From Candidatus Aenigmatarchaeota archaeon (GTDB taxonomy: Archaea; Aenigmatarchaeota; Aenigmatarchaeia; GW2011-AR5; JACRMX01): a DNA stretch of 39,806 bases. Positions within the stretch are counted from its first letter, which is position 1. Every line of letters starts with the position of its first letter. The stretch is taken from the NCBI GenBank assembly GCA_018304635.1, contig JAGVVW010000051.1, forward strand, positions 1 to 39,806, read 5' to 3'. Position numbers and translations under genes: made by a program. Under the pieces are notes generated by a model. The model was given only the letters and a program-made list of their open reading frames with translations, was not told the DNA's origin and made no database searches. This document shows positions 1-39,806 of the stretch, piece after piece.

Positions 1-76
1 TGGAAATGGAGCAAAAATAGATGCACCAAAAAAGTACATGGGAAAGCGGGTATATGTTATAATCATGGATAACTAG
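1..76 (+). CDS. C-terminal fragment, DUF2080-like transposon-associated protein
   Basis: Reading frame 2 is open from the window edge to a TAG at 74-76 and encodes GNGAKIDAPKKYMGKRVYVI plus a few residues. The pattern GNGAKI-x-PKKY-x-GK-x-V is what I know from short archaeal DUF2080 proteins, which are found next to IS transposase genes. Only about 24 codons are visible, so the assignment rests on this one motif. It implies insertion-sequence material just left of the window, beside the orphan MNT gene. No terminal inverted repeat can be seen. Confidence 0.55.
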   Translation, partial: GNGAKIDAPKKYMGKRVYVIIMDN

Positions 77-103
77 CGCCTAGTTTTGTCCCACACTCTA
101 TCA

Positions 104-628
104 TTACAGCACCTTGAAATATCCGTACAATACAATTCCGTTCAGGAGATTGTTAAGAAGCTCTTTTTCACATTCTTTTATCTGCAGTTCCATAACATTT
201 ATTTTTCTGTTTAAAAACTTTTCAAATTTGTCAAAATTCAGATTCATCCTCTTCTTTGTTATTACAGCAATGTCTACATCACTTTTAGAAATATCTTCAC
301 CTCTTGAATAGCTTCCAAACAGAATTATAGCTTCCGGTTCCTCATATATATCCTGCAAAAAATCTACGAGTCCGCTTGAAAATAAAGCATCTATGTTATA
401 AAGTTGTTTTTTAGCCAAGAAAACGTGTGATCTTGAAGCTTTAATGCATTTCGATAGTTTCCCGTTTTCTATAGTTATTATCCCGGTTTTTTCCAGTTTT
501 TTTGTCAGTTTTATGATAGCAGGTGCTGAAAGCTTCGTAAGCCTAGCAAGTTCCCGTATATGAAATTCCCTTTCAGGAAAGTCAAAGAACAGTTTAGCAA
601 CTTTGTAAGTGTTATCTTTAGTTAACAT
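104..628 (-). CDS. HTH-MNT protein (orphan nucleotidyltransferase antitoxin)
   Basis: Residues 1-65 form a winged helix (FHIRELARLTKLSAPAIIKL is the helix-turn-helix core). Residues about 98-174 form a minimal nucleotidyltransferase domain with the signature GSYSRGEDISKSDVDIAV, that is GS followed by the D-x-D metal pair. In MNT/HEPN toxin-antitoxin systems the MNT protein nucleotidylates and silences the HEPN toxin; the fused HTH probably autoregulates. Unlike the other modules here, no HEPN gene follows: only about 27 bp separate the stop codon from the transposon-associated fragment at the window edge. The partner has probably been lost. The start codon at 628 lies inside a GTTAAC operator cluster, which suggests a leaderless transcript. 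Confidence 0.88.
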   Translation of the reverse strand: MLTKDNTYKVAKLFFDFPEREFHIRELARLTKLSAPAIIKLTKKLEKTGIITIENGKLSKCIKASRSHVFLAKKQLYNIDALFSSGLVDFLQDIYEEPEAIILFGSYSRGEDISKSDVDIAVITKKRMNLNFDKFEKFLNRKINVMELQIKECEKELLNNLLNGIVLYGYFKVL

Positions 629-666
629 ATGTTAATATTAGTTAACAACTAATATTTAAAGTTAAC
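621..666. promoter_or_regulatory. Operator of orphan HTH-MNT gene: GTTAAC sites in 20-bp register
   Basis: GTTAAC occurs at 621, 641 and 661, exactly 20 bp apart. Two overlapping GTTAA-N6-TTAAY palindromes sit at 621-636 and 631-646. The gene's ATG is within the first site (626-628), and the minus-strand TATA-like TTTAAATATT lies at 651-660, between sites. This fits repression by the gene's own winged helix. The same GTTAA-N6-TTAAC palindrome precedes the HTH-MNT gene at 9115. Confidence 0.6.
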
Positions 667-735
667 GCAAACATTTAATACGAAGGAGAATCTCAGCATT
701 GTCATGAAGAAAGCTTTTAATAAATTAAATAGATA

Positions 736-893
736 GGCAAAACAATAGAGGAAGCTTTGAATAATTTAAAAGAAGCCACTGTTTTATATCTTGAAGAATT
801 TCCAATGAAAATGATCGAAAAGCCAATTGTGTTGTTCCGATGCATAAAGAGTTAAAGCTTGGAACATTAAAGGGAATTCTTAAACAATCATGC
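736..893 (+). pseudogene. Relic of a HicB-HicA toxin-antitoxin pair
   Basis: Two adjacent fragments in different frames resemble the C-termini of HicB and HicA. Codons from 736 read GKTIEEALNNLKEATVLYLE followed by EFP, the typical C-terminal stretch of HicB antitoxins. From 831, in another frame, VVPMHKELKLGTLKGILKQ is the typical HicA C-terminus. A stop precedes the HicB piece and the N-terminal parts of both proteins are missing, so this is a decayed hicBA locus with internal deletions. It ends about 30 bp before the pilin-like gene at 922. I did not find the missing parts nearby. Confidence 0.65.
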
Positions 894-921
894 TTTAATT
901 ATATCAAAGCAAGAATTAATC

Positions 922-2094
922 ATGAAAGGTATCCAAAACAATATAATATTCAGCATCGTAGTTGCTGTGATTGTACTGGTAGTTGTTTTGATAATTATAA
1001 AAGTCCAGTCAGGTCTGCTTAGCGGCGAGGCAAAAAAATTATCTACAACATATGTGGGTGATAAGATATCAGTTTCATCTTCAACAGAACTTGAAGATAA
1101 TGTAGAAGTAGCATGCATCGGAGGTAACCGGTTTTTAATTTTAATTGGTTCAGAAAAAAATCCGCTGATAGTAAATACCAACGACGGTTCTGAACTCAAG
1201 GTTATTCCAATGGTTTCATTCGGCGGTAAGGTTGAACTGGACAGGAAAACAGCTATAATGACATTTCCGTCGCAGACACATTATCAGCTTGTTTTTGAAA
1301 TACAAAATCCGAAATTGATGGGTGAAATACGAACTAGAAACGTTGATCCATATCCAACACTCGTTACATTGACGTTCTGGGTTTACAATCAGCATATTAT
1401 TGGATTTGTAAAAGACCCATGCGCAAGCCTAACCATAACGAAAGAAAAAGATTGTCAGATCGGAATACATGACCTGATAAACGATAAAAAATATTACCCA
1501 TACTATTTGCAGTCAGTTGACTTCAAAATTGATATAGATAAAAATAAATGTATATCAGCCAACCCGCAATGCAGTGAATGTGGTGAAGGCTGGTTTAATT
1601 TCTGCGGACCTTGGGAATGCCATGCATTATCAAAAGCAATTATCACGAACGGGGGTTCTGGCTGTTATTATGATTTTAAATCATGTGTACCATGTATAAA
1701 AAAAGACTGTGGAACTATAACAAACAAAAATGAATGCATACATTGTAATAATAATTGTTATTGGGATGTAATTTCAATGAAATGTGAAAAGGTTCCATCA
1801 CGCTATGGATCTTCCGAATGTAAAAACCTTGACAAGTCAGATTGCATAGGCCAGAAGAAAGGCAATGCAATATGCCTCTGGCTTAATGATGATATAGGCT
1901 GTGTTGATGCAGGCAGTAATGGAAATAATATCTTATGCTATGCAGGAAAAACAAATGTATGCATTCTTGCATGCCAAAAATTATCAATTCACCAAACCCG
2001 GATATGTAATTATAACAAGATAAAATGCACAATTAACCCGAATGCTGTAAATGGATATTGTGATTATCAGATTACTCCCATCTCTTCGAATTAA
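922..2094 (+). CDS. Cys-rich exported protein with pilin-like N-terminus
   Basis: The protein has 390 residues. It starts MKGIQNN followed by a hydrophobic segment (residues about 8-27), resembling archaeal class III (prepilin) signals with cleavage after KG. After a beta-rich middle part the C-terminal half (about 205-385) is packed with Cys, including CSECGEGW, CVPCIKKDC and a SDC-x-G-x4-G-x-x-C unit, implying extracellular disulfide-bonded modules. The last type of unit recurs in the secreted protein at 38889-39674. It is the first gene of the pilin-like cluster. No specific function can be assigned. The start follows a decayed hicA fragment, and no clear Shine-Dalgarno site is visible. 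Confidence 0.75.
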   Translation: MKGIQNNIIFSIVVAVIVLVVVLIIIKVQSGLLSGEAKKLSTTYVGDKISVSSSTELEDNVEVACIGGNRFLILIGSEKNPLIVNTNDGSELKVIPMVSFGGKVELDRKTAIMTFPSQTHYQLVFEIQNPKLMGEIRTRNVDPYPTLVTLTFWVYNQHIIGFVKDPCASLTITKEKDCQIGIHDLINDKKYYPYYLQSVDFKIDIDKNKCISANPQCSECGEGWFNFCGPWECHALSKAIITNGGSGCYYDFKSCVPCIKKDCGTITNKNECIHCNNNCYWDVISMKCEKVPSRYGSSECKNLDKSDCIGQKKGNAICLWLNDDIGCVDAGSNGNNILCYAGKTNVCILACQKLSIHQTRICNYNKIKCTINPNAVNGYCDYQITPISSN

Positions 2095-2116
2095 ACCTTT
2101 TTCAATTCCCGCTGCC
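2091..2116 (+). repeat. Cassette-junction repeat, copy 1
   Basis: TTAAACCTTTTTCAATTCCC followed by GCTGCC. Copies occur at 3163-3189, 4644-4670 and, shorter, at 7054-7075, always at junctions between pilin-cluster genes and inserted modules. This copy begins at the stop codon of the gene at 922 and borders the HEPN/MNT pair at 2168-3083. Confidence 0.55.
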
Positions 2117-2167
2117 ACAAAACCATGCGAATCTGGTGCTGTAGTATAATTTTCCAAAAACATGCTA

Positions 2168-2530
2168 TCAAACATATTTCCCACACATTTCCATAATATT
2201 CTCAACGTTCCTTATCCATTGTCTTGCATCATCCTTGCTGTAATAAGATGTATGATATTCAGCAGAGCTCTTTTTCTGCAAGATATTCTGAATAGTGTGC
2301 AGAAACCTGCTTTCTTCACCACGGATAAGATTTCGTGACAACACTTCCTTGAAAAAATCGGTTGCCTTGTCATGCCGCTGTGGTGTTCTGCTGAATTTTT
2401 CTTCAAACAATGCATCCAGAGATTTTATCATGGCATGAGCAGACATAGCAGCAGAAACCCTTGGATTTTCATCAAGAATGTACTGTGCACATTTTATCCA
2501 TGAATTAGCATCTTTAAAGTGTTCATTCAT
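2168..2530 (-). CDS. HEPN domain protein (toxin partner of MNT)
   Basis: This is a 120-residue all-helical protein of the HEPN type (compare PF05168): an N-terminal helix starting HFKDANSWIKCAQ, an alanine-rich helix around residue 30-45, and a C-terminal motif AEYHTSYYSKDDARQWI resembling the A-x-Y segment of archaeal HEPN proteins. It overlaps the end of the HTH-MNT gene by 8 bp in the usual antitoxin-then-toxin order, so the two are translationally coupled. The Arg of the R-x4-6-H catalytic motif is not obvious at the usual place; RTPQRH upstream fits the pattern but not the expected position. RNase activity is therefore uncertain. Confidence 0.75.
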   Translation of the reverse strand: MNEHFKDANSWIKCAQYILDENPRVSAAMSAHAMIKSLDALFEEKFSRTPQRHDKATDFFKEVLSRNLIRGEESRFLHTIQNILQKKSSAEYHTSYYSKDDARQWIRNVENIMEMCGKYV

Positions 2531-3083
2531 AAAACAATTCCCTCTTTGTGTATATTTTTACCGAAAAAGGATTTAAGCTTTTCCATTTTTTAAACTTTTT
2601 AATTTCGACAATGTCGGGCATCACTCTGACTCCAGATTCGTGACTCATTTTTTCAGTTATTATATTTACTTCATCCTCCAGAAATTTACAGGTTTTTGTT
2701 ATCAGAATGAGAATATCTATATCGCTTTTCAGATTTGCTGTATTTCTTGCAACAGAGCCGAATAAAATGCATTTTTTTACAGCTTTTATTTTATAAATTT
2801 CTTTGGCATATTTTTTCGCTATTTCCTTCATATAATTTTGGTCAATATCCAGTATTTTCAACAGTTCTTTTAGGTAGTCGTTATTCTTTATTTTTACAGT
2901 TTCTGTCTTCCCTGCATAGCTCTTTAATACAATATCCAAATCAACGAATCTGTTGATTATTCTCCATACCGTTGTTTTCGGTATTCCCGATTCTTTGGAA
3001 AGCTCTGTCAACATCCATATCCTTTCCGGATAGTCTATTAATTTTTTAATAATGCCCAATTCTTTTTCATTTGCGATTAACAT
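2523..3083 (-). CDS. HTH-MNT protein (nucleotidyltransferase antitoxin)
   Basis: Residues 1-65 are a winged helix (MLTELSKESGIPKTTVWRI). Residues about 100-186 hold a minimal nucleotidyltransferase domain with GSVARNTANLKSDIDILI. The GS and D-x-D residues are present, so metal-dependent nucleotidyl transfer is plausible. It is upstream of and overlaps the HEPN gene. Two tandem palindromes lie just before the start codon and probably bind this protein. The recognition helix (IPKTTVWRI) differs from those of the other modules, matching its different operator. Confidence 0.88.
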   Translation of the reverse strand: MLIANEKELGIIKKLIDYPERIWMLTELSKESGIPKTTVWRIINRFVDLDIVLKSYAGKTETVKIKNNDYLKELLKILDIDQNYMKEIAKKYAKEIYKIKAVKKCILFGSVARNTANLKSDIDILILITKTCKFLEDEVNIITEKMSHESGVRVMPDIVEIKKFKKWKSLNPFSVKIYTKRELFYE

Positions 3084-3094
3084 ATACCATCACG

Positions 3095-3128
3095 TTTCAT
3101 TTATGAAACATATATTTCATTTATGAAA
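3095..3128. promoter_or_regulatory. Tandem palindromic operator TTTCATTTATGAAA x2
   Basis: The 14-bp perfect palindrome TTTCATTTATGAAA occurs at 3095-3108 and 3115-3128. The two copies are offset by exactly 20 bp, about two helical turns, 12 bp upstream of the HTH-MNT start codon. Binding of two dimers on one DNA face by the HTH-MNT protein is the simplest reading. Confidence 0.7.
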
Positions 3129-3162
3129 CATAAGAATCAGTATCTTTAATTATAATCGTACA

Positions 3163-3189
3163 TTAAACCATTTTTCAATTCCTCGCTGG
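3163..3189 (+). repeat. Cassette-junction repeat, copy 2
   Basis: TTAAACCATTTTTCAATTCC followed by TCGCTGG. It differs from copy 1 by single-base insertions. It lies between the HEPN/MNT pair and the ATPase gene, with no gene start next to it. Confidence 0.55.
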
Positions 3190-3234
3190 AGCCATTCCCA
3201 TACCCCATTTATGGTTAGCATAAACTTTAAATAC

Positions 3235-3277
3235 TATACTAAATAAATATTCATAAATTTATTTAGTATACTAAATA
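3235..3277. promoter_or_regulatory. Operator-like triple TATACTAAATA upstream of ATPase
   Basis: TATACTAAATA occurs at 3235-3245 and 3267-3277 on the plus strand and inverted at 3260-3270. The last two together form a perfect 18-bp palindrome, TATTTAGTATACTAAATA. A 13-bp inverted repeat also pairs 3236-3248 with 3257-3269. The site ends 10-30 bp before the possible ATPase starts, as expected for a repressor site over an archaeal promoter. The ATPase carries its own winged-helix segment and may bind here. Confidence 0.55.
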
Positions 3278-3286
3278 CAATAATAT

Positions 3287-4624
3287 ATGATATATTCAGT
3301 GATATGTATGCGAAAAGATGAAATAATGGAAATTTTACAGGACTGGAATTTCTGGAAAAAGGAATTGGATACAGGCAGGTATAGACCTGATTACATTGAT
3401 AAATGTCGTAATTTTCTTAAAACGAATGTTATTATAGCTATCATTGGCGTAAGAAGGTCAGGTAAGTCGTATATAATGAGGCAGTTGATGAATAAAATAT
3501 CCGAAAACACAGAAAAAAAGAATATATTAATGATCAATTTTGAGGATAGAAGATTTGCAGAATTCTACTCGAAAATTCTTGACGAAATCTACGATGCATA
3601 TTTGGAATTTTTAAAGCCCGACAAAAATGTTTTTGTTTTTCTGGATGAGATTCACAACGTGCCAAAATGGGAGAAGTGGGTGAGAACAATGCATGAATTA
3701 GGAAAAGCAAAAATAATAATTTCCGGGTCGTCATCAAAATTACTGTCAGGAGAGTTGTCAAGTGTTTTGACAGGAAGGCACCTTGATGTTCATGTCATTC
3801 CTCTCAGTTTCAAAGAATTTTTACAATTTAAAAATATAGAGGTAAAAGATAAACTTGATACAATATCAAAAAGACTGGAAATTAAAAGAGCCCTGAATGA
3901 ATATATGGAATTCGGAGGATTTCCTGAAGTTGTTCTGGGCAGCGAAAAAAAACAGCTTCTTTTGACATATTTTGATGATATACTAACAAAAGATATAGAA
4001 AGAAGATATAAACTTAAAAAAAGTGATATATTAAGGTCATTGGCAAAATTTTATCTGACAAATACCTCAGGCACTATAACATTTAATTCATTAAAAAAAT
4101 CTTTGGATACAACAACGAACACTATAGAAAAATTTTCTTCATATCTGGAAGAATCGAATATATTGTTTTTTGTAAAGAGATTTTCATTCAAGGTCAAGGA
4201 ACAGGAAAAAGCTGCGAGGAAAGTTTATGCAATAGATGTGGGATTGTCTAATGCTGTTGGGTTTAAGTTTATCTCAAATTTTGGAAGAATCATGGAGAAT
4301 ATAGTTGCAATAGAATTAAAAAAAGCAGAAAGCCTGAATCCAAACATGGGAATATTCTATTGGCAAAATCAGCAGCAATATGAAGTGGATTTTGTCGTCA
4401 AAGAAGGATTAAAAGTCAAAAAGTTAATACAGGCCTGCTGGGATATCTCTGGCTATAAGACAAAAGAGCGGGAAATAAGGGCATTGACAAAAGCAGGCGA
4501 GGAGTTAAAATGCAAAAATCTGATTGTAATAACAGAAGACTACGAAGCTGAAGAAACAATAAATGGAAAAAAAATAAAATTCATACCACTATGGAAGTGG
4601 TTGTTGGACACATTATTTTATTAA
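3287..4624 (+). CDS. AAA_14/DUF4143 family ATPase
   Basis: This is a 445-residue archaeal P-loop ATPase of the COG1373 type. Walker A is GVRRSGKS (residue about 55), Walker B is VFVFLDEIHN (about 110), sensor-1 is IIISGSSSKLL (about 145), and LTGRHLDVHVIPLSFKEFL is characteristic of AAA_14. A winged-helix segment follows at about 250-295, then a DUF4143 C-terminal domain of nuclease-like fold (YAIDVGLSNA, YWQNQQQYEVDFVV). Such ATPases are abundant in archaea and are suspected to belong to toxin-antitoxin or mobile systems; their substrate is unknown. The ATG at 3308 (MRKDEIMEIL) is an equally good start. The gene stands alone between two copies of the junction repeat. Confidence 0.88.
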   Translation: MIYSVICMRKDEIMEILQDWNFWKKELDTGRYRPDYIDKCRNFLKTNVIIAIIGVRRSGKSYIMRQLMNKISENTEKKNILMINFEDRRFAEFYSKILDEIYDAYLEFLKPDKNVFVFLDEIHNVPKWEKWVRTMHELGKAKIIISGSSSKLLSGELSSVLTGRHLDVHVIPLSFKEFLQFKNIEVKDKLDTISKRLEIKRALNEYMEFGGFPEVVLGSEKKQLLLTYFDDILTKDIERRYKLKKSDILRSLAKFYLTNTSGTITFNSLKKSLDTTTNTIEKFSSYLEESNILFFVKRFSFKVKEQEKAARKVYAIDVGLSNAVGFKFISNFGRIMENIVAIELKKAESLNPNMGIFYWQNQQQYEVDFVVKEGLKVKKLIQACWDISGYKTKEREIRALTKAGEELKCKNLIVITEDYEAEETINGKKIKFIPLWKWLLDTLFY

Positions 4625-4643
4625 CACCCGGTTTTTCCCACAC

Positions 4644-4670
4644 TATAAATCTTTTTCAATTCTCGCTGCC
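4644..4670 (+). repeat. Cassette-junction repeat, copy 3, probably overlapping a promoter
   Basis: ATAAATCTTTTTCAATTCTC followed by GCTGCC. It is nearly identical to copy 1. It lies 11 bp before the start of the small membrane protein gene at 4682, and the preceding CTATAAATC could be a TATA box. Copies 1 and 2 may be duplicates of this leader left behind when cassettes inserted. Confidence 0.5.
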
Positions 4671-4681
4671 AGATAATTATC

Positions 4682-4837
4682 ATGGCATGGAACTTGACGC
4701 ATGTTTTGCTCGCAGTTGTTTTAGGATTTATAATACTCATGGTCTTTTTGACAATATTTGCAAATGGCCAAACTTTTTACATCAACCCAGCGCAGCAGAG
4801 AACCGCCGGGCTTTTGGGATTGTTCAGGCCGGTTTGA
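4682..4837 (+). CDS. 51-residue single-span membrane protein of the pilin cluster
   Basis: Too short for the ORF track. The product begins MAWNLTHVLLAVVLGFIILM, continues with a hydrophobic span to about residue 27, and ends in a short extracellular or cytosolic tail (NPAQQRTAGLLGLFRPV). Its size and design match the 48-residue protein at 7090. A decayed second copy of its 3' half lies at 5943-6032. Conservation of the tail in that copy supports real coding. Function is unknown; it may be a minor pilin-like subunit or a small membrane scaffold of the surface cluster. Confidence 0.65.
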   Translation: MAWNLTHVLLAVVLGFIILMVFLTIFANGQTFYINPAQQRTAGLLGLFRPV

Positions 4838-4842
4838 AATTT
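4799..4842 (+). repeat. Left 44-nt direct repeat flanking HEPN/MNT module 3
   Basis: The last 39 bp of the small membrane gene plus 5 bp beyond it recur at 5994-6036 with one substitution and one deletion. The HTH-MNT/HEPN pair (4892-5930) lies exactly between the copies, as expected if the module entered at the 3' end of this gene with duplication of the target. Confidence 0.8.
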
Positions 4843-4885
4843 TTCATAAGACAGAAACCTTTTTATAGTTATTGTATCTAAATTT

Positions 4886-4897
4886 ATACATATGTAT
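4886..4897. promoter_or_regulatory. Palindromic operator ATACATATGTAT over the start codon
   Basis: This 12-bp perfect palindrome contains the ATG of the HTH-MNT gene. The half-site TGTAT recurs 20 bp upstream (4873-4877), in the same register as the tandem operators of the other modules, but the second palindrome is imperfect. Confidence 0.5.
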
Positions 4898-5470
4898 CAT
4901 AACTTATACAACGAACTGAAACTTTTGCTTTTATATACCGGTGATTATAAAAGAAAGCTGTATCTAAGGGAGATAAGCAGACAGGCAAAAATTCCATTAA
5001 AAACAACCCAGAATCTGCTGGCTGCTTTTGAGGAAAAAAACATACTCAAAAGCAATAGCGAAGGCAAACACAAATATTTCAGCCTCAATCTTGATAATAT
5101 ACATACCAGATTTTTACTGCTTCAGACCGAAATATACAAAACAATATTATTCTTACAGAAATATCCAGTATTTAAAACGTTTGCCAAGTCGATCGAATCA
5201 AATGACCTAATAATTGTTTTTGGCAGCTTTGCCAATTTCACAGCTGCCAAAGATTCTGATCTGGATATATTGACAGTTTCAGAAAATCAATATAATCTTT
5301 CTGCACATTTAATTCCCTACAGGATTCATCAGTTAAATATATCACAAAAATCTTTTTTGAAAGCTGTTGAAAAAAAAGAAGCTCTGATAAAGGAAATAGA
5401 AACAAATCATGTCATATTAAATAATCATTCATTTTATGTAAATGCAATATGGCGGTATTATGGAAAATAG
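4892..5470 (+). CDS. HTH-MNT protein (nucleotidyltransferase antitoxin)
   Basis: Residues 20-60 form a winged helix (YLREISRQAKIPLKTTQNLL). Residues 100-192 form a nucleotidyltransferase-like domain with IIVFGSFANFTAAKDSDLDI, retaining GS and D-x-D. The first 20 residues lengthen the N-terminus compared with the other HTH-MNT proteins. It overlaps the HEPN gene by 11 bp and shares its strand with the host pilin cluster. The start is fixed by the palindrome covering the ATG. The expected role is silencing of the HEPN partner plus autoregulation. Confidence 0.86.
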   Translation: MYHNLYNELKLLLLYTGDYKRKLYLREISRQAKIPLKTTQNLLAAFEEKNILKSNSEGKHKYFSLNLDNIHTRFLLLQTEIYKTILFLQKYPVFKTFAKSIESNDLIIVFGSFANFTAAKDSDLDILTVSENQYNLSAHLIPYRIHQLNISQKSFLKAVEKKEALIKEIETNHVILNNHSFYVNAIWRYYGK

Positions 5471-5930
5471 AAGATTGAAGTGGTGTTTTGGATTGAAAGA
5501 CGGGATGAAAGTCGTCGAGCCAAATGAAAGGTTATCCAAATCTTACCTCGAAGAATCTAAATCTTCACTACTTAGGGCAGAGAAAAATTTCAGAGAAGAT
5601 GATCTGTTATGGACAACCGTAGTTATTTACTATTCAGAGTATTATGCTCTGTATTCTTTTCTTCAGAGAATCGGTATAAAATGTGAGAACCATTCCTGTT
5701 CGATTTTTGCAGTTACGACACTATTGGGAAAAGACAAAACAAAGACAATAGAGTCCCATAAGAATAAGAGAATAGATGCGCAGTACTATATGAAAGTCGA
5801 TAAAAAGGATGAAATATACAAAATGCTGCATGAAGCTAAAACATTCGTATCAACATTTGATGAAATCATTTCTAATCTGAAGCAAAAAGAAATCAGTACC
5901 TATAGGAAAATTCTGAATAAATACAAATAG
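5460..5930 (+). CDS. HEPN domain protein (toxin partner of MNT)
   Basis: This protein resembles PF05168: SKSYLEESKSSLLRAEKNF at the start, a central helix WTTVVIYYSEYYALYSFLQ, and a C-terminal KRIDAQYYMKVDKKDEI that corresponds to the R-x-D-A-x-Y motif. The canonical catalytic His is replaced by Tyr. I chose the ATG at 5460, which overlaps the MNT stop by 11 bp; the track start at 5442 and an internal ATG at 5505 are possible too. It forms a module with the upstream HTH-MNT gene. It may be a toxin or a non-catalytic partner in the style of HI0074. Confidence 0.82.
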   Translation: MENRRLKWCFGLKDGMKVVEPNERLSKSYLEESKSSLLRAEKNFREDDLLWTTVVIYYSEYYALYSFLQRIGIKCENHSCSIFAVTTLLGKDKTKTIESHKNKRIDAQYYMKVDKKDEIYKMLHEAKTFVSTFDEIISNLKQKEISTYRKILNKYK

Positions 5931-5942
5931 ATTTCTCAGTCA

Positions 5943-6032
5943 CGTTTTTTTAATAATAATTGCAGACGACTATACACAATTCCTGTTCATCAAAGAACCG
6001 CAGGGCTTTTGGGATTGTTCAGGCCGGTTTAA
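5943..6032 (+). pseudogene. Decayed second copy of the small membrane protein gene
   Basis: The frame ending in TAA at 6030-6032 encodes QRTAGLLGLFRPV, identical to the tail of the 51-residue protein at 4682. Upstream, GTTTTTTTAATAATAATTGC resembles the host segment that encodes VFLTIFAN, but the reading frame is broken and the N-terminal half is absent. The convergent HEPN gene (6019-6435) takes its last codons from this relic. Confidence 0.7.
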
Positions 6033-6036
6033 ATTT
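5994..6036 (+). repeat. Right 43-nt direct repeat flanking HEPN/MNT module 3
   Basis: Counterpart of 4799-4842, matching 42 of 44 positions (GCC to GCA, and one deleted G). It has no independent function other than ending the relic gene and supplying the C-terminal codons of the HEPN gene on the other strand. Confidence 0.8.
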
Positions 6037-6435
6037 CTTTTTCAGATAATCCACTAATTTAATAACATCTCCTTTACACGATTTCACGGTTTCTTTGTCT
6101 ACGGGCTTTCCATAATAATTTATCTTATTTCGTATCTTTCTGAATCTGTCAAATTTTATGGATGCGGTATCCTCATTCAAAACATTTTTGAGAAAGTATG
6201 TATAAGCTTCGTGTGAATAAATCTTATAACCTTTTTCCACAGCCATTGCCTCAAGTAACTGTCTTAATGCATCGTAATAAGCAGACATCATGAATGAGGC
6301 ATTTGTGTCTATAATCTCCATACTTCTGAGAATAGCCAGATTATTTCCTGACATTTTTGCCAGAGCTTTAGCAAGCTGAATATCGGGGTTTCTTTTTCGT
6401 ACCTTCCCTGATTCTATAAAATCCTGAAATTTCAT
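6019..6435 (-). CDS. HEPN-like protein (toxin partner of MNT)
   Basis: This 138-residue helical protein starts MKFQDFIESGKVRKRNPDIQ, a head also seen in the partner at 9651 (FNEYVKEGMVRKQFPD). It contains the C-terminal motif FRKIRNKINYYGKPVD, which is the RN-x3-Y-Y-G signature of a HEPN subfamily in which Tyr stands where His is expected. It overlaps the upstream HTH-MNT gene by 4 bp (ATGA). Its final residues (KPA and stop) are encoded by the repeat that copies the 3' end of the small membrane gene, so its C-terminus was probably created by insertion. Confidence 0.82.
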   Translation of the reverse strand: MKFQDFIESGKVRKRNPDIQLAKALAKMSGNNLAILRSMEIIDTNASFMMSAYYDALRQLLEAMAVEKGYKIYSHEAYTYFLKNVLNEDTASIKFDRFRKIRNKINYYGKPVDKETVKSCKGDVIKLVDYLKKKFKPA

Positions 6436-6971
6436 ATAAAAACCTCAAAAAATCCACTCATTCTTATCCCGTTCATGATATTGTTAAGGAGCTCTTTATT
6501 TTCTTTTTTTATATTTTCAACCTTTTTTTTATTCATTACAAACAATTGGATCTCGCTGCCAAAAATCTTTTCAAAAGTTGCAACATCCAGATTTTTTTTA
6601 GATTCTGATAATACAAACAAATCAATGTCACTTCTTTTTGTATTCTCGCCTTTGGCATAAGAGCCGAATAAAATTATAACCTCTGGATAAAGTTCGTCTT
6701 CTATAACTTCTATCAGTCCCGAATTTCTTATTTTGGATATATTATAATAAATTTTAATGTCTTTGAATTTTTCACTTTCTGCATCCGCCTGATATAAAAT
6801 GCAATTAAATTCCTTTCTCTTTCTGAGGAAACCGTCTTTTGCCAGAATCTGAAGATATTTTGATGCCGTAGATGGATTTATTTTCAGAAGTCTGGCTATT
6901 TCTCTCACTGAAAACCTTTTTTCAGGCTCTTCAATAAATATATTCAGGATATTGTCTATTTTTTTAAACAT
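6432..6971 (-). CDS. HTH-MNT protein (nucleotidyltransferase antitoxin)
   Basis: Residues 1-60 form a winged helix (VREIARLLKINPSTASKYLQ). Residues 95-179 form a minimal nucleotidyltransferase domain with GSYAKGENTKRSDIDLFVLS. It is first in an operon with the overlapping HEPN gene. The start codon lies inside the first of two ACATATGT palindromes, so the mRNA is probably leaderless and autoregulated. The C-terminal pattern ELLNNIMNGIRMSGFFEV is shared with the MNT proteins at 104 (ELLNNLLNGIVLYGYFKV) and 9115 (RNNILGGILLSGWVEL), marking these three as close relatives. Confidence 0.88.
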   Translation of the reverse strand: MFKKIDNILNIFIEEPEKRFSVREIARLLKINPSTASKYLQILAKDGFLRKRKEFNCILYQADAESEKFKDIKIYYNISKIRNSGLIEVIEDELYPEVIILFGSYAKGENTKRSDIDLFVLSESKKNLDVATFEKIFGSEIQLFVMNKKKVENIKKENKELLNNIMNGIRMSGFFEVFI

Positions 6972-6995
6972 ATGTATAATTAAATAGACATATGT
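6968..6995. promoter_or_regulatory. Tandem ACATATGT operator, 20-bp register
   Basis: ACATATGT occurs at 6968-6975 and 6988-6995, offset by exactly 20 bp. Flanking bases extend the pair to an inverted TAAACATATGT/ACATATGTTTA arrangement. The ATG of the HTH-MNT gene (6969-6971) is inside the first copy. This parallels the operators at 621, 3095 and 9088. Confidence 0.65.
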
Positions 6996-7053
6996 TTAAA
7001 TAGTTTACTAGTATGCCAGCAACTTAATATGTTTCTTCTTTTCGAGAGTGTAC

Positions 7054-7075
7054 GAAAACCTTTTTCAACCAGCAG
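7054..7075 (+). repeat. Cassette-junction repeat, short copy 4
   Basis: GAAAACCTTTTTCAACCAGC and two further bases. It shares AAACCTTTTTCAA with copies 1-3 and, like copy 3, lies just upstream of a small membrane protein gene (7090). It could equally be a conserved leader element of these genes. Confidence 0.35.
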
Positions 7076-7089
7076 TACAAAATGATAAC

Positions 7090-7236
7090 ATGAAGCCGAT
7101 ATATATAGTTGTCAGTATAATCCTGCTCGTGCTGGCAATTTTGGTGGTTTTTGCAATTGCAACAGGAATTATGCCGCTGCATGAGAGCTTTCTGAATATA
7201 ATGAAAGTGGATAATGTTGCAGCATCAAAGTCATAA
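7090..7236 (+). CDS. 48-residue single-span membrane protein of the pilin cluster
   Basis: I prefer the ATG at 7090 (MKPIYIVVSIILLVLAILVV) to the track start at 7048, because it places a hydrophobic span (residues 4-25) directly at the N-terminus as in its neighbours. A short tail follows (HESFLNIMKVDNVAASKS). It lies 19 bp before the gene at 7256 and appears to head the main plus-strand operon. It resembles the 51-residue protein at 4682 in design rather than in sequence. Function is unknown. Confidence 0.6.
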   Translation: MKPIYIVVSIILLVLAILVVFAIATGIMPLHESFLNIMKVDNVAASKS

Positions 7237-7255
7237 ATAAAAAAGGTAGGTTTAA

Positions 7256-8575
7256 ATGTCATTTACTCTGGAAAAAATGCTGATAACTTTTGTACTTTTA
7301 GTTTTGGCTGTTGCAGCAGTTGTTTTTTTATTTCAGCTCATAATGTCCTTGTTTGACCCTTACAAAATGACTGCCATAGCCAATGCACAGGCAATGAGAA
7401 GTGCTATGGAAGAAGCATGCGTCAGCGGACAAGCCGAGCTTCAGGAATTTCAATTACCACAGAACACCATGGAAAAGCTTTTCAATTATCCGGTTATAGG
7501 CAAAGCTGCACAGGCAGTTGCAAAATATCAGATACGGCTTAAGGGCGATCCGACCTATATTCTATATTATGAAGCATTTCCTCCGGGCAAAGGCTATACA
7601 TGGGAATGGTATGACGACCGACTGACTGATAGAAATCTAATTTATTTAGATGATGGTTATGATGGCAAAAATTTAGCAGAGTTTACAAGCATAGTATGGA
7701 CAGGTAATGATAATATCATTGATTCATTAAAAAAGGATCATGAAGGTGATATAAGTTCAATGGTTGCCAACATTGTTTTGAATGACCAGCTGAATCCTTT
7801 ATCAGGAATAACAGCACAGGGCAGTGAAGCTCATGGTGATGATGAATGGAAAGATAAAAATAATGTGCCGCCGTGGGGCAAATGGGATGGAAATTTCTAT
7901 GCATTTGGCGGCTACATGTTTTTAGACTCCACCCACAAAAGCATGATAAAATATGCATCCTGCGGACCAAATTCGCTCTGCCTGAAAACACCTGAAGGTG
8001 TATACAGATTCCCGCTGAATTACTGTAAGGGTGTTGAGTATGTAAAGATTGTAAGAGCTCCCACATATCTTGGTGGTTTAACACGTGTTAAGTCTAAAAC
8101 ATCTGATTTTCATATTGTTAGTCCATGTAAGATTTCAGGTGAAAATCTTCCTCCAATATTTGGGGGTTATGATAATATTATTGAAATCAAAGTCAAAAGT
8201 AATGATTATAAATGTGAAAATACGATAAACTATCCACTCTATGAAATAGATGAAAATAAAAAAATTATAGATACAAAAAATGATCATTATTCATGTTTAG
8301 ATGATACAAATGAAATCGGTAAATCTTATACATTTAAAAAATACATTGAAATAACAATACCTGCACACTATCAAACTAGTGGGGTTGGTTTTTGCTCTTC
8401 ATGGAATACAGAAATTAATGAAATGGCATTTGAATATGATAACAATATAGCTAAAAGTGATATTGTTAAATCAAGTGTGTGGTTATATCCCGGAGTTGTC
8501 TATTCTGATATATTTAACAAACGCTTTGATGCATGGCCAAAGGGTGATTTTGAAATTGGACGTAGAGATATATAG
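7256..8575 (+). CDS. Exported pilin-like cluster protein, 439 residues
   Basis: It has an N-terminal membrane span (residues 8-30, MLITFVLLVLAVAAVVFLFQ), then a helical stalk (NAQAMRSAMEEACVSGQAEL), as in pilins and pseudopilins, and a large extracellular domain rich in Tyr, Asp and scattered Cys. The C-terminal part (from about residue 290) has lower GC and different composition. No catalytic motif is recognised. AAGGTAGG lies 8 bp upstream as a weak ribosome-binding site. It is followed at 11 bp by the gene at 8586. Confidence 0.75.
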   Translation: MSFTLEKMLITFVLLVLAVAAVVFLFQLIMSLFDPYKMTAIANAQAMRSAMEEACVSGQAELQEFQLPQNTMEKLFNYPVIGKAAQAVAKYQIRLKGDPTYILYYEAFPPGKGYTWEWYDDRLTDRNLIYLDDGYDGKNLAEFTSIVWTGNDNIIDSLKKDHEGDISSMVANIVLNDQLNPLSGITAQGSEAHGDDEWKDKNNVPPWGKWDGNFYAFGGYMFLDSTHKSMIKYASCGPNSLCLKTPEGVYRFPLNYCKGVEYVKIVRAPTYLGGLTRVKSKTSDFHIVSPCKISGENLPPIFGGYDNIIEIKVKSNDYKCENTINYPLYEIDENKKIIDTKNDHYSCLDDTNEIGKSYTFKKYIEITIPAHYQTSGVGFCSSWNTEINEMAFEYDNNIAKSDIVKSSVWLYPGVVYSDIFNKRFDAWPKGDFEIGRRDI

Positions 8576-8576
8576 G

Positions 8577-8585
8577 TGATCCCGC
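8577..8585 (+). promoter_or_regulatory. Strong Shine-Dalgarno site for the gene at 8586
   Basis: TAGGTGATCCCGC precedes the ATG. AGGTGATCC is a 9-base perfect match to the complement of the 16S 3' end visible in this window (GGATCACCTCC). This fixes the start at 8586 and shows that genes inside operons use SD-led initiation, whereas the toxin-antitoxin genes look leaderless. Confidence 0.6.
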
Positions 8586-9038
8586 ATGGAAGAATTCAAC
8601 TGGCTCATAATAACGCTGATAATTTTGCTGCTGCTTGTAGTAGTGAGCATCGATCCTGTTTACAATGCAGCGCAGGAAGCCATGCGAACCAATGTCCAGC
8701 TTATTGCCAGTGATATAGCCGGCATAATAAATGCCATGAGCCCGGCTCGTGCTGATACATGCACAAATTATGAGCTGCCAAAAATGGAATGTAGCGTAAC
8801 TATTGACCCGGATTTAGGTGAGGTGAAGGTTACGTCGGGCAAGTATGAATATTATAAATATTATATAAAGACAGACACTTCTGTGTACATAGAAGCTCCT
8901 GACAATACGTTTGCATGCGACAAGGACAGAAATATGTATTTGTATTTTTTAAAAACTGACGGAAGTTTGAATATTAAAACTTATTTGGAATTGAACGGGG
9001 ATATGGAAGAGGCAGATTTGTGCGGGGTATTAAGGTAA
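8586..9038 (+). CDS. Pilin-like cluster protein, 150 residues
   Basis: N-terminus MEEFNWLIITLIILLLLVVV with an amphipathic extension (NAAQEAMRTNVQLIASDIAG), the classic pilin/pseudopilin plan, then a small beta-rich domain with four Cys. The end of the gene (DLCGVLR and stop) is duplicated at 10111-10145 beyond the HTH-MNT/HEPN pair, so it was originally followed directly by the gene at 10133. Function is probably a minor pilin or structural subunit; no family is recognised. Confidence 0.72.
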   Translation: MEEFNWLIITLIILLLLVVVSIDPVYNAAQEAMRTNVQLIASDIAGIINAMSPARADTCTNYELPKMECSVTIDPDLGEVKVTSGKYEYYKYYIKTDTSVYIEAPDNTFACDKDRNMYLYFLKTDGSLNIKTYLELNGDMEEADLCGVLR

Positions 9039-9045
9039 TTAAATG
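9011..9045 (+). repeat. Left direct repeat flanking HEPN/MNT module 5
   Basis: GGCAGATTTGTGCGGGGTAT and the next 15 bases align with 10111-10145 with a few substitutions and small gaps. This copy is the 3' end of the gene at 8586. The HTH-MNT/HEPN pair lies between the two copies. Confidence 0.65.
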
Positions 9046-9087
9046 AAACCAATATTAGAAACACCAATATAATGCTTTATAAACTTG

Positions 9088-9105
9088 AGTTAATATATAT
9101 TAACT
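9088..9105. promoter_or_regulatory. 18-bp perfect palindromic operator, HTH-MNT gene at 9115
   Basis: AGTTAATATATATTAACT is a perfect palindrome between the TATA-like CTTTATAAAC (9076-9085) and the start codon. Its GTTAA-N6-TTAAC core equals the site at 631-646 upstream of the orphan HTH-MNT gene. A further GTTAAC at 9129 is exactly 40 bp from the GTTAAT at 9089. Confidence 0.65.
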
Positions 9106-9114
9106 GTGATTTAT

Positions 9115-9654
9115 ATGTATAAACTGAAGTTAACGTTATTACAACAGGAAATATTACGTTTTCTTTTTATGAACGCTGGAGAATTGTTTAATGCAAGAGG
9201 ATTAGCATTAGCTCTTGAAGTAAGTCAGCCGGCAATCGCAAAATCCCTGCCATTGCTTGAAAAGCAGGAATTTATTCATGTATCTAAGGATAGAAAATCA
9301 AAACGGTTATCTATTGAATTAAACAGGGAAAACCCGCTTGTAATAGGTGCAAAAAGAGCGGATAACATAAGGCAGATATATGAATCAGGTCTCGCGGAAT
9401 TTCTAAGAGAAAAATTTCCAGGATGCACCGTTATTGTTTTTGGCAGTTTTGCAAGAGGAGAAGACACAAAAAAATCAGATGTTGACATAGCTGTAATAGG
9501 CATAAAAAGCAAAATTATAGATACTGGTGAATTTGAAAAAAGGTTTATGAAAGAGATAAGAATCAGTTTTTACCATTCATTCAAAGAGATAAATACAGAT
9601 CTGAGAAACAACATTCTGGGAGGAATTCTTTTGTCGGGGTGGGTTGAATTATGA
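9115..9654 (+). CDS. HTH-MNT protein (nucleotidyltransferase antitoxin)
   Basis: Residues 1-60 form a winged helix (ARGLALALEVSQPAIAKSLP) and residues 95-179 an MNT domain with IVFGSFARGEDTKKSDVDIAVI. I prefer the ATG at 9115 to the track GTG at 9106, because it lies at the expected leaderless distance from the TATA box. The recognition helix (VSQPAIAKSL..LEK) resembles that of the orphan at 104 (LSAPAIIKLT..LEK), and the two genes have the same operator core. It overlaps the HEPN gene by 4 bp (ATGATG). The module sits co-directionally inside the pilin-like operon. Confidence 0.88.
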   Translation: MYKLKLTLLQQEILRFLFMNAGELFNARGLALALEVSQPAIAKSLPLLEKQEFIHVSKDRKSKRLSIELNRENPLVIGAKRADNIRQIYESGLAEFLREKFPGCTVIVFGSFARGEDTKKSDVDIAVIGIKSKIIDTGEFEKRFMKEIRISFYHSFKEINTDLRNNILGGILLSGWVEL

Positions 9655-10136
9655 TGCCTCTAAAAACTTTCAATGAATACGTAAAAGAAGGTATGGTAAG
9701 AAAGCAATTTCCAGACAAATTCAGGGCAAATTCGCTTATCACAGAATCTGAAGATTCTTACAAAATACTCCTTTCTTTTGTTGAAAAGATAGGTGTTGAT
9801 GACAATAATGCTAATCATATAATTAAAAACGCATACGACATAATAATGGAACTTATAAGAGCAAATATGATTTTAGACGGGTTTATTACTACAGGAAAAG
9901 GTGCTCACGAAGCTGAGGTATCTTATATGATTGAACTGAGTTTTAGCAACAAGGATGTAGATTTTGCAAATGAACTACGTTATTTCAGGAATGGAATTAT
10001 GTATTATGGAAAAAAGTTTGATAAAACATACGCTGAAAAGGTGTTGAGATTTACTAACAGGTTGTATCCGTTGCTTAAGAAAATCTATGAGAAAAGTTTT
10101 AATAATAAAAGGCAGATACGCGGGGTATCAAGATGA
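9651..10136 (+). CDS. HEPN-like protein (toxin partner of MNT)
   Basis: This 161-residue protein is related to the one at 6019: an N-terminal FNEYVKEGMVRKQFPDKFRA and the C-terminal motif LRYFRNGIMYYGKKFD (RN-x3-Y-Y-G, Tyr in place of His). It overlaps the MNT gene upstream by 4 bp and the pilin-like gene at 10133 downstream by 4 bp. Its last residues (RQIRGVSR) derive from the repeat copying the end of the gene at 8586. Translation of the downstream surface gene is thus coupled to the toxin-antitoxin module. Confidence 0.82.
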   Translation: MMPLKTFNEYVKEGMVRKQFPDKFRANSLITESEDSYKILLSFVEKIGVDDNNANHIIKNAYDIIMELIRANMILDGFITTGKGAHEAEVSYMIELSFSNKDVDFANELRYFRNGIMYYGKKFDKTYAEKVLRFTNRLYPLLKKIYEKSFNNKRQIRGVSR

Positions 10137-10145
10137 TAATAAATG
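10111..10145 (+). repeat. Right direct repeat flanking HEPN/MNT module 5
   Basis: GGCAGATACGCGGGGTATCA and the next 15 bases are the counterpart of 9011-9045. The repeat reconstitutes the junction with the start of the gene at 10133 and supplies the end of the HEPN gene. Confidence 0.65.
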
Positions 10146-11275
10146 CAATGTTCAGAGTGATAATAATAGTCATTTTCGCAGTTTTCATATTTGTTATTAT
10201 TCATCTTTTCACCTCACTGCGTGTTGAAGCTGAATCAAAATCAATGGAAAGATATGCAAGCGAGTTTCTTGAGAATTTAGCTAACTCTGACCTGACTGCA
10301 TCGTCTGATGTCTTTAAAGAGCCAATGTTGAGCTTTTACTCTACACCGCCAAAAAAGTTTATTTATGGTGTTGATGCTTATCAATATGTTGCAGGTGCAC
10401 CAGAGCCTTATGCACGTGCATGCTCCATCTCTTACGCAATAACAGTGGAAGAAATTTCCAAACCAGTTGCGTGCAAACAACTACTTGAATGTGAAGGATT
10501 CTGCGAGTCTGTGTGTGGCAATAAGGATAATGAACATTGTAGATGTGACAATAGCCAGTGTAGTTGCCTCGATCCGAAATCAGAAGGATGGACAACAGCC
10601 AAAAAATGGTCTTTTGGCTATGAACCCAAACAAGGTATAATTGATTCTCACAGTTACGATGATGTTCCGGCAAATATTCTGACTGCAAACGGAATAAAGC
10701 CAGCCCGTGTTACTGTAACAGCATATGATTCATGGCTCAGCAAAATTTCATGCCTGATTGAGAAAGCCTATCAAACCGCTGAAATTCAGCATATAAATAT
10801 TGATTGTCTTGCAATAGGAGAAAAACAAAAAGGTAATTGCTATTTCCGAATAGACAAGCCAAAATATATTGATACTGGTAGAATAATAAGAGATGATTAC
10901 ATATGCTTTATGAACGACAAAAATCCACTAACTCCCACTATTATAGATCCGGTTACAAACATAATATTGAGAGATAGTTTGGATTCTACAGCTCCGTTAG
11001 AATGCAGGGAAATCGATTCACGTATTGACGTTCAGGACTTTCAGGCTGATTACATAAAAACGAAAAACCAAGTTGAGAAAAATATACTTTATGCTGTTCC
11101 AGCTATAAATGTGAATGGTATACCAGACATTCCTGAGTTCTGTAAAAAAATGATTAACAGAGACCCGAATTTTATAGGTCCCAGACCTAACGGTGATTTA
11201 GAACAATATTTAGCTTGGTCCAATGATGAAATCGACAAGATCATCTTATGCTTAAAGCAGGTGGAAAACACATGA
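10133..11275 (+). CDS. Cys-rich exported cluster protein, 380 residues
   Basis: N-terminal span MFRVIIIVIFAVFIFVIIHL (residues 6-25), then an acidic helical stalk (AESKSMERYASEFLENLANS) and an extracellular domain with a dense Cys block at about 118-160 (CEGFCESVCGNKDNEHCRCD). The stalk-plus-domain plan matches the gene at 7256. No enzymatic motif is recognised. The start overlaps the HEPN stop and the end overlaps the start of the next gene (ATGA), so it is translated as part of one operon with 11272 and 12120. Confidence 0.72.
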   Translation: MIINAMFRVIIIVIFAVFIFVIIHLFTSLRVEAESKSMERYASEFLENLANSDLTASSDVFKEPMLSFYSTPPKKFIYGVDAYQYVAGAPEPYARACSISYAITVEEISKPVACKQLLECEGFCESVCGNKDNEHCRCDNSQCSCLDPKSEGWTTAKKWSFGYEPKQGIIDSHSYDDVPANILTANGIKPARVTVTAYDSWLSKISCLIEKAYQTAEIQHINIDCLAIGEKQKGNCYFRIDKPKYIDTGRIIRDDYICFMNDKNPLTPTIIDPVTNIILRDSLDSTAPLECREIDSRIDVQDFQADYIKTKNQVEKNILYAVPAINVNGIPDIPEFCKKMINRDPNFIGPRPNGDLEQYLAWSNDEIDKIILCLKQVENT

Positions 11276-12123
11276 AAGGAATACTTGATGAAATCATTGC
11301 ATCATATCTGTTTCCAGTAATCATAGGCATGTTAATTATCGTAGCTGTACTTGTATTCCTCACCTACCTGCTTGCAGGCAGAAGTCCCCTCAGCTATAAA
11401 TTCACTTACACTGAAATCACAATGGAACCATTCTACATGTCTTATGTTCTGCTGAATACTCCGGAACTTGCTGAAGAAGCTTTGCGCTCTACAATTGTTT
11501 CTTCGTTTTCAAGCGCAGATGCAAGGACATATACATCTAAAGTCAATTCTCTTTTGGAAAACTATGAGTCATATATGATAGTTCTCGAAAATGAAAAAGC
11601 TTCGCTGGCTACAATATCCACAAGCGATATGGTAGTTGCCTGCGGCGATAAAATCAAAGGATTTTGTACTGTAAACAGATTCTGGAATCAAAAATTAGAT
11701 GGCTGCGGAACAGGCCGTGTGTGGGCACCGGAGTATGACAAAGACTGTAAAATGTTGTCTGAGGAGGCGAGATGTTGCTTGCCTGATGACGAATCAAGAA
11801 TTTCGTGTCAAACATCTCTTGGTCCGGGTTCCTTTCGTTTATCATGCCAATCAGCATCAGGTACTGACAGTGAAGTATGTCCTCCTGGTGCAAAAATAGA
11901 TACATTTTTCTCAGAAAAAAGCCAGCAAAATTTAAAAGAAAATTGTAAGGAAGATATTGAAAAAATCAGTGCTGGAACGTACATTATTGAAAATGCTGTT
12001 TGCTGTTATCTAAATGATAATGTGTTATATAAAAATATCCTTGGCAGTGCATACATTCCTCTGTTTTTCAAGGATAATACTTATGGCAAAATTTACATTA
12101 CAAAAGGCGGTGTTGCTGAATGA
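11272..12123 (+). CDS. Exported cluster protein, 283 residues
   Basis: I prefer the ATG at 11272 (MKGILDEIIASYLFPVIIGM), which overlaps the upstream stop as ATGA, to the track start at 11248. A membrane span covers about residues 12-34. The following domain starts with YTEITMEPFYMSYVLLNTPE, a pattern I associate with membrane-proximal pilus-like proteins of uncultivated archaea without being able to name a family. A Cys-containing middle and C-terminal region follows. It overlaps by 4 bp the giant hydrolase gene, implying joint expression and possibly physical partnership. Confidence 0.7.
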   Translation: MKGILDEIIASYLFPVIIGMLIIVAVLVFLTYLLAGRSPLSYKFTYTEITMEPFYMSYVLLNTPELAEEALRSTIVSSFSSADARTYTSKVNSLLENYESYMIVLENEKASLATISTSDMVVACGDKIKGFCTVNRFWNQKLDGCGTGRVWAPEYDKDCKMLSEEARCCLPDDESRISCQTSLGPGSFRLSCQSASGTDSEVCPPGAKIDTFFSEKSQQNLKENCKEDIEKISAGTYIIENAVCCYLNDNVLYKNILGSAYIPLFFKDNTYGKIYITKGGVAE

Positions 12124-15100
12124 AAGGAATGGCAATGCTTAAAGTTCTTGTTCTGTCAGTATTGGCAATGGTAATGGCAATAGGTTTTTTTGTTGCTGTA
12201 TTTACTATTGGCGAGCGTGAACAGCGTTCAATATTGCAGGAATCCAGTATCATGCGCAGCCAGAATACACTGAGAATTGTTGATCAGGCTCTGAAGCACA
12301 CATGGACATTATCTTCAGTTCAGGCATTGTTTAAAGCAGGAAGTGAAGGATTTGGCTGTAAATACTGGTATCAGGGCAAGCCAGAGGCATGGAACCTCCA
12401 GTTGCCCGAGTCAGGAAACAAGCAAAATAGTATAGATGACAATCCAAGCATATGCCTGCCTCAGGATCAAAATGCAGCAAACATGATGTCATATATATTT
12501 TATGGTTACACTACAATTCCAGGAAATGATCCTGACCAAAAAACCAAAAAGTGCCAGGACCTGGCTTTAACCAAACTTACAGAGGATCCGGACTTTAATT
12601 ATCAGGGCAAAACTAATGAATATTCAACAGAAATGTTGAAATTTCGCTGCGTTGATACTACAAAGGACAGACCCGGAACAAATTCCTGCATAGAAAATAC
12701 AGGTGTAGGCTTCTGCACAGGTAATGTCCTGAAGTGTTGCATACCAGAGGATGACAGGCTCATTGCTGATGTTTTAAATCCTGATCCCAACAAGCCTAAA
12801 AGTATTGAATGTAAAGCAGCATATGTTGAAGGTGAAAAAGATACGCCATATCCAGCTTGTAAAGGTTATATGGCAGCTACATGCAAAAGCAATGAAATCG
12901 GAAATTTAAATGAACAGATATTGTCGATATTAGCTACACCACCAAAAGATATAGATTCAAAATTAGTCGAATACGAAAAAATCATCCATAAAAAGTTAGG
13001 TGATGCTGACTGCCAGAAACGGAAAGATCTTCCCGAGGGAAAAGGCGGAGACAGATGTTTCTGCATAAACCCAAAGCCCGATGCTGACTTGACATTTGAC
13101 CCTGAAGAAACCGTGATAATAAACGGCAATACTGTAAAATTTGACCCCAAATCTGAATTTACATGGCTTGGTTATGACAGGCTTCAAAACAAAGTTCAGA
13201 CAAATGTTGAAATGGAAACATTGCAAATGATCAGAAGCAATGTTGAAATGACTCATGAAATTGAGATTCAGACAAAAATGAAGTCCATGATAAAAACCGG
13301 ATGGCAGATTGTTGATGAGGCAGTCAGGCTTGGCCAGTCAATCAAAGACAAAACCATGACATTTGACTCGCCTAAAAAATTCAATGACTACATAAAGCAG
13401 ATGTTCCACCCACAAAACGTTGAAAATTTCAGGGTTGATGCTGAACCTGTAGTAAAATATAAAATAGCTAATGGCGGCGGACTGCTTGATAAACAGCAGG
13501 GCCTGTGGGCTAATTATGACACGCAGGTAAACATTATAGAAAATCAGGTTGCTGGTTATGGTTCGTATGCATCATGTGATAATAATCAGATTCCACCAGA
13601 TGTTGTAGAAAGATATAATAATTTTAAGACTGAATTTGACACTGCTGTGCAGCTAACTAAATTAGACCAGGATCTTGGTAGTGCCCAGATAGCGAATGCT
13701 GTTCTGGCTGCGATCGCGCAGCGGGAATCAGGAGTTCAGCATGCAAGTGAAGATTATACAGGAAATAAAATGCAAAAAGAATTCAAAAAGTTTGATGATG
13801 TTAAACAGGGAGAAAATTATGTTAATGGGCGCTTAGACAGTATTGACTGGGGTATCATGCAGATAAATGAAAAAGTTGATGGTGGCGGCGGCACAATTGA
13901 TGAATGTAAAGGAATAGGAACTCCAGAACAAATAAAATTAAACGCAAGGTTTAATATTCATTGCGGAGCTACTGTTTTTAGAAATAAAGTAATGTATGTT
14001 CTTGGCTATTTCAAAACAGCTAAACCAAAGGGCGAGGATCTTCTGAAAATGAGCCTTGTTGCATACAATGGCGGGCAGGATACTATAAATGATGCAAGAA
14101 ATGAATGTGTAAAAACCCATAGCGAAAATGACTGTGCTAAGTGGAGTATTTTAGAATCAGATGTTAGAGATAGAAATGAAAAAGCATACAATTATCTCAT
14201 GGCAAAAGACGGTGTTTGGGATAATATCCAGAAATGGCTCAGCTGCCTGAAGTCCATGTCAATGACATCATATTCATCAGTTGATGTGGTAATTGATCCG
14301 GGGCATGCAGGAACATACAATTCTTATTTAGATACATCAGAAGCCCAAAACAATTTTGCAGTTGCTGAAAAACTCAGAGACAAACTCTCAGCAATTGGTT
14401 ACAAAGTTCTGCTCACTAAAAACAGTGTAGACGAAGAACCAACACTATTTCCATATGATGAAGACAGAAGAGATTTCTCACCCCGAAGAGATGTTGCAGT
14501 TAAAAGCAATGCAGCATTGTTTGTGAGCATACATAGCAATGCTCTTGATGGTCAGGAACAAGGCGTTGAAACATATGTTTACTGTATACAAAAAGGTGAG
14601 GAAAATGATGGTAGTAAAAACATAAGATCTGAATCTGAAATATCAAAATGCGTGCCTCAGTATAGTCCTAGAATAGATGATTCAAAAAATATCGCACATT
14701 CAGTTACAGACAATATAGCTTCTGATATGGGATTAAATAATCGGGGAATCAAAAGTGCGGATTTTGGTGTGATAGAATCCATGCCAATGCCAGCTGTTCT
14801 TGTTGAAATGTTCTATCATGATAATCAACAGGACATCGACAAGGTTAAAGGAAAAGAAGATGAACTCGCTGAGTCTATAAAGAATGGTATCGTCCAGTAT
14901 CTCCAGTCGCATCCACGAGACATTTCCAGCCGCGTTGCTGGCGTGAAAGGGTTTCAGTTGCCTGTGAAATCTAGTACTGCTGTAATAACACAATGTCCTG
15001 AAGATCATACCAGAGATGGTAGCCACGATGCTGGTATAGATATATCTGTTTCACATTCAGAAATGTCTGGTATTGGATATAAATCAGATCCAGACAACAG

Positions 15101-16964
15101 GAAAGGCTCGCCTATTTATGCAGCAGGTGCTGGAGTAATAGAGGCTATACATATAGGACATGATGAAACAAGTGGATATGGAAACAGGATTATTATAAAA
15201 CATCAAACAGATGAAGGAACGGTTTATACATTTTACGCACATTTGTATCATGATATATCGGTAAAAAAAGGACAACAGGTTCTGGCTGGTCAGCAGATAG
15301 GAACAATGGGTGCTACAGGTCATGTTGGTGGATCCACTGGAGTTCATCTTCATTTTGAAGTAGGAAAATCTGTAAACATCGGTACAACAAATCCTCAAAT
15401 AAAAGGAGAACGATTGCATCCTTGTTTATATGTTGATTGTTTGAAATACGGAAAAACATGTGGAAAATCATTAACAGAATCTCCAACTATATTCGGCTCT
15501 GGCGATGCATCCTACACTGTCTCGCTGGAAGAAAAAATCAGACAGATGATTTTCGTGGAGACAGATAAAAATGAGGCAAAGAAACTGAAAGTTTCCGGAA
15601 TTATTATCGGTGAACCTGTAAACAATAATAAAAATTTCATATTTGCCACCCAAGATGAAGCAGAGGCATTTACAAAATCCATTGTTTCGCAGATACCGAC
15701 ATTTATTGGAATAAAAAATCTTGATTCCTTGCCAATAGAAAAACCCAAATCCCAGCAGGAATGGGGAAATGAATACAAAAAGGAAGACAATAAGGAAAAG
15801 GCATTGCAAGATATTGGAGCAGAAGGATATAGAATCTCCAAAGACCTGAGTAATATCGGTTTCAATATATATTATGGGCCGAATACTAATTTCGGAAGTA
15901 GTGAAAACAATTTCGGAAATGATGAAATAATGATATCTGAACTTGCAAAATCATATCTATCTGGGCTTCAGCAGAACGAAGTTTACGGAATTATTCATAC
16001 ATATCCGAATGAAGATAGCGTAAGACCCAATGATCGCAGTCTTATAGATTCTCAGATGAGAGTTTTGGTTCAAATAGATGATCAGGTAAAAATAATCCAG
16101 CTTGCTGAATATTCAGATGAAAATGAAATGAATGATTTGATATCAGCTGGAATAGCAGGAATGCCTGATTTACCAGTACTTACAATTACCCCAGCCATAA
16201 CAAGGGACGATCCTGCAAAACCGATTGAACAGAAAGCAAAAGAATATATTGATATTGGATTTGATATTGTTTATTTCAGGGATTTGGATTCAGAGAGTGT
16301 TGATAGAATAGTCAGCTTTTTGAAAGAGCAGGCTGAAGGTAATGAAAATATTCCGTCAAACATTCTTCTCGAGGCTAAAATAGAAAAAGCATTCAGAAAA
16401 ATCATGAAGGCAAAAGGAATTGACCCGGAATCAGGACAGCAGGTCTTCGATGTTGGAAATAATTATTATTATTACGATGAACCTAATCAAAGATTTATAA
16501 AAAAGCCGTTCGTACTTTCGTTTCGTGTTTCTGATTGGGCTCCTGTAATTGACTGCGAAAATGCAGGTATTGTTTATTATCCATTCAATGCACAAACTGA
16601 TCTGGTGTGCTGGAATAATAAGATATGGGTATGCGGAAGTCATATAGAAGGCGATAAAACAGCAGGTTCGTGGATAGATATAAATCATTATATCGGTGAC
16701 GATCAGAATAATCTGAGATGCTATAATGATGCTGACGGGCAGTTATTTGGTTTTTGTGATAAAGAATTTTGCAGTGGCGTTCCATTTTGTTCAGGCGATA
16801 AAATTGTAAGCCCGGGAGAAAATGCATACTGTAATTCAGCTGATATTCAGGATGACTGCTCAGACATGCAATGTGAAACAGGACAGCACGGGAAATGCAG
16901 TTCATATGATCCATGCATAGGCCAGTGTAAGTGTGTTGCTGACACGCCAGAAACGCCAACGTAA
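12120..16964 (+). CDS. Giant membrane-anchored multi-domain peptidoglycan hydrolase
   Basis: 1614 residues with an N-terminal span (10-30). (1) About 150-350 is Cys-containing and unassigned. (2) About 515-700 is a lytic transglycosylase/goose-lysozyme-like domain: catalytic-type Glu536 in AQRESG, then DWGIMQIN and LVAYNGG. (3) About 720-925 is Amidase_3: zinc ligands His729 (DPGH), Glu in SEAQNN, His805 (SIHSNA) and catalytic Glu896 (VLVEM). (4) About 960-1105 is an M23 endopeptidase: His969/Asp974 (SHDAGID) and His1076-x-His1078 (GVHLHFE). (5) About 1130-1420 is a GH3/NagZ-like fold (EEKIRQMIF, GIIIGEP) with degenerate catalytic motifs. (6) About 1470-1614 is a Cys-rich tail. Together these would cut glycan strands, the amide stem linkage and peptide cross-links of murein. 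Archaea lack murein, so the target is presumably bacterial. The start overlaps the upstream stop (ATGA). Confidence 0.9.
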   Translation: MKGMAMLKVLVLSVLAMVMAIGFFVAVFTIGEREQRSILQESSIMRSQNTLRIVDQALKHTWTLSSVQALFKAGSEGFGCKYWYQGKPEAWNLQLPESGNKQNSIDDNPSICLPQDQNAANMMSYIFYGYTTIPGNDPDQKTKKCQDLALTKLTEDPDFNYQGKTNEYSTEMLKFRCVDTTKDRPGTNSCIENTGVGFCTGNVLKCCIPEDDRLIADVLNPDPNKPKSIECKAAYVEGEKDTPYPACKGYMAATCKSNEIGNLNEQILSILATPPKDIDSKLVEYEKIIHKKLGDADCQKRKDLPEGKGGDRCFCINPKPDADLTFDPEETVIINGNTVKFDPKSEFTWLGYDRLQNKVQTNVEMETLQMIRSNVEMTHEIEIQTKMKSMIKTGWQIVDEAVRLGQSIKDKTMTFDSPKKFNDYIKQMFHPQNVENFRVDAEPVVKYKIANGGGLLDKQQGLWANYDTQVNIIENQVAGYGSYASCDNNQIPPDVVERYNNFKTEFDTAVQLTKLDQDLGSAQIANAVLAAIAQRESGVQHASEDYTGNKMQKEFKKFDDVKQGENYVNGRLDSIDWGIMQINEKVDGGGGTIDECKGIGTPEQIKLNARFNIHCGATVFRNKVMYVLGYFKTAKPKGEDLLKMSLVAYNGGQDTINDARNECVKTHSENDCAKWSILESDVRDRNEKAYNYLMAKDGVWDNIQKWLSCLKSMSMTSYSSVDVVIDPGHAGTYNSYLDTSEAQNNFAVAEKLRDKLSAIGYKVLLTKNSVDEEPTLFPYDEDRRDFSPRRDVAVKSNAALFVSIHSNALDGQEQGVETYVYCIQKGEENDGSKNIRSESEISKCVPQYSPRIDDSKNIAHSVTDNIASDMGLNNRGIKSADFGVIESMPMPAVLVEMFYHDNQQDIDKVKGKEDELAESIKNGIVQYLQSHPRDISSRVAGVKGFQLPVKSSTAVITQCPEDHTRDGSHDAGIDISVSHSEMSGIGYKSDPDNRKGSPIYAAGAGVIEAIHIGHDETSGYGNRIIIKHQTDEGTVYTFYAHLYHDISVKKGQQVLAGQQIGTMGATGHVGGSTGVHLHFEVGKSVNIGTTNPQIKGERLHPCLYVDCLKYGKTCGKSLTESPTIFGSGDASYTVSLEEKIRQMIFVETDKNEAKKLKVSGIIIGEPVNNNKNFIFATQDEAEAFTKSIVSQIPTFIGIKNLDSLPIEKPKSQQEWGNEYKKEDNKEKALQDIGAEGYRISKDLSNIGFNIYYGPNTNFGSSENNFGNDEIMISELAKSYLSGLQQNEVYGIIHTYPNEDSVRPNDRSLIDSQMRVLVQIDDQVKIIQLAEYSDENEMNDLISAGIAGMPDLPVLTITPAITRDDPAKPIEQKAKEYIDIGFDIVYFRDLDSESVDRIVSFLKEQAEGNENIPSNILLEAKIEKAFRKIMKAKGIDPESGQQVFDVGNNYYYYDEPNQRFIKKPFVLSFRVSDWAPVIDCENAGIVYYPFNAQTDLVCWNNKIWVCGSHIEGDKTAGSWIDINHYIGDDQNNLRCYNDADGQLFGFCDKEFCSGVPFCSGDKIVSPGENAYCNSADIQDDCSDMQCETGQHGKCSSYDPCIGQCKCVADTPETPT

Positions 16965-16973
16965 AAAAGCTTT

Positions 16974-17005
16974 ATCTCGCCAAAAAACATTTATTTTGGA
17001 GAGAT
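16974..17005 (+). terminator. Hairpin after the giant hydrolase gene
   Basis: ATCTCGCCAAAA pairs with TTTTGGAGAGAT (11 of 12 positions) around an 8-nt loop, 10 bp after the stop codon. It probably ends or processes the operon transcript before the separately promoted pilin gene at 17087. Confidence 0.5.
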
Positions 17006-17086
17006 TTGAAAAAATACAAAAGAAGCTCATTCCTAAATTTTATATAAGGAAATATGAAATAGATAATTTATGGAAAGGTGTATGAA

Positions 17087-17455
17087 ATGAAAGCCCTGAG
17101 TTTGATGGCAGATACAGTTATATTGATAATTATAGCAGCTGTGGTGCTTGCAATCGTTCTGGTATTTTTCAAGTCATCAACTTCCAGCGGATTCGGACAG
17201 GTAAATCTTGAGCAGGAACGTGTCCAACTTTGCAGGCAGTATGTCATTGCGGATGCTCGTTGCGACAGTTTAAGCCAGGCAAGGAGTGCAAATGGTGAAG
17301 TTGTAACTAAAGTATTGGAAATGTGTAAACAAATCGGAGGATATACAGCATGTAGCGATTCAGCTAATGAACAGGAATGCATCCGCGACTGCTGCGAAAT
17401 ATTTTGCGGCGGCACGACAACAACGCAGAAACCAATACCTGCAGCTACACCATAA
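17087..17455 (+). CDS. Pilin-like protein with class III-type signal
   Basis: I prefer the ATG at 17087 (MKALSLMADTVILIIIAAVV), preceded by AAGGTG, to the track GTG at 17078. The short basic start, the hydrophobic stretch of about 20 residues and the Glu-rich helix after it match archaeal type IV pilins. A small domain with eight Cys follows (CEIFCGG near the end). It is a paralogue of the gene at 17529 (both read ...VILIIIAAVVLA / VIVMIIAAVVLA... then ...ER.x.C..Y...D..CD). It is probably a pilus subunit associated with the hydrolase operon. Confidence 0.75.
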   Translation: MKALSLMADTVILIIIAAVVLAIVLVFFKSSTSSGFGQVNLEQERVQLCRQYVIADARCDSLSQARSANGEVVTKVLEMCKQIGGYTACSDSANEQECIRDCCEIFCGGTTTTQKPIPAATP

Positions 17456-17464
17456 GAAATCACT

Positions 17465-17526
17465 GGTATAAAATAAATGATGCAAGAAGTTTTATAAATA
17501 AAATCCTAAATATTTCGGAGGAAAAT
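17465..17526 (+). promoter_or_regulatory. Promoter and SD site of the pilin-like gene at 17529
   Basis: A TATA-like TATAAAATA lies at about 17467-17475 and a second, TTTATAAATAAAAT, at about 17491-17504. CGGAGGA sits 5-11 bp before the ATG. The first TATA box leaves a short SD-bearing leader. The pilin-like gene can therefore be expressed at its own level. Confidence 0.4.
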
Positions 17527-17528
17527 AA

Positions 17529-17855
17529 ATGAAAGGAATATCATTATCAATTGAAACTGTCATAGTAATGATAATCGCAGCTGTAGTTCTCGCAGTGCTG
17601 GTTCTTTATTTCAAGGGCACTGTTTTTCAGGGCAAATCCCAGATTGATGCAGAAGGCGAGAGGGCAAAGGCGTGTGCTGATTACATGAAGTTAGACAAAA
17701 ATTGTGACGGAAAAGCAGATGATTCAGCAAGCAGCGGTCTTTTAGATCCAGCTCGCAAGCGCATCGTTGAGATATGTAATCAGCTGAATTATCCGGAATG
17801 CAAACCCAATGATAATTCCGGCTGTATACATAAATGCTGTATCGGATGCGGATGA
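17529..17855 (+). CDS. Pilin-like protein with class III-type signal
   Basis: Begins MKGISLSIETVIVMIIAAVV. KG before a hydrophobic helix with Glu near position +5 of the mature protein is the archaeal prepilin pattern; cleavage after Gly3 is likely. The mature domain is about 75 residues with eight Cys (ending CIHKCCIGCG). It is the paralogue of 17087. The stop codon overlaps the start of the 45-residue ORF at 17852. No prepilin peptidase gene is in the window. Confidence 0.78.
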   Translation: MKGISLSIETVIVMIIAAVVLAVLVLYFKGTVFQGKSQIDAEGERAKACADYMKLDKNCDGKADDSASSGLLDPARKRIVEICNQLNYPECKPNDNSGCIHKCCIGCG

Positions 17856-17989
17856 AATCTATACAGAAAAAGCGTTATACTTATACAAGATATTCGGATG
17901 TTGTAGAAATAAAAGAACTTGATGAAGAAGTAGACGAACTATTAGAGTATGCCAAGGATGTTGTAGAATGGATACGAAAACAACTCTGA
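17852..17989 (+). CDS. Small unknown ORF, 45 residues
   Basis: Its ATG overlaps the stop codon of the pilin-like gene (ATGA). The product is soluble and charged: MKSIQKKRYTYTRYSDVVEI, then KELDEEVDELLEYAKDVVEW. It precedes and overlaps, by 22 bp, a nucleotidyltransferase gene in another frame, so it may be a partner in a small toxin-antitoxin-like pair. I do not recognise the family. It is too short for the track. Confidence 0.45.
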   Translation: MKSIQKKRYTYTRYSDVVEIKELDEEVDELLEYAKDVVEWIRKQL

Positions 17990-18286
17990 AAAAAAAAAAT
18001 ATCTGTATTCAAGGAAAGAATAAGCAAAGATTTTCATATAAAAAAATTGATATTTTTTGGTTCAAGAGCTATGGGAAATAGTCACAAAGATAGCGATATT
18101 GACCTGATAATAGTTTCGCCATCATTCGAAAAGCTGAATTTTATACAAAGAGCTGCAAAAATGTATGATTACTGGGATCTCGAGTACCCTGTTGATTTTC
18201 TATGCTTTACTGAAAGCGAGTTTGAAAAGAAAAAGAAGCAGGTTTCCATAGTCAACGAAGCTGTCCGGGAAGGTATAGCTATCTGA
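17968..18286 (+). pseudogene. MNT-type nucleotidyltransferase with frameshift in a poly-A run
   Basis: From 18047 the frame encodes IFFGSRAMGNSHKDSDIDLI and a further 65 residues of a minimal nucleotidyltransferase, but its only start there is a TTG inside the domain. An ATG at 17968 in a different frame reads MDTKTTLKKK into a run of 11 A (17989-17999). A one-base change in that run would join it to KISVFKERISKDFHIKKLIF and complete the protein. It is either a genuine frameshift, slippage during expression, or an assembly error. Unlike the other MNT genes it has no HTH. Confidence 0.6.
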
Positions 18287-18336
18287 TACAAAACATGCAA
18301 ACCTATTTAAATCATTATTTCTATAATTATATCAAT

Positions 18337-18708
18337 ATGTCTGTTAACCGACACGATGTTCAAAATAGAAAATTTTCCAGCGACATAGAATTAGGTCTGC
18401 TTCAGATGCAAATACTCTGGATGCTGTACAAAAAAAAAGCTCATGGATATGAACTGATGAAAGAGCTGAATAAGATCAAGAAAACCAGAATAACTCAGGG
18501 AACATTGTATCCGGCTATGCAGCGTCTTGAAGAATTGAATCTCGTGCATCGGGAAACCAAAGGCAGAAAACTGGTATACAGACTTACTGATAAAGGAAAG
18601 AAAACCATGAAGAACGCATGTCTGGATTTCTGCAGCACGTTTAATGGAATATTTCGCGACTTTATTTGTGAATCCTGCGAACCAGAAAATCAAATGAAAA
18701 GAAGATGA
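18337..18708 (+). CDS. PadR family transcriptional regulator
   Basis: This 123-residue winged-helix regulator contains the PadR core: LGLLQMQILWMLYKKKAHGY, then ITQGTLYPAMQRLEE (recognition helix) and the wing RKLVYRLTDKGKKTM. The C-terminal CESCEP could bind metal or sense redox state. I prefer the ATG at 18337 because the TATA-like CTATTTAAAT at 18303-18312 places transcription start there (leaderless); the track start at 18295 lies upstream of that TATA box. It lies directly before the cysteine desulfurase and scaffold genes and may regulate iron-sulfur cluster synthesis. Confidence 0.88.
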   Translation: MSVNRHDVQNRKFSSDIELGLLQMQILWMLYKKKAHGYELMKELNKIKKTRITQGTLYPAMQRLEELNLVHRETKGRKLVYRLTDKGKKTMKNACLDFCSTFNGIFRDFICESCEPENQMKRR

Positions 18709-18770
18709 TCAAAGGATGAGTTCATTTTCTATGGAGAGTATGAAACATTATAATATATTTTCAAACTAGG

Positions 18771-18838
18771 TTATCTTTAAGCCATACCCGATTTTCTTTG
18801 TCTCCATTGAAAAAAGATAAAGAAAATCTTCATCATTT
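18771..18838 (+). repeat. Intergenic hairpin element, copy 1
   Basis: ATACCCGATTTTCTTTG, a short loop, then AAAGAAAATCTTCATCAT. The arms pair over 13 bp with one G-U pair. A second copy with the same frame but a compensating change in the stem is at 37611-37684. It lies 22 bp before the cysteine desulfurase start. It could be a terminator for padR, a leader element of the next gene, or a small mobile repeat. Confidence 0.6.
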
Positions 18839-18860
18839 ATAGAAGTAATAGGTGGGAGCA

Positions 18861-20009
18861 ATGGAAAGCATTTATCTGGATCATAGTGCAACAACTTACG
18901 TAAGGCCTGAAGTACTCAAATCAATGATTTCATATTTTTCAGAATACTATGGAAATCCCGGAAGTATGCACAGGATAGGATTGACAGCTAAGCAGGCAAT
19001 TGATACTGCAAGAAAAATAACAGCTGAAATCCTGAACTGCGATCCTGAGGAAATTATTTTCACAGGCAGCGGAACAGAAAGCATAAACATGGCAATTCAG
19101 GGCATTGCTGAGCGTGGTGATCATATAATTACAACAAACACAGAGCATCATGCTGTGCTCCATACCTGCCAGTTTCTGGAAAAGCGCGGTGTTGAGGTAA
19201 CCTATCTGCCTGTAAACCAGAAAGGTCTCATAACACCAGAGCAGGTTGAAAAAGCGATTAAGAAAAATACAAAACTAATAACAATTGCATATGCAAATAA
19301 TGAAATCGGCGTGATTCAGCCGATATCACAGATAGGAAACATATCTAAAAAAAGAAAGATTTATTTTCATACAGATGCATGCCAGGCAGGATTATATCTT
19401 GATCTGAATATCAAAAATCTGAATGTTGATATGATGACACTGAACTCCAGCAAAGTCTACGGCCCAAAAGGTGTTGGCATGCTTTTTGTCGACCGTAGCG
19501 TAAAAATACGTCCCATTTTATTTGGCGGCTCACAGGAACAGGGCTTAAGGCCTGGAACTGAAAATGTTCCGGGAATTGTCGGATTTGCAACAGCGTTAAA
19601 GATTGGACAAAAAGAAAAACAAAAAGAAAACATTCGCCTTGAAAATATACGTGATTATTTGATACAAGAACTGCTCAAAATATCAGATACAAAATTAAAT
19701 GGCGATCCAAAGAAAAGGCTGCCAAACAATGTAAATGTATCATTTGATGGTGTTGAAGGTGAGTCAATAATTCTAAGATTAGATGAAAAAGGTTTTTGTG
19801 TTTCAACTGGTTCTGCATGCACTTCGCGAAGCCTTGAACCGTCACATGTTATTCAGGCTTTGTATGGTTCTGATAAAAAAGAAATAGCGCATGGGAGTAT
19901 TCGGATAACACTAGGTAAAAAGACAACAATGAACAATGCAAGGAATTTTGTAGAGGTTATAAAAGATGTTGTAAGCGGTCTGCGGGAAATTTCGCCAGTG
20001 TATAAATAG
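18861..20009 (+). CDS. iscS: Cysteine desulfurase, NifS/IscS type
   Basis: A 382-residue PLP-dependent class V aminotransferase fold that takes sulfur from cysteine for Fe-S clusters. Motifs: start IYLDHSATTYVRPEV, GSGTESINMAI, NTEHHAVLHTC, HTDACQAGLYLDL (PLP Asp), the PLP lysine in LNSSKVYGPKGVG, and the persulfide cysteine in STGSACTSRSLEPS near residue 320. The ATG at 18861 follows GGTGGG at good SD spacing, so I reject the track GTG at 18852. It is followed by the IscU scaffold gene; both probably form one operon. Confidence 0.95.
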   Translation: MESIYLDHSATTYVRPEVLKSMISYFSEYYGNPGSMHRIGLTAKQAIDTARKITAEILNCDPEEIIFTGSGTESINMAIQGIAERGDHIITTNTEHHAVLHTCQFLEKRGVEVTYLPVNQKGLITPEQVEKAIKKNTKLITIAYANNEIGVIQPISQIGNISKKRKIYFHTDACQAGLYLDLNIKNLNVDMMTLNSSKVYGPKGVGMLFVDRSVKIRPILFGGSQEQGLRPGTENVPGIVGFATALKIGQKEKQKENIRLENIRDYLIQELLKISDTKLNGDPKKRLPNNVNVSFDGVEGESIILRLDEKGFCVSTGSACTSRSLEPSHVIQALYGSDKKEIAHGSIRITLGKKTTMNNARNFVEVIKDVVSGLREISPVYK

Positions 20010-20080
20010 AAATTAAAAGCATAACAGAAAATAATATGATCATTGGGATTTTTGAATGCAAAATAAAGGTGGTGTGATAT

Positions 20081-20518
20081 ATGAACAAACAAAAAATTAA
20101 GAATAAAATCAAAGAAACAAATAATAGTTGGTTTTATACTGATATTGTAAAAGACCATTTCTTTAATCCCAAGAATTTTCTGACAGATAAAGAAGCTAAA
20201 AATTACAAAGCAGATGGTGTTGGTATCGTGGGTAGCTCAGCATGCGGAGATGTCATGAAAATGTGGATACGGGTTAAAAATAATAAAATCATAGATTGCA
20301 AGTGGCAGACTTTTGGATGCGCGTCAGCTTTAGCCAGTACTTCAGTGCTTTCTACAATGGTCATCGGAATGAAATTAGAAGATGCGAAGAAAATAACACC
20401 ACAGGACATAATCAAAAAATTAGGCGGATTGCCGCAAATTAAGATTCATTGCTCTGTTCTCGGTGATCAGGCACTGCGAAAAGCAATTGAGGATTATGAG
20501 GGGAAGAAAGTGAAATAA
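20081..20518 (+). CDS. iscU: Fe-S cluster scaffold, IscU/NifU N-terminal type
   Basis: The three cluster-ligand cysteines are in the expected motifs: SSACGDVMKMWI, TFGCASALASTS and KIHCSVLGDQAL. The 25-residue N-terminal extension is longer than in bacterial IscU. AAGGTGGTG precedes the ATG. It receives sulfur from the cysteine desulfurase encoded 71 bp upstream and assembles [2Fe-2S] clusters in the cytosol. Confidence 0.93.
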   Translation: MNKQKIKNKIKETNNSWFYTDIVKDHFFNPKNFLTDKEAKNYKADGVGIVGSSACGDVMKMWIRVKNNKIIDCKWQTFGCASALASTSVLSTMVIGMKLEDAKKITPQDIIKKLGGLPQIKIHCSVLGDQALRKAIEDYEGKKVK

Positions 20519-20593
20519 CTTTGAAAAACCTATCGATTGTCCTCATTTCAAGCATAATTCATTGTAATTCTTTTTAAGTTCGCAATGCACACT

Positions 20594-20611
20594 CCATGAT
20601 AAATATCATGG
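20594..20611. terminator. Palindromic hairpin between convergent genes
   Basis: CCATGATAAATATCATGG has 8-bp arms around AA, between the convergent ends of iscU (20518) and the YchF-like gene (20622). A T-rich stretch (CTTTTTAAG) lies about 20 bp before it. It is a plausible bidirectional terminator. Confidence 0.45.
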
Positions 20612-20621
20612 GATATTTCAT

Positions 20622-21782
20622 TTACGACCTGCTTTTTATTGATATAATATCCCCGGTTTTGAGCTGATGCTCACTGCCAATTCTCTGATGTATCCTACAG
20701 TCCACAGCTGAAATGAAATTTCTTCCAATGTCTTCGTGCACTGCATATGCCATGTCAACAGCTGTTGAACTGGAAGGCATTAATTTTGCATTCGGTAGTA
20801 TATTACCTTTCTTATCGCTAAAGCGTGATTCATTCTCAACTGGATAGACAACAATCATTTTCATTACATCAAAAACAGCCTTGTTAATGCAGTCCTGAAT
20901 GCCTGTGGTTTTGTATTTTTCCATATATTTTTTTATGAATCCCAGTGCCTGTTTTTGCCTGTCATCCGTATTTCCAATTATTTCAAAACCAGAATCTCCG
21001 GGTATGTATTTTATAAATCCTTTATCAGCTGCCCTGCGCAGAGCCAGTTCAGCTTCAGCATAACATGGTATTATTTCATGATTTTTCATTTTTTCAAAAT
21101 TTTGCTGCGACTGGAAAACATCCATTTTGTTGCCTACGAGAATTATAGGTTTGTTTCGTTGCCTCAGATCTTTAATAAACAGCATAAGTTTTTCAGGTTC
21201 TATTTCAGCTGTAATGTTGTGTTTCTCAACAAGCTGTTTCACTGTTTCAGAAGACATATTCAATCCTGATAGCTGTTTGTAAATCAGATTTTCTATTTTT
21301 TCATGCATTGCTTTTTGCTTTATCTGATTCCAGTTTTTTTCTAATAAGCCAAGTATCCAATAATCTATTTCATCTTCAAGAAAATATATATCTTTTTCAG
21401 GATCATGCGATCCAGCTGCAACAGGATTACCATCGTTGTCAGTTCCGCCAGACATGTCCAAAACATGAATAAGAGCATTAGCTCCCATGATATCACTGAG
21501 AAATTTATTTCCAAGCCCTCTACCTTCATATGCACCAGGAACAAGCCCTGCTATGTCAATAACCTGAACTGGAACAAATCTTTGCCCATCAATACATAAA
21601 CTGTTTTTAGGAGCGCATTTAATGCCAAGAATTTTGCACGGGCATTCTGTCCGTACATATGAAACACCCTTGTTCGGCTCAATGGTTGTAAATATTCTGT
21701 TACTGATTTCTACATTAATGAGCGTGGCTGCACTGAAGAAAGTTGACTTGCCTGTATTAGACTTTCCTACTAAACCGAGCAT
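20622..21782 (-). CDS. ychF: YchF/OLA1-like GTP/ATP-binding protein with TGS domain
   Basis: 386 residues. G1 is GLVGKSNTGKST (residues 3-14), switch region TTIEPNKGVSYV, G3 DIAGLVPGAYEGRGLGNKFL, G4 VGNKMD (about 218), and a C-terminal TGS domain (DMAYAVHEDIGRNFISAVDC to the end) that resembles the archaeal YchF branch. Members bind ribosomes and hydrolyse nucleotides; the exact role is unsettled. The Cys-rich insert TECPCKILGIKCAPKNSLC after the switch region is typical of the archaeal/eukaryotic DRG- and YchF-like group. It is the first protein gene downstream of the 16S gene. Confidence 0.9.
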   Translation of the reverse strand: MLGLVGKSNTGKSTFFSAATLINVEISNRIFTTIEPNKGVSYVRTECPCKILGIKCAPKNSLCIDGQRFVPVQVIDIAGLVPGAYEGRGLGNKFLSDIMGANALIHVLDMSGGTDNDGNPVAAGSHDPEKDIYFLEDEIDYWILGLLEKNWNQIKQKAMHEKIENLIYKQLSGLNMSSETVKQLVEKHNITAEIEPEKLMLFIKDLRQRNKPIILVGNKMDVFQSQQNFEKMKNHEIIPCYAEAELALRRAADKGFIKYIPGDSGFEIIGNTDDRQKQALGFIKKYMEKYKTTGIQDCINKAVFDVMKMIVVYPVENESRFSDKKGNILPNAKLMPSSSTAVDMAYAVHEDIGRNFISAVDCRIHQRIGSEHQLKTGDIISIKSRS

Positions 21783-21854
21783 GAAAATAAATTAGCTGGA
21801 AATTATAAAAAAGGAAATTATGATTCGGCATATTATTCACATACGATGCAGGCA

Positions 21855-22106
21855 TCAAAGGCAAAATAATTTATTGTTGTAGCATCTTTGACTACCGAAA
21901 ACCAAACTGGGTGTAACATGCCCGGAGAATATATTCGTGTCTGAAACAAAATCTTCTCGACCATCTAAATCAATTTCTACATCCAAATGATGAGTAAATG
22001 CCCTCACGAATTCTGAGTCTTGACCAGGATACATGAGCGGATATATTGCACTGGTTACAGGTTCCCACATTTCAGTGAAATTTTCAGCATAAACCCCATA
22101 TGACAT
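21855..22106 (-). CDS. Small hypothetical protein, 83 residues
   Basis: The ORF has a mixed soluble composition (MSYGVYAENFTEMWEPVTSA) without membrane segments. A very AT-rich tract (22111-22140, TTTTAAATATTTTATTTAAT on the minus strand) gives a TATA box at leaderless distance from the ATG. No family is recognised. It lies between the 16S 3' processing arm and the YchF-like gene. Nothing on the opposite strand competes with it. Confidence 0.5.
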   Translation of the reverse strand: MSYGVYAENFTEMWEPVTSAIYPLMYPGQDSEFVRAFTHHLDVEIDLDGREDFVSDTNIFSGHVTPSLVFGSQRCYNNKLFCL

Positions 22107-22188
22107 GATGTTAAAATATTAAATAAAATATTTAAAATCCAACTTCTCCTAAAATTCGGTTGTTTACTTGATTTACTTTATAAAATCA

Positions 22189-22202
22189 ATGTAGGACAGA
22201 AT
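22189..22202 (-). other. 16S processing stem, 3' arm
   Basis: ATGTAGGACAGAAT is the exact reverse complement of 24782-24795 on the far side of the 16S gene. Such stems flank archaeal 16S genes and carry the cleavage site for the splicing endonuclease or other processing enzymes. It lies about 197 nt beyond the 16S 3' end. Confidence 0.75.
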
Positions 22203-22398
22203 TAACAAATGATGAGCGAAGCTCATCATTCGATTCGGCACTTTTTGGAAATTTTTAAAATTTCCAAATTTCCGAAATTTAGAAATTCATCAGAATTTCG
22301 AAAATGTGCACACGAGTCGTTTATGCTCAGACAATATTCATATATAAATTATTTTTCTTGTCCTGCATTATCGGTAATTGCTGAGAACAGCAATTATA
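22203..22398 (-). other. 16S trailer with three hairpins
   Basis: This stretch between the 3' arm of the processing stem and the mature 16S end has no ORF. It contains AATGATGAGC-GAA-GCTCATCATT (10-bp arms, 22207-22229), TTTGGAAATT-TTTA-AAATTTCCAAA at about 22245-22269, and AATTGCT-GAGAAC-AGCAATT just before the mature 3' end. They probably act in folding or end trimming. Confidence 0.5.
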
Positions 22399-22449
<51 letters not shown>

Positions 22450-22517
22450 AACCCTTCTTGCAAAGTTTCGATTCGAACTGCTCAACACAGGCCTCATCGA
22501 AACCTCACTCGAATGGC

Positions 22518-22555
<38 letters not shown>

Positions 22556-22843
22556 GCAAAAGATGATGACTTTCGCTTACTAGGAATTCCAGCTTCACGT
22601 GGGCGAGTTTCAGCCCACGATCCGAACTAGGCGCAGGTTTAGGAGATTTGCTTCACCTCACGGTGTTGCATCCCATTGTCCTACGCATTGTATGCCGCGT
22701 GTAGCCCAAGGAAATTCAGGCTATACAGACCTGCCGTAGCCTACTCCTTCCTCCCATTTAACACGGGCAGTCCTGTTATAGTGCTTTTGTTCCGGAGAAC
22801 AAGTTAGCAAATAACAGCGTAGATCTCGTTCGTTTCTTGACTT

Positions 22844-22956
22844 CTCCTGCTTGCAGCAGAGACTTCAAAAAGCTCCGCATTTTCTTCAAAATCCAAACAG
22901 GATTTTGAGATTTCAGAAATTTGGATATCATTATAATAAATTTCCAAAATGCAAGT
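22844..22956 (-). other. 16S insert A at E. coli position about 1092 (intron-like)
   Basis: The conserved GGGUU^AAGUCCCGC segment is interrupted: exon ...GTCTTGTT, 113 nt, then AAGTCAAG. This is the 1092 site known for archaeal rRNA introns. The first insert bases ACTT can pair with AAGT of the 3' exon, and exon UCUUG with CAAGA, which resembles a bulge-helix-bulge. The inside is strongly folded (GCATTTT/AAAATGC; CAAAATCC/GGATTTTG). No ORF. Confidence 0.65.
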
Positions 22957-22981
22957 AACAAGACACCTCACGGCACGAACT

Positions 22982-23034
22982 ATGTCGTTTCAGGAAAACA
23001 AAATATTGATTAAAATAATGCGTCTTCCTAAAAT
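22982..23034 (-). other. 16S insert B at E. coli position about 1067 (intron-like)
   Basis: 53 nt separate GGCCGTCGTC from AGTTCGTGCCG, which are contiguous in normal 16S (CGUC^AGCUCGUG). The site is within a base or two of the known archaeal intron site 1068. AGGAA near the insert start pairs with TTCCT near its end, and the exon GTCGT can pair with ACGAC in the insert. It may instead be a retained expansion. Confidence 0.55.
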
Positions 23035-23277
23035 GACGACGGCCATGCAGCACTTTTGCTGCTCGAAGAGAAGAAATATTTAACATATATTTCCTTCAGA
23101 TAAGTTCAAAGAACAAAAGTTCAGATTTAATATTTCTGATTCTTTTCTTCAAGTCTCAGCTTGTCAGGTAAGCCCTTCAGGCTGACCGATCATTCTGCTG
23201 TCTTTCCTGGTGAGATTTCCGGCGTTGAATCCAATTGAACCGCAGCATCCACTCCTGGTAGTGCTCCCCCGCCAATT

Positions 23278-23536
23278 TGGGTAAAAGAAACCACAAATTT
23301 TATCTTCCACTTTTCTTAAACACTGTTCCGCCCCATCTTCACTCAAATACCAATTATCTCTTAATTCCAAGAGAACTTTTAATAAAAAATCTTTATACAA
23401 ACTAAGATGTTGCTCAACACAATAATGTCTATTAAAAAATTCATTTATATTTGGAGGTGTTCTAAAAAGAGTTAAGCTATAGCTATACAGTATAAATCTT
23501 TACATCCAATCTTTTTATATATTCAGTTTCTTTTAT
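23278..23536 (-). other. 16S insert C2 at E. coli position about 919 (intron-like, with ORF remnant)
   Basis: About 259 nt interrupt the universal AAACTTAAAGGAA^TTGGCGG segment at the 919 intron site. TAAAAGAAAC at the 5' end pairs perfectly with GTTTCTTTTA at the 3' end, giving a 10-bp closing stem. An open frame of about 60 codons (YSLTLFRTPPNINEFFNRHY onward, ending LRKVEDKICGFF) runs through it without a stop into the exon. It has no clear LAGLIDADG motif and may be a decayed homing endonuclease. Confidence 0.65.
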
Positions 23537-23547
23537 TTCCCTTAAGT

Positions 23548-23578
23548 ATCCTGGTCCCTACATTCTGCCAGTAGGAGT
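23548..23578 (-). other. 16S insert C1 at E. coli position about 908 (short insert)
   Basis: 31 nt lie between GACTGAAA and ACTTAAGG, normally contiguous at 907-911 (site 908 is another known archaeal intron site). Between C1 and C2 only an 11-nt exon remains. The insert can fold as TCC-CTGG/CCAG-GGA. Boundaries are ambiguous by one A. Confidence 0.5.
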
Positions 23579-23698
23579 TTTCAGTCTTGCGGCCGTACTC
23601 CCCAGGCGGCCCGTTTAACACCTTCGCTACGGCACTACAAAACCCCAAGAGTTTTGTAACACCAAACGGGCATCGTTAACAGCTAGGACTAACTGGGT

Positions 23699-23814
23699 TT
23701 TTATAGCCTTCTAAAAAATAGAACCTTGAGAATTTTTCAATATACAGTCGAAAAACTGTCGAATAGTTTTCTCTTTCCCCAAGGGCTTTCTCTTTTTTAA
23801 AAGAGAAAGGGCTT
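23699..23814 (-). other. 16S insert D at E. coli position about 795 (intron-like)
   Basis: About 116 nt split the universal GGATTAGATA^CCC segment of the decoding-side 790 loop. The insert starts with an 11-bp hairpin (CTTTCTCTTTT/AAAAGAGAAAG), and AGCC near its 5' end can pair with GGCT near its 3' end. Disruption of such a conserved loop makes removal by splicing more likely than retention. Confidence 0.6.
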
Positions 23815-23880
23815 ATCTAATCCAGGTCGCTCCCCTAGCTTTCGTCCCTCACTGTCAGACCCGTTCCAGTCAGACGCCTT

Positions 23881-23989
23881 ATGCGGAAAAGTCATATAAA
23901 AATTATGTTTATTATAACTTTTCGCCACAGGTGGTCCGTTAAGGATTAACGGAATGTAAATTCTCTTTTTTTGATAAAGAGAAATTTTT
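23881..23989 (-). other. Two expanded 16S hairpins (about E. coli 690-740)
   Basis: At 23881-23922 the tip of a normally short helix is replaced by GCGGAAAAGT...ACTTTTCGC with a long AT loop. At about 23955-23989 CTCTTTTT and AAAGAG form another added stem. Both extend existing helices, so they are expansion segments rather than introns. A further expansion lies at about 24055-24118. Confidence 0.5.
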
Positions 23990-24781
23990 ACCCCTACCCC
24001 TAACGTACCTCTGACCTCTCCCGGTCTCAAGCTGAATAGTATCCTTAGCACGCCAAACAGTTTTCTGTTCGATTTTGTGTTCGAAGAACGCAAAATGTAG
24101 AATGCACCGCATTCTTCAAATTTCACCAAGGACTTATTCAACCAGCTACGGACGCTTTAGGCCAAATAAACGTGATAACCACTCGTGGCGCGGTTATTAC
24201 CGTGGCGGCTGGCTTACGGAAGAACAAGAATATCTCATTCCTTAACCGTCTTGCCCACCACTTATTCGCCTACCTCTTTAGAGTAGACAAAAGAATACGC
24301 CAAAAGCATATTCACTCAGGATTCCCCCGTCACGCTTTCGCGCATTGCGGAGTTTTCGCAACTGCTGCGCCCCGTAGGGCCTGGACTAATGTTTTCTGCC
24401 AGTAGAGTAGAAAAATTTAGAGTACTCTACAAGTCTCAGAGTCCATCTCTGGGCCATCGCTCTCACGACCCATACAGATTATCGTCTTGTTGGGCATTTA
24501 CCCCAACAACAAACTAATCTGACGCAGTCCTATCCTTAAGCGCCGAAGCTTTGGATGATAAGGCGTTCCAGCCATAATCATCTATAAGGTATTATTCGCA
24601 GTTTCCCACGATTATTCCTTACTTAAGGGCAAGTTAACTACGTGTTACTGAGCAGTTCGCCGAGCTTGCGCTCAGACTCGCATGTCTTAACCGAATCCTG
24701 ATAGCAGTTATCTCCGGCGGGATCAACCAGAATTGAAAAAGGAAAGCACAAAAGTTTTTTCCCTGCTTAACAAGTTTTGCC

Positions 24782-24795
24782 ATTCTGTCCTACAT
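24782..24795 (-). other. 16S processing stem, 5' arm
   Basis: On the plus strand ATTCTGTCCTACAT is the perfect inverted partner of 22189-22202. It lies 48 nt upstream of the mature 16S 5' end. Together the arms bracket the whole interrupted gene. Confidence 0.75.
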
Positions 24796-25126
24796 CTGAC
24801 AATATAATTAGTATACGGTCTTCACACTCTTGTCACAGTAGGAAATATTTTGTCATAGCAATATCAAAAACCACTTCTGGTTCCAGCTCAAAACAATACC
24901 GGTACTGTGACCTTATAAAGTATAGTGAATTGCGTAATTTATTTTATAAAAATATGGCAATTCACTATAAATTGCATTCATATGAAACATAAGATTATGC
25001 AATTATATATATTTCTAAATTATTTGGAAAACTATTTAAAGATAGGAGACAACCGAAACGTAAGACGCACCTTTATAAATTTCATAAGTGCTTTCCCTTT
25101 TGAAGTTTATGAAGCTTTTTGCTTTC
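24796..25126 (-). promoter_or_regulatory. Upstream region of the 16S gene with 13-bp inverted repeat
   Basis: There is no gene here. TATAGTGAATTGC (24921-24933) and GCAATTCACTATA (24957-24969) form a perfect 13-bp inverted repeat with a 23-nt AT loop. AT-rich TATA candidates for the leftward rRNA promoter lie on both sides (for example CTTTAAATAG, 25032-25041 read on minus). The repeat could terminate the membrane protein gene at 25127 or regulate rRNA transcription. It does not resemble the repeats in the left part of the window. Confidence 0.45.
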
Positions 25127-27205
25127 TTATCTCACTTTCCATATATCCACATATTGTGTATTATAAACAAGCTCGAACTGAGGATACTGAATTTCACCAT
25201 ACATTGAATGCTCTTCAATACCATAATAGATATAAGACACATTATATTTTTCAAGAAGATCTTCAATTCTGGCATTTAGAACAGCATTTATATCGTCTAT
25301 TGTCAGATTTGAAGTTGATTGCCTTTTGCCTAATATGACATCCGAAACATCATCGTAACCCCAGAGTTTCATTAATTTGTCAGCATTTGCGCTCTGATTA
25401 TATATTCTGATAACTGCTAGCGTGCGCAAAACCTCATCGGTATAATTATCAGAAAATATGTTTCCAACATCATCATGCTCATAGCCTTTTATTGTTTTTC
25501 TTCCCGAGAACACAGGTATGGGTGATGGCCTGCGCCATAAATGCCAACCATTATTAACAAAAACAGCATTGACATCTGTGTTTTTCTTTATCCATTCCAT
25601 TGCCTCTAATTCAGGCTTGTAAAAATAATAGAATACTGGCTGATCATTGTAATATTTTGGAATCAGGGTTTGGTTAAACACATAGGCATTGTGCAGATAA
25701 ATAAAAGCAATTAAAATTAATAAACCAGCAAAAATGTAGCGGTTGAACTTGTCAAAGTCTAATAAAAATTTCAGGCCAACGACAGCAAAAAATGCATAGA
25801 TAAACTGAGCATACATTAATGAACGATCAAAGTGCCATGACCTGTAAGTTAATATATTCGGCACTACAAAAGAAAGAATCAATAGTAATAACATTATTTT
25901 GACATCCATGCTCACACGATCGGTTTTCCTTTTCAGTTCAAAGCTGAATTCTTCACTTCCCTCTTTTATTATATAAAATAATGAAATTATACCTATTATC
26001 ACAAGAGGCAGAACGTGGCCGAATGTAAATAAAAATTTTCCAACATCCCATTTGATATAATTGAAAAACCAAAAGAGTTCAACACGTATCCCAACACTCT
26101 TTACTTGAAACAGGGATATGTACAAATATCTGGCCCCGACTATAAGTGCTATTGAAGCGAGAAGCAGATAATTTCTCATTATAATTTTAACACGATTTTT
26201 CATGAGAAGATTCCTGGAAAATAAAACCAGAAATGCTAAAAAAAAGAATATCCCCAACAGCAGCATTGTCATTGAATGCGTATTAATTATGGTTCCATAA
26301 ACAAATCCAAAAGCTGCGTAGTTGAAAAATTTTTCAGGCTCACGGATTATTTTAACAAAGAAAAATGAAGCCAATACGAGAAATGCAAGTGCAAGTGCTT
26401 GCGGCTTAAACATAGTAAGCTCGTATGAGAATGGTGTTATAGCACCGGAAATATTTGCTATTTCCCACGGAGCAGCATAGCCTATAAATGACAAACTGAA
26501 AACAGTGCTCAAGGATATTATAGTTCCGAGTAGGGCTCCTCTGGGTGAAAAAAACAACTGGAAAAAATAAAACAGCAGTACAAGGCATGAAAAGTATATT
26601 AGCGGTGCAAGGAATTGCGCTACAACATAAAGTGGAACATTTCCATATATTGTAAAGAACCCTGCCATGTAATCGAATATCAGAGAAGTATAATAATTAT
26701 TCTTTGGATATGGATAATTCGGACTGTCGTAATTTTGTGTTATTATAAATCTATTTATCAATGAGGAAAAGTAAGCATCATCAATATAAGCTGTTGTAAG
26801 CCCTGTATATTTTATGCCGTTTTGGTCTTCTGCCCTGTTGTAAAAATTATGCGATGTCAAAAGAAATGTTATGATTCCGAGAATTATGAAATATTTCCAT
26901 GTTCGTTTTTCTATACACGGAAGCTCACCTTTAAGTACAGACAATATTGCAAGCGGAATAAAAATCCCGTAAAAAATATAAATATTTACAAAGATAAACA
27001 AAAACGCAATCCATGCTATTGCCGGATAAAACAGCAGAAAATACCCGACCTCTTCTTCTTTTTTGGATGCATATTTTCTTGTAAATTTAAACAAAAGCAT
27101 GGCTGGAATGCCCGCAAGCAGCAGAACAAAAACAAGTCTGGATATCAGAAAGGCAATTACCAGAAGTATTATCAGGACCATTCTGCGATCGATAATTAAC
27201 TTCAC
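25127..27205 (-). CDS. Polytopic membrane protein, GT-C glycosyltransferase-like
   Basis: 692 residues with about 12-14 hydrophobic segments up to residue about 510, then a soluble C-terminal domain. DAYFSSLIN in the first large loop (about 143-151) follows an Asp-rich motif as in GT-C enzymes that use lipid-linked sugars. The C-terminal part (LEAMEWIKKNTDVNAVFVNN, then PIPVFSGRKTIKGYEHDD) resembles the periplasmic-side domain of archaeal and bacterial GT-C proteins. It probably transfers a sugar from a polyprenyl phosphate carrier on the outer side of the membrane. The exact family is not certain. It neighbours surface-sugar genes after the restriction-modification pair. Confidence 0.7.
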   Translation of the reverse strand: MKLIIDRRMVLIILLVIAFLISRLVFVLLLAGIPAMLLFKFTRKYASKKEEEVGYFLLFYPAIAWIAFLFIFVNIYIFYGIFIPLAILSVLKGELPCIEKRTWKYFIILGIITFLLTSHNFYNRAEDQNGIKYTGLTTAYIDDAYFSSLINRFIITQNYDSPNYPYPKNNYYTSLIFDYMAGFFTIYGNVPLYVVAQFLAPLIYFSCLVLLFYFFQLFFSPRGALLGTIISLSTVFSLSFIGYAAPWEIANISGAITPFSYELTMFKPQALALAFLVLASFFFVKIIREPEKFFNYAAFGFVYGTIINTHSMTMLLLGIFFFLAFLVLFSRNLLMKNRVKIIMRNYLLLASIALIVGARYLYISLFQVKSVGIRVELFWFFNYIKWDVGKFLFTFGHVLPLVIIGIISLFYIIKEGSEEFSFELKRKTDRVSMDVKIMLLLLILSFVVPNILTYRSWHFDRSLMYAQFIYAFFAVVGLKFLLDFDKFNRYIFAGLLILIAFIYLHNAYVFNQTLIPKYYNDQPVFYYFYKPELEAMEWIKKNTDVNAVFVNNGWHLWRRPSPIPVFSGRKTIKGYEHDDVGNIFSDNYTDEVLRTLAVIRIYNQSANADKLMKLWGYDDVSDVILGKRQSTSNLTIDDINAVLNARIEDLLEKYNVSYIYYGIEEHSMYGEIQYPQFELVYNTQYVDIWKVR

Positions 27206-27306
27206 TTGTTTTCACTCCCGGAATTATTTAAATCCGACTTCGGTGGAGGAATCTTTCGGAGAGATAATCTGCCTTGCAGAAATTTTATATTTAATGAGGA
27301 GGCGTC

Positions 27307-28032
27307 TCATTTTAATCGGAATCCTAAAATATCTTCTTCTTTTAAATCGATGTCTAAAAATATTCTTTTAATTCTAAACGGTTTTCCTTTAACTGTTTCA
27401 AAAAAAGGGTTATTTTTGTAAACAAACCTAAAAGATTTTTCCTTAACCTTTCCTTGTCCAATAATATCATTACCATAGATTTGGTATAATTTTCCATTAG
27501 GAATTGCAATTATATAAATAGCCTTTATTTTGAAGTTATCTTTTTCTTCATGGTAGATTATGTTAATAACATATGTCAAACACAATTTTTGATCAGGTTT
27601 TTTTTGATTATAGTAAAATGGAAGATTTGTATTAAAATTTTTGTTTTTTGAATTGTAACTTGTCTGATTTTCACTGATTGGTATTTTGCCCTTATAATCA
27701 GATGGATTATCTAACTTTGCAGTTTTAATATCTATATGAACAAAAGCTTTGTGAGTTTCAAAAAACATATCTGCTCCGATGGGTGCAGAATTTGGTTTAT
27801 CGAATTGATTAAACAACCAGAAATAAATTCTTTCTGCCCCTCTCGCAAAATCTGAATTTTGTCTTTTCTTATCCACTCTGTTAAAGGCCTTTATCCAGTC
27901 ATCTTTTATTTTATCCTTTGAATTCAATCCCTCTATCATCTTATTTAAGTCTTGATGAATCGTGAAATGTATTCTTTCGAGAGTGTCATGTTCCCAAAAT
28001 TCAATTTCTTTTAATTCATTCGTCGTTTTCAT
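27307..28032 (-). CDS. Type II restriction endonuclease, PD-(D/E)xK type
   Basis: 241 residues. The assignment rests on position, directly after and overlapping by 17 bp a DNA methyltransferase, and on a PD-(D/E)xK-like core: APIGADMFFETHKAFVHIDI followed by KTAK. GAD supplies the first Asp, and D-I-K the acidic residue and lysine. The rest (LCLTYVINIIYHEEKDNFKI, AIYIIAIPNGKLY) looks like the central sheet of such nucleases. Cleavage specificity cannot be predicted. The pair breaks up the glycan genes and was probably acquired by transfer. Confidence 0.75.
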   Translation of the reverse strand: MKTTNELKEIEFWEHDTLERIHFTIHQDLNKMIEGLNSKDKIKDDWIKAFNRVDKKRQNSDFARGAERIYFWLFNQFDKPNSAPIGADMFFETHKAFVHIDIKTAKLDNPSDYKGKIPISENQTSYNSKNKNFNTNLPFYYNQKKPDQKLCLTYVINIIYHEEKDNFKIKAIYIIAIPNGKLYQIYGNDIIGQGKVKEKSFRFVYKNNPFFETVKGKPFRIKRIFLDIDLKEEDILGFRLK

Positions 28033-29308
28033 TCATTGCCAACTCCTGGTTTGTTACGAATGTATGTAATGGTCTTGTATGAATCTTACATCGCTTTTTT
28101 ATTATTTCTATATATTTTGGATTTATTTCTATTAATATCGATTTTCTGTGAAGTTCTCTCGATACCTTTCCGGTTGTTCCACTCCCTGCAAACGGATCTA
28201 ATACAATGCCATCAATAGGACAACACGCTTTTATAATTCTTCTGGGTAATTCTTCGGGAAAAACAGCAAAATGAGCATCTTTTAGTTTAGCAGTAGGTAT
28301 TTCCCACATATCTCCAGGATTCTTGCCGTTTGGGTGATGTTTTACTATTTGAAGAACATAATGCTGTTCTGTCATTATTTTATCGTATTTATCATCGAAA
28401 TTTAACAAATCCTTCAATTTTAACCAATCCTCGGGCTTGGGGAGAGAACTACCACTATAATCTGTTCTGAACCAATGACCAGCAGTATCTTTGTAGCCAA
28501 ATTTTTCATCTATTTCTTTGGCTGAAACTCCTTTTTTTACTCTATGGATTCTCAGGTAATCGATTATTTCAGATTTTAAATCTTCATCAACTTCACGTTT
28601 TCTTTGGAGGGAATAATATTCTCCATGAACAACACTTCTGGCGCCCGGAGAAGCTCCAAGATTTATCCTTTTAGTGTCTTTGAACTTTCCACTATAGTTC
28701 TCTCCATTTGATGGTGCAACTTTAAGATTTAATTTATTTTTTAATTTGTCAAATTCTTCAACAGATAAAATTTCAGGAAGATTACTTTTTTTCTCTTCTT
28801 TGGTTTTATGCTCTGTTCTGATTTCATCTAAGTTAAAATAATATTTTCTAAACGCGCCATTTTTAACAAAAAATAAAACAGGTTCCCATGTAGTTGTGAA
28901 TCTGTTGGAAACTGGTGACGGCATGTGATTTGGCTTATGCCATATAATATTATTTCTTAATTTCCAGCCATTTTGTTGCATACCAATAGCTACTTTTGCA
29001 GGTATCATTTGCAAATCGCTATTATAATAAGAATCTCCTATGTTAAGAAAGTAACAACCCCCATCTGTCAACACTCTTTTTATTTCATTTCCTATTTCAA
29101 CAATTTTCTTTACATATTCTTCGGGGGTTTCTTCTAGTCCTATCTGACCCTCGGTTTCGTAATCCCGTAAATTCCAATATGGCGGAGAAGTGACAGCCAC
29201 ATTTATAGATTTATCCGGAATTTTATTTAGACACTCCAGTACATCTCCTTGTAGAATTAAAGGAATTTCATTTCTCGGTAACTCAATTAAATCGTTATTT
29301 CTTTTCAT
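28016..29308 (-). CDS. DNA methyltransferase of a type II restriction-modification system
   Basis: 430 residues with beta-class motif order: motif IV TSPPYWNLRDYE (about residue 40) precedes motif I DPFAGSGTTGKVSRELHRKS (about 370). SPPY favours N4-cytosine methylation, though N6-adenine enzymes also use it. An insert at about 160-330, with a helical segment (RVKKGVSAKEIDEKFGYKDT), is the likely target-recognition region. It protects host DNA from the co-transcribed nuclease that overlaps its 3' end. Specificity is unknown. Confidence 0.93.
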   Translation of the reverse strand: MKRNNDLIELPRNEIPLILQGDVLECLNKIPDKSINVAVTSPPYWNLRDYETEGQIGLEETPEEYVKKIVEIGNEIKRVLTDGGCYFLNIGDSYYNSDLQMIPAKVAIGMQQNGWKLRNNIIWHKPNHMPSPVSNRFTTTWEPVLFFVKNGAFRKYYFNLDEIRTEHKTKEEKKSNLPEILSVEEFDKLKNKLNLKVAPSNGENYSGKFKDTKRINLGASPGARSVVHGEYYSLQRKREVDEDLKSEIIDYLRIHRVKKGVSAKEIDEKFGYKDTAGHWFRTDYSGSSLPKPEDWLKLKDLLNFDDKYDKIMTEQHYVLQIVKHHPNGKNPGDMWEIPTAKLKDAHFAVFPEELPRRIIKACCPIDGIVLDPFAGSGTTGKVSRELHRKSILIEINPKYIEIIKKRCKIHTRPLHTFVTNQELAMNENDE

Positions 29309-29322
29309 TTATCTCACCCATA

Positions 29323-29342
29323 CCCACGTATAAAGAATGGCA
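29323..29342 (+). repeat. 20-bp repeat CCCACGTATAAAGAATGGCA, copy 1
   Basis: Identical to 33916-33935. It ends in the first codons of a 48-residue ORF (29337-29483, MARENLSLSELSRSLSVMRH), as the second copy does for the ORF at 33930 (MASESLKIKVELKKIFGVTV). Both may be relics of one gene family beginning with the same sequence. Neither ORF has a clear function. Confidence 0.55.
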
Positions 29343-29505
29343 AGAGAAAACTTAAGCTTATCGGAATTGTCCAGATCATTAAGTGTTATGCGACATCGAA
29401 TATATGGAATTCACAAAAGAAATTGTCGCATTACCGACAAAACATTATCAATACTTAATCTCCTCAAAAGTTTAATATTATGAAATTTATGAATTTCCCT
29501 GCCAT

Positions 29506-30591
29506 TTATCGGAGTTTATTGATTAAGTCGCACACATGTCCTACTTCTTCTTCTGTCAGCTCTGGAAACATTGGCAGCGACAAAATACTGTTGCACAGTT
29601 TTTCTGCAGCAGGCAGCACCTGGCTTGTTTTCAGGGCATTTTGCCTGTGCAGTGGCACAGGATAATGAATATTCGTTCCAACACTGCTCTTTTCAAGATA
29701 CGATTTTAATTTGTCACGTTTTTTGTGCTGAATAGGATAGAGATGATAAACAGAATCCCTGATGCTTATTCCGCAGTCAAGCATGCTGTCATAAAGTTTC
29801 GCAAGGCTTTTTCTTTTTTTGTTCCATTTATCTAAATATTTAATTTTTGCCAGAAGTATTGCAGCCTGCAGTTCATCCAGTCGCATGTTGTAGCCAGCAA
29901 TATCGCTGATATATTTTTGTTTCCAGCCATAATTTCTAAGAAGTTTTAATTTTTCAACTAATTTTGAATCACTGGTTGTTATTATTCCGCCATCTCCAAA
30001 GCATCCCAGGTTTTTCGTAGGGTAAAAAGAAAAACACCCAATTCCAAATGACCCGACTTTCTTTCCACTGAATTCTGCACCATGAGCCTGGCAGCAGTCT
30101 TCAATAATTTCAATACTATTTTCATTTGAAATTTCCATCAGTCTTTTCATATTACATGGTTGGCCATAGAGATGCACCGGCAGAATTGCTGCTGTATTTT
30201 TTGTTATTTTTTCCCTGATTTTATCTTCATCTATGAGGCCGTTATTTTTTACGTCTACAAAAACAGGTTTCGCTCCTGCATGCAAAATACTAAGCCCGGT
30301 TGCTGATGCGCTTAATGCAGGCGTTATAATTTCTTTTCCTTCAATACCCAATGCTTTTAGCGAAAGAAACAATGCATCTGTGCCGGATGAAACACCAATA
30401 GCATATTTAGTTCCAATATAGTGTGCAAATTCTTTTTCAAATTTTTCAACATTTTTTCCAAGAATAAAATCTGAAGAATTTATAACAGAATGGATAGCAG
30501 TTTCGATTTCATTCCATATAATCTTGTTCTGCCGTGATAAATCAAAAACAGGTATCGTGAATCCTGCAGAATGCTTCCTGTATAATCGCAT
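29506..30591 (-). CDS. DegT/DnrJ/EryC1/StrS aminotransferase
   Basis: 361 residues, PLP-dependent sugar aminotransferase. Motifs: SSGTDALFLSLKALGI (phosphate-binding loop), EDCCQAHGAEFSGKKVGSFG (PLP Asp), and the Schiff-base lysine in CFSFYPTKNLGCFGDGG (about residue 190). Members aminate 3- or 4-keto deoxysugar nucleotides. With RmlA and RmlB nearby, a dTDP-4-keto-6-deoxyglucose product is the likely substrate, giving an amino deoxysugar for the cell surface. The N-terminal residues MRLYRKHSAG precede the usual family start at VFDLSRQ. Confidence 0.92.
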   Translation of the reverse strand: MRLYRKHSAGFTIPVFDLSRQNKIIWNEIETAIHSVINSSDFILGKNVEKFEKEFAHYIGTKYAIGVSSGTDALFLSLKALGIEGKEIITPALSASATGLSILHAGAKPVFVDVKNNGLIDEDKIREKITKNTAAILPVHLYGQPCNMKRLMEISNENSIEIIEDCCQAHGAEFSGKKVGSFGIGCFSFYPTKNLGCFGDGGIITTSDSKLVEKLKLLRNYGWKQKYISDIAGYNMRLDELQAAILLAKIKYLDKWNKKRKSLAKLYDSMLDCGISIRDSVYHLYPIQHKKRDKLKSYLEKSSVGTNIHYPVPLHRQNALKTSQVLPAAEKLCNSILSLPMFPELTEEEVGHVCDLINKLR

Positions 30592-30729
30592 AGTTCATGC
30601 CTCATCTCATATATAGTAGAAGACATTAATTTTCGGACAAAATAATGTCTCCTGCATATAGCAGTAACATCATAATATGTCTGAATACTTATGTCACATG
30701 CTATATATTGAAATTAATCTTCTTGTCTG

Positions 30730-31671
30730 TTACCAATAATACCTTTTATTCTGCTTGTAAAATTCTATTGTTTTTTCCATCCCGGTTTTCAGGTTTGTAG
30801 ATGGCGACCATCCAATCTTCCTGATTTTTTTAATGTCCATGAAAAAATTACCTACTTCCACCTTTTTCCATTCTTCCGGTTCTAGCTCAAATCTGACTGC
30901 ACATGGCAGAATTTCATTTAACACTTCAACTGCCCGTTTTAACGAAATGCCAGTGCCGCAACCCACATTAAAAACATCATTGTATTTTGACTGGCTGAGT
31001 TTTATCAGTGCATTGATGCAATCATCAATATAAAGAAAATCTCTTTTTTGAGCGCCGTTAAAAAGTGTGATAGTTTCATTATCCATTGCTTTTCTTATGA
31101 AAAAATTGAGTATGCCCTGCTCGCCGTGCTTCATTTGATGCTTTGGGCCATAAATATTTGTAAGCCTTGCACACACAGTGTCTATATTAAATTTTTTATG
31201 GTAAAATATATGATAGTTTTCAGCTAATTGTTTATTAAGGCCATTTATATCCTCTGGAGTCATCGGATGTTTTTCATCAACTGGAAGATATTTTGGCCTG
31301 CCATATTGCCCGCGGGTACCAGTATAAACAACTCTGCCTTTGAATTCAGATTTTCTGCATAACTCAAGAAGATTGAGTGAAGCCCTGATATTTATGTCAC
31401 AATCCAATAGAGGATTTTTCATGCTTCCTGTATGGCTCAAATGAGCAGAAAGATTAAATATAATATCCTGATTCTTGACCAGTTTTGGATTATTGAACTC
31501 TCTCATATCAGCTTTTATGAAATTGACATCAATGTCCCTGAGATTAAAGTCATTATACCCAGAGCCTTCAAGTTTGCAATCAATGACAGTTACATTATGT
31601 TTTTGCTCGGATAATTTAGAAGCAAGATTACTGCCAATAAAACCAGCGCCACCTGTTATTAGAATGTTCAT
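30730..31671 (-). CDS. NAD-dependent sugar epimerase/dehydratase (extended SDR)
   Basis: 313 residues from the ATG at 31671, which overlaps the rmlB stop as ATGA; the track start at 31701 lies inside rmlB. Motifs: GGAGFIGSNLASKLSEQ (NAD), NLSAHLSHTGSM, TGTRGQYGRP, RLTNIYGPKH and DFLYIDDCINAL. At the place of the usual Tyr-x3-Lys the sequence is INGLNKQLAENY, with Asn in the Tyr position; this matches an SDR subgroup I recall with NGxNK. It probably modifies a dTDP- or other NDP-sugar produced by its neighbours. Confidence 0.88.
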   Translation of the reverse strand: MNILITGGAGFIGSNLASKLSEQKHNVTVIDCKLEGSGYNDFNLRDIDVNFIKADMREFNNPKLVKNQDIIFNLSAHLSHTGSMKNPLLDCDINIRASLNLLELCRKSEFKGRVVYTGTRGQYGRPKYLPVDEKHPMTPEDINGLNKQLAENYHIFYHKKFNIDTVCARLTNIYGPKHQMKHGEQGILNFFIRKAMDNETITLFNGAQKRDFLYIDDCINALIKLSQSKYNDVFNVGCGTGISLKRAVEVLNEILPCAVRFELEPEEWKKVEVGNFFMDIKKIRKIGWSPSTNLKTGMEKTIEFYKQNKRYYW

Positions 31672-32588
31672 TTCCACCAACCCGTGTTTTGCTGATACCA
31701 TTCTATTGTTTTTTCAAGACCCTGTTCTATAGTATGTTTCGGCTTCCATCCGAGTTTTTTGATTTTGGTTATATCCAAAGAATATTTTTGGTCATGCCCG
31801 GGCCTATCCTGTACAAATTGTATGAGAGTTTCCATCTTGTTCAGAATTAAAAGAATTTTTTTAGCAATAACTACATTCTGGCATTCTTGTTTTCCAGCGA
31901 TATTATATATCTCTCCTTTTTTTCCTTTTCTGCATACTGCATCTATTCCGCTGCAGTTGTCTTCAACAAAAATCCAGTCTCGAACATTTTTACCATTGCC
32001 GTATATTGGCAGAGGCATATCCTGAATTGCATTTGTTATAAGTTTTGATATTAATTTTTCAGGGTTTTGATAAGGGCCATAGTTATTTGAAGACCTTGTT
32101 ATTAGTGCATCAAGATTATATGTATTGACATAAGATAATACAAGCAGATCTGCACCAGCTTTTGTAGCTGAGTAAGGATTTCCAGGGTTAAGAATACTTG
32201 ATTCTTTGGAAGGTTTTGATACAGAGCCATAAACTTCGTCAGTGCTTATGTGGATAAATTTTTTATTATGCCTGCGGCACAGCTCCAGAAGATTTTGCAC
32301 TCCGAGTATATTGCTTTTTACAAATATAGAAGATTCCTGAATGCTCCTGTCTACATGAGTTTCAGCTGCGAAATTTATAATTATGTCAGAATTCTCAACA
32401 GGCAGGTTTTTATCGCAAATATCCCTGCGAATAAATATATGACGTTTGTCTTTAACAAGATTTTTTTTGTTTCCTGCATAAGTAAGCTTGTCAACATTCG
32501 TTACAGTGGCATCAGGATAATTTTTTAGAACATAATGCACAAAGTTTGTCCCTATAAATCCTGCACCGCCTGTCACCATGATGTTCAT
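31668..32588 (-). CDS. rmlB: dTDP-glucose 4,6-dehydratase
   Basis: 306 residues, extended SDR. Motifs: GGAGFIGTNFVHYVLKNYPD (NAD), NVDKLTYAGNKKNL, AAETHVDRSI, STDEVYGS and the catalytic YSATK, with SSNNYGPYQ and VRDWIFVEDNC. It converts dTDP-glucose to dTDP-4-keto-6-deoxyglucose. It is translationally coupled to the downstream epimerase and lies 184 bp downstream of rmlA on the same strand. Confidence 0.95.
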   Translation of the reverse strand: MNIMVTGGAGFIGTNFVHYVLKNYPDATVTNVDKLTYAGNKKNLVKDKRHIFIRRDICDKNLPVENSDIIINFAAETHVDRSIQESSIFVKSNILGVQNLLELCRRHNKKFIHISTDEVYGSVSKPSKESSILNPGNPYSATKAGADLLVLSYVNTYNLDALITRSSNNYGPYQNPEKLISKLITNAIQDMPLPIYGNGKNVRDWIFVEDNCSGIDAVCRKGKKGEIYNIAGKQECQNVVIAKKILLILNKMETLIQFVQDRPGHDQKYSLDITKIKKLGWKPKHTIEQGLEKTIEWYQQNTGWWK

Positions 32589-32673
32589 TTAGTCCACTTC
32601 CTTTGGCAAAATATTTTTATAGCATAACTTCACTATTCTTCCAGAAGAAAACCAATGTTTCTCCAAATCGAAA

Positions 32674-32708
32674 GACGCATTTTGTTTCTGACTTTACCAA
32701 AATGCGTC
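32674..32708. terminator. Hairpin between rmlA and rmlB
   Basis: GACGCATTTTG and CAAAATGCGTC form perfect 11-bp arms around 13 nt. A similar stem beginning GACGCA is at 37548-37578. On the minus strand it follows rmlA, so it could end that transcript or stabilise a processed rmlB mRNA. Confidence 0.45.
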
Positions 32709-32714
32709 AAGTTG

Positions 32715-32754
32715 TTTAACCCCTTTCCTTTCTATTTAACCCCTTTCCTTTCTA
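32715..32754. repeat. Perfect 20-bp tandem duplication
   Basis: TTTAACCCCTTTCCTTTCTA occurs twice without spacer. The minus strand reads TAGAAAGGAAAGGGG, purine-rich, just after the rmlA stop. No function is visible; the exactness suggests a recent slippage event. Confidence 0.6.
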
Positions 32755-32772
32755 GTTCGTTGCACATTATCT

Positions 32773-33852
32773 CTATAACATCACTTCGCTGTTTTCGCCC
32801 AGTACTAATCGTTTTGCTTTCGGCATATTGGCATTTGTTTTTATTTTGACATGCCTACCTATTAAGCTGTCCATAATTCTCTGGCTGCCTGTATCTATTT
32901 CAGAATCACCCATTATTATACTGGATTCAATCTCGCTATTTTTTATTATAGTGTTATCACCAACAGATGTATAGGGGCCGATATATGTTTCGTTGCATAT
33001 TTTGCAGTTATTTCCTATGATAACAGGCCCGCGAATTACTGCACCATTTTCTACAATGCTGTTCTCACCAATATTCACAATGCCGATTATTTTTGCTTCG
33101 GGCATGATAGTGCCTTTTATTTCGTGCCTGAGGTCATTCAACACCATGTGATTTGCATGCAAAACATCATCTACATTTCCTGTGTCATCCCACCATCCGG
33201 AAACTTCATGTGATATTATTTTCTTTTTTAGCTCAATTAATTTCTGGATAGCATTTGTTATTTCCAGCTCACCGCGCCTGGATGGTTCTATTGCATCAAT
33301 TGCTTGGAATATTGTGGTTTTGAAAAGATAAACACCAACTATTGCTCTATTGCTTTTTGGCATTGCTGGTTTTTCTTCAACACCAATTATTCTTCCATTT
33401 GCATCCAGCTCAGCAACACCAAAGCTGCCTGGGTTTTTGACTTCTGTAACTAAAATGCTTGCGGCAGCATCAGAATTTTCAAATTCATTTACAAATTCTT
33501 TTATACCTGATTTTAGCATATTATCTCCAAGATAAACTACAAAATCATCTATTCCGAGATAAGTTTGGGCTGTTTTTACTGCATGTGCTAGACCAAGAGG
33601 CCCGCTCTGCCTTATATAAGTTATATCAGCTCCCCATTTACTGCCATTACCTGCAGAATCTTTTATCTGCTGTATGCGTTCGTCAGTATAGCCTACGACT
33701 ATTCCAATTTCTTTTATGCCTGCATTGACAAGGTCTTCTATTACATAATGCAATACAGGTTTGTTAGCTATCGGTATAAGCTGTTTTGGTCCGGTATGCG
33801 TCAGCGGCCGTAATCGTTTGCCAAGTCCGCCAGCAAGAATCAGCCCTTTCAT
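32773..33852 (-). CDS. rmlA: Glucose-1-phosphate thymidylyltransferase, long archaeal form
   Basis: 359 residues. The N-terminal nucleotidyltransferase domain (1-240) has GLILAGGLGKRLRPLTHTGP with the PKQLIPIANKP lysine motif, VYLGDNML, EEKPAMPKSNRAIVGVYLF and WWDDTGNVDDVL. The C-terminal domain (245-359) is a left-handed beta-helix of hexapeptides (VIIGNNCKICNETYIGPYTS). It makes dTDP-glucose from dTTP and glucose-1-phosphate, the first step for the sugars processed by RmlB, the epimerase and the DegT enzyme. Confidence 0.93.
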   Translation of the reverse strand: MKGLILAGGLGKRLRPLTHTGPKQLIPIANKPVLHYVIEDLVNAGIKEIGIVVGYTDERIQQIKDSAGNGSKWGADITYIRQSGPLGLAHAVKTAQTYLGIDDFVVYLGDNMLKSGIKEFVNEFENSDAAASILVTEVKNPGSFGVAELDANGRIIGVEEKPAMPKSNRAIVGVYLFKTTIFQAIDAIEPSRRGELEITNAIQKLIELKKKIISHEVSGWWDDTGNVDDVLHANHMVLNDLRHEIKGTIMPEAKIIGIVNIGENSIVENGAVIRGPVIIGNNCKICNETYIGPYTSVGDNTIIKNSEIESSIIMGDSEIDTGSQRIMDSLIGRHVKIKTNANMPKAKRLVLGENSEVML

Positions 33853-34210
33853 AAAAACAATATGTCATGAAAGATTTAATGCTTTTCGATTCCTTTCGAT
33901 TTATAAATGTGGTTTCCCACGTATAAAGAATGGCATCCGAAAGCTTAAAAATAAAGGTAGAACTCAAAAAGATCTTCGGAGTTACTGTAAAATCTCTTTC
34001 TACAATCTGGATGTGGTGTCAAATATTTGTTTCACATACAATAACTATTTTCAAAAATTTAGCGGAAATTTTGCATATAGATGAAACCGTGATATGCCAT
34101 CTTATCCATTCGCAATAAGCAAAGTATTTGACCATACCAGAAAATGGCTTCGCCATAAATCCTAAAATAGCCGAGCCATTTTAGGCTGCAAATAAAATGT
34201 ATTCTATACT
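33853..34210. other. Gene-poor stretch with repeat copy 2 and terminator hairpins
   Basis: It holds the second CCCACGTATAAAGAATGGCA (33916-33935), a 62-codon ORF starting there (33930-34118) of doubtful reality, and two hairpins before the flavoprotein relic: ATGGC-TTC-GCCAT (34144-34156) and CCTAAAAT...ATTTTAGG (34161-34185). The last is a likely terminator for the leftward redox operon. Confidence 0.45.
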
Positions 34211-34975
34211 TTATTTACAGACATGAACCGTATCTCTTATATCATAAATTGTCATTTTGTTTTTAATCGCATAAGCTGCAGTTGTAATTATATCAGCAGC
34301 CATCGGCCCGATAATATGAACACCGATAATAACTTTCGTTTCAGGTTCAACAACCATTCTAATCAAACCTCTGGTGTCTTTAATTGCTGCTGCCTTTTCT
34401 ACATGATCTAGTGTTATTGTTCTGCACAGACAAACATTATGTTCTTTCATGTATTCTTCTTCGGTTTTGTTTGCGTTTTCAAACATATTAAAAATCGCAA
34501 AATTGCCTTGTTTTGCTGCTATTGTTTCAAGAGGCATTAATCCTGTAACATCGCCAGCAGCGTAAATGTGTTTTTGAGACGTTTGCATATAGTCATTTAC
34601 TTTGACAAATCCTCGCTCGTCAAGCTCAATACCGGCTTTTTCTGTTTCAAGAAGTTTTGTGTGCGGTTGTAGGCCAGTAGCAATCATCAATTTTTCAGCT
34701 TTCAGATTTTTCCTTCTTCCATCAATTTCGGCCGCTAGTTCAACCCCATCTTTTGTTTTCTTTATCTTTTTTGTCTTGGCTTTTGTGTAAATAGAAATTC
34801 CCTCTTCTTCTAAATATTTTTGCAATTTTTCGCCAAGCAGAGAATCAAACTTTGGAATGACTCTTTCTGAATGTTGAAGAACTATAACCTTAATTCCAAA
34901 ATGATGGAAAATCTGAGAAAACTCCATGCCAAGAGGACCGCCGCCAATTATAATTAAGTCGTATTCTCTAGCCAT
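34211..34975 (-). pseudogene. MerA/dihydrolipoamide dehydrogenase-like flavoprotein with internal deletion
   Basis: 254 residues, about 55% of the family length. The start MAREYDLIIIGGG is the normal N-terminal FAD-binding start, but it runs straight into PLGMEFSQIFHHFGIKVIVL, which belongs to the second (NAD) Rossmann motif. The part between, including the redox Cys pair, is missing. The later FAD motif (IYAAGDVTGLMPLETIAAKQ) and the dimerisation domain up to DTVHV remain, and then the protein ends early (CK) before the family's His-containing tail. Recombination between the two GGG-encoding repeats explains the deletion. Disulfide-reductase activity is not expected. Confidence 0.75.
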
Positions 34976-35060
34976 TTCAAACTACCTATAATCTTCTAAC
35001 TTTGTTTGAGTCTAATTCTTTTTCAAGTATGTTGCAACATTTTTCCATTTTAACAACTTC

Positions 35061-35441
35061 CTATTTAACTACCAATTCTCCTCTCATTCCACTATGACCA
35101 TTGCCACAGAATATCGAACAGTAAAATGAGAATGCCCCTGTTTTGCCTGCAACAAATTCCACGTCTATCATTTTTCCTGGTTCGAGTTTCTCATTCACAC
35201 CAAACTCGTTTATTGTGAAACCGTGTGTTACATCAACACTTTTTATTTTTAATTTTACTGTATCGCCCTTATTGACAGTTATAATATTTGGCTCAAAACT
35301 AAATTGACTTGCTGTTATTTGAAATTCTTTGATTTCTCCGGTTGATGTTATAGTTGTTGGCTGAGTTTTTTGTTGCTCAGTACATCCACCTACTATAACC
35401 ACAAATACAAATAATAGTATCAAAGACCAGAATCTTTTCAT
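35061..35441 (-). CDS. Membrane-anchored cupredoxin with CuA-type site
   Basis: 126 residues. A lipoprotein-like signal (LILLFVFVVIVGGC, lipobox Cys about 20) is followed by a single cupredoxin domain. Copper ligands are visible: His in DVTHGFTI and the loop CSIFCGNGHSGM, which has the two Cys, His and Met of the binuclear CuA centre of cytochrome oxidase subunit II and nitrous oxide reductase. There is no oxidase gene nearby. It may act as an electron carrier or in copper handling outside the cell. It is part of the ArsR-headed operon. Confidence 0.85.
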   Translation of the reverse strand: MKRFWSLILLFVFVVIVGGCTEQQKTQPTTITSTGEIKEFQITASQFSFEPNIITVNKGDTVKLKIKSVDVTHGFTINEFGVNEKLEPGKMIDVEFVAGKTGAFSFYCSIFCGNGHSGMRGELVVK

Positions 35442-35524
35442 GTCTTATCTCCTAAATCACAATTCCATAAACCTGAAATAAAATATGCAAAATAAGTATC
35501 AGCATTACCATTTATTTTTCACCT

Positions 35525-36010
35525 TTATTTTATTCTACATTTATGAATAGTTGAAACCATATATAAAATTGTTGCTAATAAAATTAGTATAGTAAATATC
35601 TTCACGATAAGTCCAAATTGTGCTATGGATAACCCTATTGCGAATGTAGTGCTTGTGAATGATAGAAGAAGAGGTGCACATCCCGGACATGCTGAAGTGA
35701 AAAACGCTGGAATTACTGCAAAATATCCGTACTTATTTTTATAGCTGGCAATTTTCATCTTCAAATTAAAAACACTTAATGTTATTGCAGACCCTGATAA
35801 AATTGAAATAACAACTAAAAATAATATATTTGGTAATGTCCATAAATCAGCTCTGATATAAAAATCTGGAAGCAATATGATGTTCCATGCGAAGACATAT
35901 ACAAAAGAGAAGATAGCTATCATGACGATGAATAAACTTACATAGTTTCTATTAGAGAAAACTATCCTCACACCATCTAATACATTTTTTATCTTGATAT
36001 ATCTCAACAT
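35525..36010 (-). CDS. Small polytopic membrane protein with ACPGCAP motif
   Basis: 161 residues with four or five hydrophobic segments. TSACPGCAPLLLSF (about 108) places a Cys-x2-Cys pair at the start of a membrane helix, as in thiol-disulfide or metal transporters. Together with the thioredoxin-like relic upstream and the cupredoxin downstream, a role in passing electrons or metal across the membrane is plausible. I cannot place it in a named family with confidence. Confidence 0.75.
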   Translation of the reverse strand: MLRYIKIKNVLDGVRIVFSNRNYVSLFIVMIAIFSFVYVFAWNIILLPDFYIRADLWTLPNILFLVVISILSGSAITLSVFNLKMKIASYKNKYGYFAVIPAFFTSACPGCAPLLLSFTSTTFAIGLSIAQFGLIVKIFTILILLATILYMVSTIHKCRIK

Positions 36011-36024
36011 TTATTATCCCTTAA

Positions 36025-36223
36025 TTATTTCAAAAGACGACCCCTACATCCATGTTCAAGACTGCATCTTACTAGTTCCTCACGTTCTGGCATTCCTTCA
36101 AACATCTTCTGTCCATTATCAACTATTGTAGGAACTGTTCTAACCTCATGTTTTTCTGCTTCTTGCTTGCCTTCTCCTTTTGCAAGATTATATATTTTTA
36201 AATAGTTCTATATTCATAGCCAT
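36025..36223 (-). pseudogene. Thioredoxin/glutaredoxin-like gene remnant
   Basis: A perfect SD (AGGAGGTG) precedes ATG at 36223, but the frame stops after MAMNIELFKNI. In the next frame LAKGEGKQEAEKHEVRTVPT continues with IVDNGQKMFEGMPEREEL to TAA at 36025-36027. VRTVPTIV-x-NG is the cis-proline part of small thioredoxin-like proteins. The central segment with the CxxC active site is deleted and the frame broken. It lies between arsR and the ACPGCAP membrane gene. Confidence 0.7.
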
Positions 36224-36249
36224 CTTTTCACCTCCTAAATTTTTCTTGG

Positions 36250-36582
36250 TCATTTTATCACGCCGCATGATTTGTTTTTCAAAACACCACAAGATTCAAG
36301 CCTCTTACTGTATCTTTCAATATGTTTGTCTATATTGTCCAGAATTGATAGTATATGTTTCTTATCAAGTGAATAGATTTTATTCTTTCCGTTCCATTTG
36401 GAAGATACAAAACCACACGCCTCCAAACATTTCAGATTATGAGAAACTCTACTCTGTTCAAAATTCAAATCTTTACATATTTCTGTAACACTTTTTTGTT
36501 CTCTTCTGAGCAATCTAATTATTTCAAATCTAGTTTTATTTGAGAATGCCTTGAAAAACAGCCTATATGATAATTCATTCAT
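36250..36582 (-). CDS. ArsR family transcriptional regulator
   Basis: 110 residues. Winged helix: LFFKAFSNKTRFEIIRLLRR, VTEICKDLNFEQSRVSHNLK (recognition helix) and the wing KWNGKNKIYSLDKKH. The C-terminal Cys residues (ESCGVLKNKSCGVIK) and CGFVSS could bind a metal or sense thiols. The start codon overlaps a 20-bp palindrome that is probably its operator. It heads the leftward operon with the thioredoxin relic, membrane protein, cupredoxin and flavoprotein relic. Confidence 0.9.
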   Translation of the reverse strand: MNELSYRLFFKAFSNKTRFEIIRLLRREQKSVTEICKDLNFEQSRVSHNLKCLEACGFVSSKWNGKNKIYSLDKKHILSILDNIDKHIERYSKRLESCGVLKNKSCGVIK

Positions 36583-36600
36583 ATGATAAAGTTATCATAT
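36581..36600. promoter_or_regulatory. ArsR operator palindrome over the start codon
   Basis: ATATGATAAAGTTATCATAT has perfect 9-bp arms with a 2-nt centre. The arsR ATG (36580-36582) overlaps one end, and a TATA-like TTTAAATAG lies at about 36603-36611 on the minus strand, so the transcript is probably leaderless and self-repressed. Confidence 0.65.
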
Positions 36601-36666
36601 ATACTATTTAAATATTTTGAGAACTCTGATTGTCTTCAAAATCTGAATAGTGAATGTTTTCTTCAT

Positions 36667-36687
36667 TTGAATACCGGAGGTATTCAA
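36667..36687. terminator. Hairpin TTGAATACC/GGTATTCAA
   Basis: Perfect 9-bp arms around GGA, 52 bp beyond the stop of the methyltransferase gene (minus strand) and upstream of arsR. It is a likely terminator for the methyltransferase transcript. Confidence 0.45.
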
Positions 36688-36738
36688 TGTCTCGAAGACC
36701 ATTAGGTTTTGCAAAGTTCTCAGGTATTGATTGATTAA

Positions 36739-37419
36739 TTATGCGGTGTTCTCTAAGTTAACAGAACCTTTTCTTGCAATCACTGTATAGTTCAGCGTAT
36801 CACCCTGCTTCTTATAAATTCTGTCAAGCTTGAAAAACATATACTGCAATATGGCGCATAATGGAAAATATACAGCTCTTGCAATAATCGATTTCCTGTG
36901 AGAAAGGAATAATACTAAACGCTGCCCAGCTGTTGCCATTGTGCCACTGTCTTTTTCAAGTCTGATTATTTCAAAGCCTGTTTTTTTGAATAAATATTCC
37001 AGACCATATATGGTAAAACGGTAAAAATCTCTCGGTTCTTCATGCAATCCCCATACCAGAGGTACAGTCAAAATAATAATGCCACCTTTTTTTAAAACCC
37101 TGAAACTTTCTTTTAAAAATAATTCTGGTTCAGGGACATGCTCAAGAACCTGATTGCACAGCACTGTATTAACATAGCCTGATTTTATAGGCAGTTCGAA
37201 TCCATCACCTAAAACATCGGCCTTGTGATTTCTGTTTGGAGTGGATGGATGTTCAAGTCCAATATATGATGAAACCACAGGTTTGAAAATGCCGTAATAA
37301 GGCTTTCTTCCGCAGCCTATGTCCAGCAAGGTTCCAGAAGCATATCCTAAAGATTTTTTCATTGATTCTTCGATAAGAATATTTGATATTCTATAGGGGT
37401 TGAACCACGTATATCTCAT
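36739..37419 (-). CDS. SAM-dependent methyltransferase, class I
   Basis: 226 residues. Motif I is LLDIGCGRKPYY (about residue 34), then YIGLEHP (acidic end of strand 2), LCNQVLEHVPEPELFLKESF (motif IV region) and RVLKKGGIIILTVPLVWGLH. This resembles the Methyltransf_11 group found in polysaccharide and glycan loci. The substrate is unknown; a sugar or lipid-linked glycan is likely from the neighbouring GT4 gene, which lies upstream on the same strand, separated by hairpin-rich DNA. Confidence 0.88.
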   Translation of the reverse strand: MRYTWFNPYRISNILIEESMKKSLGYASGTLLDIGCGRKPYYGIFKPVVSSYIGLEHPSTPNRNHKADVLGDGFELPIKSGYVNTVLCNQVLEHVPEPELFLKESFRVLKKGGIIILTVPLVWGLHEEPRDFYRFTIYGLEYLFKKTGFEIIRLEKDSGTMATAGQRLVLFLSHRKSIIARAVYFPLCAILQYMFFKLDRIYKKQGDTLNYTVIARKGSVNLENTA

Positions 37420-37701
37420 ATATTAATTACGTAGTTTATTTTTATATTATTGAGTTCGTTTTGTGTATTATTCATTCTAATTCCTTTGGAATTACATGTG
37501 TCGTAAACACTTCATGTTTACAACATTTTCAGCCTCCAACGAACCATGACGCACCTGACAGATTTTTATAGGTGCGTCTCGTTTACTGGATGAAGAGCCT
37601 GAAAAAATTTTTTACATCTTAAATTATACCCGATTTTCTTTGCTTCCAATGAAATTTGAGCAAAGAAAATCTTTATCATGCTTAAAATGAACCCAACCTT
37701 A
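37420..37701. other. Intergenic stretch with two hairpin elements
   Basis: No gene is visible. GACGCACCT/AGGTGCGTC (37548-37578) is a 9-bp stem whose GACGCA start recalls the stem at 32674. GTAAACACTTCATGTTTAC at 37503-37521 is a further inverted repeat. The element at 37611-37684 is described separately. Confidence 0.5.
37611..37684 (+). repeat. Intergenic hairpin element, copy 2
   Basis: ATACCCGATTTTCTTTGC, loop, GCAAAGAAAATC then TTTATCAT. A perfect 12-bp stem. It matches copy 1 (18771-18838) in flanks and stem, while loop bases differ. Here it follows the GT4 gene on the opposite strand, 30 bp from its stop codon. Confidence 0.6.
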
Positions 37702-38847
37702 TTATATACTGAAATTCTCTATTAAATTTTTATAAACCTTTACTGTACCTGTAGCCATCTTTTCCTTACTGAATTTTCCAACAGCATCTTTTCGTCCCTG
37801 CTTCCCGAGTTCTGAGCTTAATTTTCTGTTTTCAAGCAGTTTTATACAGGCATTTGACAGCTCCTGAATATCTCCGGGTTTTATAAGTATTCCATTTTTG
37901 GAATTAACAGCTGTTGGCACGCTTCCCAGATCAGATACAACAACAGGCTTTGCACATGCCATTGCTTCAATTATTGTCAGGTCATATCCGTTTTGCTGCA
38001 TTGTCGGATTTACAAAGACAGAGCATGCATTGAAGCATTCAGGTAGTTTGTTAAACGAAACAAAGCCCATGAATTTCACATCATTTAGTTTGAGTTGTTT
38101 TGTAATATTTTCCAGCTCTTCTCTGTAAGGCCCATCACCTATAAGAATTAATTCCACATCAGATACCTTTTCAGTTATCTTCGGCATGGCCATTATTATA
38201 TTTTGAATGCCTTTTTGCTTTATAAAACGCGCCATTGCCAGAATTATTTTTTTATTATCATGTTTTCCAGGCCTGAAAAGGTCTGTGTCAATGCCATTAT
38301 AAACCCTGAAAATTTTTTTATCGGGAAAATTGTAAAATTTCTTCAGCAAAACTGCCTGCTCATTGCTCGTGGCAATAATGCCATCACACCTGCGAATTTT
38401 GTATGAGTCTCTTATATATCTTAAGAAAAAACTTCCGGTTAAGCCGGCTTTAATCAGGGGATTTTTATTTATTTTCATATTTGTCCTGAATTCATCCAAA
38501 AGTGTGCCATGGAATGACATTACAATCGGGATGTCCGGCCTTTTCCCCGAAAGAATTCCAAAAGCCCCTGAACTCTGGCTGTGGATAATATCAAATTTTT
38601 TTTTGCCATGAAGTTCCAGAAACTTTTCTCTGCTTTTTACCCAGAAATTTTTTGAGTAATTTCCGGGTTTTGTTCCGTGAAGAAAATAATAGTTTTTTGG
38701 TTTTTGCTTCAGTTCTTTGTCAAGATCTGTTGTTATTACAATAACCTCGTGCTGTTTATTCAGCTCGTTCACAAGCATTTCAATATGGTCTTCCATTCCA
38801 CCCGTGTGGTGGTAAGCAGTTGAGCGGGTGAACATGCATATTCTCAT
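37702..38847 (-). CDS. Glycosyltransferase family 4
   Basis: 381 residues, GT-B fold. N-terminal GGMEDHIEMLVNEL glycine-rich acceptor-side motif; VMSFHGTLLDEF; C-terminal donor-binding domain from FRVYNGIDTDLFRPGKHDNK, with ILAMARFIKQKGIQNIIMAM, LIGDGPYREELENI, FVNPTMQQNGYDLTIIEAMA and CAKPVVVSDLGSVP (the E-x7-E type motif appears as DLTIIEAMACAKP, with the first Glu replaced by Asp). It transfers a sugar from a nucleotide donor to a lipid or glycan acceptor on the cytoplasmic face. It likely uses sugars from the Rml genes. Confidence 0.92.
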   Translation of the reverse strand: MRICMFTRSTAYHHTGGMEDHIEMLVNELNKQHEVIVITTDLDKELKQKPKNYYFLHGTKPGNYSKNFWVKSREKFLELHGKKKFDIIHSQSSGAFGILSGKRPDIPIVMSFHGTLLDEFRTNMKINKNPLIKAGLTGSFFLRYIRDSYKIRRCDGIIATSNEQAVLLKKFYNFPDKKIFRVYNGIDTDLFRPGKHDNKKIILAMARFIKQKGIQNIIMAMPKITEKVSDVELILIGDGPYREELENITKQLKLNDVKFMGFVSFNKLPECFNACSVFVNPTMQQNGYDLTIIEAMACAKPVVVSDLGSVPTAVNSKNGILIKPGDIQELSNACIKLLENRKLSSELGKQGRKDAVGKFSKEKMATGTVKVYKNLIENFSI

Positions 38848-38888
38848 GATAAATATAATAATTTAATAGCTTATATTTCATAAGAAAA

Positions 38889-39674
38889 TCATATAGATGA
38901 AAACCTGTTAATTGTTTCACATTTGCATTGTATCTCCATTCCACCCGTACCATCAAATATACACTTTCCAGTATCCCCATTGCTTGTTGTGCAGCTATTT
39001 CCTACATTTTTTCCTTTGCAGTCACTTTCACTAGTAGAACTACAGGTATTGGAATTTGATATACATACGCAATTGCTTAGGTCGTCAGGATCATTTATAG
39101 AACATGTTCCTTCTTTGCCATTTTGAGTGGTGCATGGACTCCCGTGATTTTTATTTCTGCATGCCTCAAAACTATTTTCTCCACAATCGCTACCTCTATC
39201 CGGAATGGCTGGTTGTTCACCAGATCCATCTAGTTTGCAGAAACCACTCACGCATTTATATTTTTGTCCGTATTGTTGCGATAAATAATCACACAAGTTC
39301 ACACAGCCATTTGGTGTATTTGTTTCACTATTAATATCACAAATTTCGCATTTACTCGCTTCGCAGAATTGTCCTGCACAATTATTATTTATCGGGTTAG
39401 CAGGAACACATCCTGTCATTCCATTGCATATAACTTTATCGCTGGGATCCTGTGGATCTGAATAATCACAACATATAAACCCATCAGGACATTTTTTCTC
39501 AGAACCGCAGCCAGATTTTATTACACAAACACCATTCCTGCATGCTTCACTGTTTCGGCAGTCTGCATCAGTTTTGCACGACGGAATAGTCATTGGCACT
39601 ACCGGTGACTGTGCTGTTGTTGTCGTTGTCATTGTAGCTCTCGGCCCGGTATACTTCCCAGTTGGCATTACCAT
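38889..39674 (-). CDS. Cys-rich secreted protein with repeated Cys modules
   Basis: 261 residues after the ATG at 39674, with about 40 Cys. A Thr-rich linker (ATMTTTTTAQ) is followed by WAP/EGF-like small modules (SEACRNGVCVIKSGCGSEKK) and two related C-terminal units: FEACRNKNHGSPCTTQNGKE and SESDCKGKNVGNSCTTSNGD. The frame is open upstream and reads LLLILFGIYQAA before the ATG, which looks like the hydrophobic core of a signal peptide, but no start codon lies before it. The true N-terminus is thus unclear. The SDC-x-G-x4-G-x-x-C unit is shared with the pilin-cluster protein at 922. Function is unknown, extracellular. Confidence 0.7.
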   Translation of the reverse strand: MVMPTGKYTGPRATMTTTTTAQSPVVPMTIPSCKTDADCRNSEACRNGVCVIKSGCGSEKKCPDGFICCDYSDPQDPSDKVICNGMTGCVPANPINNNCAGQFCEASKCEICDINSETNTPNGCVNLCDYLSQQYGQKYKCVSGFCKLDGSGEQPAIPDRGSDCGENSFEACRNKNHGSPCTTQNGKEGTCSINDPDDLSNCVCISNSNTCSSTSESDCKGKNVGNSCTTSNGDTGKCIFDGTGGMEIQCKCETINRFSSI

Positions 39675-39683
39675 TACAGCAGC

Positions 39684-39806
39684 CTGATAAATTCCAAATA
39701 GAATAAGTAATAGTTAGTTCACTAAATAATGGAACATTTTAGGTAAAGACTTTTTATCATTGAATGTTTTACGCAAATGATATTTCATCGCAGGCACATT
39801 CATCAA
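39684..39806. other. Right window edge, no gene seen
   Basis: AT-rich DNA with possible promoter elements for the leftward Cys-rich protein. I see no supported ORF or repeat in it. Confidence 0.4.

What the first reader, a model, noticed from the sequence alone, without database searches (positions are those of the whole stretch)
12120..16964. An archaeal surface protein that combines four murein-hydrolase folds
Seen: one ORF with a membrane anchor, a transglycosylase/lysozyme-like domain (Glu536, GIMQIN, AYNGG), Amidase_3 (His729, SEAQNN, His805, Glu896), M23 (SHDAGID, GVHLHFE), a GH3/NagZ-like domain and a Cys-rich tail. Known: these families hydrolyse bacterial peptidoglycan; archaea do not make it, and methanogen pseudomurein is cut by other families. 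Inference: the protein attacks bacterial walls, either to kill, feed on, or attach to and enter bacteria. I know of no described archaeal protein with this combination.
Basis: partly seen in the sequence, partly recalled or inferred. Interest (0 to 1): 0.95.

Follow-up and report, generated by a model that had tools for sequence, protein, structure and literature searches.

The report
Archaeal pilus subunit carrying wall-cutting enzymes
A tiny uncultured archaeon, which shows no sign of making the bacterial wall polymer murein, encodes a giant pilus-type protein loaded with three bacterial-wall-cutting enzyme domains, and its relatives carry different wall-cutting enzymes on subunits of the same pilus operon, which suggests a surface filament built to bite into bacteria.

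Summary
The ORF (12120-16964, 1614 aa) is real and archaeal: the same contig carries an archaeal 16S gene, and the gene recurs in 25 of 31 genomes of its order (Aenigmatarchaeota). Amidase_3 and M23 are firm. The SLT transglycosylase is firm once profiled against relatives. The fourth "GH3/NagZ" fold is not established. In relatives this run follows a FlaI/TadA-type ATPase and a TadC-type platform gene; the window's genome has both, on other contigs, plus a prepilin peptidase. Across the class, N- and C-terminal parts of this subunit stay while the hydrolase cargo changes (SLT, glucosaminidase, Amidase_2, Amidase_3, M23, YkuD) or is absent. In other families SLT and M23 sit on other subunits of the same run. 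No cargo-bearing genome of the order has a murein ligase. Best reading: a modular pilin of a type IV filament that presents murein hydrolases to bacterial walls. Archaeal murein hydrolases and bacterial modular pilins are known; I found no report of a hydrolase-armed archaeal filament. Activity, filament location and purpose are untested.

The parts
12120..16964 (+). E: 1614-aa modular pilin-like protein with murein-hydrolase cargo
   Evidence: orthologues in 25 of 31 genomes of the order
12120..12539 (+). E N-terminal carrier: class III (prepilin) leader MKG|MA..., hydrophobic helix, conserved SLxxTWxxSxVQ block and YW motif
   Evidence: alignment A3; leader pattern in 15/15 complete family members against 38/237 ORFs of the same loci, cassette genes included
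13671..14114 (+). SLT-type lytic transglycosylase domain (residues about 518-665; Glu536, GIMQI, AYNGG)
   Evidence: Pfam 17.7 bits, below cut-off; 36.5-38.9 bits with a profile of relatives that excludes it; alignment
14277..14903 (+). Amidase_3 (N-acetylmuramoyl-L-alanine amidase) domain, residues about 720-928
   Evidence: Pfam 2.9e-33; solved amidases 5emi, 4rn7 and others; metal ligands aligned
15003..15389 (+). M23 (LytM-like) endopeptidase domain, residues about 962-1090; HLHFE present, first His displaced (H969/D970)
   Evidence: Pfam 1.2e-19; solved M23 structures; alignment
15465..16457 (+).
   Evidence: Pfam 16.2 bits below cut-off 27; all negative or uninformative
16455..16964 (+). 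E C-terminal carrier domain (YYYYD...C...C) and Cys-rich tail; the domain is kept also in relatives without cargo
   Evidence: phmmer of residues 1431-1614 against fetched ORFs
7256..8575 (+). A: pilin-like operon subunit (family F5)
   Evidence: conserved in the same order in relatives; profile E 2e-122 (the profiles include the window proteins)
8586..9038 (+). B: pilin-like operon subunit (family F6); carries SLT in other genomes, including the nearest relative G001
   Evidence: G001 B with SLT
9106..10136 (+). Inserted nucleotidyltransferase gene plus partner gene (MNT/HEPN-like), not part of the filament operon
   Evidence: NTP_transf_2 E 4.2e-10; no homologue in relatives' operons
10133..11275 (+). 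C: pilin-like operon subunit (family F4)
11248..12123 (+). D: pilin-like operon subunit (family F3), class III leader HMKG|ILDE...; overlaps the start of E by 4 bases
17078..17455 (+). F: small pilin-like protein (MKALSLMADTVIL...)
   Evidence: sequence; position in the operon
17529..17855 (+). G: small pilin-like protein (MKGISLSIETVIV..., family F2)
22401..24733 (-). Archaeal SSU rRNA gene: places the contig in Archaea
   Evidence: Rfam RF01959, 1090.7 bits

Best explanation
E is a modular minor pilin. Its prepilin leader is cut by the A24 prepilin peptidase, its N-terminal helix enters a type IV filament (or a pilin-type tip complex) together with subunits A-D, F and G, and the filament is built by the FlaI/TadA-type ATPase and TadC-type platform encoded elsewhere in the genome. 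The conserved N- and C-terminal parts are the carrier; the middle is exchangeable cargo. In this protein the cargo can cleave murein glycan strands (SLT), the amide between glycan and stem peptide (Amidase_3) and possibly cross-links (M23). The archaeon shows no sign of making murein, so the substrate is a neighbouring bacterium's wall: the filament brings the enzymes into contact and opens the wall locally, for attachment, feeding or killing. Shown: sequence, domains, operon, leader, machinery genes, cargo exchange, no Mur ligase detected. Inferred: assembly into a filament, tip position, enzymatic activity, bacterial target, biological purpose.
For: Domains. Class III leader in 15/15 complete family members, against 38/237 ORFs of the same loci with the cassette genes included. 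Operon order F11 (T2SSE ATPase) - F7 (T2SSF platform) - F8 - A - B - C - D - E - F2 in several genomes. The window's own genome has F7 (50% identity, G000:C4), F11 (54%, C16; best NCBIfam matches FlaI 1e-40 and TadA 1.5e-33, below their cut-offs) and a prepilin peptidase. E is single-copy in 25/31 genomes. Cargo varies on a constant carrier: M23 alone; SLT; SLT+M23; SLT+Amidase_2 with or without M23; glucosaminidase+M23+Amidase_3; SLT+Amidase_3+M23; none. More distant class members have YkuD+Amidase_3 (L035) or SLT+Amidase_2 (L047, L205) on comparable large subunits. Cargo moves between subunits: in the nearest relative G001, B carries SLT; in nine genomes of two other families SLT is on one pilin-like subunit and M23 on another of the same short run. 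No Mur_ligase_M in the own genome nor in any of the 10 order genomes with detected E cargo.
Against: No filament, cleavage or activity has been observed. In the window's own family the pilin run is not next to F11/F7 (other contigs), so pairing rests on synteny in other families, and the genome has two further T2SSE ATPases (C33, C39). About half of the order's E proteins have no detected cargo, so the filament must have another function too. Most TadC loci outside this group show no hydrolase nearby (4 of 80; many are truncated). The M23 zinc motif is atypical and may be inactive. The predicted carrier structure is low confidence (pLDDT 41.5) and matched no solved pilin.
Confidence: 0.62

Rival explanations
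1. Anchored scavenging enzyme: E is a membrane-anchored multi-enzyme hydrolase that digests murein debris for nutrients. The pilin-type leader only serves for export and anchoring and no filament is involved.
For: Cargo alone would suit this. The genome also holds other exported-looking hydrolases: adjacent M23 and SLT genes on C21 and an M23+NlpC/P60 protein on C10.
Against: Conserved operon with several pilin-like subunits next to the filament ATPase and platform genes in relatives; the same carrier is kept where there is no cargo; hydrolases also sit on other subunits of the run.
Confidence: 0.17
2. Own-envelope clearing: the hydrolases let the filament pass the producer's own envelope, as VirB1-type transglycosylases and PrgK do for bacterial type IV secretion.
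For: Hydrolases with SLT and other murein-cleaving domains are standard parts of bacterial T4SS (PMC12102498).
Against: No Mur_ligase_M in the own genome (88% complete) or in any cargo-bearing genome of the order; the 7 genomes that have one hit each have no detected E cargo. Many relatives keep the carrier without any hydrolase.
Confidence: 0.08
3. DNA or metabolite uptake filament: the hydrolase filament lyses or perforates bacteria so that DNA and nutrients can be pulled in, like competence-linked wall hydrolases of streptococci.
For: DPANN are nutritionally dependent; type IV filaments commonly take up DNA (established knowledge). Compatible with all the genomic data.
Against: No uptake genes were identified in the operon; it differs from the best explanation only in purpose.
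Confidence: 0.1
4. Assembly chimera or phage-derived lysin, not an archaeal gene.
For: The enzyme domains match phage endolysin families and bacterial amidases.
Against: Archaeal 16S 5 kb away on the contig; same carrier and operon in many independent archaeal genomes; no phage family matches any other pilin-like operon subunit.
Confidence: 0.02

Closest known systems
Modular type IV pilins (PilB/PilC of Streptococcus sanguinis; PMC8179133)
   Same: Prepilin leader and helix with a bulky functional module grafted on for presentation by a type IV filament; many architectures exist.
   Different: Those are bacterial, and the predicted functions given for the commonest architectures are binding and, in one case, peptidase activity; here the carrier is archaeal, much larger, and the cargo is a set of murein hydrolases.
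Kil Tad pilus with adaptable tips of Myxococcus xanthus (PMC12075869)
   Same: A type IV filament with exchangeable large minor-pilin tips, used against bacteria by contact.
   Different: Bacterial; the paper's text does not mention hydrolase or peptidoglycan and killing is coupled to a needleless T3SS; here the subunits themselves carry wall hydrolases. No homology was tested.
Large DPANN lytic transglycosylase proteins, fam00969 (Castelle 2021, PMC8204110; Vigneron 2022, PMC9723730)
   Same: Large extracellular DPANN proteins with a murein transglycosylase domain, proposed to bind or degrade bacterial walls.
   Different: Described in Pacearchaeota and Woesearchaeota with the LT domain only; the passages read report no pilin leader or pilus operon. 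Giant SLT proteins of this sort exist separately in this order (e.g. L215, L218).
Archaeal peptidoglycan hydrolases that kill bacteria (Strock 2025, PMC12352652)
   Same: Archaeal proteins with murein-cleaving domains aimed at bacteria; Nanoarchaeota are listed as rich in them.
   Different: That survey required a cell-wall-binding domain and treated secreted or CIS-delivered enzymes; no filament delivery was proposed in the sections read.
PrgK/VirB1 multidomain hydrolases of type IV secretion systems (PMC12102498)
   Same: Multidomain murein hydrolase linked to a surface machine.
   Different: Unrelated machine; those hydrolases open the producer's own wall.
Archaeal type IV pili (Makarova 2016, PMC4858521; 2019, PMC6393860)
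   Same: ATPase, TadC platform and diverse pilins; the DPANN islands shown in 2019 were read as diverse pilins.
   Different: Neither paper's text mentions murein, peptidoglycan, amidase or transglycosylase.

Membership tests
Type IV pilin / type IV filament subunit | Class III signal peptide: short hydrophilic leader ending in Gly, then a hydrophobic helix | tested here: met
   MKG|MAMLKVLVLSVLAMVMAIGFFVAVF; 15/15 complete family members; the leader in the window protein is very short (3 residues)
Type IV pilin / type IV filament subunit | Encoded with filament ATPase and platform protein | tested here: met
   Contiguous in several relatives; present but on other contigs in the own genome
Type IV pilin / type IV filament subunit | Prepilin peptidase in the genome | tested here: met
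   Peptidase_A24, E 7.5e-7, over cut-off
Type IV pilin / type IV filament subunit | Pilin fold: long N-terminal helix and beta-sheet head | tested here: inconclusive
   Model of a cargo-less relative shows helix 7-75 and beta-strands but pLDDT 41.5 and no fold match
Type IV pilin / type IV filament subunit | Assembly into a filament | not testable with these tools
   needs cryo-ET or filament proteomics
SLT lytic transglycosylase (GH23-like) | Catalytic Glu and GxMQ / YNxG motifs within the fold | tested here: met
   sub-threshold in Pfam itself
Amidase_3 | Zn ligands His, Glu, His and catalytic Glu | tested here: met
   Pfam 2.9e-33
Peptidase M23 | HxxxD and HxH zinc motifs | tested here: inconclusive
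   HLHFE present; the HxxxD His position is Asp970 with His969 one residue off, so fold membership is firm and activity doubtful
GH3 / NagZ | GH3 N-terminal TIM barrel match above curated cut-off | tested here: not met
   16.2 bits against 27; searches give no support
GH3 / NagZ | Conserved KHFPGHG region and nucleophile Asp | tested here: not met
   inspection of residues 1105-1446; motif known from established knowledge of the family

The most novel reading that the evidence does not exclude
Aenigmatarchaea of several families build a type IV filament whose minor subunits are interchangeable murein hydrolases: a dedicated cross-domain apparatus with which small archaea perforate bacterial walls to attach to, feed on or enter bacterial hosts.
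Probability: 0.4. Interest if true: 0.95.

Novelty: new variant of a known kind. Interest (0 to 1): 0.85.

Why it matters
The established hosts of cultivated DPANN are archaea, and whether many DPANN live on bacteria is an open question. A hydrolase-bearing filament would be a concrete, testable device for archaeon-on-bacterium attack. It would also extend modular pilins, known mainly as adhesins in bacteria, to wall-cutting enzymes in archaea, and it offers natural multi-enzyme murein hydrolases for biochemistry.

Tried and rejected
Chimera or contamination: rejected (archaeal 16S on the contig; operon recurs in other archaeal genomes). Phage or prophage origin of the locus: rejected (PHROGs match only the enzyme domains and, weakly, the filament ATPase). 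GH3 domain: could not be supported by Pfam cut-off, PDB sequence search, viral scan, single-sequence AlphaFold or Foldseek. Carrier structure: AlphaFold with five rows gave pLDDT 41.5 and Foldseek nothing significant; not used as evidence. PDB search with the SLT segment found nothing relevant. Survey of 80 named TadC loci: hydrolase ORFs seen in only 4, mostly because other DPANN groups lack this cargo or the contigs end. L034 (G013) looked like a divergent SLT/M23 carrier, but profile comparison gave no support.
Full report
Observation. The window contains one uninterrupted frame of 1614 aa at 12120-16964. Pfam finds Amidase_3 (2.9e-33) and M23 (1.2e-19) well above cut-off, SLT (17.7 bits, cut-off 21.3) and GH3 (16.2 bits, cut-off 27) below it. 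The SLT call becomes firm when a profile is made from five relatives whose SLT domains pass Pfam on their own: it scores the window segment at 36.5-38.9 bits although the window was left out, and the catalytic Glu, GIMQI and AYNGG align. Amidase_3 retains every ligand position seen in relatives and matches solved amidases. M23 matches solved LytM-type enzymes, but its first zinc His is displaced by one residue (H969/D970), so its activity is uncertain. The GH3-like region found no support from solved-structure sequences, the fetched loci, viral contigs, a single-sequence model or fold search. I therefore count three established murein-hydrolase folds, not four.

Host. The contig carries an archaeal 16S gene (1090 bits) about 5 kb downstream and an Obg-like GTPase of the YGR210 type. 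The genome is a 1.08-Mb, 88%-complete bin. Contigs of three genomes of the same order match in length the named records JANQNA010000003, JACPDL010000003 and JACPAH010000007; the last two are titled Candidatus Aenigmatarchaeota. The host is thus a DPANN archaeon of the Aenigmatarchaeota. The genome has no Mur_ligase_M match. Seven of 31 genomes of the order have a single such hit, none of them among the ten with detected E cargo.

The missing context. The 'membrane anchor' is a class III prepilin-type leader: MKG followed by a long hydrophobic helix. The same [K/R]G-plus-helix pattern is present in 15 of 15 complete family members, against 38 of 237 ORFs of at least 200 aa in the same loci, cassette genes included. 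E is the large last gene of a run of pilin-like genes, A (7256-8575), B (8586-9038), C (10133-11275), D (11248-12123), E, then small pilin-like genes F and G. The run is interrupted in this genome by a nucleotidyltransferase pair (9106-10136). A-E and G have orthologues in the same order in relatives. There the run follows a T2SSE ATPase and a T2SSF platform gene. In the window's genome these two genes lie on other contigs: the platform on C4 (50% identity) and the ATPase on C16 (54%), the latter resembling FlaI and TadA ATPases. A prepilin peptidase is also encoded. The platform is found in 29 of 31 and E in 25 of 31 genomes of the order.

Cargo exchange. E has a constant N-terminal part (about residues 1-140) and a constant C-terminal domain (about 1446-1560), both kept in relatives that lack any enzyme. 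Between them the cargo differs: M23 alone in G008, G016, G021 and G028; SLT in G027; SLT and M23 in G025; SLT and Amidase_2 in G009, plus weak M23 in G004; glucosaminidase, M23 and Amidase_3 in G001; SLT, Amidase_3 and M23 here. In more distant families of the class, comparable large subunits carry SLT with Amidase_2 (L047, L205) or YkuD with Amidase_3 (L035). Cargo also moves between subunits. In the nearest relative G001, subunit B carries an SLT domain over cut-off. In nine genomes of two other families (G140, G137, G132, G147, G148, G143, G039, G120, G142) SLT sits on one pilin-like subunit and M23 on another of the same short run (Pfam check). Over the class, SLT occurs in 41 of 156 genomes, and by my count in at least 21 of these it lies on a subunit with an N-terminal hydrophobic helix within or next to such a run. 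Amidase_3 occurs in only four genomes of the class, always in a protein of about 1200 aa or more. Repeated placement of unrelated enzymes that share one substrate on one type of carrier is the strongest argument that murein is the substrate and the filament the delivery device.

Mechanism. Shown from sequence: leader, operon, machinery genes, domain content, cargo exchange, no Mur ligase detected. Inferred: processing by the prepilin peptidase, insertion of the N-terminal helix into a filament or tip complex, contact with a bacterial neighbour and local opening of its wall by glycan and amide cleavage, with M23 acting as endopeptidase or, if degenerate, as a helper. In bacteria, degenerate LytM domains (EnvC, NlpD, ActS) activate Amidase_3 enzymes (established knowledge); ActS and NlpD are among the better NCBIfam matches of this M23 domain. 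The purpose (attachment, feeding, killing, entry, DNA uptake) cannot be decided from genomes. Since carriers without cargo are common, the filament must also work without hydrolases, presumably as an adhesion or contact pilus.

Comparison with what is known. Archaeal murein hydrolases that kill bacteria were shown for haloarchaea and surveyed across archaea (PMC12352652). Large DPANN transglycosylase proteins and predation were proposed (PMC8204110; PMC9723730). Modular pilins with grafted domains are widespread in bacteria (PMC8179133), and Myxococcus kills with a Tad pilus that has exchangeable tips (PMC12075869). Bacterial type IV secretion uses multidomain hydrolases on its own wall (PMC12102498). 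None of the passages read, and no listed hit of ten literature searches, described hydrolase domains on archaeal filament subunits. I file E as a modular pilin-like protein with murein-hydrolase cargo: the sequence features of a pilin are met, the fold and filament assembly are untested or inconclusive, and GH3 membership is rejected on present evidence.

Limits. No experiment exists. Structure predictions were too weak to use. In the window's family the pilin run is not adjacent to the ATPase and platform, and two other T2SSE ATPases exist, so the pairing is by synteny in sister families. The domain survey of distant loci used profiles that I built from this protein family; the key cases were re-checked with Pfam. 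The genomes are mostly incomplete MAGs, so absences are soft.

Noticed in passing
22401-24733 (-): The archaeal SSU rRNA match spans 2333 bases for a 1478-position model, with several inserted stretches of roughly 30-45 bases or more at different places; expanded or intron-bearing 16S.
   Followed up: partly
104-628 (-), 2168-3083 (-), 4892-5930 (+), 6019-6971 (-), 9106-10136 (+): Five small gene units with nucleotidyltransferase-like motifs (GSxxRGExxxxSDxD), mostly paired with a partner gene (MNT/HEPN toxin-antitoxin-like), crowd the start of the contig; one splits the pilin operon between B and C.
   Followed up: partly
G000:C21 (L051:5233-5898 and 5825-6802): Two adjacent further hydrolase genes in the same genome, M23 (2.4e-18) and SLT (3.1e-11), with twin-arginine-like N-termini.
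   Followed up: partly
G000:C10 (L050:782-4054): A 1090-aa protein with M23 and a weak NlpC/P60 match: a further large murein-hydrolase-like protein in this genome.
   Followed up: partly
15003-15389 and the M23 region of L033:9465-13124: Both M23 domains that share a protein with Amidase_3 (window and G001) lack one canonical zinc ligand, while most M23 domains on carriers without Amidase_3 are canonical (L044 is an exception); possibly amidase plus degenerate LytM activator.
   Followed up: partly
L215, L216, L217, L218, L219, L220: A separate set of giant proteins (1400-3600 aa) with an SLT domain in the same order, mostly without a pilin leader, resembling the large DPANN transglycosylase proteins of PMC8204110; L218 also has F5/8 type C domains.
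   Followed up: partly
L214:5141-9616: 1491-aa protein of another class member with Peptidase_C25 and Amidase_3 domains.
   Followed up: no
922-2094 (+): Cys-rich 390-aa protein with a class III leader (MKGIQNN...), no family match; possibly a further pilin-like subunit.
   Followed up: no
27307-29308 (-): N6_N4 DNA methylase followed by a 241-aa protein without Pfam match, likely a restriction-modification pair.
   Followed up: no
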